Source: Tetrahymena thermophila SB210
Taxonomy: Eukaryota > Ciliophora > Oligohymenophorea > Hymenostomatida > Tetrahymenidae
Reading direction: 5' to 3'
Assembly (NCBI RefSeq): GCF_000189635.1
Contig: NW_002476418.1
Span: 310,001-374,000, forward strand
DNA length: 64,000 bases
Positions within the stretch are counted from its first letter, which is position 1. Each line of letters opens with the position of its first letter. Below are positions 1 to 64,000 of the stretch, in pieces. The position numbers and the translations under genes are program-made. The notes below the pieces were generated by a model. That model worked only from the letters and a program-made list of their open reading frames with translations, searched no databases and had not been told where the DNA came from.

Positions 1-20
1 ACTTAAAATTATTTCTAATT

Positions 21-252
21 ATAAATAAACTTTAAAATGAAAACTAGTATAATTTATAATTTAAATAAAGAAATACATATATTTAAATATATTTTATATT
101 TTATTAAATTTTTTTTTCCCCTTACATTTAACAAATAAATAAACTTTAAAATGTGTACTAGTATAATTTATAATTTAAATGAATAAATAAATAGAAAAAT
201 TAAATATATTTTGTATTCTATCAAATCTTTTTTCTTCACTTACATTTAAGAA
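21..252. repeat. 114-bp imperfect tandem duplication
   Basis: The segment beginning at 21 (ataaataaactttaaaatg) recurs at 135 in the same order, including the block actagtataatttataat and the ending cttacattta. The offset is 114 bp. The copies differ by scattered substitutions and small indels. This is a local duplication in AT-rich spacer with no coding sense. Confidence 0.7.
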
Positions 253-769
253 ATTTTAAAAAAAATAAAGTAAATTTTAAAAAGTTTGCTTTAGATAATT
301 ACCAAACATTTATTTATCTCTTTTTATTAATAAACAAGTAAAAAAATAAATTATTTAAAATTATTTTTATACATTGATTTATTTGCTTTAGTTTTTTTTA
401 ACTGTTTGACTATTTAGTTTGGTATAAATTAAAATGCTAAATTTCTAATTAGATTTTCAAATGCAATGTTTTATATTTTATTTAAGACATATCTTACATA
501 CTTAAAATTTATACTGAAAAAGATTTAAGAATATTTGAGAAGCTTTTGAATCTGATTGGATATACTAAAGGAAAAAATAATTCACAAATAAATAGGAAAA
601 TAAATAACTAGCTTTATGAATGATTAAGATTGAAATTTATAAAAGAAAGCAGATAATAAGTAAATAACAGAGATACTATTAAATAGAAAAGTAACATTGA
701 CATAAAAAGTATAGCTAAGCGTAATAAAAGAATTTCAATTTGCAGATCAATTCAATACTCTAAGAAAGT

Positions 770-814
<45 letters not shown>
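770..814. repeat. (GATA)n microsatellite
   Basis: About eleven uninterrupted tandem copies of the tetranucleotide GATA lie about 115 bases upstream of the cathepsin start codon. Simple-sequence tract. Confidence 0.9.
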
Positions 815-816
<2 letters not shown>

Positions 817-928
817 ATTCATAGATATTTAATCTTAGAAAAAGAATTTATTTAATTAGTTAATTAATTAATTAAAAGTTAAACAAATTAGTTAAGACTT
901 ACTTTTTAAAAAGATAAAAGAAAGAAAG

Positions 929-2056
929 ATGATTAAGTATATTATTTTTGCTACTCTTCTTTTAAGTGTAGTATCTTGCAAGCCAAAATGGCACTAACTT
1001 TAAAATTACACTTTTGAATAGTACATAGTTGATTTCGAAAAGGAATACGAAGTCGATTCTGTAGAATACAATCAAAGAAAGTAGACCTTCGAAAAGAATT
1101 TGGTTGAAATCATTGCTTTTAATAATAAGGATCATTCATACAAAAAGGGTGTTAACAGAAACACTGACTTAACTACTAAGGAGTTCTAAGTTTAACTTGG
1201 TTTAAAGAAGTCAATGAAGAACAGAAAAAATCCTATTCAACGTTTGCTCGCTAAAAATAATACTGCTGCCAGCTTAACTGATTTACCTTAAAGTGTTGAT
1301 TGGAGATAAAAGGGTGTTGTTTCACCTGTTAAGGACTAAGGTGGTTGTGGTTCATGCTGGGCTTTCGCTTCAGCTGCTGTTTTAGAAAGCGCTGCTGCTA
1401 TTGCTGCTGGACCTGGCTAATTAAAAACTCTTTCTACTTAACAACTTGTTTCTTGCGTTCCTAATCCCAACTAGTGTGGTGGTACTGGTGGTTGCTCTGG
1501 AGCAGTTGCTGAATTAGCCTTCTCTTACACTACCTTATATGGTATTACTTCTGAATATAAATATAGTTATTAGTCCTACTTTGGTACAACTTACAGCTGC
1601 AAGTACGATCCTAAGACTTAAAGTGCTGAAGTTATTAACTAAGGTTATGCTAATGTTACTCCCAACGATTAAAATGCTCTCCTTGAAGCTGTTGCTACAG
1701 TTGGTCCTATTGCCATTTCTGTAGATGCTTCTAACTGGGCTAGCTACGAAGAAGGTGTTTTTGATGGTTGTGACTATTCTAAAAACGTTGACATCAATCA
1801 TGCTGTCGTTTTAGTTGGTTATGGTACTGATCCTAAGTACGGTGATTACTGGTTAGTCAGAAACTCTTGGGGAACCGACTACGGTGAGGATGGTTACATT
1901 AGAGTCAAGAGAGAATCAGTTGCCTAATGTGCTATGGATACAACTCCTACTGATGGTTTTGGTTGTGCTGGTGATGAAGAACCTATTAAAGTTTGTGGTA
2001 TGTGTGGTATTCTCTCTGACAGCGCTTATCCTCTTAAAGTCCAAGTTATTGGTTGA
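929..2056 (+). CDS. Cathepsin L-like papain-family cysteine protease (copy 1)
   Basis: A single-exon frame of 375 residues in the ciliate code (TAA/TAG = Gln, TGA stop). Residues 1-17 form a hydrophobic signal peptide. The propeptide carries the full ERFNIN signature, E46-x3-R50-x3-F54-x2-N57-x3-I61-x3-N65, and a GxNxNxD variant (residues 74-80) of the GxNxFxD motif, which place it in the cathepsin L-like C1A subfamily. The mature domain starts near residue 119 (LPxSVDWR). The catalytic set is complete: Gln137 (encoded by TAA), Cys143 in CGSCWAFA, His291 in [10 protein letters not shown] and Asn312 in RNSWG. A Cys-containing tail of about 45 residues follows the usual C-terminus. The predicted role is secreted or phagolysosomal protein digestion. 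A paralogue with the same tail lies at 15466-16608. The start is the first ATG in frame and directly precedes the signal peptide. Confidence 0.95.
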
Positions 2057-3353
2057 GTAGATAAATAAATAAAATTAAAAATAGTAATATGAATTAATGA
2101 ATGAATGTACATGATTTATATTACCATATATATTTATTAAAAATAAATAAAATGTTAAATAAATAAATAAATTAATCTCTAAATAAAAAAATAAGTTTTT
2201 TGATTGTTAATAAAATTGTTATTTTTAATTTCATTAATAATTTATTGAATTATTTTGATTGAATAAAAACATTTAAATTTAATCAACAATTTCTTAATTT
2301 ATTAAACATAATAGAAATTATACTCAACCAAAATTTAAAATATTTTAGTTTGTTTTTCCAGAATTAAGATATTAACTAACACCTATTTCTTAAGAAATAT
2401 TAATTTTTTTCACCAAATTTTAACAATGATATAAAGTATTTTCAAAAATGGGGTCATTTCAGAGGAGTAATTTTAAAGGAATATGGTATGTTGAAAAATA
2501 ATTTGAATAGTCATATCTAAACATTATTTAAACTTAAATATTATCATAATTAGGAAGGAAACTAAAGATTAAATAAAATAATTTGCATAAAAAATGAAGA
2601 AATAGTTTGATAAGTATTTTTATTTCCATAATTAATTAATTCCGTCCATCTTAAAAATGCTGTTTTAAAAAAACTCAAAGAAAAAATGATGTAAAGTTTA
2701 GTTGATCAAAATCTTAAAATTAAATCTCTCAAATAATTACTTAATTTTAGTAAAAATAATTAATATTATATCGGTTTTTAATAATTAAAATTCATTAGAT
2801 CTACAAAAGATTTTTATCTATAATTTTTACTTCTCAATATTATTTATTTTTTTTTGATATAAGAACCAAAGTTTTGGTAGAGCTCTATTAAATAAGCACA
2901 GACATACACACACTTTAACAATTTAGAAAATTAAATATAAAATATTAGCCAAAATAATTTGTTTATATTGATTTTATATATCGTATGTTTTTTTAGGTTA
3001 TTCTTTAATTTTGAATAAATTGTTTATTTTTTTGTAGACTAACAATAGATAGATTTTTTATTTTTCTATTTGTAATTAACAAGAATAGACAATAATTATT
3101 GGTATTTTATGATATTCTGTATTTTAAACAATCATAAATATTTGAATTTATTACTTCTATTCTTTTTCATGCTATTTATTTTTCAATTCAATTTAGAAAT
3201 CTTGTTTTTTTATGCTTTATAACAAAAATATAAATAAATCATAATAAATTAAATTACTGAAAAATTTTAGTTTTTTTTTAGGTTTACACAAAGAATTTAT
3301 AGCTGAACATAAAGATTGATAGATAGATCTATTTATATATTTAATCAATCATA
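2057..3353. other. AT-rich intergenic region
   Basis: Separates the cathepsin stop from the scramblase start. I see no conserved motif, RNA gene or convincing reading frame. The last bases contain a short GATA run and an A-rich leader. Confidence 0.5.
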
Positions 3354-4343
3354 ATGGGGAAAAATAATAAGCAAAAAAAGTAAGCAAGTAATAAAGAAGA
3401 GGATTAAGACGAAGATATGTATATGCAATTGACAGAAATAAAATAAGATGACTCGCCAAATAACAAAAATAAATTGATTAGCAGCCAAAATTCTAAAAAA
3501 AGAAAATCTTCTTCTTCAGGAAAAAAAAATAAAAAGCATATTGATGATGATGAAGAGGAATTAGATGAAATAGACATGTTTGATGGCTAAGTAGAGTCTC
3601 AAAATAATTTTCCTAATTTAAAGAATATGAAAGGATTTATAGTTAAATAGTAATTTAGACCTTGCGAGGCACTTACTGGGTTTTAAACAAGAAATGTTTA
3701 TGATGTTTTTCCTGCTGATTAAGAAGATGAAGAAATTGATAAATAAAGCATTCCAATTATGAGGTCACTTGAAGAAAGCAACTGTTTCGTTAGAAATTTA
3801 TTATCAGGAAGATGCAGACCCTTTGAAATGTCTATTTCTACACATAATAGTTATGGAGATAGTGAATTTCAGGAACATGTGATATTAGTTCTCAATAGAG
3901 AATTTAAATGCACTTTTCTTTGTTGGTAAAGACCTACCATTGAGGTTTTTTAAGTTAAAAATGGAATTAATGAGTTATTGGGAAGAGTTGTTAACCCTTT
4001 TAACTTTTGTGATTTAGATATTTTAGTCTTTGATAGGTTTGATAAATAAATTTTTACTATAGAGGGTTCTTGCTGTTCATGCGGCTTTTTGTGTTAAAAC
4101 TTTGGATGTAAACCATGCTAAGAATTAGAGTTCTTTGTAAAAGACAGTGAAGGAAACGATTTTACATAAATAAAAAAGAAGTAAATAGGATGCTATGTTG
4201 GATGTGTTAGTGATACTTCAAAATATTTTATTTCATTCCCTGAAGCAATAGATAACACTAAAAAAACTTTATTGCTAGCTGCTACTATTCTCTTAGACTA
4301 CATATATTTCGAAGGCGGAAGCAAGATATGCTTAAATCTTTGA
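3354..4343 (+). CDS. Phospholipid scramblase family protein
   Basis: A single-exon 329-residue protein in the ciliate code. Residues 1-80 are low-complexity, charged and Lys/Ser/Asp/Glu-rich, in place of the proline-rich N-terminus of animal scramblases. The scramblase domain follows: R147-NLLSGRCRPFEM, then NREFKCTFLCW, then GRVVNPFNFCDLDILVFD, then a Cys-rich segment from about residue 240 (GSCCSCGFLC, CKPC), and a C-terminal hydrophobic helix from L306 (LLLAATILLDYIYFE) preceded by an acidic ISFPEAID stretch at the position of the family's Ca-binding segment. Family members move phospholipids between bilayer leaflets or act as membrane-bound regulators. The Cys cluster could be palmitoylated (inference). 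The length is normal for the family. The call rests on the ordered motifs. Confidence 0.9.
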
Positions 4344-4827
4344 AGCATATTTTACTTAAATATTCCCTATAAAAACAATAAAAAGAGTTGTTAATTTAAA
4401 GATTCTACATAAATTAAGATAGTTAATTAATCAAAGTCTTTTTTTTAGAAAGAAAAACGAAGATTTAAAAAAATAAATTATTATATAAGATTCAAGTAAG
4501 ATTATCTTGCTTAAATCAAAAATAAATAATAGTTAATTATGTTTATAAGTAAATGTTTTTTAGCACTAAATATTATCATTAGAATATTAAATTATTTTAT
4601 TTATATTAATAAAAAAATATTTTTTTATTATTAATTTAATTACAAAATTATATGAAAATGATTCATTTTTCATCTTTCTTTAACAATTTAACAAAATTGC
4701 TAAGGATGGGTTGATAAAACAAATTTTATAACTTTTTCTGCATGAAAAATTGCTAGAAATTTTTTAATTTTCCCCAGTTTTTATTATTCTTTTTATATTT
4801 TACCAAAAATTTTCTTTATGTTTCCTT
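4344..4827. other. AT-rich spacer between scramblase and minisatellite
   Basis: Poly-A/T-rich sequence with no coding frame of note. It ends abruptly where GC content jumps at the start of the minisatellite. Confidence 0.5.
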
Positions 4828-4833
4828 CAGCAG

Positions 4834-4925
4834 AATTCAATCAGCCATCATCAAATAGCCAGCATCCGACAGCCACCGAATCGGCAGAAAGCATAAATAC
4901 TAGCCGACAGCCAGCATCAAATAGA
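4834..4925 (-). repeat. Inverted unit at the left edge of the minisatellite
   Basis: Here the repeat reads in reverse complement (gccatcatcaaatagccagc, then tcggcagaaagcat, then the gccagcatcaaatag block), while everything from about 4935 on is forward. The junction makes a head-to-head inverted repeat able to form a long imperfect stem with the adjoining forward units. Confidence 0.75.
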
Positions 4926-7365
4926 CAGCTGTAGGATGCTGACTGTTTGATGCTGGCCGTCAGCTAGTCTTTTCGCCATCTGCCGACTCGGGCAGCTGTC
5001 AGATGCTGGCTGTCAGCTAGTCTTTCTGCTTTCTGCTTTCTGCAGACTCGGCGACTTGGCTGTTTGATGCTGGCTATTTGATGATGGCTGTAGGCTAGTC
5101 TTTCTTCTTTCTGTTGACTCAGCGGCTGTCGGCTAGTCTTTCTGCCTTCTGCTGACTCGGCAGCTTTCAGTTGCTGGCTGTCAGCTAATCTTTCAGCTTT
5201 CTGCCGACTCCGCGGCTTGGCTGTTTGATGCTGGCTATTTGATGATGGCTGTTGGCTACTCTTTCTACTTTCTACCTACTCGGCGGCTATCTTATGCTGG
5301 CTATCGGATAGTATTTCTGCCTTCTGCTGACTAGGAGGCTTGGCTGTTTGATGATGGCTGTAGGCTAGTCTTCCTGCTTTCTGCCGAATCTGCGGCTGTT
5401 GGATTCTGGCTGTTTGATGGTGGCTGTCAGTTAGTCTTTCTGCCTTCTGCTGACTCGGCGGCTTGGCTGTTTGATGCTGGCAGCTAGTCTTTCTGCTTTC
5501 TGCCAACTCGGCGGCTGTCAGATGCTGGCTATTTGATGCTGGCAGCTAGTCTTTCTGCTTTCTGCGACTTGGAGGTTGTTTGATGCTGGCTATTTGATGA
5601 TGGCAGCTAGTCTTTCTGCTTTCTACCGACTCGGCTGCTTGGCTGTTTGATGCTGGCAGCTAGTCTTTCTGCTTTCTGCCAACTCGGCAGCTGTCGGATG
5701 CTGGATATTTGATGCTGGTAGCTAGTCTTTCTGCTTTCTGCCGACTTGGAGGTTGTTTGATGCTGGCTATTTGATGATGGCAGCAGGTCTTTCTACCTTC
5801 TGCCAACTCGGCAGCTGTCAGATGCTGGCTATTTGATGCTGGTAGCTAGTCTTTCTGCTTTCTGCCGACTTGGAGGTTGTTTGATGCTGGCTATTTGATG
5901 ATGGCAACTAGTCTTTCTGCTTTCTGCGACTTGGAGGTTGTTTGATGCTGGCTATTTGATGATGGCAGCTAGTCTTTCTGCCTTCTGCCAACTCGGCAGC
6001 TGTCAGATGCTGGCTATTTGATGATGGCAGCTAGTCTTTCTGCTTCTGCCAACTCGGCAGCTGTCAGATGCTGGCTATTTGATGATGGCAGCTAGTCTTT
6101 CAGCTTTCTGCCGACTCGGCTGCTTGGCTGTTTGATGCTGGCAGCTAGTCTTTCTGCTTTCTGCCAACTCGGCGGCTGTCAGATGCTGGATATTTGATGC
6201 TGGTAGCTAGTCTTTCTGCTTTCTGCCGACTTGGAGGTTGTTTGATGATGGCAGCTAGTCTTTCTACCTTCTGCCAACTCGGCAGCTGTCAGATCCTGGC
6301 TATTTGATGATGGCAGCTAGTCTTTCTGCTTTGTGCCGACTTGGAGGTTGTTTGATGCTGGCTATTTGATGATGGCAGCTAGTCTTTCTACCTTCTGCCA
6401 ACTCGGCAGCTGTCAGATGCTGGCTATTTGATGCTGGTAGCTAGTTTTTCTGCTTTCTGCCGACTTGGAGGTTGTTTGATGCTGGCTATTTGATGATGGC
6501 AGCTAGTCTTTCTACCTTCTGCCAACTCGGCAGCTGTCAGATGCTGGCTATTTGATGCTGGTAGCTAGTCTTTCTGCTTTCTGCCGACTTGGAGGTTGTT
6601 TGATGCTGGCTATTTGATGATGGCAGCTAGTCTTTCTACCTTCTGCCAACTCGGCAGCTGTCGGATGCTAGCTATTTGATGCTGGCAGCTAGTCTTTCTG
6701 CTTTCTGCCGACTTGGAGGTTGTTTGATGCTGGCTATTTGATGCTGGCAGCTAGTCTTTCTGCTTTCTGCCGACTCGGCGGTTGTTTAATGCTGGCAGCT
6801 AGTCTTTCTGCTTTCTGCCAACTCGGCGGCTGTCAGATGCTGGCTATTTGATGCTGGCAACTAGTCTTTCTGCTTTCTGCGACTTGGAGGTTGTTTGATG
6901 CTGGCTATTTGATGATGGCAGCTAGTCTTTCTGCCTTCTGCCAACTCGGCAGCTGTCAGATGCTGGCTATTTGATGATGGCAGCTAGTCTTTCTGCTTTC
7001 TGCCAACTCGGCAGCTGTCGATGCTGGCTATTTGATGATGGCAGCTAGTCTTTCAGCTTTCTGCCGACTCGGCTGCTTGGCTGTTTGATGCTGGCAGCTA
7101 GTCTTTCTGCTTTCTGCCAACTCGGCGGCTGTCGGATGCTGGATATTTGATGCTGGTAGCTAGTCTTTCTGCTTTCTGCCGACTTGGAGGTTGTTTGATG
7201 CTGGCTACTTGATGATGGCAGCTAGTCTTTCTGCCTTCTGCCAACTCGGCAGCTGTCAGATGCTGGCTATTTGATGCTGGTAGCTAGTCTTTCTGCTTTC
7301 TGCGACTTGGAGGTTGTTTGATGCTGGCTATTTGATGATGGCAGCTAGTCTTTCTGCTTTCTGCC

Positions 7366-7930
7366 GACTTCGAGGTTGTTTGATGCTGGCTATTTGATGC
7401 TGGCAGCTAGTCTTTCAGCTTTCTGTCGACTCGGCAGCTGTTAGATGCTGGCTATTTGATGCTGGTAGCTAGTCTTTCTGCTTTCTGCCGACTCGGCGGT
7501 TGTTTAATGCTGGCAGCTAGTCTTTCTGCTTTCTGCCAACTCGGCGGCTGTCAGATGCTAGCTATTTGATGCTGGCAACTAGTCTTTCTGCTTTCTGCGA
7601 CTTGGAGGTTGTTTGATGCTGGCTATTTGATGATGGCAGCTAGTCTTTCTGCTTTCTGCCGACTTCGAGGTTGTTTGATGCTGGCTATTTGATGCTGGCA
7701 GCTAGTCTTTCAGCTTTCTGTCGACTCGGCAGCTGTTAGATGCTGGCTATTTGATGCTGGTAGCTAGTCTTTCTGCTTTCTGCCGACTCGGCGGTTGTTT
7801 AATGCTGGCAGCTAGTCTTTCTGCTTTCTGCCAACTCGGCGGCTGTCAGATGCTAGCTATTTGATGCTGGCAACTAGTCTTTCTGCTTTCTGCGACTTGG
7901 AGGTTGTTTGATGCTGGCTATTTGATGATG
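7366..7930. repeat. Higher-order 295-bp duplication inside the minisatellite
   Basis: The block starting gacttcgaggttgtttgatg at 7366 restarts at 7661. The two copies, each spanning about five basic units with the same unit-specific variants, match by eye from 7366 to 7660 against 7661 to about 7930, where the second copy diverges. It is a recent segmental duplication of several units. Confidence 0.85.
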
Positions 7931-8230
7931 GCTATAGGCTAGTCTTTCTGCTTTCTGACGACTCAGCTGCTGTCGGGTGCTGGCTGTTTCTTTCTGCTTT
8001 CCTTTACTAGGATTAAATGCTGACTTGGTTGTCGGATGCAGGCTGTCAGATTCTGGGTATTGGATGTTGGCTGAAGGCTTGTCTTTTTGCTTTCCTTCAG
8101 CGCTTGGCTATCTTTCTACTTTGCTTCAACAGGTCTCAATGCAGACTCAGCTATTTTTTCTGTTTTCCTTCTGGATTTAATCTCGGCTCGATATTTTCCT
8201 CATTCCGAATGATATCACATTCTTGATTAA

Positions 8231-8434
8231 TTGATAAATAGAATACATCAGTTTCCTTTACTTTAAGATCTGAGATCATAATTATCAAATTTTTTTTATT
8301 AAAGGTTTGTCATCGATTGCTATTTCTAATAAATACCTCAACTTTAAAAATGTACGGGATTCGGGATAATTTAATAAAAATAATAACTACAAAAAGATTA
8401 ATTAAGAAAAAAAAAAATTGAAAATAAATTTGAA
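8231..8434. other. Short AT-rich leader region
   Basis: Base composition returns to AT-rich. The last 40 bases before the next start codon are A-rich. Nothing else is seen. Confidence 0.4.
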
Positions 8435-10052
8435 ATGAGTTCTCGCATTACTAGCAGAATCAATAAACTTTTGCACAACCCGCAAGTAGTTTTAAAAAAA
8501 TTATTTTACAATATACAAGAACCTTCATCAAAAAATATCATAATTAAAAAAGGAAGAATTTGAAGATATATAAAATAATGATGGACGCAATGATTCTGAT
8601 ATTTCTATTGAAGAAAATCTAAAAACCTAAAAAAACTAATTTATATTTCTTGAAACACTCAATAATGAATCACGTTACGCAAACAATAATGCCGTGGGTT
8701 TGGTCAATTCTCTCGTCGAAAGATCACAACAAAAATAGTAGGTATCTTAAAGATATTAGATTATAGGATTCTACAAGGTAAAAAAAAGCAATATCAATGC
8801 GAAAGATATTTGTTTTTTTGTCATGCACAAAATCTTGAGAAGTATTGTCAAAAGTCTCAAAAATGTAAATAATTAAAATGATAATTAAATTGGAAATTAA
8901 AATAATAATTAGAAATCATAAGATAAAGATCATAAAGATTTGAACCATGAATTAATATGGTGTGACTTTATTGTTTGTTAAAGTGACAACTTGGCTGCTT
9001 GTATCATTGATTTCAGAAGTTGTATAACTGCCTTTAATAAGGATTTTTTTTCCGATATTCTTAGGATCTAAGAATACAAGTTCGCACCCTATTATCATCT
9101 CGCCTGCGCAAGGAGCTCATTAGACAATCTGAAAATGTTAGGAAGAAATACTTAAGTTGAGATTAAAAATTTGCAGGTATATAGTTTCTTCAAGGCGTAT
9201 ATGGGTGATATAAAAATCAAAACCCTGGGAGAATTTAAAAAATTTTTAACTGAGGCTTAAGAAACTAATAGAAAAATGTAACAAATCTTCGATTCATGGT
9301 CTGAAACTTAAAACTTTAACAAATAGTAGTAATATTTGAAGGAATTTTAAGACTTTTATATAAAAAAGTTTTATGGACTTGTAGATATATGCTCTGTCTT
9401 GAATGGCTTTGAGTAACATTGTATAGCGCATAAATGTAGGAAACAATAAAAATGTAAGCAGTAGATATAATAATTTCAGATTATTAACAACACATCTATT
9501 AGCTGTAAGGATAGATTATAAAAATGCCAGAATGTATAAGAAATTTGGATTTAATTGTACTTGCTAGATGTAGAATTTACATAGTGTGCTCTCTTGATGG
9601 TCTCTAAAATGAACAAATTCACATACTAAGAGTTGGATAAAGGATGGGAAAAATTTTTAAAAAGGCTAAACAATAACGAATAAAAAGTTTAAAAAATCTT
9701 CGATATCTTCTAGTCTACTTTTAAATTGGAAGAAGAGCAAAATGACTAAAGAACATAGGGTATGCTAATTTAAGAAGAGAATCATTAACCAGTAAAATGG
9801 GATGTAGATGAGTATATTATGGATGATAATACGTTGATGACTCCATATTAATTTGATAATAATTATGTCTTTATGTATGGGTATGATAATGAAGAAAATA
9901 ATGGAAATTAATCACAGTATCAACATGACTATAGTGATGAAATAGAAGAAGAAACTAATAACAAGAATATGAAGAAGCTTCATATTAGTTTGACACCGAG
10001 TCATCAATAATATGAGTCAAGTAGCAGATCCTATATAAGTTATTAATGGTGA
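8435..10052 (+). CDS. Unrecognised 516-residue protein, probably two exons
   Basis: From 8553 a frame of 500 codons runs to TGA at 10050-10052 in the ciliate code. An ATG at 8435 opens a 17-codon exon. A GT-AG intron at 8486-8552 (67 nt) joins it in frame, but the acceptor is AAG rather than the usual TAG, so a one-base frameshift or a start at the first downstream in-frame ATG (8823) is also possible. The protein is hydrophilic with no signal peptide or membrane segment. It has Gln-rich runs, a Cys/His cluster H306-C307-x2-H310-x-C312-x5-C318, and an acidic, Asn/Tyr-rich C-terminal quarter. I do not recognise the family and assign no function. It abuts the GC-rich minisatellite, and its base composition is otherwise like its neighbours. 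Confidence 0.65.
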
Positions 10053-11318
10053 TGGTGCTCCCACTAATAAAGCAACTACTGAATTCTTAAATAGATGAAA
10101 ATGACTATGGATCCTTGGTAAATCCATAAAATTTAAAAATAATATTTGAGATTTTACAATTGTTGTAATAAAACAAGTATATAAAGTTAATTGTTAGGTT
10201 TAAATTAATTTATTCTGTAATTTGTATTAATATATATGCTTTTATATATTTATGTTTGCAATCATTATAAATTTTTAATGCTATGCAGAATTTAAAATCG
10301 GAGCATTTTAGGGCGGATAGGTTCGAAATCGAGACCTATCATGCCAAAATTTTCTTAGAAGGTAGATTAGAGTTTGACTAGACTTGAATAATACCCAAGT
10401 GATATGGAATAATAATGAGACTGTATAAATCTTAATAAATTTCCTTCCTATTACCTATTAATTAAATAATTCTAATTAATTTAGGTTTTTTAAATATGTG
10501 ATTATTATTACATTTTTATTTCTTTTCTATTTATTTAATGAATAAATATTGCTAATCTATGTATTGAAATTCTGCTGACTGGATACATAATGTCAACTGA
10601 ATTTCAATAAGTTTTTATTGAAAATTTAACTAGAAAAATAAAAAATAAATATATTATTTTATTCTAAACAAATAAATTTCTTCACTCACCATATATAAAT
10701 AAAATAATTTCAATATTAATTAAATTTTATTCTTTTAACTCTTCTAATTAAAAATATATAAAAGAATCTAAAAGAATATAACATATTATCAAAATAATAA
10801 TTGGCGAAATAAAAATTCGGCAAAAAAATAATTGGACATCTTATTTGCTTATAAATAATTTAGTTTAGTTTATTATCATTTTTTTATTATTATTTTCTTA
10901 AAATTTCTATTATAAAAAAACCTTTAATTTATTATAATAAATTTAAATATATTAAGAAGCAATCTTTTTAATAATAGAATAAATCTTCTTTAATCTATTT
11001 TAGCAATCTCATTTAATCAAATATTCTGTGAGATTGACAATACTTATCATACATACAATATATCTTTACATAAAACTAATCTCCATTCCTGTTCAAGGAC
11101 AATAAAAGAAAAAAGATATTTATTAGAATTTCAACATTAAATTATTTAATTATTTATATTAATATGTATTACATAAAAGTAAATTAAAAAGTTTTTGATA
11201 TAAAGATGAATCTTTAGACTCATATTAAAGAGTAAAATATAGAATTTTTAAAATATTATTTTTGAGTTTATTATTTACATTATTTATTTGTTTATTTCTT
11301 GTTAGATTCAAAATGAGA
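10053..11318. other. Intergenic region with one strong hairpin
   Basis: AT-rich spacer between the convergent unrecognised gene and the minus-strand fluoride exporter. The only marked structure is the hairpin at 10305-10350. The rest is poly-A/T-rich with no persuasive frame. Confidence 0.5.
10305..10350. other. Long imperfect hairpin, possible structured RNA
   Basis: Five nested paired segments close on one loop: 10305-10309 with 10346-10350 (AUUUU/AAAAU), 10312-10314 with 10343-10345 (GGC/GCC), 10316-10322 with 10334-10340 (GAUAGGU/ACCUAUC), 10323-10325 with 10330-10332 (UCG/CGA), and tetraloop AAAU at 10326-10329. G33 and the AU at 41-42 are bulges. This is a GC-rich island in very AT-rich DNA. 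It contains GGTTCGAAATC, which recalls a tRNA T-arm, but no tRNA fold surrounds it. It could be a small RNA, a 3'-end element or a DNA structure. Confidence 0.5.
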
Positions 11319-12419
11319 TCAATTATTTATTTTACTTAATTCGTTTACTATGATTGCAGATATGATGCAAACTCCAAAAGTTCCTAAATTATAAAGTAAT
11401 GATCTTAGTTTATTTTTTTCAAAGTTATTGATTGTGTCATTGGCCCATGAAGAAACTGTTGAAAGAGAACCCATCGAACCAAATTAGATCTAATAGCATA
11501 CAGACTTCTCTATGCATGTGACTTACAATATGAAAGCAATAACAGTTCCAAACCAATTAGATAAAAGTGTACCAAGTTAAAAACAAGAAAATAAGTAATT
11601 GAGTTTAGTGCTCAAAATATATCTTGGTAAAGCACCAATAGGTCCGAAAAGTATTTCATATAAATAGTTTAAATCAAAATATGAAGAAAAAGCTATGCTA
11701 AAGCCTATAATTTCTATAGAGATAATAAATAAAATAACTGCTATTTCGTAATATCTATTTTTGTTAACTTAATTGTGGGAATCTACTTATTATTGAGGCA
11801 TACTCATTATTTTTTCTCTTTTTCTTGAATAAAAAGCTATATCTGCAATTTTTCTTCCTATATATACAAAGATTAAAGGAAGAATTATCCCACAAATAAT
11901 ATCAACAGCTATATATTTATTTTCTTGTTTGTCTAAAATTCCTAATATCCAACTAGAAAATGTTGTCAAAGAACCACAAAAACCTACAGTTATTCCTAGA
12001 TGCATTAAACTAAATGTTGATTTAAAATCTGGTGATTAAAATAAACCCATAACAAAAGATCCTACTGAGTTAGGTAGAAATTCTGAATTTTAAATAAATA
12101 TTTCATGTTTACTTGTTAGGTTTGATAATAATAATCTAACGAGAACTCCTGGTAAACAAAAGGCAATAACAGTAATTACTTAAATTAATATATCTTTAAC
12201 AATTTTATTGTTGCTATCTTTAACTATTTCTTCATTTTCTATTTTGAAATATGAGTAGAATTCAATAACAAAATCAATTAATTTATATTTTAATTCAAAA
12301 TCTATTTAAATTTTTTTTGTGTTTTTAATACGAAGCAAAAAATTAAATAGATCTCTGATCAAAAAGCCATTTTTTGCTAATTTATCACTTAAAAATGATT
12401 ATTTTAATTAAGAAAACAT
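11319..12419 (-). CDS. FEX: Fluoride export protein, two-domain CrcB/FEX type
   Basis: A single-exon 366-residue minus-strand protein in the ciliate code. A charged N-terminal stretch (~80 residues) precedes two tandem CrcB-like channel domains of about four membrane helices each. Domain 1 has PGVLVRLL, GSFVMG and G146-FCGSLTTFSSW157. Domain 2 has GPIGALPRYIL, LGTLLSNWFGT and G314-SMGSLSTVSSW325. The paired G-x-x-GSL(T/S)T-x-SSW motifs and GTLLSN are hallmarks of Fluc/FEX fluoride channels. In eukaryotes both halves are fused in one chain, as here. The role is passive fluoride efflux across the plasma membrane. The start at 12419 is the furthest upstream ATG in frame, and shorter starts are possible. 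It is transcribed toward the unrecognised gene. Confidence 0.92.
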
Positions 12420-15157
12420 GAATTAACTTATTATCAAAGAAATTCAGCTAAATTGTGATAAAATTACGCTGGAAAATAGCATGTTAACCTTTAAATTTAG
12501 CTAAAAACTATACATTTTTGATTGAATAGATTATATATCGAATAAACCATTTTTTTAAAAATTGAATCTAAGATTCTTAAATTTATAATAAAAAATTACT
12601 TGGATCAATGGGCTTTTACTAAATTTCAATCATAACAAAGAAGATATCTTATTTTTATTATTAAAATTGTTTTATATTTTCTAAAAGTGGCTTATTTTTA
12701 ACTTTTGAATAAGATTGCTATTTATTTTAATTACTTTTTTATATTAAATACTTAGAAGTAAAAACTTGTTTATATTTGTATCTAAAAAAGTCAAATAATT
12801 TAATTGAGTGCTTTTATATCCTGAAATTGAAATATCTATAACATTAAAATAAATAAGATTAAAATTAGTATGTTATTGATAATACTTTAGTTCTATTAAT
12901 ATTAATAACTAATGCAAGTTACTAGCTTAGTTAGTGTTTTCAGAATAGTAAAATAAATTGCATTTAAGTGATTTTAAATTAATATCTTTGAAAATATTAA
13001 CTCTACTTCTCTTAAATAGTATTAATCAATTAACTATATCTTTATCTATTTAAAGCTAATATGTAATTTAAAGCATTCATTATTGTTTTTTAATAGATTA
13101 TAGAATGATATTGATTTGATGAGTAAAAATAACAAAGATTAAGAACTATAAAAACTTATTTTTCAGTAGAACATATTTCATTTTATTTATTAAAAATAAT
13201 CAAAATTTTAAGCAGGGATTTAAATCAAAATATTTGATTTTAAAACCAAAAAATTTGATTTATTGAAATATTTTTAATAAGCTTTATGTAGATATTTTAT
13301 TTATTTATAACCCTCTAGTTTAAACTATCAATTTGAGGATTGTTTTTAAATTTTTATATCCTATATTCAAAAAATTTAGTTAAAATTGCATAAGAATTAG
13401 TGTGTAAAAAAGTTTGCTTAGTCATAAACACTAGAATATCTGTTAGATAAAATGAGGAAAAATAAAAAATTTGTTTTATTTAATCTTATAAAATTTTTGT
13501 AAATTCAATATATTAATTAATGAAATTGAAAGCAAGAATATTGAATTATGATCAAATTAGTGATTCTATAATAGAGTTTTGCATTTCTGGTTTATTTTTA
13601 TGAGATAATTCATCATATTTAGTTTTGATAATTATTTTTATTAGAAAATTATTTGGCAATAAAAACAGAATAATGAGTCTGAATGTCTTTGAGGATTATT
13701 CTGATAGGAAAATAAATAATAAATTTTTATGATAAAATATAAATATCATTTGAATAAGTAAAAGGTGATCTATCTATAATATTGCAAAATATTTCTACAT
13801 ATAACCTAATTTAAAAAATCTTGTTATTAATTATCTACTCATAATAATATTATTTATGTTTAAAAATAATATGATTATTAATGAAACAATCCATAATTTC
13901 AGCCGTTGACCTTTCAAATGATTTTCAAAATCGAATAATTTTTTTGATTAAATAACCTCTACCAAGAAATATAAATTGATAGTAAAATATTGCTGGGCAA
14001 TTAAACCCTTCTAAAAACTTATATTATATGAGCAACCCCTGATTAATGAGTTAATTAATAAACTAACTTAACGAGATATATATTTTAATTATTGATAATT
14101 AAATTTTAAAATATATCCTTTAGCTACTTTAAGAAAAATAATTTTAAGTTTTAATATTGTCAAAAAATCAACTATATTTAATTCAAAATTTAGTTAATCA
14201 ATCTATTATATTAGAAAGTATTTAGGTCTATTATCTATTATATTAGCAAATTACATGAATTTTGGAAAGATTTTTATTAAATAGATATTAATTTAATACA
14301 TTTAGTTAAGAAAATTTAATCTATGTAACTAATCGAGTATTTTAATTTTATTATCTTCACCAATAACCTATTTATTTTATAATAAATTTTCTATTTAAGC
14401 AATTAAAATTAATTGCATATTATCTATTTATTAAGGTTAAATTAACTCATAAAAGAAATTTTAAATTATTCATTAATTCCATTTTATGTATATAAATATG
14501 AATAATAATTTTTAGAAGACTTTCCACATATTTATTTATTTATTTATTTACTTTAACTTCGTACTAGTTTTTATAATTTGAAGTTTTTTTTTGAATTTAA
14601 AAAGAAATGAAGATAAATTTCACAAATATTAATCTCTTTTAATTAATTTGTTTTTTTAAATATTACCAACATTCCATTCTTACTTTTTAAAAATAAAAAA
14701 AATACATTTTTTTTCTATCTTTAATTAATTTAGAATTTTTATTTAAAAAGAAGTAAAATTGAATTAAATCAAATTTTCATTCGAAATATTTAGTTACTTA
14801 CTTATCTTTATTACATACATTTTTTAATTGATTAGAAATATCTAATTTATTCTTTGATACAATATCTAATTATAGTTCTTCTTCTTATAATTTAAATGAA
14901 TACACTATTAATAAAAATTATGAAATTTTTTAGATAATCCTATGAAAATCATACAATAATTAAAGATAACTTTCAGTAAACTATTCTGTTTGATTTTTAT
15001 TTTTCTCTCAAGAATTTGTTTTTTGTGATAGTAATTAATTTATTATATGTTGTTTGTTTATTTATTAATTTTCGTGTTAAATAAATTGAGTTTTTCAATA
15101 GCTAAAAGCTTTCATTTCATTCATTCATGAAATCTTTAATGGAGTGAGATATTTAAT
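12420..15157. other. Long AT-rich intergenic region
   Basis: About 2.7 kb between divergently transcribed FEX and the next gene. With only TGA as stop, several ~100-codon open stretches occur on both strands (for example on the minus strand around 13230-13550). None starts with a convincing ATG or shows a recognisable motif. Short tattta tracts occur near 14530. I see no RNA gene or mobile element. Confidence 0.45.
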
Positions 15158-15469
15158 ATGAAAGAATTATTTGGGAAGAAAAAGAATACTTTGTATAAGA
15201 AAATTAATTTCACAATAAAAGAAATTGCTTAAAGCATTACTTTAGGCTTAAACACTAATTTTGTCTTTTCAGAATACTCCGATACAACAAAAGTAAGTTA
15301 GGAAGAACTAAATAAGATATCTTAATTTACTAGGAAATATTATGATTAAATGATTCGCTATAAATATCTATATAATTTAAATCTGATTCGCATCGATATT
15401 TTTTATAAATTTATTAATTAATTATTTTTAGAATTAACAAAAAAGAAAATTAAGTTTAAGGAAATATGA
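15158..15469 (+). CDS. Possible small ORF or leader of the second cathepsin gene
   Basis: In the ciliate code a 103-codon frame runs from ATG at 15158 to a TGA that overlaps the cathepsin ATG (15466). The predicted product is Lys/Tyr-rich, basic and unrecognised. A GTAAGT 5' splice signal near 15295 and a TTTTTAG acceptor ending at 15431 suggest that part of it may be a spliced 5' leader of the protease transcript. Joined that way it is out of frame with the protease. Chance open frames of this size are expected here, so confidence is low. Confidence 0.2.
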
Positions 15470-16608
15470 GTCCTTGTATTAAATAAATTTTCTTACTCTG
15501 TGCTCTTTTCTGTTTGGTTTTATGTGCTCCCAAATGGAATTAACTAAATAATTATACCTTTGATTAGTATATAACTGATTTCAATAAGGGTTACACTCCT
15601 AACTCTCCTGAATACCATATGAGAAAGACTATCTTTAATAAGAAGCTCCAAGCTATCATTTCATTCAACAGCTTATAAGGCACCTACTATAAGAAAGGTG
15701 TTAATTAGTTTACTGATCAAAGTGAGCAAGAATTAGAAAACTAAACACTTGGTTATGTCTCTTCTGGATAAAAATCACCCTTCTCATCCTCAAGTAGATT
15801 GTTGTCATCCACCCTTTCAAATGTAACTCTTTAAGAGTTGCCTGCTTCAGTTGATTGGAGAGAAAAGAATGTTGTTACTCCTGTCAAAGATTAAGGAAAA
15901 TGCGGATCTTGCTGGGCTTTTGCCTCAGCTGCTACTATTGAAAGTCATGCTGCTATTGCTAGTGGTAAGCTAAAGACTCTTTCTACTCAATAGCTAGTAA
16001 GTTGTGCCCAAAATAGCTACAATTGTGGAGGTGTTGGAGGTTGTCATGGTTCTATTGCTGAATTGGCTTTTAGTTATGTCTAGTTATTTGGTATTACCTC
16101 TGATTATAAATACTCATATTCTTCATATTAGGGAGTCGAAGAAGGTAGCTGCAGCTTTAATCCCGATAAATAATCAGTTGAAGTTATGCTTGATGGCTAC
16201 TTGAAGTTGACTACTAATAGCTATGAAGATATTATGGTTGCATTAGCTACTGTTGGTCCTTTGGCTGTTGCAGTTGATGCTTCTAAATGGCATGATTATG
16301 AAGGTGGTGTATTCGATGGTTGCGACTACACAGCCAACATGAATGTCAATCATGCTGTCGTCTTGGTAGGCTACGGAACAGATGAAGTCGAAGGTGATTA
16401 CTGGCTCGTTAGAAATTCTTGGGGTACCAAATTCGGAGAAAATGGCTACATCAGATTAAGAAGAGAGTCTCAAACAAAGTGCGGTGTCGACTATACTCCT
16501 TTGAAAGGACAAGCATGCAAAGGCCAAGAAGCCCCAACTAGAGTTTGCGGTTAATGCGCTATCTTATACGATGCTTCCTACCCCTTAAACGTCAGAGTTG
16601 TTGGATGA
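15466..16608 (+). CDS. Cathepsin L-like papain-family cysteine protease (copy 2)
   Basis: A single-exon 380-residue frame in the ciliate code. The N-terminal ~23 residues (IFLLCALFCLVLCAP core) form a signal peptide. The prodomain is recognisable but less canonical than in copy 1; GxNxFxD appears as GVNQFTD. The mature enzyme begins near LPASVDWR. The catalytic residues are Gln143 (encoded by TAA), Cys149 in CGSCWAFA, His296 in [10 protein letters not shown] and Asn317 in RNSWG. It shares the Cys-containing C-terminal tail (VCGxCxIL, YPLxVxVVG) with the copy at 929-2056, so the two are paralogues on the same strand. The last ~250 bases are richer in C/G-ending codons than the rest, which may reflect high expression. 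Expected role: secreted or lysosomal proteolysis. Confidence 0.95.
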
Positions 16609-17518
16609 AATAAATCTAACAAATAAAAAATAAACAAATATATTAGTAGAAAATTTATGTATTTATATAGATATTTTTGAATACTGTAATCTTTTTATTA
16701 GTTTTTAAGTAGTTTCTATCTGCCTTTGGTTACATTCATTCTTTTTTTAATTTTTTTACTCAGTCTTTGTAGATTTTTTCACACATAAATAATATAAATT
16801 TAATTGAATTAATTAATGACGTTCTTTGAAAAGAATTTTCTCATAGACAATTAAATATTATTCATATTTAAATACAAAGTTTTTTTAGAAATGAAAATTG
16901 CTTGCTTTCTTTTAGTAGAGTTAGTCGTTTGTTTAATTTGTGAGTAAAGTAAAAATCAGTTTTTAGTTAATTTATTTTATAATCAAAGCTAAAAAAACTT
17001 TAAAGTGTTGATAATTATATCAAAATAAAAAAAATAAAAAGTATTTATTTTAAATCAGTAAGTTTCAAGGTAAAATATTTTTATTTTGCATTTTTGCATT
17101 TGGCCGCTTGTTAATTTTACAAATATCTTAATAAAAGGTAGAAAATCCAAAATAATGATTAAGTATTCTTTATTTGCTATATTTTAGAAGTAATAAACAT
17201 TATTTTAAGATTACAAGTAGAAAATAGCAGGGAGATAGACCTTTCACCTGATCAATTTTCAAATATTTTAGCATAGCGATAAAACTTAGAATACCCAAAG
17301 CTTTCAATTTATGAAGAAAAATAAGAGCATTCTCTCATTTCTTCTTTCTAGATTATAATAAAATAGTATGAAAAAATAAGAAAATTGTTTATGAAAAATA
17401 TTTTATTTTAGAAATAACTAAATAGATAGCCAATTTTGTTAAAGCATAGCTAATATTTTGATTTTAAATAAAAATCTTACTAACATTTAATTCATTATTG
17501 AGGGGTAATAGTAATCTA
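16609..17518. other. Intergenic region upstream of the LRR gene
   Basis: AT-rich. It contains one marginal frame at 16891-17394, listed separately, and nothing else recognised. Confidence 0.4.
16891..17394 (+). CDS. Marginal 167-codon ORF with a signal-peptide-like start
   Basis: ATG at 16891 opens a frame to TGA at 17392-17394 in the ciliate code. The first ~17 residues (MKIACFLLVELVVCLIC) look like a signal peptide. The remainder is Lys/Asn/Gln/Phe-rich and has no motif I know. Composition is close to that of translated spacer, so it may be chance. If real, it may have introns that I cannot place. Confidence 0.25.
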
Positions 17519-19792
17519 ATGAATTCACAAGATTTAATAATCTATTAAACAAATAATAGTTCAAATAAATTAGATGAAGAGTGCTCCTTTTATTTGGGAG
17601 AAGCCATTAAAGAATGCTAGAATATTTAGCACTTAACTTTTAAAATTGAAGAGTAACTATTTTATAGATTCATTATTAAAATAGCAGCTATTTTCATTTA
17701 TTTTTTTATAATAAAGTTAAAATAATATGAATCAGATTTTGGCTTACATTTTGTAAGGAATTAGCTTTTGCAAGAAAATAAAAGAATTTAGATTTCATGT
17801 AGGAGAATAACAAATGTATTTATTAATTAGATTTATACTTTTCATATTAAAATTATAAGTTATAATTCAGTGGAGAAGAGTTTGGTGTTGATGGTTCGAG
17901 AATGCTTGGTTTTGTCTTAAATGAGCTTAAGCAATTAGAGAAGCTGCATATTACTTTAGGAAAGTATGCAAAAAAAAATTAATTTAAATAATATTTATGA
18001 ATCTTCCATAGTAATAATTTGATAGATGCAGAGTCAGTTGAGTTAATTTGCCAAGGAATTAAAGATTAATCTCTCCTTTAAGAGTTCTCGTTTGTATTTG
18101 GAGAGTATTTTCTTATCATTTAATTTATAATCAAAATTATCACAAAGTTTTATCATATTTGATTTTGTATGGGAATTTTACCTCATGCTTTGACCAACTA
18201 TCAATATTTTTTATTTTTACATTTTATAGCTTTAATGGATTAGGAGTTTAAGGTTTAGATCAAATATCTTAAATGGTTGCTAGCAATTAAGGGCTTAAAT
18301 TTCTAAGTTTAAAATTTGGAAAGTAATTTATGTCTTTTTTAGATGGTTGCAAAAAATTATATTTTTCAAAGACAAAATTAAGTAAGCGACTAAGGATTAA
18401 GATTGCTTGAAAGAGGGTTTTAAAATTGCCATTTTTTAGAATATTTTTCACTTTAAATATAGCAGTAATATTTAAATTGTAATTTACATAAAATAATCAA
18501 ACAATTTTAAAGAGACAACTAAATAGGAGAAAATGGACTCAAAAGTATTGGAGGTTTATTGCATAATTTACCTAAATTAGTTTAGTTAGATATATATTTA
18601 GGAAAGTAAATTTACATACACATCGCTGCTTAAATACAATTTATTAAATTTATAAAAAATTAGATAGTGTTGTACTAACTCTAAGGGGTTTTAGCATTTA
18701 TTCAGCTCAATTAAATCTTGTTAAAATCTCAAAAACCTAAAAATTTTCATTGGAGAGTATTTTAAATTGTTCAAAGCATCTATCTATCTTATTTATTATT
18801 TAATTGAATTTAATAGAGGAAATAATTTTGGAGAAATGGAATCTCTTGGATTTGAATAAGGAATCTAAGAATTACTATATATAGAAGAATTGAGTATTTT
18901 AGTTGGAGAGTAAGGTTTTTAATTTGAAAAATTAATGAAAATGTTAATTTTAATTAATAGTAATAACAACCTAAAAAGTACAGGCACAAAAAATATAGCT
19001 AACTCGATAAGAAAATATCAAAATCTAAAAACACTGACAATAAATATTCTTTAGTAAGTTAAACTTAATAAAATCATTTTTTAAATCAATATTTATTTAT
19101 TATTGAAAAATAGTAATGAAATAGGGAAATTAGGAGCTTAGGAATTAGCTTGTTCCTTGCAAAATTTTAATTCACTGATTTAATTGAATTTACTTCTAGG
19201 CAAGTAAGGAATTTATTTTTAAAATATTATATTAATTTTTCTTGATATTAATTTTGAAGCTGTAACTTCATAGAATCTGAAGGAGCTGAGAGTTTATCAT
19301 AAGCCATTTAGAAATTAAAGAATTTAAGATATTTAGATATTCACTTAGGAAAGTAAAATTTTTAGATATTAAATAAGAGTAATCAAATTAATAATTATTT
19401 AGTGGGAACAAAATAGGTAATCAAGGTATTATTGAAATATCGAAATCTCTTTCTCAGCTGAAAACGCTTGTCTATCTAGGACTATCATTTGGATCGTAAA
19501 TATCTTTCAAATATTAAATGTTTCAATCCTCTCATTCTTAATAGAAATAAGTTAAATAGAGAATCACTTAAATGCCTTTAAAAATGTATTCTTACTTTAT
19601 CAAATTTGAATGCGTTTAGATTCAATATCTATAAGTAAATAATTAGAAAATTTAACTAAAATAAAATATTTAATCAATCAATCAATCAATTAAATATTAA
19701 AAAGGAACGAAAAAATTCAGTCTTAGGATATTAGCTAATTCCTTAAGTAATTCATGAAATTGAGAAAATTAGTAAATATATTAACTTAATGA
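17519..19792 (+). CDS. Leucine-rich-repeat protein, 14 exons, one repeat per exon
   Basis: Exons by frame and GT-AG boundaries: 17519-17652, 17717-17815, 17871-17963, 18012-18104, 18230-18322, 18513-18605, 18664-18756, 18817-18909, 18961-19053, 19114-19203, 19260-19352, 19403-19495, 19545-19634, 19705-19792. Together they are 1338 nt, 445 residues, ending at TGA. Nine internal exons are exactly 93 nt and two are 90 nt. Every intron falls after codon position 2, so each internal exon encodes one ~31-residue repeat of the form N-x-I/F-G-x-x-G-x3-L-x3-I/L-x-x-L-x-x-L-x-x-L-x-I-x-L-G-K/E. Examples are NQIGENGLKSIGG and NKIGNQGIIEISK. The repeat resembles ribonuclease-inhibitor-type LRRs. No signal peptide, membrane segment or kinase domain is visible. 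Likely a cytosolic protein-binding solenoid; partner unknown. Confidence 0.88.
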
Positions 19793-20340
19793 TTTTTTTT
19801 AGTTAGAATAAACATCATCTTAACTTTGGAATATATATATTTATGTATGTAAAAAAAATATATATTACATTCAAAATATAAATACTTGTCATAAATTATA
19901 ATTTATTGTTACAAAAAAAAAGCATATTTTGTTTAAATTTTACAATTTTAAGGAGCTATTTTTAAAAGGTCAACTAAAATATCTTCAAATTAATAATTTA
20001 CTTTTATAATTATGAGCTCATTTTTAGAATTTATACATTCTTCATTTTATAAAATTCCACAGAGACATAATTATTAGATAATATTGAGCTATTTCATTAA
20101 TTTTGGATAAGATATAAGACTAGTCTCAGGTATTATGTATCTATATTGCATTAAAATAAATAAAAAATGAAAACTTAATTATTTTTATGCGTTAACAAAC
20201 ATATTCTTTAATATTTGTGAGCTATGTCTTAAATCTTGAATTTGAGATAGACACCTATTTCTAAAAAGAATTATAGGTAATTAATTCATTATTAGCTCTA
20301 CTTTTAATTTCAAAAAATTTATTAATAATAATTATTTAGA
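19793..20340. other. Intergenic region between LRR gene and first U1 gene
   Basis: AT-rich spacer with no feature other than the snRNA promoter element at its right end. Confidence 0.4.
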
Positions 20341-20349
20341 AACCCATAA
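20341..20349 (+). promoter_or_regulatory. Putative snRNA upstream element (AACCCATAA), U1 copy 1
   Basis: The nonamer AACCCATAA starts 61 bases before the predicted U1 5' end. The same nonamer sits 61-62 bases upstream of all three U1 genes and of the divergent U1-like gene. Position and conservation fit a proximal sequence element for Pol II snRNA transcription (inference). Confidence 0.7.
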
Positions 20350-20401
20350 TAATTATTTTTTAATTTAGCTATATAAATAAGAAGGCTTTTCCAAACGAAA
20401 G

Positions 20402-20570
20402 ACTTTACTTACCTGGCTGGAGTTTGCTATCGATCATGAAGGGTAGCGGCTTAGGGTGGAGCAGGTCATTGCACAAAAGATGTCTGTAATACCTTATTGT
20501 TCCCCGTGCGGGGAACCGAAACAGCACAATTTCTGCTAGGGGAGACGTGCACTTAGTGCTGTCTCCGCTC
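20402..20570 (+). ncRNA. U1 spliceosomal snRNA, copy 1
   Basis: About 169 nt. The 5'-splice-site-recognition sequence ACUUACCUG is at 20407-20415. Stem-loop I carries the U1-70K loop GAUCAUGAA (20432-20440). Stem-loop II carries AUUGCAC (20468-20474), the U1A-type motif. Stem-loop III is GUUCCCC/GGGGAAC (20499-20516). The Sm site AAUUUCUG is at 20528-20535. Stem-loop IV is GGAGAC/GUCUCC (20541-20566). U1 base-pairs with 5' splice sites in pre-mRNA. It differs from copies 2 and 3 at one base (t at 20424, where they have a) in the bulge of stem I. The ends are set by homology and could be a few bases off. Confidence 0.95.
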
Positions 20571-22614
20571 ACACACCCCTTAATTAATCAAACAAAAACA
20601 AATTCTTTTCTTCTTTCAATATATTTTATAAATTTAAATAAATAAACAAAAATACTTTAAAAACTTAACAAAACAAAACCTTAAAAAAATTAAATTAAAC
20701 ATAAAATAAGAAGAAAAGTAAATATGAATTATTTATTTATTTACAAAATACTGAAAAAAACTTGATTTTAAAAGTTTTAAAAACTAAAAAAATGTTAGAA
20801 CTATTTAAATATAATTCTGTATTAGTAAATTGTATTCAATTTTTGATAAGTATTATCATTTACTATTTACATATTAAAAGTAAGTATTCATTTAATTTTA
20901 ATTTCTAAATTGTTTATAAAAAGTTTTTATCATCAAAGTATTGTATTTCTAAACGAAAATAAAAGCCAAGCTAATTAATATTAACAGTAAATGTTATTTA
21001 TATTTAAATTATTTATTTTAGATTTTGATATTTAAATAATCATTCAGATTTAACATTTAAAGACAAACCTTTAATCTATGAAATTAGGTTTTTAATAAAT
21101 GAAATTCTTAAATAAAAAAGTGTATTGAAGTAAGATTTTGCTCATAAAAATTCTTATCATCAGTTATTTTTAAGAATAATAAATTATATTTGAAACTCTT
21201 AAGGTTAATAGTTGCATGCTAGCTGTTAACCATTTATAAATGCTTAGTCTTCAGTTGGTTAAATGTAAATAATTTTTTAGTTTACTACTCTTTCAATTCC
21301 ATATTATATTTAAAAGAATAATATCATTATCAGTTTAGCCAATTCAAAATGGGAAAGAAAAACTATCATTTACATATATTATAATAGAGAAGGGGAATTA
21401 TAGCCCAACCAATACCATTTTAATGCGTAAAAATCAAATTTTAAAGAATTCTTGGTAAACATTTATGCCTTCAACTTAAAACTTTTTTTACTTATAATTA
21501 TTCTACATATATATATAAATGTATAATTTTTAAAATAGCATATATCCCAAATAATTTGAAATATTTGTGATTACATATTATATTTTATCAGATAATTACT
21601 TGTTCAGTATTCTTAATCAAAATTTAATAGTTACTTAAGCTTTCCACATTTAAATTATACATATTTTCAAATAAAGTGTTTCTTATGCCTCTAATTTTTT
21701 GGCTTTCTACATAAAAGTTTGTATCATCTTACTTACTGCCTAAAAACAGAACAAATACAATTTAAAAATATTATTATATTAAAAACTCTAATAATTTTTT
21801 ATTTTATTTTAAAATTTAGAAAATAATATTTCAATATTATCCTTTAAATATTAACCATTTTTAAAATGGATAAATTAGAAAATTAATTTAAATAAAACTA
21901 AAATTAGCCAAAAAAACAGATTTTTCTCATCTTTGAATTGAATAATAAATATATCAAAATAAAATTAATTTATTAAGAATAATAAAAGCTATTTTAGCTT
22001 GAATATAGGTGGGTTTATTTTTCTTTTAAAATTTTGATCTAAAAGAATTAAATAAGATAAAATTGAAATTATTAGTAGATTGATGAGTCCTTTTATTTAT
22101 TTAATTATCAATGATAAAAGAATTTGGGTTTGTGACAAAATTTTAAATAAAATATAAATTAATCATTTAATTTTATTAGAAAAAATCTGTAATTAAATAA
22201 TTTACTGATTGGATTTCCTTTTTACAAATTAAAGCAGAATTTTTAAAAACAACAACTCAATCAATTTTTTCTTTATTATTTATTATCAATTGTAGGTTTT
22301 AAATGAAAAATATTTATATATTTTCTTAGAAACGAAATATGAATGGTTTAATCAGTTATTTTATTATATTTTTATTTATATTATGGATATGCGCAATGCA
22401 TTTTCCTCATTTATTACCTTCATATTCTTCTGTTTTAAGTATAATAATCATAATAATAATAATATAAAGTAATGTATATTTAATCAGTATATTAGATTAG
22501 GGAACATAAAAATGTAGTAATAATATTCTGAAATAAATAAAAATAAATGAAATTTGAGTTTTTTTATTAAAAAAAATTTAATATTTGAAATAAATTGTTT
22601 TAGTAATTAGTTTT
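20571..22614. other. U1-downstream spacer of duplication unit A
   Basis: AT-rich, noncoding as far as I can see. It contains blocks shared with the other two units: the U1 3' flank, a gcatgctagctgttaaccat block near 21213 (also near 50505, missing from unit B), and a block around 22390-22550 (tttattaccttcatattctt) shared by all three. Confidence 0.6.
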
Positions 22615-23455
22615 ATATTAAAAACGAAATAATTCTTACACCCAATAATTAAGACTTAAAAAATAAAAAGTTATTCTTGCTATTTGATTTCATTTTGGTT
22701 AATTGATATTTAATTTTTTAGATTGTAATTTATATCATAACTTTTTCATACAAATTTCGTTTAGTTTCCTTTATTATTAATTTATTCACTGATTGATTTT
22801 TAATACTTTTAAATTTCATCAGTTAGTAATTAAATATTATTGATAGTGACAAAATAAACAAATAAACAGTATAAAAACAAACAAACAAATCACAATATAA
22901 ATAAATAAAATTTTTTTAAGTTAAAAATGAAATAATTATTTAAACCCCAATAATTGAGACTATAACAATAAAAAGTTATCCTTGCTTTTTGATTTCCTTT
23001 TGATTTATAGATATTAAATATTTTAGATTATAATTTAAATTATAACGCTTTCATACAAAATTCGTACAATTTTCTTTATTTTTAATTTATTAGATGATTG
23101 GTTTTTAATACTTTCAAATTTCATTAGTTAGTAATTAAATATTATTGATATAGATAAAACAAGAAAATAAGCAGTAGAAAAAATAAGCAAAAAAATAAAA
23201 AAATATATAAATATAATAATTTTTAAGTTAAAAATAAAGTAATTATATACACCCATTAATAATTAAGACTTAAAAAATAAATAGTTATCCATACTCTTTG
23301 ATTTCATTTTTGTTAATAGATATTTAAATTTTAGATGATATAATTTAAATCTTAAAATCAGGTTTTTTCCTACATAATTAGTTCAATTTAAACTACATCA
23401 TTTAGTGAAAGTTTTTTAAATAAATTAATTAAAATTGATAGTGACATAACAAACA
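22615..23455. repeat. Array of three ~300-bp AT-rich repeats upstream of giant gene A
   Basis: Three degenerate copies start near 22620, 22920 and 23226. Each has the order aaataattatttacaccc, aataattaagacttaaa, aaaagttatccttgcttttt, then atttcattttggttaata. Related arrays precede giant gene B (one copy, near 37780) and giant gene C (four copies, near 51104-52330). Confidence 0.8.
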
Positions 23456-24030
23456 TACAAACAAGGGAAAAAAATACAAATAAACAATTTATCAAATAAA
23501 TAGTAAAACAAAAAATCAAACAAGCTAGTATACAATCAAGCAAACTAGTTCATAAATTGTAAAAAAGCAAACAAAAAAACTTCCATAAATAGTAAAAAAT
23601 AAACAAACTAACTAACTCATAAGAGGTTACAAAAACAAACAAACAAATTAGTTAGCTAATAAACAATAAATATTCAACAAAAATCAAGCAAAAAAACAAA
23701 TAAACAAACAAACAAACTAGCTTATAAATAGTAAAAAATAAACAAATAATAAAGCAAGCAAGTAAACAAACTAGTTAATAAACAGTAAAAAAAACAAACA
23801 AAAATCAAGTAAGCAAGCAAACAGGCTAGCTCATAAGCGGTACAAAAAACAAACAAACAAACAAGTTAGCTAATAAACAATAAACAAATAAACAAATAAA
23901 CAAACTAGCTAATAAACAGTAAAAAAACAAACAATACATCAATTAAGCAAACAAACAAACAAACAAGATAGCTTGCTAATAAACAGTAAAATAAGAAACT
24001 AACAAACAAAAAACACAAAAAAAAAGTGTA
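23456..24030. repeat. CAAA-rich modular repeat upstream of giant gene A
   Basis: Alternating (CAAA)n tracts and a ~20-base module of the form agctaataaacagtaaaaaa or agctcataa-n-gtaaaaaa, repeated about ten times with variation. It ends about 15-45 bases before the gene A start codon. The same modules precede genes B (short) and C (long). Confidence 0.85.
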
Positions 24031-24044
24031 ATACAAAATTAAAT

Positions 24045-27000
24045 ATGAAAATAGATTATTGTATAATTATATTTTCTGTTGTAGTTTCAAAGTTGTTGTG
24101 CTAGTAGTGCTTGAATGGGGAAATTTATAATATATTGACTTAATAGTGCTTGAAATGTTCTAGCAGCTGCTAACAATGCTTTAATACTAATGAAGACAAC
24201 TGTATAAAATGCCAAACTGACACCTTTAGTAGCATATAAAATAACTTTTAATGTACTTAAACTTGTCTATAAGGCTAAATAAATACACAAAACTAATAAT
24301 GTGTTTAATGCTTAGTTGAAGGATGCATCTAATGTGATGCTAGCTAAAATTGCTTAAAATGTGAAGATAATTTATAACTTAATTAAGAAAATAATAAGTG
24401 CTTTATATAATAAAACTTTTGTGAGTCAAGTGTTGAATTTATTGAGTCCCCTTTTTCAAAAAATCAATGCTCAAAAATCTGCTCCTCTTTCACTTATTAA
24501 AATTTTGAAACTCATCAATGCGAATAAACACAACAGTGCCCATATTTTGAAAGTAGTATTAATAATTTCAATTAAAGAATAGTGTAAGTTAACTTATTTT
24601 TAGGTAATTAATACTTTATTAGAGGTAATTAATGCTAATTCGCACTGGCTAACTAAAATTTTGAGATAATCAATTCAAATATACTATAAAATTTAAATAA
24701 TTTTGAAGAATTATACATGTAATATGGGGTAGAATTTAATTAAAAAAGCTTTATTGTAGGGAATTATGGTGGATGCTTAGCAAGTAAAAGCTTAGTTATT
24801 GCGAATTTCGCTACATCCTAAACTGTTTATTCAGAGACAGGGTTTTAGGATGATCTTAATGTAGGATATATTGATATTGATAACTAAATTGTATTTTTAA
24901 CAAGCTATAGTTAAAACCAAATAATAGTTTTTGATGGAATAAGTTCATAAGTAAGTAAGTTGCCAATAAATTAATCTCCACCATAAATACTATTTTAAAT
25001 TCAAAATAAATAAAATGTGACTTATTACGCTATGGATACTTAATTGAAGGTAATAATAGAATTATTTTTTTTAAAATGTATTTTAAATAAATTTTGTTAA
25101 AAATAAATAATAGGAAATATTGGTAAATAGAGATAGATCCTTAATAATAAAAAATAGTACTATAAATTTCGATTTATCATCTACTATTGTCTATTCAATA
25201 TAAAAAAATGATTTTTTAATAACTATTTCTAGGGATGTATATAGTCGCTAATTTATTATTCAAAAAGTAGTTTTTGAAAATAATTAAATATCATTTTATT
25301 AAATTAAGCAAGCTCCTCTTTACAATTATAAAGAATTTTATAGCTTGAATTTAAATTCGATCATTGAATACAACTAAATAGATTACAGCATAAACATTTC
25401 AATTTTAGACGCAAGTTCAGAATAAATTATTAATCAGTTCAACATAACTTCTTCGCAGTAATTAAATTAGATTAATATCTTTGAAAACTAGTGGGATAAT
25501 AGCACATTTATTTTTTACATTTAAAATAAACTACTACAATTCATTAATATGACAGATTATTTAAGGATAATAATATAGGATGGATAATCATAAATCAAAA
25601 TCGAGTAATTAGTAAAAACAGTAAACACTCCTTTTATTACTGAGTTATCAACTTTGACAACTGTAATATTTTACAAGAAAAATATTTTAGACATATTCAT
25701 GTCTCAAATTTTATAAACTAAAACCTATAATTATGAATAGATTAGAGTGCAATACAATCTATCAGATAATACTTTTTAAATAAAGTATTTTTTTAATAAT
25801 TAATACAAAAAATTATACTATGTAGATAATTTTATGGTTAATTAAAACTAATTAATGATTAGCATTGATAATAGTCAATAAAATAATTAATTTTATATAT
25901 TTGATGGTAACCAAGTCTATGATTAGTAATCTTTAAGATTTTCTAAACTTCAATTTTACTTGCAAAGTTTATAAAAAATGCCAAGACTTAACACTAGATA
26001 AATTTAATATTAAGTCTAATAAGATTTCTAAAGTTATGACAACCTTTAATTAGTAAGCAATCAATATTTTATTTTAAGTAAAATAATAGATTCAACTGTT
26101 TACGAATACGTTTTCAGCATATCTAACAAATAATTACTTGCTAAATATACTTATGACTACTTTTATTTATTTAGTTCAAACTACTATATCTAAAAGTGGG
26201 ACATGCTTTTAGTCTAAAATATTCCTCAAATTTATAATCTGAAAACACAATAAACATTCATAAATAATCCAGAAAATTATTATTTTTCTTTAGAAAGTTT
26301 TATTATTATAAACGAGGACTAAATAATCTATTTAACTACAAACGATCAATATGTAAATGTGCTATACATGGTAGACTTTTAATTAAACTAAATCTAGAGT
26401 ATATTTACATTTGATTAAAATTAAAACCCAAGCTTTTGGTTAATTTATGGATCTGTTTATCCTTATCCATTAATTGCATAAAGCGATATTATTTATATTT
26501 ATTCTTCCAGGACTATCTGCTAACCATTCTCTATTAAGAATTAATAATTTATTTATTAACCAGCAAATTTAAAGGATTCATTTTAACAATATCCTTCTAT
26601 AAATTATTAACTAACTGGAGAAATATTTATATTTTATGAGTAGCTGATATATGTATATTCTCTTGATTTATAAGAAAGCGCTCTTCTTAATATAGGACTC
26701 ACCTATCCAAGTCCTTAGAATGGTTACTAACCATTAATTTTTAACCAACAATTTGTGTTTTACTATGACCAAAATTACTTTTACGCGTTTGATATGTAAA
26801 AAAAATAATATACTCAAATAACGGCGACTACTAGCTTTACTCTTTACTAAAATGGTTATATTGACTTTTATGCAATAGACAATTAAAATTAGTATATAAA
26901 AAAATCTGAAAGTATTTTAGATGTAAGTAATTAGATAACCATTAAGAATAAACTAGAAAATAGTAATTATTTGGGAAATATTTCTACTGATGACAACACA

Positions 27001-30000
27001 TTAATTCACTTTTTTTAATCTCAAAATGGAATATTTTGGTATCTAAATTTATTTAATTATCCATTTAATATTTACAACATAACATAAAGTCAAATAATAT
27101 AAGATATTTAACTATAACAAAACAGAATAGCAATTTATGATAATTCAACTAAAATGTTAATATTAATAAATACAGTTAAAATTAATGGAATAAGAAGCTT
27201 TAAATTTGACTAAAAATTTGAATTTTAACTTTTTATGTTAAACTGGGAATCTCTTTCTTTTGCTTTTATAAGTAATAACACTATTTATTAATTTAATGAA
27301 TTAGATAGTCAATAAATTTAAACTATTTCTCAGATATAATCTAACATAATAATGTATGAATACTGTCCATAATAATAAATAATAGTATTACAAACAGCTG
27401 ATTACTAATTATATTCAATTAATGTAATTTTTTTTAATTTCACAATATTAAAATCATTTTAATTATGGAATAATAGTTTAATAATAAAGCAAGAGTTACA
27501 ATAGGAGCACATAATGATAGACCCAAAAAAAAGATACTTTTTAATCTAAAATGCGAACAGAGTTTGATTATAATTTATTATACTTACCTTTAAATATTTG
27601 ATTTAAATACAGGAATGAATATTGATGCGTTTAAATCGGTAAATTTATTTATTTTTTTCTTATTTCATAATTTCAGACTTAATATTATTCTTTTTATTTG
27701 AAAACAATCAATTAATTTTTCAAAAAACCTATATTAATATCTTACAAGGAATATAAATAAATTACCTAAACCCCCTCAATTTTGCTTTGTGCATCTTTTT
27801 TCAATTTATTCTAAATTTCTATAAAAAATTAATTTTTTTATTAGCTCAGTGAATTTAAAAAAAATAAAACATAATTTTTAAACCCTTCCTTAAATTTTTT
27901 TAAATATAAAGCAACCTATGAAGAATATACGATAGATAACACCGTTAGTAGATATTTAAGGCCCATTATTAGTTATTTTTTACAAATTTACTACTAATGT
28001 ATTCTTTTATGGAAATTTTTAAAGCTTAGATTACTTGTTTGATTACAGAGAAAATGCAACTAATTTGCTTTATGATTTTGATAGTAATATATTAATTGGA
28101 GTTACTGGAATACTCAAATAAATTAATTCTATAAATATACCTGGAGATAAGTAATTATTTACTTATTATACAGCAAGCTAATTTTCTAAAAATGCTTTTT
28201 TCTTTTACCAAGAGAAAAACGTTATACTTCTAGTTGACTAAACTCCAATTATGTATTCTTATAACTATTTAACAAAAAATGCAACTCTTTATCAAATTGA
28301 AGTATAAAATACTTAAGGAATTTTAATAGACAAACATAAAAATATAATTTTTTTATATTCAGATTTTTATATTTCAGCTTTTGAATATTCTTCTATGTAA
28401 TTGATTGAAACATTTACACAGCCATACAATTTAACGCCTATTTAGAGTGTTTTTCTGGATACAAATCTATCTATATTAACAGTTTTATCCTTAGATAAAG
28501 TTATCACTTTTGATTTAACAGAAGTTCTTTATGCGAGTGAGGTAAATCTCCTTTAGTATCAAAACATCTAAACTTTAAATATAAATAGTGAATATTAAGT
28601 TTATTATAACATAGTTAATCTCTCTTTAAATTTGTATTAAAACACAAAATTAATTGATACCTTATTATTTGAGCCGTCTATCTATAATGTTTATCCTTAT
28701 TTAACATAGTTAATTAAGATGGATGATAGCAGCTTTATCTATATTTAATTCGAGAATTTAAATTTAATTTAATTTGATTAAGAAAAATAATAATTAACTT
28801 TAGTTAAATCAATCAAATTAAAAAATTTACCTGATAACTTTTTTTATGATAATATACAAAATTAAGTTCTAATTTTGTATGAGAATAGCTATCAATTAAC
28901 CAGTGTGAGTTTAGAAATGTAAAATTCTGCAGAGGTAAATATAACTAACTTTAATGGAGGAGATATTTCCAAATCTTTAATATATTATTAATATATTATA
29001 ATTCCTTCTACCAATATGATTTATACATTTGATTTTATTCAGCAAAAATAAAATCAAATTGTTTTTTAAAATTCACTTTAAATTTAATTTGTTTTCAAAC
29101 TTCAAGTTAAATTATTTTAGAATTTTTCTAATTAATGGTGGAATATCCCTTATGAATACGAAGAAAGGTATAACAGTAACGATTCTTATCAATAGCTTCT
29201 TATTTGTGTAGTAGCTAAAGAAAATAGTACATTTAGTATATTTATAGCCCAATTAGATACCTAAGAAATAAAATACACTTATTCAATTTAAGACAGTACT
29301 ATAACAAATGCTGTCAATGATCCTTTCCGCTAATTAATATTTTTAGTAAATAACTAAGGATAGACTCTAGTATTTAATTACAGCTTAAAATTAATTAAAA
29401 TATTATAAAACTCTTGCTTAAAGTAAGCTAAGATTTCTTTTGATTCCTATTTCATTTACTCTATATGTCCAAATGATATCATAATTTATAATGGTTTAAG
29501 CTTATAGTAGTAGTACCCTAAAATTCAATCAGGTTTAAAAGAAGTGACAAATATAATTAACATCTAATATGATAATTTATTTATTATCACATAAAAACTT
29601 AATTCTTTACTAGTAAAATTGAGTTTTGATTCCTAATATGAGCTTATTTAAATTATAGATTAAGAAGGCTTGCAGCTTTCTTAAGTTCAATTAAACAAAG
29701 ATTCAAATAATAACATCTTTCTGGAAATGCTATTTTTTTCTTATCAAAATATAATCTACTAGATAATACCTTTGTCTAAAAAATAATCTTGTAATATAGA
29801 AATTATTTAGCAAAATAGACCTTTAGAAAACATCTATTTTCAAATTGAACTAAGTAACAGTCTTAATACTTTATAAACCAGCTAGGAAAAACTTTCAGTT
29901 TTTAAAATAAATTACTTAGATCAACAATATATTTAAAGTATTGATTTAGATAGTATATCAGATAATAATATAGATCCTAATAAACCTCTTTCTTTAGTTA

Positions 30001-33000
30001 TCTAATCTAGCTAAATTATTAACAATATTTATTGGTCTAAAAATCAAACTAACTCACAAAACATTAGAAATGTATTAATAAACAATATGAGCTTAAATAT
30101 AATTGATAGCATTACCATAAACTAAAATACTTAAATGAAAAATTTCTAGATGATTGACATAATATTAAATATTGAAAATTCTCTTAATATTTCTAATTTT
30201 GATCAGGTTTATCTTTAAAATATAAAATTCAATAACACAAAGCTTGGAAATAATCAAATAATTATTTCTAACAATAAATTTGTAATTATTGAAAATATTA
30301 CAATTGATAGCGTTTAGACTGAGTAGCTTACATTTTATTTATCAGATAATACCAATTTAGTCATAAAGTAAATATTCATTAAAAATTTAAGTAAAAACAA
30401 CATTTTTTAGATATAAAACAATCAATACATTGATATATAAGATATCTTAATATCTGATTCTATCTAGATTTCAGTTTTCTTAATTTCTCTTTGCTAAAAA
30501 TTAAATATCACAAATATTTATTTAAATTAAGTAAATTCTACTTAATTATTCTATCTATAAGGGGTTACTGAAATTTAAGTTGACCAAATTACTGTAAATA
30601 GAAGCAATTAAATTAAAATATTAAGAATAGAACCATTTTATGTAAAAAATATTTATTATATTTGTATATCTGATAAAATTTAATACATCAGTGTTTTAAA
30701 TTCTTAAGAAGTTTCATTTGATATTTAGGCCTCTGATACTTCTATATCTGATTTTTATATTTATTAATCATCAATATCAAAAATTTGCTTTTAAGTATAA
30801 TCAACAAATTTACTAATTATGAATTTCAAAATCGAAGAAGTGCAACCACAAGTAGACACCACCTCAATATAAAGTTAATATATTAATAATAATAAATATG
30901 TATTTCTCTAGATTGTTGGCTTCTAAAATTGCACCATAAATAACTTAACTTCTTTGAATAATTAAATAACAGTATTATCAATAAATTAGCAACCTGATGA
31001 TGGTGGTAATTTTATTATGAGTTTTTCAAGGCTTTCAGGTTAAGAGATTAATTAGCCGTTAATTGAATTGAATTTCTTAGACACGATTCTTTTTAATGAA
31101 GTTTTATTAGAAAATAATGTGTTAAAGCAAAATTCCTATTCATCAATAGTTTATGTGAGCTAATGTAATAATATAACAATAAATAATAGTCAATTTCAAA
31201 ATAACACTAATTTTAATGGACTAGGAGGTTCTTTGTATGTTTTTAATTGTTTGCATATTTTGATATAGAATTGCATATTTAAATAAAATAAATGCTTGAG
31301 ATTAAATGGTGGAGCTATTAGTATTTAGAATTTGGTTAACATTGCTTAAGTATTTATATATAAGTGTTCATTTATACTTAATTCAGCTGTATTTTCAACT
31401 GGTGGAGCAATTAACTTATCATATTCAAATTTGATAATAGAAAGTTCTAATATTACTTCTAATACTGCGCTTATAGGAGGAGGGATCTACTATGAATAAG
31501 TTATACCAGATTTTGTATTCGAAAAATCAAATAATACTAGTAATAATAAAAATAAAATCATAAACAATAATGCCAAAATTTTTGGTCATAATATAGGCTC
31601 AACTATTAGGAAACTTGATATAGACTTATAGAATATTAAAATACCAAAAGGAAGTGTAAAATTTTTGGGTGAAAGACAAATAGAAATAAGAGAGTTTAAA
31701 AGTGGAAATTAAATCACTTTTGAAGGAATATAATTACTTGATGAAGAAAATAATCCAATATAAACTTCAAATATAAATATAAATGAATTTTAATTTTACA
31801 GCAGTGATGTCCAAAGTTTTATATAGTCATTATCGGTATCTTTGAATTGGGATTAGTCAAATAAAAAAATACAGGTGATAGGATAAGTTTAATCTAAACA
31901 ATAAATTAACAACGGAATTAACTTACAATCTCAGATTATGTATATGCCTTAAAGTAAAATGAATCTGTAAATAGTTTTAGATAGTTTACCAAAATTAATT
32001 GACTCTAAAGGGAATATTTTCTTCAATTAAGATTCGTTTTAAAAAAATTTTATAATTAATTTTACTTCTTGTTCAATCGGAGAAATTACCACGCAATAAA
32101 TTGAGTCTATAATTTGCCAAGAGTGTCCAGAAGGAAAGTACTCTTTAGATTAATACAGCACCTCTTGTAAATAGTGTCCTGATTCTGCTAAAGAATGCTA
32201 GGGTTCTACAATAAACTTAATGAATGGATATTGGAGAGAAAATGATAAAACTGATATAATAGTATATTGCAATAAAAATCCAGAATTTTGTTAAGCTGAG
32301 TCACCAGATTCAAAAGTAATTTTTATTTCCTTTAAAACCAGTATTTTAATCATGAAAATATTTAAGATCTTCTGATTTTGAATTTTTGAAGATATTTATT
32401 TTTGAAATTTTAAGACCTTTTTTATGAGAATATTTTGTTAATTTTAAAAATCTAATTATATTTAAAATTCATAAAAAAAATTTTTTCATTTAGTTTTCTT
32501 ATATTCATTTCTTTTGATAATTTTTTATTTTTGTATCATAGTTCTTGTGTTTACGTGGATACATAGGCCCACTTTGCTAATAGTGTGATTCGTATGGAAT
32601 AATTTGGGGAAATAGATACTCTTAAATTTTTAGTTCTGATGCATGCTATGATTGTAATGATAGTGTTTTACTTATAGCTTTTGAAAATTCTCTAACATTT
32701 TTGCTTATCTTTTTATATATTTTTATGATTTTAATTAAAATCATCTAAAAAATGCAAGCAAAAATTATTGGTTATTATCTGAACAGATCAGAAATCTTAT
32801 TTTTAGGATCAACACGTAACTAATTATAAAATATATCTACCATTACATAATCATTACATTTTTATTATTGAATAGTAAGACAATCAGATAAACCTTAAAT
32901 AATTACTAAAATATTAACTGATCATTTTTAAATGCTTTCATTGCTGAATTCATTTTCAGTAAATATACCTGCTTTTTTTTAATTTCCGGTTCTATTATAT

Positions 33001-34747
33001 GGAAATTCACTTAGTATTACAAGCAAATCTTTTGATTGCATTATATCCAAATATTTAACTCTACAGCCTTTATGGTTCTATTAAACCTTATTCTCATTAG
33101 CTCTACCTTTTTTAGTCCTTATTTTCTATATTTTATTGGCATTAATTTTTAAACTGATAAAAAAAGATAAGTTTTTCCTAAATTATTTAAGAACAGCTTT
33201 AATTTTTACATATCTTTATTTCTTCCCTATGGTAGTTACTTTATTGAGCAGATCTATAAATTGCATACAAATTGGTGATAAGTAATATTTAGATCTTGAC
33301 TATAATATTCACTGTATGGATTCTAAATATCACTAACCCTATGTAATTTACTTCTCTTTGCCTTTGCTAATAATTTGGACTTTAATAATACCTTTATTCC
33401 TATTCAGAAATGTTAGAAATGGAAAAAAATAAAAATGGTCTATTTTCAGAGAGGTTAAATATTCGTTTGTATTTGCTGGATTCAAAGATAAATTTTTTTA
33501 TTGGGAATTTGGTAAACTATTCTATAAGTCACTACTAATATCAATTTCCATATTACTACAATAAAATTAATAACTAAAGGTAAAATTAATTATCGATTTA
33601 AATATAAAATCTTTTCAATTTTTTTATTTAAAATATTTTGTTTTTTTAAATTTAGACCTCATTGATGAATGGTATTATTTTATTGTGGATTTGTATAATC
33701 TTTAAATTAAATCCTTATGTCGTTTAAGACTTTAACAATTTATTATAGTAATCAGCCATTTTAAGTTCAATTTCATTGAATATATTATCTATCTTAGACA
33801 ATAAGTTAACTGATTAGATATTTTAAAGAACACTTCTCACTTTGGCTTTATTCATTGTAAACTTAATGTTTATTTTGTAACTAGCTTAAGGTTTATTTAC
33901 AAAGATCATTCCGTTTGATTAAAATGACAGAAATGTAATTCATAAAATTCTCTATTATCTAAAAGTTAAATATCCACGATTTTTTAAAAATATTTAAATT
34001 GAGAATAAGCTAAAAATTAAATCTCTCATCAAGTTAAAAAATGTAAAAAGAAAAATTAGAATGCTTGTACAATATTTCAAAAATAATGATTTTTATAATC
34101 AAGAAAGTGTTCAATAACATTTCGGTCTATCAAAAGTTTTAGTAGATAATAGTAGCTCTTAGCGATTACAAACTTCCAAATTTGCACTTTAAAACTTCAA
34201 TCAAATTTCTAGTAAAAATACTTAAAGAAAACTAAATTAAATGTCCACCTTAAGGAATAAATGGTCATTTTATACAAGGACAACAAATTAAAGCCCTTTA
34301 AGTAAATAAATTTAAGTATATTAAAATTCAAACTAATTTTTTTATAATAAGTTAAAGATAAATAATAAAGTATACAGACTGAAAAATCTTAAGAAAATAT
34401 TTTTACTCTTAATTCACCCTAATCTGAAAAATGTGAGACAGTCAACGAAAGAGATTCTATAAACTATTGAATATATATATTTATTGGTAAAATAAAATCA
34501 ATTACTTAGAAACGCTATATCAACAGCAATTTCGTTATTAATTATATATTCATAAATTATTCTAAAAATATTGTATCCAAATAAAATTTATTTAAAATAA
34601 ATTCTCCCATTATTTTTTCAAACTTTTATAAAGTTTAAATTTCATTAAATAAATTTTTTTTTAAAACTTAATTATCTTAATTAAATCAAAACACTAAAAA
34701 CTAAATTTTGCTTATAATAAATTGATATGGTACTTACTCTATATTGA
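24045..34747 (+). CDS. Giant multi-pass membrane protein with Cys-rich and beta-helix-like ectodomain, copy A
   Basis: Seven exons in the ciliate code: 24045-25049, 25114-27423, 27477-27638, 27912-32315, 32542-32815, 32876-33579, 33656-34747. They join in frame to 3316 residues. Order: signal peptide (1-19); Cys-rich region with repeated CxxC (20-175); long beta-rich region with recurring IVFD-, YxLxx- and FQxQ-like strands; a parallel-beta-helix-like region (about 2200-2370) with NNITINNSQF, GGAISI and GGAINLS rungs; a Cys box (2561-2627 and on into exon 5) with ICQECPEGKYS, CKQCPDSAKEC and CNKNPEFC; then about eight hydrophobic segments from ~2675 and a basic cytosolic tail. It fits large ciliate surface membrane proteins of unknown function. 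The stop is the first in-frame TGA, and the last ~60 residues are uncertain because the copies diverge there. Confidence 0.85.
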
Positions 34748-35392
34748 CTAAAAAATTATTATTTTCACAATTAATTCAAAAATCTGGGCAATAAACATCA
34801 TGATTATTTCAAACAAAAATATGGAAATATAATTAATGTTTTTTATAAAAGTAAATAATTTAAATTTTACTTAAAAAATATTGAAAAACTATTCTACCTT
34901 TAAAGAAAAAAATATAAAATATATTTCATTATCATAAATGCTCTCAAATTATTATGTCTAGACCTTCACTTTAATTAATTATATTAAACTTCATAATTTT
35001 TTTAAAAGAAATATTTCATTTATTTTTTAAGCAACTAAAATAAACTAAAAAAATTATATTTTAGATTTTTAGTATCAACTAGCATTTATACAAATAAATA
35101 TAATTATTCTTCTTCTTCTTCTTCTTCTTCTTATTCTTCATATTTTTGTTTAAAGTGATTTCGAATAAATACATCAAATAATATTTTATGTTAGTCAATC
35201 AATACTTAAGTTCTAATTTTAGAATTTACTAGACGACATGTTATCATATTAAATCTAATGAAAATTTTATTTAATAAACTCAATTTTTCAAAATTCAATC
35301 TCTATTTATTTTCCCGTTTTTAATTATATTTTAATGAAGACACATAATTTAAGTAAGTATTATAAAATATAAAAATAAAAAATTAAATTAAA
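34748..35392. other. 3' flank of giant gene A
   Basis: AT-rich. Part (about 34960-35110) is homologous to the last bases of the window after gene C. A CTT microsatellite lies inside. No other feature seen. Confidence 0.5.
35108..35132. repeat. (CTT)n microsatellite
   Basis: About eight tandem copies of CTT in the spacer between giant gene A and the divergent U1-like gene. Confidence 0.85.
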
Positions 35393-35401
35393 AACCCATA
35401 A
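35393..35401 (+). promoter_or_regulatory. Putative snRNA upstream element (AACCCATAA) of the divergent U1 gene
   Basis: Exact copy of the nonamer found before the three normal U1 genes, 61 bases upstream of the predicted 5' end of the U1-like RNA. Its retention in otherwise strongly diverged flank argues that the gene is still transcribed. Confidence 0.65.
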
Positions 35402-35453
35402 AATTTTAAGAAATAATATACTATATTAGTTGAGACTATTTGCTAAATTAAAA

Positions 35454-35622
35454 TTTTAAATTACAATATTGTAGTTAGCTGTATATCAAAAAATATAGCA
35501 ACTAAGGTGGAGCAAATCATTGTACAAAAGATGTTTGTAATACCTTGATGTTCCAGATTGGAGCAATAAGAACAAAATTTCTGATCGGAAATAGTCATTA
35601 AATTAACCAGTTATTTCCTCTA
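35454..35622 (+). ncRNA. Divergent U1-like snRNA (variant U1 candidate)
   Basis: Aligned with U1 without large gaps. Stem I is kept with rewritten pairs and the same bulged A: GUU-A-GCUGUA pairs with UAUAGC-AAC, with loop AUCAAAAA against AUCAUGAA in U1. Stem II is closed by AUC/GAU instead of GUC/GAU, with loop AUUGUAC. Stem III is GUUCC/GGAGC instead of GUUCCCC/GGGGAAC. The Sm site AAUUUCUG is unchanged (35576-35583). Stem IV is GGAAAUA/UAUUUCC (35587-35618) instead of GGAGAC/GUCUCC. The 5'-splice-site region aligned to ACUUACCUG reads AAUUACAAU (35459-35467). Changes on both sides of stems, an intact Sm site and the upstream element favour a functional variant over a pseudogene. Expression cannot be judged from sequence. 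Confidence 0.75.
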
Positions 35623-36209
35623 TATCTCTAAACTAATCAAACAAAATACTCTCTTCTCTAAAAAATTTTAAAAAACAAAATGAAAAAGAAACTAAAAATC
35701 ATGAAATCTATTTTTTTTTTAATAAAAATATGATAATTTATATTATTTTTGCCATAAAATAAAATGGCTATTTTGATTATATTGAAAAACTGTAAAAATT
35801 CATGAATTAAATAATTAATATTTAACTTATTATTTTATAATATTTAAAATAAACAATTAATTTTTAAAACTTAAGAAATAACTTAATAAAGTATCCGACA
35901 AATAGTCTATTTATTCTTAATAAAAAAAAATAGACAAAACTGAAAATAGAAAGGTAAGAGGACAAATACATTTTCTATTTATAAAATATAATTGTTGTAT
36001 TTATAATATTTAAGCTCAAATATATTTGAAACATTTTAATTTCAAAAGAATTAATTTTGAAATTGAAAAATATTTAAACAAATGTTATGCATGGCCATTA
36101 AAACAATAGGTACTTGCGAAAAAATTTAATTTTCAAATATTTATCAAAGATATCAAAAGTAAATAATATCTATTAATTGATTTTAATAATTATCTATTTA
36201 TTAATTTAA
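35623..36209. other. Spacer between the divergent and second U1 genes
   Basis: AT-rich and noncoding. From about 35790 on it is homologous to the flank just upstream of U1 copy 3 (about 49240-49600). Confidence 0.5.
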
Positions 36210-36218
36210 AACCCATAA
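36210..36218 (+). promoter_or_regulatory. Putative snRNA upstream element (AACCCATAA), U1 copy 2
   Basis: Same nonamer at the same distance (62 bases) upstream of the predicted U1 5' end as in the other copies. Confidence 0.7.
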
Positions 36219-36271
36219 AAAATATAATTACTCTTAACTATTTAATTAAGAAAGGTTTCGCATAACGAAAG

Positions 36272-36440
36272 ACTTTACTTACCTGGCTGGAGTTAGCTAT
36301 CGATCATGAAGGGTAGCGGCTTAGGGTGGAGCAGGTCATTGCACAAAAGATGTCTGTAATACCTTATTGTTCCCCGTGCGGGGAACCGAAACAGCACAAT
36401 TTCTGCTAGGGGAGACGTGCACTTAGTGCTGTCTCCGCTC
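36272..36440 (+). ncRNA. U1 spliceosomal snRNA, copy 2
   Basis: Identical by eye over 169 nt to copy 3 and one base different from copy 1. All U1 landmarks are present: ACUUACCUG, stem-loop I with GAUCAUGAA, AUUGCAC loop, stem III GUUCCCC/GGGGAAC, Sm site AAUUUCUG and stem IV GGAGAC/GUCUCC. It lies about 650 bases downstream of the divergent U1-like gene and 1.8 kb upstream of giant gene B. Confidence 0.95.
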
Positions 36441-37777
36441 ACACACCCCTTAATTAATCAAAAAAAACAAATTCTTTTCTTCTTACAATATATTTTAGAA
36501 ATTTAAATATATTAACAAAAATACTTAAAAAATTTAACAAAATAAAACCCACAAAAATTAAATTAAATATGAAAAAGAAGAAATATTTTATTTATTTACA
36601 GAATACTGAAAAAAACTTGATTTTAAAAGCATTAAAAGCTAAAAAAAATGTTAGAACTTTTAAAATATAAATCAGTATTAGTAAATTATATTAATAATTT
36701 TTATATATAATAAATATCAATTACTATATGCAGTAAATTTGTATAAAAACAAAGAAATGATTTGTATACATTTATTATTATTTTTTTTTAATTAAAAGTA
36801 TTCATTTGGTTTTCATTTCTAAATTGTAAATAAAAAGTTTTAATTATCAGTATTGTATTTATAAACGAAGAGAAATACCAAGCAAGCTAAATATGATCAA
36901 TAATGTTATTTATATTTATATTATTTAATCTTAGGTTTTAATATTAAAATAATCATTGAGAAACAACATTTAAAAACTGACCTTAAATATTTCATATATT
37001 TGGTTTTTTTAAATCAAATTTTATAATTAAAAAAAGTATATTGAAGAATTTGCTCATAAAAATTCTTATGAAATTTGCAAGTATCAATAATTTTTATAAT
37101 AAAATAAATTATATTTGAAACTCTTAACCCAAATAATTTGAAATATTTGTAATTATAAATTATTTTTGATCAGATAAGTACTTGGTGTGTATTCTTAATC
37201 AAAATTTATTAGTTATACATATGCATAATATAAAAAAAATGTATTTAAAATAACAAAAATAAATATTTTGGATAATTTTAGTTTTATTTAAATTAATGTT
37301 CTAATTTATCCAGTTTATAAATGTTAAATATATATAGGATACAATTAAAATGTTATTTTAGAAATTTTAAAATAAAATAAAAATTATAAGAATTTGAATA
37401 TAATATTTGTTTTATGAAATAAATATTTATTTTTAAATCTTATTTGTTTTTTGTTAGGTGGTATGTTAGATGAGACAGACTTTTAAAGAGAATCAAAAAA
37501 ACAGAGGCATATGAAAAATTTTAATTAAAAATATGTATAATTAAAAGGAGGAAAGCTTAAGTAACATGCAATCCGTTTCCTCTTTTATTACCTTCATATT
37601 CTTCTGTTTTAGTAAAAAAATAATTTAAAGTAATGTATATTTATTCATAATATTAGATTAAGAAGCATAAAAATGTAGTAATAATATTCTGAAACAAATA
37701 AAAATAAGTGAGATTTGAGTTTTTTTAATTAAAAATGTTTTAGTAATAAGTTTTATTAAAATTTTTCATAATTCAAG
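36441..37777. other. U1-downstream spacer of duplication unit B
   Basis: AT-rich. Homologous to the corresponding spacers of units A and C but shorter: the gcatgctagctgttaaccat block and its surroundings are missing near 37130. The tttattaccttcatattctt block is present near 37586. Confidence 0.55.
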
Positions 37778-38200
37778 TTAAAAATGAAATAATTATTTAC
37801 ACTCAATAAATAAGAATTAAAAAAAAAAATTATCCTTGCTTTTTGATTTCGCTTTAGTTATTAGATATTAATAATTTTTTAGATTATATAATTTAAATCT
37901 TAAAATTTGGGTTTTTTCATTAATAATTAGTTCAGTTTAAATTACATCATTTAGTGAAAGTTTTTTAAAAAAATTAAATATTATTGATAGAGACAAAAAA
38001 CACAAACAAACCGAATAAATAGTAAAACAATCAAACAAACAAAATTGCTAATAAACAGTAAAAAAATAAGCAAGCTAGCTCATAAACAGTAAAAAAACAA
38101 ACAAAAAATCAATCGATAAGCAAGCAAAAAGCAAAAAAAGTAGCTAATAAACAGTAAAATAATAAACTAACATACAAAAAACACAAAAACAATAGGTGCA
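37778..38200. repeat. Single ~300-bp repeat plus short CAAA-module array upstream of giant gene B
   Basis: One copy of the ~300-bp unit (37778-37990) is followed by only about four agctaataaacagtaaaa modules with CAAA tracts. It is the shortest of the three upstream arrays. Confidence 0.75.
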
Positions 38201-38214
38201 ATACAAAATTAACT

Positions 38215-41200
38215 ATGAAAATAGATTATTATATAATTATATTTTCTGTTTTATTTTCAAAGTTGCTGTGCTAGTGCTTGAATGGGGAAATTTATAATAT
38301 ATTGACTTAATAGTGCTTGAAATGTTCTATCAGCTGCTAACAATGCTTTAATACTAATGAAGACAACTGTATAAAATGCCAAACTAACACCTTTAATAGT
38401 ATATAAAATAACTTTTAATGTACTTAAACTTGTCTATAAGGTTAAATAAATACAGAAAATTAATAATGTGTTTAATGCTTAGTTGAAGGATGTATCTAAT
38501 GTGATGCTAACTAAAATTGCTTAAAATGCGAAGTTAATTTATAACTTAGTTAAGAAAACAATAAGTGCTTTCTAAAATAAAATTTTTGTGAATCAAGCGT
38601 TGAATTTATTGAATCTCCTTTTACAAAAAATTAATGCTCAAAAATATGCTCCTCTTTCACTTATTAAAATTTTGAAACTCATCAATGCGAGTAAACACAA
38701 CAATGTCCATATTTTCAAAGTAGCTTTGATAATTTTAATTAAAGAATAGTGTAAGTTAACTCATTTTTAGGTAATTAATACTTTATTAGAGGTAATTAAT
38801 GCTAATTTGCACTGGTCAACTAAAATTTTGAGATAATCAATTCAAATATACTATAAAATTTAAATAATTTTGAAGAATTATACATGTAATATGGGGTAGA
38901 AGTTAATTAAAAAAGCTTTATAGTAGGGAATTATGGCGGATGCTTAGCAAATAACAGCTTAGTTATTGCGAATTTCGCTACATCCTAAACTGTTTATTCA
39001 GAGATAGGGTTTTAGGATGATCTTAATGTAGGATATATTGATACTAATAACTAAATTGTATTTTTAATAAGCACTAATTACAAACAAATAATTGTTTTTG
39101 ATGGAATTAGTTCTTAAGTAAGTAAGTTGCCAATAAATTAATCTCCACCATAAATACTATTTTAAATTTCAAATAAATAAAATGTTACTTATTATATTAT
39201 AGATTATTAATTGAAGGTAATAATAAAATTATTTTTTTTAAAACATGTATTAAATAAATTTTATTAAAATAAATAATAGGAAATATTGTTAAGTAGAGAT
39301 AGATCCTTAATAATAAAAAATAGTACTCTAAATCTCGATTTATCATCTACTATTGTTTATTCAATATAAAAAAATGATTTTTTAATAACTGTTTCTATGG
39401 ATGTATATAGTATTCCTCGCTAATTTATTATTCAAAAAGCGGTTTTTGAAAATAATTAAATATCATTTTAAAAAATTAAGCAAGCTCCTCTTTACAATTA
39501 TAAAGTATTTTATAGCTTGAATTTAAATTCTATCATAGAATACAACTAAATAGATTACAGCATAAAAATTTCAATTTTAGATGCAAATTCAGAATAAATT
39601 ATTAATCAATTCAACGTAACTTCTTCATAGAAATTAAATTAGATTAGTATCTTTGAAAACTAGTGGGATAATAGCACATATATTTTTTACATTTAAAATA
39701 AACTACTATAATTCATTAATATGACAGATTATTTAAGGATAATAACATAGGATGGATAATCATAAATCAAATTCGAATAATTAGTATAAACAGTAGACAC
39801 TCCTTTTATTACTGAGTTATCAACTTTTACAACTGCAATATTTTACAAGAACAATATATTAGACATATTCCTGTCTCAAATTTTATAACCTAAAACCTAT
39901 AATTATCAATAGATTAGAGTGCAATACAATATATCAGATAATACTTTTTAAATGAAGTATTTTTATAATAATTAATACCAATAATTATACTATGTAGATA
40001 ATTTTATGGTTAATTAAAACTAATTAATGCTTAGCATTGATAATAGTCAGTAGAAGAATATATTTTATATATTTGATGGTAATTAAATTTATGATTAGTA
40101 ATCATTAAGATTTTCTAAAATTTAATTTTACTTGCAAAGTTTATAAAAAATGCCAAGACTTAACACTAGATAAATTTAATATTAAGTCTAATAAGATTTC
40201 TAAAGTTATGATAACCTTTAATTAGTAAGCAATAAATATCTTATTCTAAGTAAAATAATAGACTCAACAGTTTACGAATACGTTTTCAGCATATCTAACA
40301 AATAGTTACTTATTAACTATACTTATAACTATACTTATTTATTTAGTTCAAACTACTATCTCTAAAAGTGGGACATGCTTTTAGTCTAAGATGTTCCTCA
40401 AATATACAATCTAAAAGAACAGTTAAAATTCATAAATAATGAATAAAATTATTTTTTTTCTTTAGAAAATTTTATTATTATAAATGAGGATTAAATAATC
40501 TATTTAACTACAAATGATTAAAATATAAATGTGCTATACATGGTAGACTTTTAATTAAACTAAATCTAGAGTATATTTATATTTGATTAAAATTAAAGCC
40601 CAAGCTTTTGGTTAATTTATGGATCTGATTATCCTTATCCCTTAATTGCATAAAGTGATATTATTTATATTTATTTTTCTATGACTATGTGCTAACCATT
40701 CTCTATAAAAAAAAAATAATTTATTTATTAACCAGTTAATTTAAAGGGTTAATTTTAACTATATCCCTCTATAAATTATTAACAAACTGGAGAAATATTT
40801 ATATTTTAAAATTAGCTGATATATGTATATTCACTTGATTTATAAGAAAGCACTTTTCTTAATATTGGACTAACCTATCCAATTCCTTAGACCAACTACT
40901 AACCATTAATTTTTAATCAACAATTTGTGTTTTATTATGACCAAAATTACTTTTACACTTTTGATATGTAAAAAAAATAATATACTCAAATAACGGCAAC
41001 TACTAGCTTTACTCTTTACTAAAATGGTTATATTGACTTTTACGCAATAGACAATTAAAATTAGTATATAAAAAAATCTGAAAGTATTATAGATGTAAAT
41101 AATTAGATAACTATTAAGAATAAAATTGAAAATAGTAATCATTTGGGAAATATTTCTACCGATGAAAATACATTAATTCACTTTTTTTAATCTCAAAATG

Positions 41201-44200
41201 GAATATTTTGGCATCTAAATTTATTTAATTATCCATTTAATATTTACATAATCACATAAAGTCAAATAATATAAGATATTTAACTTTATTAAAACCGAAT
41301 AGCAATTTATGATAATTCAACTAAAATGCTAATACTAATTAATACAGTTAAAATTAATGGAATAAGAAGCTTTCAATTTGACTAAAAATTTGATTTTAAA
41401 ATTTTTATTTTAAACTGGGAACCTCTTTCTTTTGCCTTTATAAGTAATAACACGATTTATTAATTTAATGAATTAGACAGTCAATAAATATAAACTATTT
41501 ATCAGATAGAATCTAACATAATTATGTATGAATACTGCTCCTAATAACAAATAATAGTAGTATAAACAGCTGATTACTAATTATATTCTATTAATGTAAT
41601 TTTTTTTTAATTTCACAATATTAAAATCATTTTAATTATAAAATACTAGTTTAATAATAAGACAACAGTTCCTATTAGACCAAAAAATGATAGACCAAAA
41701 TAACAGATACTTTTTAATCTAAAATGTGAACAGAATTTGGTTATAATATATTTTACCTATATTTAAATATATGATTTAAATACTGGAATGTTATCTGATA
41801 AGTTTAAATAGGTAAATTTATAAATATTTTTTCTTATTACAAAATTTCAAACTCAATATTATTTTTTTCTATGAAAAAAATCAACTAATTTTATAAAAAT
41901 ATTTTTCATATAATTTAAAAATCTTTTGATTTTAAGTTAAATAAATAAATAATTTTAATTTTATATTTTGAAAAACCTATATCAATAACCTCCTGTGGAG
42001 GATAAATTACCTTAACCACTCATTTTTATTTTTGTGCATCTTTTTTCAAGTTTTATTCTAAATTTCTTTAAAAATTTTTAAACCCTTCCTTAAATTTTTT
42101 TAATAATAAAGCAACTTATGAAGAACTTACAATTGATAACACCATTAGTAGATATTTAAGGCCCATTATTAGTTATTTTTTATAAATTTAGCAGTAATTT
42201 TTTCTACTATGGAAATTTTAAAAGCTATAAATACTTGTTTGATTACAGAGAAAATGTAACTAATTTGCTTTATGATTTTGATCATAATATATTAATTGGA
42301 GTTACTGGAACACTCAAATAAATTAACTCTATAAATATACCTGGAGATAAATAATTATTTACTTATTAGACAGTAAGCTAATTTTCTAAAAACGCTTTTT
42401 TCTATTACCAAGAGAAAAATATTTTACTTTTAGTTGATTAAACTCCAATTATGTATTTTTATAATTATTTAACAAAAAATATAACTCTTTATCAAATCGA
42501 AGTCTAAAATACTTAAGGAATTTTATTCGATAAATATAAAAATATAGTTTTTTTATATTCAGATTTTTATATCTCAGCTTTTGAATATTCTACAATGTAA
42601 TTGATTGAAACATTTACACAGCTATAAGATTAAACACCTATTTAGAGTGTATTTTTGGATATAAATCTATCTATATTAACAGCTTTAACCTTAAATAAAG
42701 TTATCACTTTTGATTTAACAGAAGTTCTTTATGCGAGTGAGGTAAATCTTCTTTAGTATCAAAACATCTAAACTTTAAATATAAATAGTGAATATTAAGT
42801 TTATTATAACATAGTTAATCTCTCTTTAAATTTGTATTAAAACACAAAATTAATTGATACCTTATTATTTGAAACATCTATCTATAATGTTTATCCTTAT
42901 TTAACATAGCTAATTAAGATAAATGATAACAACTTTATCTATATTTAATTCGAGAATTTAAATTTAATCTAATTTGATTAAGAAAAATAAAAATTAGCTT
43001 TAGTTAAAAGAATCAAATTAAACAATTTACCTGATAACTTTTTTTATGATAAATTACAAAATTAAGTTCTAATTTTGTATGAGAATAGCTATCAACTAAC
43101 CAGTTTGAGTTTAGAAACGCAACATTCTGCAGAGGTTAATATAACTAACTTTAATGACGGAGATATTTCCAAATCGTTAATATATTATTAATATATTATA
43201 ATTCCTTCTACCTATATGATTTATACATTTAATTTTATTCAGCAAAAATAAAATCAAATTACTTTTTAAAATACACTTTAAATTTAATTTGTTTTCAAAC
43301 TTCAAGTTAAATTATTTTAGAATTATTCTAATTAATCGTGGAATATCCCTTATGAATACGAAGAAAGGTATAACACTAATGACTCATATCAATAGCTTCT
43401 TATTTGTGTTATAGCTAAAGAAAATAGTATATTTAGTATATATATAGTCCAATTAGATACCTAAGAAATAAAATACACTTATTCAATTTAAGACAGTATC
43501 ATAACGAATGCTGTCAATGATCCTTTCCGCTAATTAATATTTTTAGTTAATAACTAAGGTTAAACTCTAGTACTTAATTACAGTTTAAAATTAATAAAAA
43601 TAATATAAAACTCTTGCTTAAAGTAAGCTAAGATTTCTTTTGATTCCTATTTCATTTACTCTATATGCCCAAATGATATCATAATTTATAATGGTTTAAG
43701 CTTCTAGTAGTAGTACCCTAAAATTCAATCAGGTTTAAAAGAAGTGACAAATATAGTTAACATCTAATATGATAATTTATTTATTATCACATAAAAATTT
43801 AGTTCTTTACTAGTAAAATTGAGTTTTGATTCCTAGCATGAGCTCATTTAAATTATTGATTAAAAAGGTTTGTAACTTTCTAAAGTTGAATTAAACAAAG
43901 ATTCAAATAATAACTTTTTTTTGGAAATGCTATTTTCTTCTTATCAAAATATAATCTACTAGATTATACCTTTGTCTAAAAAATAATCTTGTAATATAGA
44001 AATTATTTAGCAAAATAGACCTTTAGAAAACATTTATTTTCAAATTGAACTAAGTAACAGTCTTAATACTTTATAAAGCAGTTAGCAAAAACTTTCAGTT
44101 TTAAAAATAAATTACTTAGATCAGCAATATATTTAAAGCATTTATTTAGACAGTATCTAACAAAAAAATATAGATCCTAATAAACCTCTTTCTTTAGTTA

Positions 44201-47200
44201 TCTAATCTAACTTAATAACTAACAATATTTATTGGTCGAAAAATTAAACTAACTCACAAAACATTAGAAATTTATTAATAAACAATATGAGCTTAAATAT
44301 AATTGATAGCATTACCTTAAACTAAAATGCTGAAATGAAAAATTTCTAGATGATTGACATAATTTTAAATATTGAAAATTCTCTTAATATTTCCAATTTT
44401 GATTAAGTTTATATTTAAAATATAAAATTCAATAGCACAAAACTTGGAAATAATCAAATAATTATTTCTAACAATAAATTGGTAATTATTGAAAATATTA
44501 CAATTGATAGCGTTTAGATTGAGTAGCTTGCATTTTATTTATCAGACAATACCAATTTGGTCATAAAGTAAATTTTCATTAAAAATTTAAGTAAAAGAAA
44601 CATTTTTTAGATCTAAAACAATCAATATATTGATATATAAGATATTTAAGTATCTGATGCTATCTTGATTTCAGTTTTCTAAATTTCTCTGTGTTAAAAA
44701 TTAAATATCACAAATATTTATTTAAATTAAGTAAATTCTACTTAATTATTCTATCTATAAGGGGCTACTGAAATTTAAGTTGAGCAAATTACTGTAAATA
44801 GAAGTAATTAAATTAAAATATTAAGAATAGAACCACTTTACTCAAAAAATGTTTAATATATTTGTCTATCTGATCAATTATAATACATCAGTGTTTTAAA
44901 TTCTTAAGAAGTTTCATTTGATATTTAGGCCTCTGAAACTTCTATATCTGATTTTTATATTTATTAATCATCAATATCAAAAATGTTCTTTTAAGTATAA
45001 TCAATAAATTTAGTAATTAAGAATTTAAAAATCGAAGAAGTGCAACCACAAGTAGACAACTCCTCAATATATAGTTAATATATTAATAATAATAAATATG
45101 TATTTCTATAGATTGTTGGCTTCTAAAATTGCACCATAAATAATTTAACATCTTTGAATAATTAAATAACAGTATTATCAATAAATTAGCATATTGATGA
45201 TAGTGGCAATTTTATTATGAGTTTTTCAAGGCTTTCTGGATAAGAGATTAATTAACCGTTAATTGAATTGAATTTCATAGATACGATTCTTTTTAATGAA
45301 GTTTTAATAGAAAATAATGTGTTAAAGTAAAATTCCTTTTCATCAATAGTATATGTGAGCTAATGTAATAATATGACAATAAATAATAGCCAATTTTAAA
45401 ATAACACTAATTTTAATGGGATAGGAGGTTCTTTGTATGTTTTTAATTGCTTGCATATTTTGATATAAAATTCCATGTTTATATAAAATAAATGCTTAAA
45501 ATTGAATGGTGGAGCTATAAGTATTTAGAATTCAGTTAACATTGCTTAAGTACATATATATAAGTGTTCATTTATACTTAATTCAGCTTCATTTTCAACT
45601 GGTGGAGCGATTAATTTGTCATACTCAAATTTGATAATAGAAAATTCTAATATTACTTCTAATAATGCGCTTATAGGAGGTGGGATCTACTATGAATAAG
45701 TTATACCAGATTTTGTATTAGAAAAATCAAATAATACTGCTAATAATAAAAATAAAATCATAAACAATAATGCTAAAATTTTTGGTCATAATATAGGCTC
45801 AACTATTAGGAAACTTGATATAGACTTATAGAATATTAAAATACCAAATGGTAGTATAAAAATTTTGGGTGAAAGACAGATAGAAATAAGAGAGTTTAAA
45901 AGTGGAAATTAAATAACTTTTGAAGGAATATAATTACTCGATGAAGAAAATAGTCCAATTTTGACATCAAATATAAATATAAATGAATTTTAATTTTATA
46001 GCAGTGATGTTCAAAGTTTTATATAGTCATTATCTGTATCTTTGAATTGGGATTAGTCAAATAAGAAAATACAGGTGATAGGATAAGTATAATCTAGGCA
46101 ATATATTAACAACGGAATTAACTTACAATCTTAGATTATGTATACGCCTTAAAGTAAAATGAATCTGTAAATAGTTTTAGATAGTTTACCTAAATTAATT
46201 GACTCTTAAGGGAATATTTTCTTCAATTAAGATTAGTTTTAAAAAAATTTTACAATTAATTTCGCTTCTTGTTCAATCGGAGAAATTACAATGCAATAAA
46301 TTGAGTCTATAATTTGCCAAGAGTGTCCAGAAGGAAAGTATTCTTTGGATCAATACAGCACCTCTTGTAAATAGTGTCCGGATTCTGCTAAATAATGCTA
46401 TGGTTCTACAATAAACTTAATGAATGGATATTGGAGAGAAAATGATAAAACTGATATAATAATATATTGTAATAAAAATCCATAATTTTGTTAAGCTGAG
46501 TCACCAGATTCAAAAGTAATTTTTTTCCTTTAAAAACAGGGTATTTAATCATGAAAATATTTAAGATCTTCTGATTATGAATTTTTGAAAATAATTATTT
46601 TGCGATTTTAAGGTGTTGGTGATAGAAATTTTCAAAAATAATTAATTTTCTCTATCCATTTTTAACTTTTTATGAGGACCTTTCATTAATTCTAAAAATC
46701 TAATTATTTTCAAAGTTTATAAAAAAATTTTTCATTAAGCTTTCTTATATTTTTTCATTTGATAATTTTTTATTTTTGTATCATAGTTCATGTGTTTACG
46801 TGGACACATAGGACCACTTTGCTAATAATGCGATTCATATGGAGTAATATGGGGAAATAGATATTCTTAATTTTTTAGTTCTGATGTATGCTATAATTGT
46901 AATGATAGTGTTTTACTTATAGCTTTAGAAAATTCTCTAATATTTTTAGTAGTCCTTTTTTATATTATTATTATTTTAATTAAAATCATCTAAAAAATGC
47001 AAGCAAAGATTATTGGTTATTTTGTGAACAAGTCAGAAATCTTATTTTTAGGATCAACATGTAATTAATTATAAAATATATCATTATTTAATCTTTCATT
47101 TTAAAAATTTTATTATTGAACAGTGGGACAATCAGATAAACCTTAAATAGTAACTAAAATATTGACTGATCATTTTTAAATGCTTTCATTACTGAATTCA

Positions 47201-49273
47201 TTTTCAGTAAATATACCTATTTTTTTTAAATTTCCAGTGCTATTATATGGAAATTCACTTAGTATTACAAGCAAATCTTTTGATTGCATTATATCCAAAT
47301 ATTTAATCCTGCAGCCTTTATGGTTCTATTAAACCTTATTCTCATTAGCTCTACCTTTTTTAGTCCTTATTTTTTATATTTTATTGGCATTAGTTTTTAA
47401 ACTGATAAAAAAAGATAACTTTTTACTGAATTATTTAAGAACTGCTTTAATTTTTACATATCTTTATTTCTTCCCTATGGTAGTTACTCTATTGAGCAGA
47501 TCTATAAATTGCATATAAATAGGTGATAAGTAATATTTAGATCTTGACTATAATATTCACTGTATGGATTCTAAATATCATTAACCTTATGTAATTTATT
47601 TTTCTCTGCCTTTGCTAATAATTTGGACTTTAATAATACCTGTATTCCTATTCAGAAATGTTAGAAATGGAAAAAAATAAAAATGGTCTATTTTCGAAGA
47701 GGTTAAATATTCGTTTGTATTTGCTGGATTCAAAGATAAATTTTATTATTGGGAATTTGGTAAACTATTTTATAAATCACTATTAATATCAATTTCCATA
47801 TTACTACAATAAAATTAATAATTAAAGGTAAATTTAATTTATAATTTAAATATAAAATCTACAACAATTTTTTTTTATTTAAAATATTTTGTTTTTTAAA
47901 TTTAGACCTCATTGATGAATGGTATTATTTTATTGTGGATTTGTATAATCTTTAAATTAAATCCTTATGTCGTTAAAGACTTTAACAATTTATTATAGTA
48001 ATCAGCTATTCTAAGTGCGATTTCATTGAATGTATTATCTATATTAGACAATAATTTATCTGATTAAATATTCTAAAAAACTTTTGTCACTCTGGCTTTA
48101 TTCTTTATAAATTTAATGTTTGTTTTGTAAATAGCTTAAGGTCTATTTATAAAAATCATTCCGTTTGATTAAAATGACAGAAATGTAATTGATAAAATTC
48201 TCTACTATCTAAAAGTTAAATATCCAAGATTTTTTAAGAATATTTAAATTGAGAATAAGCTAAAAATTTAATCTCTCATTAAGTTAAAAAATGTAAAAAG
48301 AAAAATTAGAATGCTTGTACAATATCTCAAAAATTATGATTTTTATAATCAGGAAAGTGTTCAATAATATTTTGGTTTATCAAAAGTTTTAATAGATAAT
48401 AGCTCTTAGCGATTACAAACTTCCAAATTTACACTTTAAAATTTTAACTAAATTAGTAAAAATACTTAGAGAAAACTAAATTCAATGTCAAACTTAAAGA
48501 AAAAATGGTCATATTATACAAGAAGAACAAACTAAAGCCCTTTAAGTAAATAAATTTAAGTGTATTAAAATTCAAACTAATTTTTAAAATTTAATAATAA
48601 GTTAAAGAAAAATAATAAAGTATACAGACTGATAAATCTTAAGAAAATATACTTACTCTTAATTCACCCTAAACTGAAAAATGTGAGACAATCAACTATA
48701 AAGATGAAATTGTTTCTTTTAACTTTTGAATAGATTTATTGGTAAAATAGAATCAATATTTAGAAAGGCTTTATTAACTGTAATTTAGTTATTAATTATA
48801 TATTCATAACCTATTCTATAAATACTTTATTCAGATAAAATTTAGTTAAAATCAAATCTCATTATTTTTTCTAACTTTTATAAAATTTAAAAAAAATTTA
48901 ATCAAATGTATTTAAATTTTTTATTTACATAACTGTTTAAAAATAATAATAATACCTTTTATATATTAAAATTAAGTTATTTAAAAAATAAATTTTATTA
49001 ATAAAGGATTAAAAATCTGTGATAAATTTTTAACAATTGTTTCAATTGCTTTTAATAATAAACAAATTTTATTTAAAAAAAACTTTTCCTAATTTCTAAT
49101 AACTACTAAATATATGTGATCATAATTTTTTTAACTCTTTTTAAATTTATTTATTATTATTTATAAAAAAATTATTAATTATTAGAAAACAAGGAAATTA
49201 GGATATTTTTTACATTAAGTCTGAAAAATAAATTTTTTATATTATAAAATAAATAATTTATTTTTAAAACTGA
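38215..49273 (+). CDS. Giant multi-pass membrane protein, copy B
   Basis: Exons 38215-39216, 39280-41595, 41650-41811, 42112-46515, 46787-47060, 47124-47827, 47906-49273. Boundaries and phases match copy A; exons 3, 4, 5 and 6 have identical lengths (162, 4404, 274, 704 nt) in all copies. Same architecture as copy A: signal peptide, Cys-rich N-terminus, beta-rich and beta-helix-like ectodomain, CxxC box, C-terminal membrane segments. Near 48728 copy B lacks four bases present in A and C, which shifts the frame of the extreme C-terminus. The first in-frame TGA is then at 49271, well into AT-rich sequence with no similarity to the other tails. The natural end may therefore be nearer 48730 or use an unplaced intron. 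Confidence 0.8.
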
Positions 49274-49597
49274 AGAAATAATTTAATTAACATTAGAAGA
49301 CAAACAGTATATTATTAATTCTTAAGATAAATTATATAAACAAAAAAAACTGAAGAAGATAAACATATTTTCATATTAATAAAATATAATTGTGGTATTT
49401 ATAAAATTGTACTCAAATAAATTTGAAACAAGTTGATTTCGAAAGAATTAATTTTGAAATTGAAAAATATTTAAACAAATATTATATAGAGCATTTAAAA
49501 TAATAGGTACTTGTGAAAAAAATTAATTTTCTAATATTTATCAAAACTAAATTATATCTATTTATTGATTTTAATAACTATATATTGATTAATTTAA
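49274..49597. other. Spacer upstream of U1 copy 3
   Basis: AT-rich; homologous to the flank upstream of U1 copy 2. No sign of a second divergent U1-like gene here. Confidence 0.5.
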
Positions 49598-49606
49598 AAC
49601 CCATAA
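49598..49606 (+). promoter_or_regulatory. Putative snRNA upstream element (AACCCATAA), U1 copy 3
   Basis: Same nonamer 62 bases upstream of the predicted U1 5' end. Confidence 0.7.
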
Positions 49607-49659
49607 AAAATAAAATTACTATTAACTATTTAATTAAGAAATTTTTTGCTTAACGAAAG

Positions 49660-49828
49660 ACTTTACTTACCTGGCTGGAGTTAGCTATCGATCATGAAGG
49701 GTAGCGGCTTAGGGTGGAGCAGGTCATTGCACAAAAGATGTCTGTAATACCTTATTGTTCCCCGTGCGGGGAACCGAAACAGCACAATTTCTGCTAGGGG
49801 AGACGTGCACTTAGTGCTGTCTCCGCTC
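49660..49828 (+). ncRNA. U1 spliceosomal snRNA, copy 3
   Basis: Identical by eye to copy 2 over 169 nt, with every U1 landmark (5'-splice-site-recognition sequence, four stem-loops, Sm site). It heads the third duplication unit, 3.4 kb upstream of giant gene C. Confidence 0.95.
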
Positions 49829-51103
49829 ACACACCCCTTAATTAATTAAAAAAAAGCAAACTCTTTTCTTCTTACAATATATTTTAGAAATTTAAATGTA
49901 AAAACAAAAATAATTTAAAAATTCAACATCAAAAATCCAAAAAAAAATAAATTAAATTTAAAAAAAGAAGAAACATTTTAATTATTTTCAGAATACTGAA
50001 AAAAACTTGATTTTAAAAGTTTTAAAAGCTAAAAAATATGTTAGTACGTTTAAAATATATTCTGTATTTGTAAATTGTATTAACATTTTTGATAATTAAT
50101 ATGATTTAATTTATGTAGCAAATATGTATAAATACAAAGCAGTTATTTGTATACATTTATTATTATTTTCTTTAAATCAAAAGTCTTAATTTGGTTTTCA
50201 TTTCTAAATTGTAAATAAAAAGTTTTAATTATCAAAGTATTATTTTTCTAAACGATGATAAATACCAAGCTAGCTAGCTAATTAAGATCAATAGTGTTGT
50301 TTATATTTAAATTATTTAATATTAGCTTTAAATATTTAAATAATCATTCTGATATAACATTATATCTTATATAAAATTAGGTTTTTTAAATGAAATTTTA
50401 TTAATTAAAAAAAGTATATTAAAGATTTAGCTCATAAAAATTTACTATTATCAATTATTTTTAAAATAAAATAATTTATATTTGAAACTCTTAAGGTCAA
50501 TAGTTGCATGCTAGCTGTTAACCATTTATAAATTTTTTGTCTTCTGTTGAATAAATGTAAATATTTTATTATTATACTTCTCTTTCAATTACATATTATA
50601 TTAAAAAAGAATAATATCATTTTCAAATTAGCCCATACAAAATAGGAAAGAAAAACTATTGTTTACATATACTATAATAGAGAGGGGGAATTCGAGTTGA
50701 ACCCACACCATTTTTATGAGTAAAATTCAAATTTTAAACAATTTGCATTGAAGATTTTGATTAAAAACTATTTTGCGAAATTGGAGTTGTGGTTTAGAAA
50801 TACAATATATGTTTGTTGAAAAAGTCTGAAAATGTAGGTCTTCAAGTGAAATAGTTGGAGATGAAAAGATTGGCAAGATAGTGGTTTTTTTTACCCCCTC
50901 TGGCCCATAAACGCTCCGATTGTAAATTCTCTTATTATACATATGCGCATTGAATTTCCTCATTTATTACCTTCATATTCTTCTGTTTTAAGTATTATAA
51001 TAATAATAATAATAATATAAAGTAATGTATATTTATTCATGGGAACATAAAATGTAGTACTAATATTCTGAAACAAATAAATGAAATTTGAGTTTTTTTA
51101 AGT
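49829..51103. other. U1-downstream spacer of duplication unit C
   Basis: AT-rich, homologous to the unit A spacer, including the gcatgctagctgttaaccat block near 50505. A stretch near 50710-50945 has no counterpart in the other units and is listed separately. Confidence 0.55.
50710..50963 (-). other. Unit-C-specific insertion with a 78-codon minus-strand ORF
   Basis: Sequence between the shared flanking blocks is present only in unit C and is less AT-rich than its surroundings. On the minus strand an ATG at 50963 opens 78 codons to a TGA at 50727, a true stop in this code. The product has no family I recognise (it includes YGPEGVKKTTILPIFSSP). It might be a fragment of an inserted element or gene piece. 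The ATG lies in flank shared with the other units, so the frame may be fortuitous. Confidence 0.3.
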
Positions 51104-52330
51104 TAAAAATGAAATAATTATTTACACCCAATAATTAAGACTTAAGAAATAAAAAGTTATCATTGATTTTATGATTTTATTTTGGTTAATAGGTATTACA
51201 TTTTTTAAATTGTAATTTAAATCTTAAAATGCGGGTTTTTTCATACTAAATTCCTTCAGTTTTCTTTATTATTAATTTATTAACTGATTGATTAATACTT
51301 TTAAATTTCATCAGTTAATAATTAATTATTATTGATAGAGACAAAACAAACAAAAAAGCAGTATAAAAACAAATAAATAAGCAATATAAAAACAAACAAA
51401 TAATCAATATAAAAACAAATGAATAAGCAAAATAATATATAAATAAATAAAATTATTTTTAAGTTAAAAATGAAATAATTATTTACACTAAATAATTAAG
51501 ACTTAAAAAATAAAAAGTTATCCTTGCTTCATGATTTCATTTTGGTTAATAGATATTTAAATTTTTTAGATTATATAATTTAAGTCTTAAAATGTGGGTT
51601 TTTACATACATACATAATACGTCAGTTTCCTTTATTTTTAATTAATAAGTAGGTTGAGTTTTTATACTTTTAAATTTCATCAATTAGTAAATAACTATTA
51701 TTGATAGTGACAAAACAAACAAATAAAGAAATAAAGAGTATAAAAACAAACAAACAATAAGAAAATAAATAAATAAAATAATTTTTAAGTTAAAAATTTA
51801 ATAATTAATTACACCCAATAATTAAGACTTAAAAAGTATAAAGTTATCCTTGCTTCATGATTTCATTTTGGTTAATACATATTTAAATTTTTTAAATTAT
51901 ATAATTTAAGTCTTAAAATGTGGGTTTTTACATACATACATAATACGTCAGTTTCCTTTATTTTTAATTAATAAGTAGGTTGAGTTTTTATACTTTTAAA
52001 TTTCATCAATTAGTAAATAACTATTATTGATAGTGACAAAACAAACAAATAAAGAGTATAAAAACAAACAAATAAGAAAGTAAATAAGTAAAATAATTTT
52101 TAAGTAAAAAATTTAATAATTAATTACATCCAATAATTAAGGCTTAAAAAAAATAAGTTATCCTTGCTTTAGGATTTCATATTGGTTAATAGATATTTAA
52201 ATTTTTTAGATTGCAATTTAAATCTTAAAATGTAGTTTTTTAATTGATAGTTTGTTCGTTTAAATTACATCATTTAGTGAATTTTTTTATAAAAAATGAA
52301 ATATTATTGATAGAGACAAAACAAACAGTC
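51104..52330. repeat. Array of four ~300-360-bp AT-rich repeats upstream of giant gene C
   Basis: Copies begin near 51104, 51460, 51789 and 52099, each with aaataattatttacaccc-like, aataattaagacttaaa and ttatccttgcttcatgattt blocks, and end in CAAA-type tracts. The second and third are nearly identical over long stretches (ttacatacatacataatacg in both), so part of the array expanded recently. Confidence 0.85.
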
Positions 52331-53190
52331 AAATAAATCAGTAAAACAAACAAACAAACAAACAAACAAACAAACAAACAAACAAAGGAGCTCATAAATA
52401 TTAAAAAACAAGCAAGCAAGCAAAAAAAACAAACAAATTATCTAATAAACAGTAAACAATCAATCAAACAAACTAGCTCATAACAAGTAAAAAAATAAAG
52501 TTTAAAAAACAATAAACAAATAAATAAATAAAAAAACAAACAAACAAATTATCTAATAAACAGTAAAACAAACAAATTAGCTCATAAATAGTAAAAAAAA
52601 AAGCAAAAAAGCACACAAACTTGCTTCTAAACAGTAAAAAAAACAAACAAGCAATTAAACAAACTAGCTCATAAAAGGTAAAAAAACAAGCAAACAAATT
52701 AGTTCATAAATAGTAAAAAACAAACAAGCAAGTAAATAATTAAATAAACAAACTAGCTGATAAGCGGTAAAAAAAGTAAACAAACAAACTAGCTAATAAA
52801 CAGTAAAAAAATAAAATAAATAAATCAAACAATCAAATAAACAAAGAAATTAGCTCATAAAGTAAAAATATAAGCAAAGATTAAAGCAAACATACAAACT
52901 AGCTTATAAACAGTAAAAAAACAAACAAGCTAATAAATAGTAAGTAATAGAACAAACAAACTAGCTCATAAATTGTAAAAAACAAACAAACAAGTAAATA
53001 AATAAATAAATAGACAGACACACAAACAAACAAACAAACAAACAAGATAGCTAAAAAAAATAAAAAAATAAATAAACTATCTAATAAACAGTAAAAAATC
53101 AAGCAAAAAATCAATCAAGCAAAAAAAAGCTATCTAATAAACAGTAAAATAATAAACTAGCAAACAAAAAGCACAAAAAAATAGGTGCAA
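52331..53190. repeat. CAAA-rich modular repeat upstream of giant gene C
   Basis: Longest of the three arrays: about sixteen variants of the agctcataa-n-gtaaaaaa module separated by (CAAA)n, including one run of about ten uninterrupted CAAA near 52350. It ends just before the start codon of gene C. Reverse-strand frames through it encode only Phe/Leu/Cys/Ile-rich nonsense. Confidence 0.85.
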
Positions 53191-53203
53191 TACAAAATTA
53201 AAT

Positions 53204-56200
53204 ATGAAAATAGATTATTATATTATTACATTTTCTGTTATATTTTCAAAATTACTCTGCTAGTGCTTGAGTGGGGAAATTTATAATATATTGACTTAAT
53301 AATGCTTGAAATGTTAAAACAGTTGCTAACAATGCTTTAATACTAATGAAGACAACTGTATAAAATGCCAAACTGACACCTTTAATAGTATATAAAATAA
53401 CTTTTAATGTACTTAAACTTGTCTATAAGGTTAAATAAATACAGAAAATTAATAATGTGTTTAATGCTTAGTTGAAGGATGTATCTATTGTGATGCTAGC
53501 TAAAATTGCTTGAAATGCGAAGTTAATTTATAACTTAGTTAAGAAAATAACAAGTGCTTTCTAAAATAAAATTTTTGTGAATCAAGCGTTGAATTTATTG
53601 AATCTCCTTTTACAAAAAATTAATGCTCAAAAATATGCTCCTCTTTCACTTATTAAAATTTTGAAACTCATCAATGCGAATAAACACAACAATGTCCATA
53701 TTTTCAAAGTAGCTTTGATAATTTTAATTAAAGAATAGTGTAAGTTAACTCATTTTTAGGTAATTAATACTTTATTAGAGGTAATTAATGTTAATTTGCA
53801 CTGGTCAACTAAAATTTTGAGATAATCAATTCAAATATACTATAAAATTTAAATAATTTTGAAGAATTATACATGCAATATGGGCTAGAAGTTAATTAAA
53901 AAAGTTTTATAGTAGGGAATTATGGTGGGTGTTTAGCAAATAACAGCTTAGTTATTGTGAATTACACTACATTTTAAACTGTTTATTCAGAGACAGGCTT
54001 TTAGGATGATCTTAATGTAGGATATATTGATATTGATAACTAAATTATATTTTTAACAAGCCCTAGTTAAAACCAAATAATTGTTTTTGATGGAATTAGT
54101 TCACAAGTAAGTAAGTTGCCAATAGATTAATCTCCATCATAAATCTTATTTTAAATTTAAAATAAATAAAATGTGACTTATTACGCTTTTGATACTTAAT
54201 TGAAGGTAATAATAAATCAATTTTTTTTTAAACATATTTTAAATAAATTTTATTAAAATAAATAATAGGAAATATTATTAAATAAAGATAGATCCTTAAT
54301 AATAAAAAATAGTACTATAAATATCGATTTATCATCTACTACTTTTATCTATTCAATATAAAAAAATGATTTTTTAATAACTATTTCTAGATAATATTTT
54401 AGTAATATTATTCAAAAAATGTCTTTTGAGAATAATTAAATATCATTTTATTAAATTAAGGAAGTTCCTTTTTTCAATTATAATGTATTTTATAGCTTGA
54501 ATTTAAATTCGATCATAGAATATAATTAAATAGATTACAGCTTAATAATTTCAATTTTAGATGCGCATTCAGAATAAATTATTAATGAAATCAACATAAC
54601 TTAGCAGGAATTAAATTAGATTAATATCTTTGAAAACTAGTGGGATAATAGCACATTTATTTTTTACATTTAAAATAAACTACTACAATTCATTAATATG
54701 ACAGATTATTTAAGGATAATAACATAAGATGGATAAGCATAAATCCAAATCGAGTAATTAGTAAAAACAGTAGACACTCCTTTTATTACAGAGTTATCAA
54801 CTTTGACAACTGTAATATTTTATGAGAACAATATATTAGACATATTCATGTCTCAAATTTTATAACCTAATTCCTATAATTATCAATAGATTAGAGTGTA
54901 ATACAATCTATCAGATAATACTTTTTAAATAAAGTATTTTTATAATAATTAATACCAAATGTTTTACTATGTAGATAATTTTAACGTTAATTAAAACTAA
55001 TTAATGTTTAGCATTGGTAATAATCAATAAAATAATTAATTTTATTTATTTGATGGTAACCAAGTCTATGATTAGCAATCTTTAAGATTTTCTAAACTTC
55101 AATTTTACTTGAAAAATTTATAAAAAATGCCTAGACTTAACACTAGATAAATTTAATATTAAGTCTAATAAGATTTCTAAAATTATGACAACCTTTAATT
55201 AGTAAGCAATAAATATCTTATTTTAAGTAAAATAATAGACTCAACAGTTTATGAATACGTTTTCAGCATATCTAACAAATAGTTACTTGTTAACTATACT
55301 TATAACTACTTTTATTTATTTAGTTCAAGCTACTATCTCTAAAAGTGGGAAATGCTTTTAGTCTAAAATGTTCCTCAAATTTATAATCTGAAAACACAAT
55401 AAGCATTCATAAATAATCCATAAAATTATTTTTTTTCTTTATAAAATTTTATTATTGTAAATGAGGACTAAATAATTTATTTAACTAGAAACGATCAAAA
55501 TATAAATGTGCTATACATGGTAGACTTTTAATTAAACTAAATTTAGAGTATATATACGTTTAGTAAAATGCAAAGACCAAGCTTTTGGTTAATTCAAGGA
55601 TCTATTAATCGCTATTAACCTTATCCATTAATTGCATAAAGTGATATTATTTATATTTATTTTTCCATGACTAACTGCTAACCATTCTCTATTAAAAAAA
55701 AATAATTTATTTATTAATCAGTAAATTTATAGGATTCATTTTAACGTTATCCTTCTATAAATTATTAACAAACTGGAGAAATATTTATTTTTTATGAGTA
55801 GCTGATATATATATATTCTTTTGATTTACAATAAAGCACTCTTCTTAATATAGGAATAACCTATCCAACTATTAATAGTAATTACTAACCATTAATTTTT
55901 AATCAACAATTTGTGTTTTATTATGACCAAAATTACTTTTACACTTTTGATATGTAAAAAAAAAAATATACTCAAATAACGGCAGCTACTAGCTTTACTC
56001 TTTACTAAAATGCTGAAATTGACTTTTATGCAATAGATAATTAAAATTAGTATATAAAAAAATCTGAAAGTATTTTAGATGTAAATAATTAGATAATAAT
56101 TAAGAATAAACTTGAAAATAGTAATTATTTGGGAAATGTTTCTACTGATGACAATACATTAATTCACTTTTTTTAATCTCAAAATGGAATATTTTGGCAT

Positions 56201-59200
56201 CTAAATTTACTTAATTATCCATTTAATATTTACAACATCTCATAAAGTCAAATAATATAAGATATTTAACTCTAATAAAACCGAATAGCAATTTATGATA
56301 ATTCAACTAAAATGTTAATACTAATCAACACAGTTAAAATTAATGGAATAAGAAGCTTTCAATTTGACTTAAAATTTGATTTTAAAATTTTTATTTTAAA
56401 CTGGGAACCTCTTTCTTTTGCCTTTATAAGTAATAACACGATTTATTAATTTAATGAATTAGACAGTCAATAAATATAAGCCATTTATCAGATATAATCT
56501 AACATAATAATGTATGAATACTGCTCATAATAACAAGTAATAGTAGTATAAACAGCTGATTACTAATTATTTTCTATTAATGTAATTTTTTTTTAATTTC
56601 TCAATATTTAAATCATTTTAATTATTGAATACTAGTTTAAGAATAAGACAACAGTTCCTATAAGTCCAAAAAATGATAATCCAAAAAAACAGATACTTTT
56701 TAATTTAAAATGTGAACAGAGCTTGGTTATAATATATTATTCTTATATTTAAATATATGATTTAAATACTGGAATTCAAAATGATAAGTTTAATTGGGTA
56801 AATTTATTAAATTTTTTCTTATTGCATAATTTCAGGCACAAAATTATTTTTTTTTATTTGAAAATAACCAAATAATTTTTTGAAAAACCTAAATCAATAA
56901 ATAACTAAAATACCTTAACCCCTCATTTTTATTTTTTGCATATTTTTTAAAGTTTTATTCTAAATTTCTTTAAAAAAATTTTTAAATCTTTCCTTAAATT
57001 TTTTAATAATAAAGCTTTATATGAAGAATCTACAATAGGTAACACCATTAGTAGATATTTAAGGCCCATTATTTGTTAGTTTTAATAAATTTAATGTCAA
57101 TTAATTCAAATATGGATAATTTTCAAGCATTGATTACTTGTTTGATTACAGATAAGATGAAACTAATTTGTTTTATGATTTTGATAATAATATATTAATT
57201 GGAGTAACTGGAACACTCAAGTAGATTAACACTATAAATATACCAGGAGATATATAATTATTTACTTATTAGACAGTAAGCTAATTTTCTAAAAACGCTT
57301 TTTTCTATTACCAAGAGAAAAATATTTTACTTCTAGTTGATTAAACTCCAATTATGTATTTTTATAACTATTTAACAAAAAATATAACTCTTTATCAAAT
57401 TGAAGTATAAAATACTTAAGGAATTTTAATAGACAAATATAAAAATATAGTTTTCTTATATTCAGACTTTTATATTTCAGCTTTTGAATATTCTACTATG
57501 AAATTGATTGAAACATTTACACAGCCATACAATTTAACGCCTATTTAGAGTGTTTTTCTCGATACAAATCTATCTATATTAACAGTTTTAGCCTTAGATA
57601 AAGTTATTACTTTTGATTTAACAGAAGTTCTTTATGCGAGTGAGGTAAATCTCCTTCAGTATCAAAACATCTAAACTTTAAATATAAATAGCGAATATTA
57701 AGTTTATTATAACATAGTTAATCTCTCTTTAAATTTATATTAAAATGCAAAATTAATTGATACCTTATTATTTGAGCCTTCTATCTATAATGTTTATCCT
57801 TATTTAGCATAGCTAATTAAGATAAACGATAACAACTTTATCTATATTTAATTCGAGAATTTAAATTTAATCTAATTTGATTAAGAAAAATAATAATTAA
57901 CTTTAGTAAAAACAATCAAATTAAAAAATTTACCTGATAACTTTTTTTATGATAAAATACAAAACTAAGTTCTAATTTTGTATGAGAATAGCTATCAACT
58001 AACCAGTTTGAGTTTAGAAACGAAAAATTCTGCAGAGGTTAATCTGGCTAACTTTACTGACGGAGATATTTCTAACTCTTTAATATATTATTAATATATT
58101 ATAATTCCTTCTACCTATATGATTTATACATTTGATTTTATTAAGTAAAAATAAAATCAAATTGTATTTTAAAATTCACTTTAAATTTAATTTGTTTTCA
58201 AACTTCAAGTTAAATTATTTTAGAATTACTCTAATTAATGGTGGAATATCCCTTACGAATACGAAGAAAGATATAACATTAATGACTCATATCAATAACT
58301 TCTTATTTGTGTTATAGCTAAAGAAAATACTTTATTTAATATATTTATAACCCAATTAGATAACTAATAAATAAAATACAGCTATTCAATTTAAGACAGT
58401 ATCATAACAAATGCTGTCAATGATCCTTTCCGCTAATTAATATTTTTAGTAAATAACTTAGGATAGACTCTAGTATTTAATTACAGCTTAAACTTAATAA
58501 AAATAATATAAAACTCTTGCTTAAAGTAAGCTAAGATTTCTTTTGATTCCTATTTCATTTACTCTATATGCCCAAATGATATCATAATTTATAATGGTTT
58601 AAGCTTCTAGTAGTAGTACCCTAAAATTCAATCAGGTTTATAAGAAGTGACAAATATAGTTAACATCTAATATGATAATTTATTTATTATCACATAAAAA
58701 TTTAGTTCTTTACTAGTAAAATTGAGTTTTGATTCCTAGTACGAGCTCCTTTAAATTATTGAATAAGAAGGTTTGTAACTTTCTAATGTTGATATAAACA
58801 AAGATTCAAATAATAACATCTTTCTGGAAATGCTATTTTCTTCTTATCAAAATATAATCTACAAGATAATACCTTTGTCTAAAAAACAATCTTGTAATAT
58901 AGAAATTATTTAGTAAAATAGACCTTTAGAAAACATTTATTTTCAAATTGAACTAAGTAATAGTCTTAATACTTTATAAAGTAGTTAGGAAAAGCTTTCA
59001 GTTTTTAAAATGAATTACTTAGATCAACAATATATTTAAAGCATTGATTTAGACAGTATCTAACAAAAAAATATAGATCCTAATAAACCACTTTCTTTAG
59101 TTATCTAATCTAGCTTAATAACTAACAATATTTATTGGTAGAAAAATCTAACTAACTCACAAAACATTAGAAATGTATTAATAAACAATATGAGCTTAAA

Positions 59201-62200
59201 TATAATTGATAGTATTGTCTTAAACTAAAATGCTTAAATGAAAAATTTCCAGATGATTGACATAATATTAAATATTGAGAATTCTCTTAATATTTCCAAT
59301 TTTGATTAGGTTTATCTTTAAAATATAAAATTCAATAGTACAAAGCTTGGAAATAATCAAATAATTATTTCTAACAATAAATTAGTAATTATTGAAAACA
59401 TTACCATTGATAGCATTTAGACTGAATAGCTGACATTTTATTTATCAGATAATGTCAATTTGGTCATAAAGAAAATAATCATTAAAAATTTAAGTAAAAA
59501 CAACATTTTTTAGATCTAAAACAATCAATACGTTGATATATAAGATATCTAAGTAACTGATGCTAGCTTGATTTCAGTTTTTTAAATTTCTCTTTGCTAA
59601 AAATTAAATATCACAAATATTTATTTAAATTAAATAAATTCTACTTAATTATTCTATCTATAAGGGGTTACTGAAATTTAAATTTAGCAAATTACTGTAA
59701 ATAATAGCAATTAAATTAAAATATTAACAATAGAGCCATTTTACTAAAAAAATGTTTATTATATTTGCCTATCTGATGTAATATAATATATCAGTGTTTT
59801 AAATTCTTAAGAAATTTCATTTAATATTTAGGCCTCTGATACTTCTATATCTGATTTTTATATTTATTAATCATCAATATCAAAAATTTGCTTTTAAGTA
59901 TAATCGACATATTTAACAATTAAAAATTTCAAAATCGAAGAAGTACAACCATAAGTAGACACCACCTCAAAATAAAGTTAATATATTAATAATAATAAAT
60001 ATGTTTTATTATAGATTGTTGGCTTCTAAAATTGCACCATAAATAACCTAACATCTTTGAATAATTAAATAACACTATTTTCAATAAATTAACAACCTGA
60101 TGATGGTGGTAATTTTATTATGAGTTCTTCAAGGCTTTCTGGATAAGAGATTAATGAGCCATTAATTGAATTGAATTTCGTAGACAATATACTTTTTAAT
60201 GAAGTTTTAATAGAGAATAATGAGTTAAAGTAAAATTCCTATACATCAATAGTATATGCGAGCTAATGTAATAATATAACAATAAATAATAGCCAATTTC
60301 AAAATAACACTAATTTTAATGGACTAGGAGGTTCTTTGTATGTTTTTAATTGTTTGCATATTTTGATATAGAATTGCAAATTTAAATAAAATAAATGCTT
60401 GAGATTAAATGGTGGAGCTATTAGTATTTAGAATTTGGTTAATATTGCTTAAGTATATATATATAAATGTTCATTTATATTTAATTCAGCTGCATTTTCA
60501 ACTGGTGGAGCAATTAATTTGTCATATTCAAATTTGATAATAGAAAATTCTAATATTACTTCTAATACTGCGCTTATAGGAGGTGGGATTTACTATGAAT
60601 AAGTTATACCAGATTTTTTATTAGAAAAATCAAATAATACTGATAATAATAAAAATAAAATCATAAACAATAATGCTAAAATTTTTGGTCATAATATAGG
60701 CTCAACTATTAGGAAAATAGATATTGATTTATAGAATATTAAAATACCAAATGGAAGTGTAAAATTTTTGGGTGAAAGACAAATAGAAATAAGAGAGTTT
60801 AAAAGTGGAAATTAAATTTCTTTTGAAGGTATATAATTACTTGATGAAGAAAATAATCCAATATTGACGTCAAATATAAATATAACTGAATTTTAATTTT
60901 ACAGCAGTGATGTTCAAAGCTTTGTTTAGTCATTATCTGTATCTTTGAATTGGGATTAGTCAAATAAAAAAATATAGGTGATAGGATAAGTATAATCTAA
61001 ACAATAAATTAACAACGGAATTAACTTGCAATCTCAGATTATGTATATTCCTTAAAGTATTATGAGCCTGTAAATAGTTTTAGATAGTTTACCTAAATTA
61101 ATTGACTCTAAAGGGAATATTTTCTTTCATTAAGATTAGTTTTAAAAAAATTTTACAATTAATTTCATTTCTTGCTCAATCGGAGAAATAACAACTCAAT
61201 AAATTGAGTCTATAATTTGCCAAGAGTGTCCATAAGGAAAGTATTCTTTAGATTAATACAGCACCTCTTGTAAATAGTGTCCTGATACTGCTAAAGAATG
61301 CTATGGTTCTACAATAAACTTAATGAATGGATATTGGAGAGAAAATAATAAAACTGATATAATAGTATATTGTAATAAAAATCCTGAATTTTGTTAAGCT
61401 GAGTCACCAGATTCAAAGGTAATTTTTTTTCCTTTAAAAACAGGGTTTTTAATAGAGTCATGAAAATATTTAGGATCTTCTGATTATAAATATTTGATGA
61501 TATTTATTATTTTAAGACCTTTGATGATATAAAATTGAAGAAAAAAATAATTTATCTGTTCATTTTTCACTTTTTATTAGAACCTTTCTTTAATTTAAAA
61601 AATATATTTATTATCAAAGTTTATAAATAAAAAATATTCACTTACTTTTTTATTTTAATTTCTTTTGATAATTATTTATTTTTGTATCATAGTTCATGTG
61701 TTTACGTGGACACATAGGCCCACTTTGCGAATAGTGTGATTCATATGGAGTAATATGGGGAAATAGATACTCTTAAATATTTAGTTCTGATGCATGCTAT
61801 GATTGTAATGATAGTGTTTTACTTATCGCTTTTGAGAATTCTCTAATATTTTTACTTGTCTTTTTGTATATTTTTATTATTTTAATTAAAATCATCTAAA
61901 AAATGCAATCAAAGATTATTGGTTATTTTTTGAACAAGTCAGAAATCTTATTTTTGGGATCAACATGTAACTAATTATAAAATATATCTAGCTAACATAA
62001 CATAATCATTAAATTATTATTAATAAACAGTAAGACTATCAGATAAACCTTAAATTATAACTAAAATATTAACTGATCACTTTTAAATGCTTTCATTACT
62101 GAATTCATTTTCAATAAATATACCTATTTATTTTAAATTTCCGGTTCTATTATATGGAAATTCACTTAGTGTTACAAGCAAATCTTTTGATTGCATTATA

Positions 62201-64000
62201 TCCAAATATTTAATCCTGCAGCCTTTATGGTTCTATTAAACTTTATTTTCATTAGCTTAACCTATTTTAGTCCTTACTTTTTATATTTTACTGGCATTAA
62301 TATTTAAACTGATAAAAAAAGATAACTTTTTCCTGAATTATTTAAGAACAGCTTTAATTTTTACATATCTTTACTTCTTCCCTATGGTAGTTACTCTCTT
62401 AAGCAGATCTATAAATTGTATACAAATAGGTGATAAGTACTATTTAGATCTTGATTATAATATTGACTGTATGGATTCTAAATATCATTAACCCTATGTA
62501 ATTTACTTCTCTCTACCTTTACTAATAATTTGGGCTTTAATAATACCTTTATTCTTATTCAGAAATGTTAGAAATGGAAAAAAATAAAAATGGTCTATTT
62601 TCAAAGAGGTTAAATATTCGTTTGTATTTGCTGGATTCAAAGATAAATTTTTTTATTGGGAATTTGGCAAACTATTTTATAAATCACTATTAATATCAAT
62701 TTCCATATTACTACAATAAAATTAATAGTTAAAGGTAAATATAATTTAAAATTTAAATAAAAATCTATTAAAATTTTTAATTTAAAATATTTTTTTAAAA
62801 TGTAGACCTCATTGATGAATAGTATTATTTTATTGTGGATATGTATAATCTTTAAATCAAATCCTTATACTGTTAATGACTTTAATAATTTATTATAGAA
62901 ATCAGCCATTATAACCTCGATTTCATTGAATATATTATCTATATTAGACAATAAGTTAACTGATTAGCTATTTTAAAGAACCATTTTCACTTTGGCTTTA
63001 ATCTTTGTAAACTTAATGTTTATTTTGTAAATAGCTTAAAGATTATTTACAAAAACCATTCCTTTTGACTAAAATGAGAGAAATGTAATTCATAATATTC
63101 TGTATTATCTAAAAGTTAAATATCCACGATTTTTTAAGAATATTTAAATTGAGAATAAGCTAAAAATTTAATCTCTCATCAAGTTAAAAAATGTAAAAAG
63201 AAAAATTAGAATGCTTGTACAATATCTCAAAAATTATGATTTTTATAATCAAGAAAGTATTCAATAACATTTCGGCCTATCAAAAGCTTTAGTAGATAAT
63301 AGTAGCTCTTAGCGATTTCAAACTTCAAAATTTGCACTTTAAAAATTCAATCAAATTTTTAGTAAAAATTCTTAAAGAAAACTAAATTAAAAGTCCAGCT
63401 TGAAGAAAAAATTGTCATTTTATTCAAGAGCTACGAACTAAAGCCCTTTAAGTAAATAAATTTAAGTATATTAAAACTCAAACTAATTTTTAAAATTTAA
63501 TAATAAGTTAAAGAATAATAATAAAGTATACAGACTGATAAATCTTAAGAAAATATTTTTACTATTATTTCACCCTAATCAGAAAAATGTGAGACAATCA
63601 ACTTTAAAGATGAAATAGATTCTACTAACTATTGAATATATATATTTATTGGTAAAATAAAATCAATTACTTAGAAACGCTTTATCAACAGCAATTTCTT
63701 TATTAATTATATATTCATAAATTATTCTAAAATTATTGTATTCAAATAAAAAAATATTTTTATATAAAAAAATTATTTTTGCTGTAAATTCATAAAATTT
63801 AACATAAACGCTCTAAATAAAATAAAAAATAATTATTAATATAAGACCCTCACTTTAATCAGTCATATTAAACTTCAGAATTATTTTAAAAGAAATATTT
63901 CATTTATTTTTTAAGCAATTAAAATTAACTAAAACAATTTTTTTTATTGATTTTAAGTATCAAATAACATTTATTTATACAAATAATTATAATTATTATT
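53204..64000 (+). CDS. Giant multi-pass membrane protein, copy C (runs off the window)
   Basis: Exons 53204-54205, 54269-56581, 56636-56797, 57015-61418, 61693-61966, 62031-62734 and 62806 to beyond the end. Exons 3-6 match copies A and B in length exactly. Architecture as in copy A: signal peptide and Cys-rich N-terminus in exon 1, beta-rich ectodomain in exons 2-4, beta-helix-like GGAISI/GGAINLS rungs, CxxC box, membrane segments in exons 5-7, basic tail. The tail near 63600-63760 agrees with A at protein level (EYIYLLVKQNQLLRNA). No in-frame TGA occurs before 64000, so the end lies outside or at an unplaced intron. Confidence 0.83.

Follow-up and report, generated by a model that had tools for sequence, protein, structure and literature searches.

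Does the strongly diverged U1-like sequence that lies among normal U1 genes in the window (the whole stretch of 64,000 nucleotides analysed here, C129:310001-374000) specify a working minor U1 snRNA, or is it a decaying copy? An earlier note had taken this sequence (35454-35622, hereafter v1) for a structurally conserved variant U1 beside three normal U1 genes, and all three of those genes were recovered by Rfam, at 97.5-97.9 bits each (RF00003). The identity of v1 itself was examined by an all-family Rfam cmscan of 35300-35800, which returned a single match at E up to 1, to RF00003 at 35457-35588 (35.9 bits, E=1.5e-7), and v1 is thus a diverged relative of U1. The covariance check proposed in the note is therefore significant by its E-value, but the score falls short of the curated gathering score of the family (69.5 bits). 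A chance resemblance to U1 is ruled out by this E-value together with the pairing of 11 out of 11 altered helix positions described below. U11 of the minor spliceosome is also a U1-like RNA that reads a different 5' splice site; v1 is unlike it in matching RF00003 only, and a U11-type RNA is ruled out by that single match, by the U1-type loops I and II, and by the genome searches for U12 (no match) and U6atac (none over the cut-off). A pattern for stem II gave 0 matches in viral and prokaryote contigs, a collection with no ciliate set in which near records may be left out.

Features of the variant v1 and of the normal U1 genes in the window (window positions).
Feature	Position	Strand	Evidence
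snRNA upstream sequence element of v1 (AAACCCATAA)	35392..35401	+	common to normal U1 genes and v2, at nearly equal spacing
Promoter-proximal stretch, near-identical in v1 and v2	35402..35456	+	1 substitution in 70 over 35387-35456
Variant U1-like RNA v1 (35457 equivalent to nt 1; ends approximate)	35457..35621	+	cmscan RF00003, 35.9 bits; alignment to normal U1; MFE -38.0, z -4.4
5' recognition end UAAAUUACAAU (normal U1 UUACUUACCUG)	35457..35467	+	same in v2; alignments
Stem-loop I: UAGUU-A-GCUGUA / UAUAGC-AACUA, loop UAUCAAAAAA (normal GAUCAUGAAG)	35472..35504	+	alignment to normal U1
Stem-loop II, loop AUUGUAC (normal AUUGCAC)	35505..35545	+	alignment and fold
Stem-loop III, double change from C-G (v2, normal) to A-U (v1) at 35555/35559	35549..35565	+	alignment
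Sm site AAAAUUUCUG	35574..35583	+	AAUUUCUG same as in normal U1
Stem-loop IV: outer 8 pairs present; v1 lacks two inner pairs of v2	35587..35618	+	fold comparison
3' box-like element ACTAATCAAACAAAA	35632..35646	+	TAATCAAA 240 bases past upstream element
Normal U1 gene linked to v1	36275..36437	+	Rfam; counterpart beside v2 identical over 163 bases
Normal U1 gene	20405..20567	+	Rfam
Normal U1 gene	49663..49825	+	Rfam

The note was right that the Sm site is unchanged, that the upstream element AACCCATAA is kept at nearly equal spacing, and that stem IV has been rewritten and the bulged A of stem I retained. Beyond these claims, v1 has breaks in helix H, a changed 5' end and the AUUGUAC loop, and there is a better-kept copy, v2. 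Relative to normal U1 (RF00003), the variants share the order of the stems, the Sm site, AUCA in loop I, AUUG in loop II, the promoter element and the 3' box, whereas they differ in the 5' end, the U1A-type loop, the flanks of loop I and the sequence and length of stem IV. Loops I and II are the sites of U1-70K and U1A in U1. Against the consensus used for comparison (loop I GAUCA.GAAG, loop II AUUGCAC), both loops of v1 deviate (UAUCAAAAAA and AUUGUAC), with AUCA and AUUG retained.

The second variant copy, v2, is located at C129:374311-374479, so that it starts 311 bases beyond the window end, and shares 92.3% identity with v1 over 169 bases. A DNA search of the genome with v1 finds these two copies only. 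In an Rfam search of the genome (101 Mb, 445 contigs) v2 matches U1 at C129:374314-374474 with 61.1 bits, which leaves both variants below the gathering score; because this search scored only the best first-pass candidates and missed v1 itself, further diverged U1 relatives could have been missed. The same search finds five normal U1 genes, all on the plus strand of C129. A normal U1 gene starts 653 bases downstream of the end of v1 and 633 bases downstream of the end of v2, and the block of variant plus U1 aligns throughout, which indicates that the block was duplicated once. Across C129:300001-394000, neither the U1 gene at 20405 nor that at 49663 has a variant upstream; the block homology ends between variant and U1 for the gene at 49663, and at the U1 promoter for that at 20405.

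Normal U1 and v2 agree at 109 of 163 positions in one alignment, and 35 of the 50 changes from U1 to v2 are from G/C to A/T. Has the fold survived this replacement? Eight helices (38 pairs) of normal U1 were fixed by hand, and the expectation was calculated by random replacement at the local base composition. In v2 all 11 altered helix pairs still pair (4.6 expected, P=6e-5), six of them with changes on both sides, which argues that the variant lineage evolved as a structured U1. In v1, 16 of the 38 pairs are altered and 14 of these pair (6.1 expected, P=3e-5). Most changes are common to both copies, which makes the tests for v1 and v2 interdependent, and the helix set is biased towards pairing, having been chosen with all sequences known. 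The claim that all four stems of v1 pair holds for stems I, II, III and the outer part of IV, but not for the inner part of stem IV, where two pairs are missing, and the count of compensatory changes suggested in the note is offset by two broken pairs in helix H. This helix forms the base of the four-way junction; v2 keeps it with a double change from C-G to U-A, and v1 has two mismatches. In total v1 lacks four of the 50 pairs of the v2 fold, two in helix H and two in inner stem IV, on a reference that is derived from v2 and so favours it. Stem-loops I-IV are complete in v2 and, with the exception of inner stem IV, in v1.

The free fold of v2 comprises helix H and stem-loops I-III, along with an Sm region that stays single-stranded and a stem IV of 11 bp (MFE -48.5, z -5.9; 0 of 200 shuffles as good). 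In the free fold of v1, helix H is missing and a hairpin takes up the 5' end; relative to this free fold, the U1-like one is about 10 kcal/mol costlier. Free folding is no test of function, since the free MFE fold of normal U1 also lacks helix H.

How much of this structure could persist without function? Both variants could be pseudogenes that lost their function and drifted towards A+T, with promoter and pairing kept only through a recent duplication into v1 and v2. The excess of A/T-ward changes, the sub-gathering scores of both copies and the pairs absent in v1 speak for such a course, as do the altered loops, which in human U1 bind U1-70K and U1A; loops I and II of U1 are likewise given as the U1-70K and U1A sites in PMC4383343. 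It is opposed by the 11 of 11 altered pairs kept between U1 and v2 and by the z-score of the v2 fold. Moreover, the pairing was kept mostly on the branch before v1 and v2 split, and therefore a recent duplication cannot account for it. To judge from these pairs, structural selection acted along the long branch that leads from U1 to the variants, and we regard the loss of function in both copies as rather unlikely.

The comparison of v1 with v2 extends this question to the more recent past. The bodies differ at 13 of 166 positions, against 36 of 364 in the near 5' flank (p=0.52, no significant slowing), a resemblance that the pseudogene explanation can claim for itself. The body has evolved more slowly than the intergenic part (89/494, p=0.001) and faster than the linked normal U1 bodies (0/163, p=2e-4), and we therefore consider present-day constraint on v1 and v2 to be partial. 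Nine of the 13 differences fall in eight pairs of the v2 fold, of which four still pair in v1 (1.9 expected, P=0.07), including one double change from C-G to A-U in stem III, and four do not. Over 35387-35660 the two copies align without an indel in 274 bases, compared to 16 indel events in the flanks; for the body only, the indel test gives p=0.09.

With normal U1 as outgroup, the helix H changes at 35468 and 35570 both lie on the v1 side in two automatic alignments. Outside stem IV, where the two alignments agree, the polarised changes number seven for v1 (the breaks in helix H and the double change of stem III are among them) and one for v2 (P=0.07). When the complete body is counted, the ratio of v1 to v2 changes is 7:4 or 8:3 in the two alignments, which disagree in stem IV because this stem is hard to align, and there is no significant asymmetry; a clear-cut faster evolution of v1 is thus not established. 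Of the two copies, v1 is the likelier relaxed one by these comparisons. The view of the earlier note that this is a structured variant U1 and not a neutral pseudogene stands for the lineage, mostly through v2 and the changes shared by v1 and v2, while for v1 the evidence is mixed (four of eight pairs).

In the promoter of v1, ACCCATAA lies at 35394 and RNA nt 1 at about 35457, and the counterparts in normal U1 are 36211 and 36275. Between v1 and v2 the promoter (35387-35456) has 1 substitution in 70 bases compared to 125 in 858 for the flanks (Fisher p=4.6e-4), or p=0.018 against the near 5' flank alone; this low rate of promoter change is a further point against the view that both copies are pseudogenes. 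The 3' box stretch (35623-35660) has 3 changes in 38, not significantly below the flanks (p=0.34). From the upstream element AACCCATAA to the 3' box TAATCAAA the distance is 240 bases in v1 and v2 and 243-244 bases in four of the five normal U1 genes; the gene at 49663 has no exact TAATCAAA match. The combined pattern AACCCATAA-N218..246-TAATCAAA occurs 11 times in 101 Mb, namely at four normal U1 genes, both variants and five other places, and the reversed control pattern 0 times.

Could the unusual features of v1 reflect specialisation instead of decay? If both variants were active, a 5' hairpin in v1 could hide the end that pairs with the splice site until it is opened, and v1 would be a regulated U1. 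A 7-pair hairpin, AAUUACA/UGUAGUU, is possible in both variants (window 35459-35476; L007:316-333 in v2), and it would mask the splice-site-pairing end, in competition with helix H. In accord with regulation, it is part of the v1 MFE fold, where nt 4-8 are unpaired with a probability of only 0.05-0.12, its seven pairs can also form in v2, and the v1 promoter is as conserved as that of v2. On the other hand, helix H was lost through two separate changes in v1, a protein-free fold says little, and the hairpin is absent from the v2 MFE fold, and we consider a regulated v1 quite improbable. We favour relaxation: without a good helix H and inner stem IV, v1 is probably a duplicate that has become relaxed or is decaying, with no more than weak activity.

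A further difference between the variants and normal U1 concerns the 5' end, which in both copies is AAUUACAA in place of ACUUACCU. The UUAC that faces positions +1 to +4 of the donor persists. Opposite +5, -1 and -2, C, C and U have been replaced by A, A and A, and the bases opposite +7 and -3 are also altered, so that the variant end matches GUAAUU donors. The U1 of Stentor retains ACUUACCU (PMC9505925).

Which donors are present in this genome? Introns were inferred with a gene model that has no donor preference beyond GT/AG, trained on 134 kb of C129 and 30 kinesin loci; it yields 167 introns (median 81 bases; 69 pass a stricter filter), which are model predictions from sequence, unchecked against RNA. 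An earlier model (116 introns) was dropped for drifting into long false introns, and a second gave 53. By RNA-seq, 106,937 canonical GT-AG splice sites are reported for T. thermophila (PMC3274533). Read-through of TAA and TAG is seen in kinesin exons and in a papain-family protease at 15346-16608 (code 6), both of them conserved, which marks the genome as that of a ciliate; the Tetrahymena named in the note fits.

Among the 167 introns, A occupies +3 in 159, +4 in 130 and -2 in 116, while +5 is A in 85, U in 53, G in 20 and C in 9. G at +5 is unenriched in all three intron sets (13/116, 3/53 and 20/167), which come from the same 134 kb. A and T dominate donor +5 in C129:280001-414000 and L035-L064, though normal U1 faces this position with C. 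The donor GUAAUU, matched by the variant, is found in 19 of 167 cases, and GUAAGU, the canonical U1 match, in 3. There is, however, no distinct class of introns with U at both -1 and +5: among the 167, about 9 such donors would be expected and 6 are present (p=0.27), and among the 69 better supported introns there are 2 where about 4 would be expected (p=0.19).

A better general fit of the variant end to donors is not seen: it forms more pairs than the canonical end at 58 of 167 donors, equally many at 27 and fewer at 82. It has the lower duplex energy at 45 of the 167. In separating the donors from 4,712 other GU sites (plus strand, 134 kb), the canonical end reaches an AUC of 0.82 and the variant end 0.64, and among the 64 possible base choices at U1 nt 4, 9 and 10 of an otherwise canonical end, the variant AAA ranks 43rd and the canonical CCU 14th. 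The exon side of the inferred donors favours canonical U1. Given this preference, the lack of linkage between U(-1) and U(+5), and the lower AUC, the variant could serve only a subset of donors. Of the proposal that v1 is a functional minor U1 with its own specificity, the variant U1 lineage remains, but the 167 inferred introns hold no class to match it.

Taken together, the data support a variant U1 lineage that is real and, in v2, most likely functional; for v1, which may be a minor U1, function is uncertain. We put it at about an even chance that v1 and v2 form a two-gene family of U1-derived variant snRNAs in which v2 is a working minor U1 and v1 a relaxed or decaying duplicate. The variants would have arisen through a duplication within the array of U1 genes, followed by one further copying as a block of variant plus U1, and selection would have held their ancestor to the U1 architecture as A+T pressure and altered bases at the 5' end reshaped the RNA. 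Transcription would start from a Pol II snRNA promoter and be followed by 3' box processing, an Sm core would assemble at AAUUUCUG, and U1-70K would bind stem-loop I through the retained AUCA. In our view v2 most likely still yields a minor U1-type Sm snRNP. The 5' end AAUUAC would pair with GUAAUU donors, the A of U1 nt 4 lying opposite the U of +5, and would pair less well with an AG before the site. This explanation is favoured by the v2 fold, the 11 of 11 pairs, the single promoter change in 70, the 3' box spacing, the 274 bases free of indels and the identical 5' ends. It is weakened by a body divergence close to that of the near flank, the sub-gathering scores, the 35 of 50 A/T-ward changes, as under drift, and the poorer donor separation by the new 5' end (AUC 0.64 vs. 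0.82).

Other spliceosomal snRNAs of the genome bear on whether the variants could belong to a larger set. A diverged U2 class comprises five copies (C329:205096-209036, L016-L020) with 0-3 differences per 190 bases, scoring 99-104 bits compared to 146-150 bits for normal U2. All five have the upstream element AACCCATAA; a 3' box-like element also lies behind the U2, variant U2 and U5 copies, with an exact TAATCAAA in four of the five variant U2 copies and a deviation in one (L020). Variant U2 keeps GUAGUA and CCUUCUC, the latter able to pair with GAGAAGG of U6. Two distinct U4 classes adjoin at C172:335958-339056, one with a single copy (L023) and one with three (L024-L026), in which L026 differs from the other two at 12 of 136 positions. 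The two U5 and four U6 copies are near-uniform, with no comparably diverged second class. For U12 there were 0 genome matches at E up to 1 (42 candidates scored), in agreement with the reported absence of U11 and U12 in Paramecium bursaria (PMC12862383), and for U6atac 3 weak matches, none over the cut-off (46 scored).

These classes would be consistent with the variant U1 being one member of a second, developmentally used snRNA set that includes the diverged U2 and U4. The five near-identical variant U2 copies with their AACCCATAA elements and the pair of U4 classes fit such a set. The uniform U5 and U6 do not, the two U1 variants resemble each other much less closely than the variant U2 copies do, and variant U2 retains GUAGUA and hence gives no new branch-site reading; we attach little credence to the idea, and joint working of variant U1 with variant U2 and U4 is a guess. 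Its fullest form, a partly parallel set (two variant U1 copies, five variant U2 copies and two U4 classes) that shares U5 and U6 with the normal one and in which variant U1 would start splicing at GUAAUU donors poorly paired by canonical U1, perhaps in one life stage, is a long shot. If true, it would represent an alternative major spliceosome whose origin did not involve the U12 system.

For the two-gene family favoured here, a close parallel is human vU1. To our knowledge, variant U1 RNAs are known mainly from animals, and Orum and colleagues reportedly worked on Tetrahymena snRNA genes about 1991-1992. The variant U1 literature includes human, fly and planarian papers among the matches listed; in these matches, drawn from the open-access literature, we recognised no paper on ciliate U1 variants, and an earlier description may exist. 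In PMC5159530, many human vU1 have an altered 5' end and altered protein-binding regions, and a role at atypical splice junctions is proposed. Like the ciliate variants they are U1 paralogues with their own Pol II genes and with changes in the 5' end and protein-binding regions; unlike these, which are predicted from sequence, they are expressed, and few differ much within the RNA, as both ciliate variants do (PMC5159530). A further difference is that the ciliate variants number just two, and that each has a linked normal U1 gene.

Such a compact pair would allow a direct test of whether an altered 5' end gives a U1 introns of its own. In ciliates genes can be removed and the nuclei studied apart. 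The variants also show an A+T-rich genome rewriting an snRNA while its fold persists, and with only 20 of 167 inferred introns carrying G at +5, donor reading in such genomes is open to test.

Several minor observations concern the surroundings. Four of the five normal U1 genes are identical; the one at 20405 departs from them at a single base, with T at 20425 in place of the bulged A in stem I. Over window 20405-61463 and further, as far as C129:375899, the sequence resembles a tandem array with units of about 13-16 kb, in each of which a U1 gene precedes large open frames (27702-32375, 37693-46554 and 52037-61463); the three frames scanned from the first two gave no Pfam match, and predicted introns lie at matching places across the units. 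At 4955-7989, 3 kb of degenerate tandem repeats with periods of about 48-62 and 124 have no Pfam match; their minus strand is open in code 6, and their G+C content is as high as 49% per 2 kb, whereas that of the region is about 23%.
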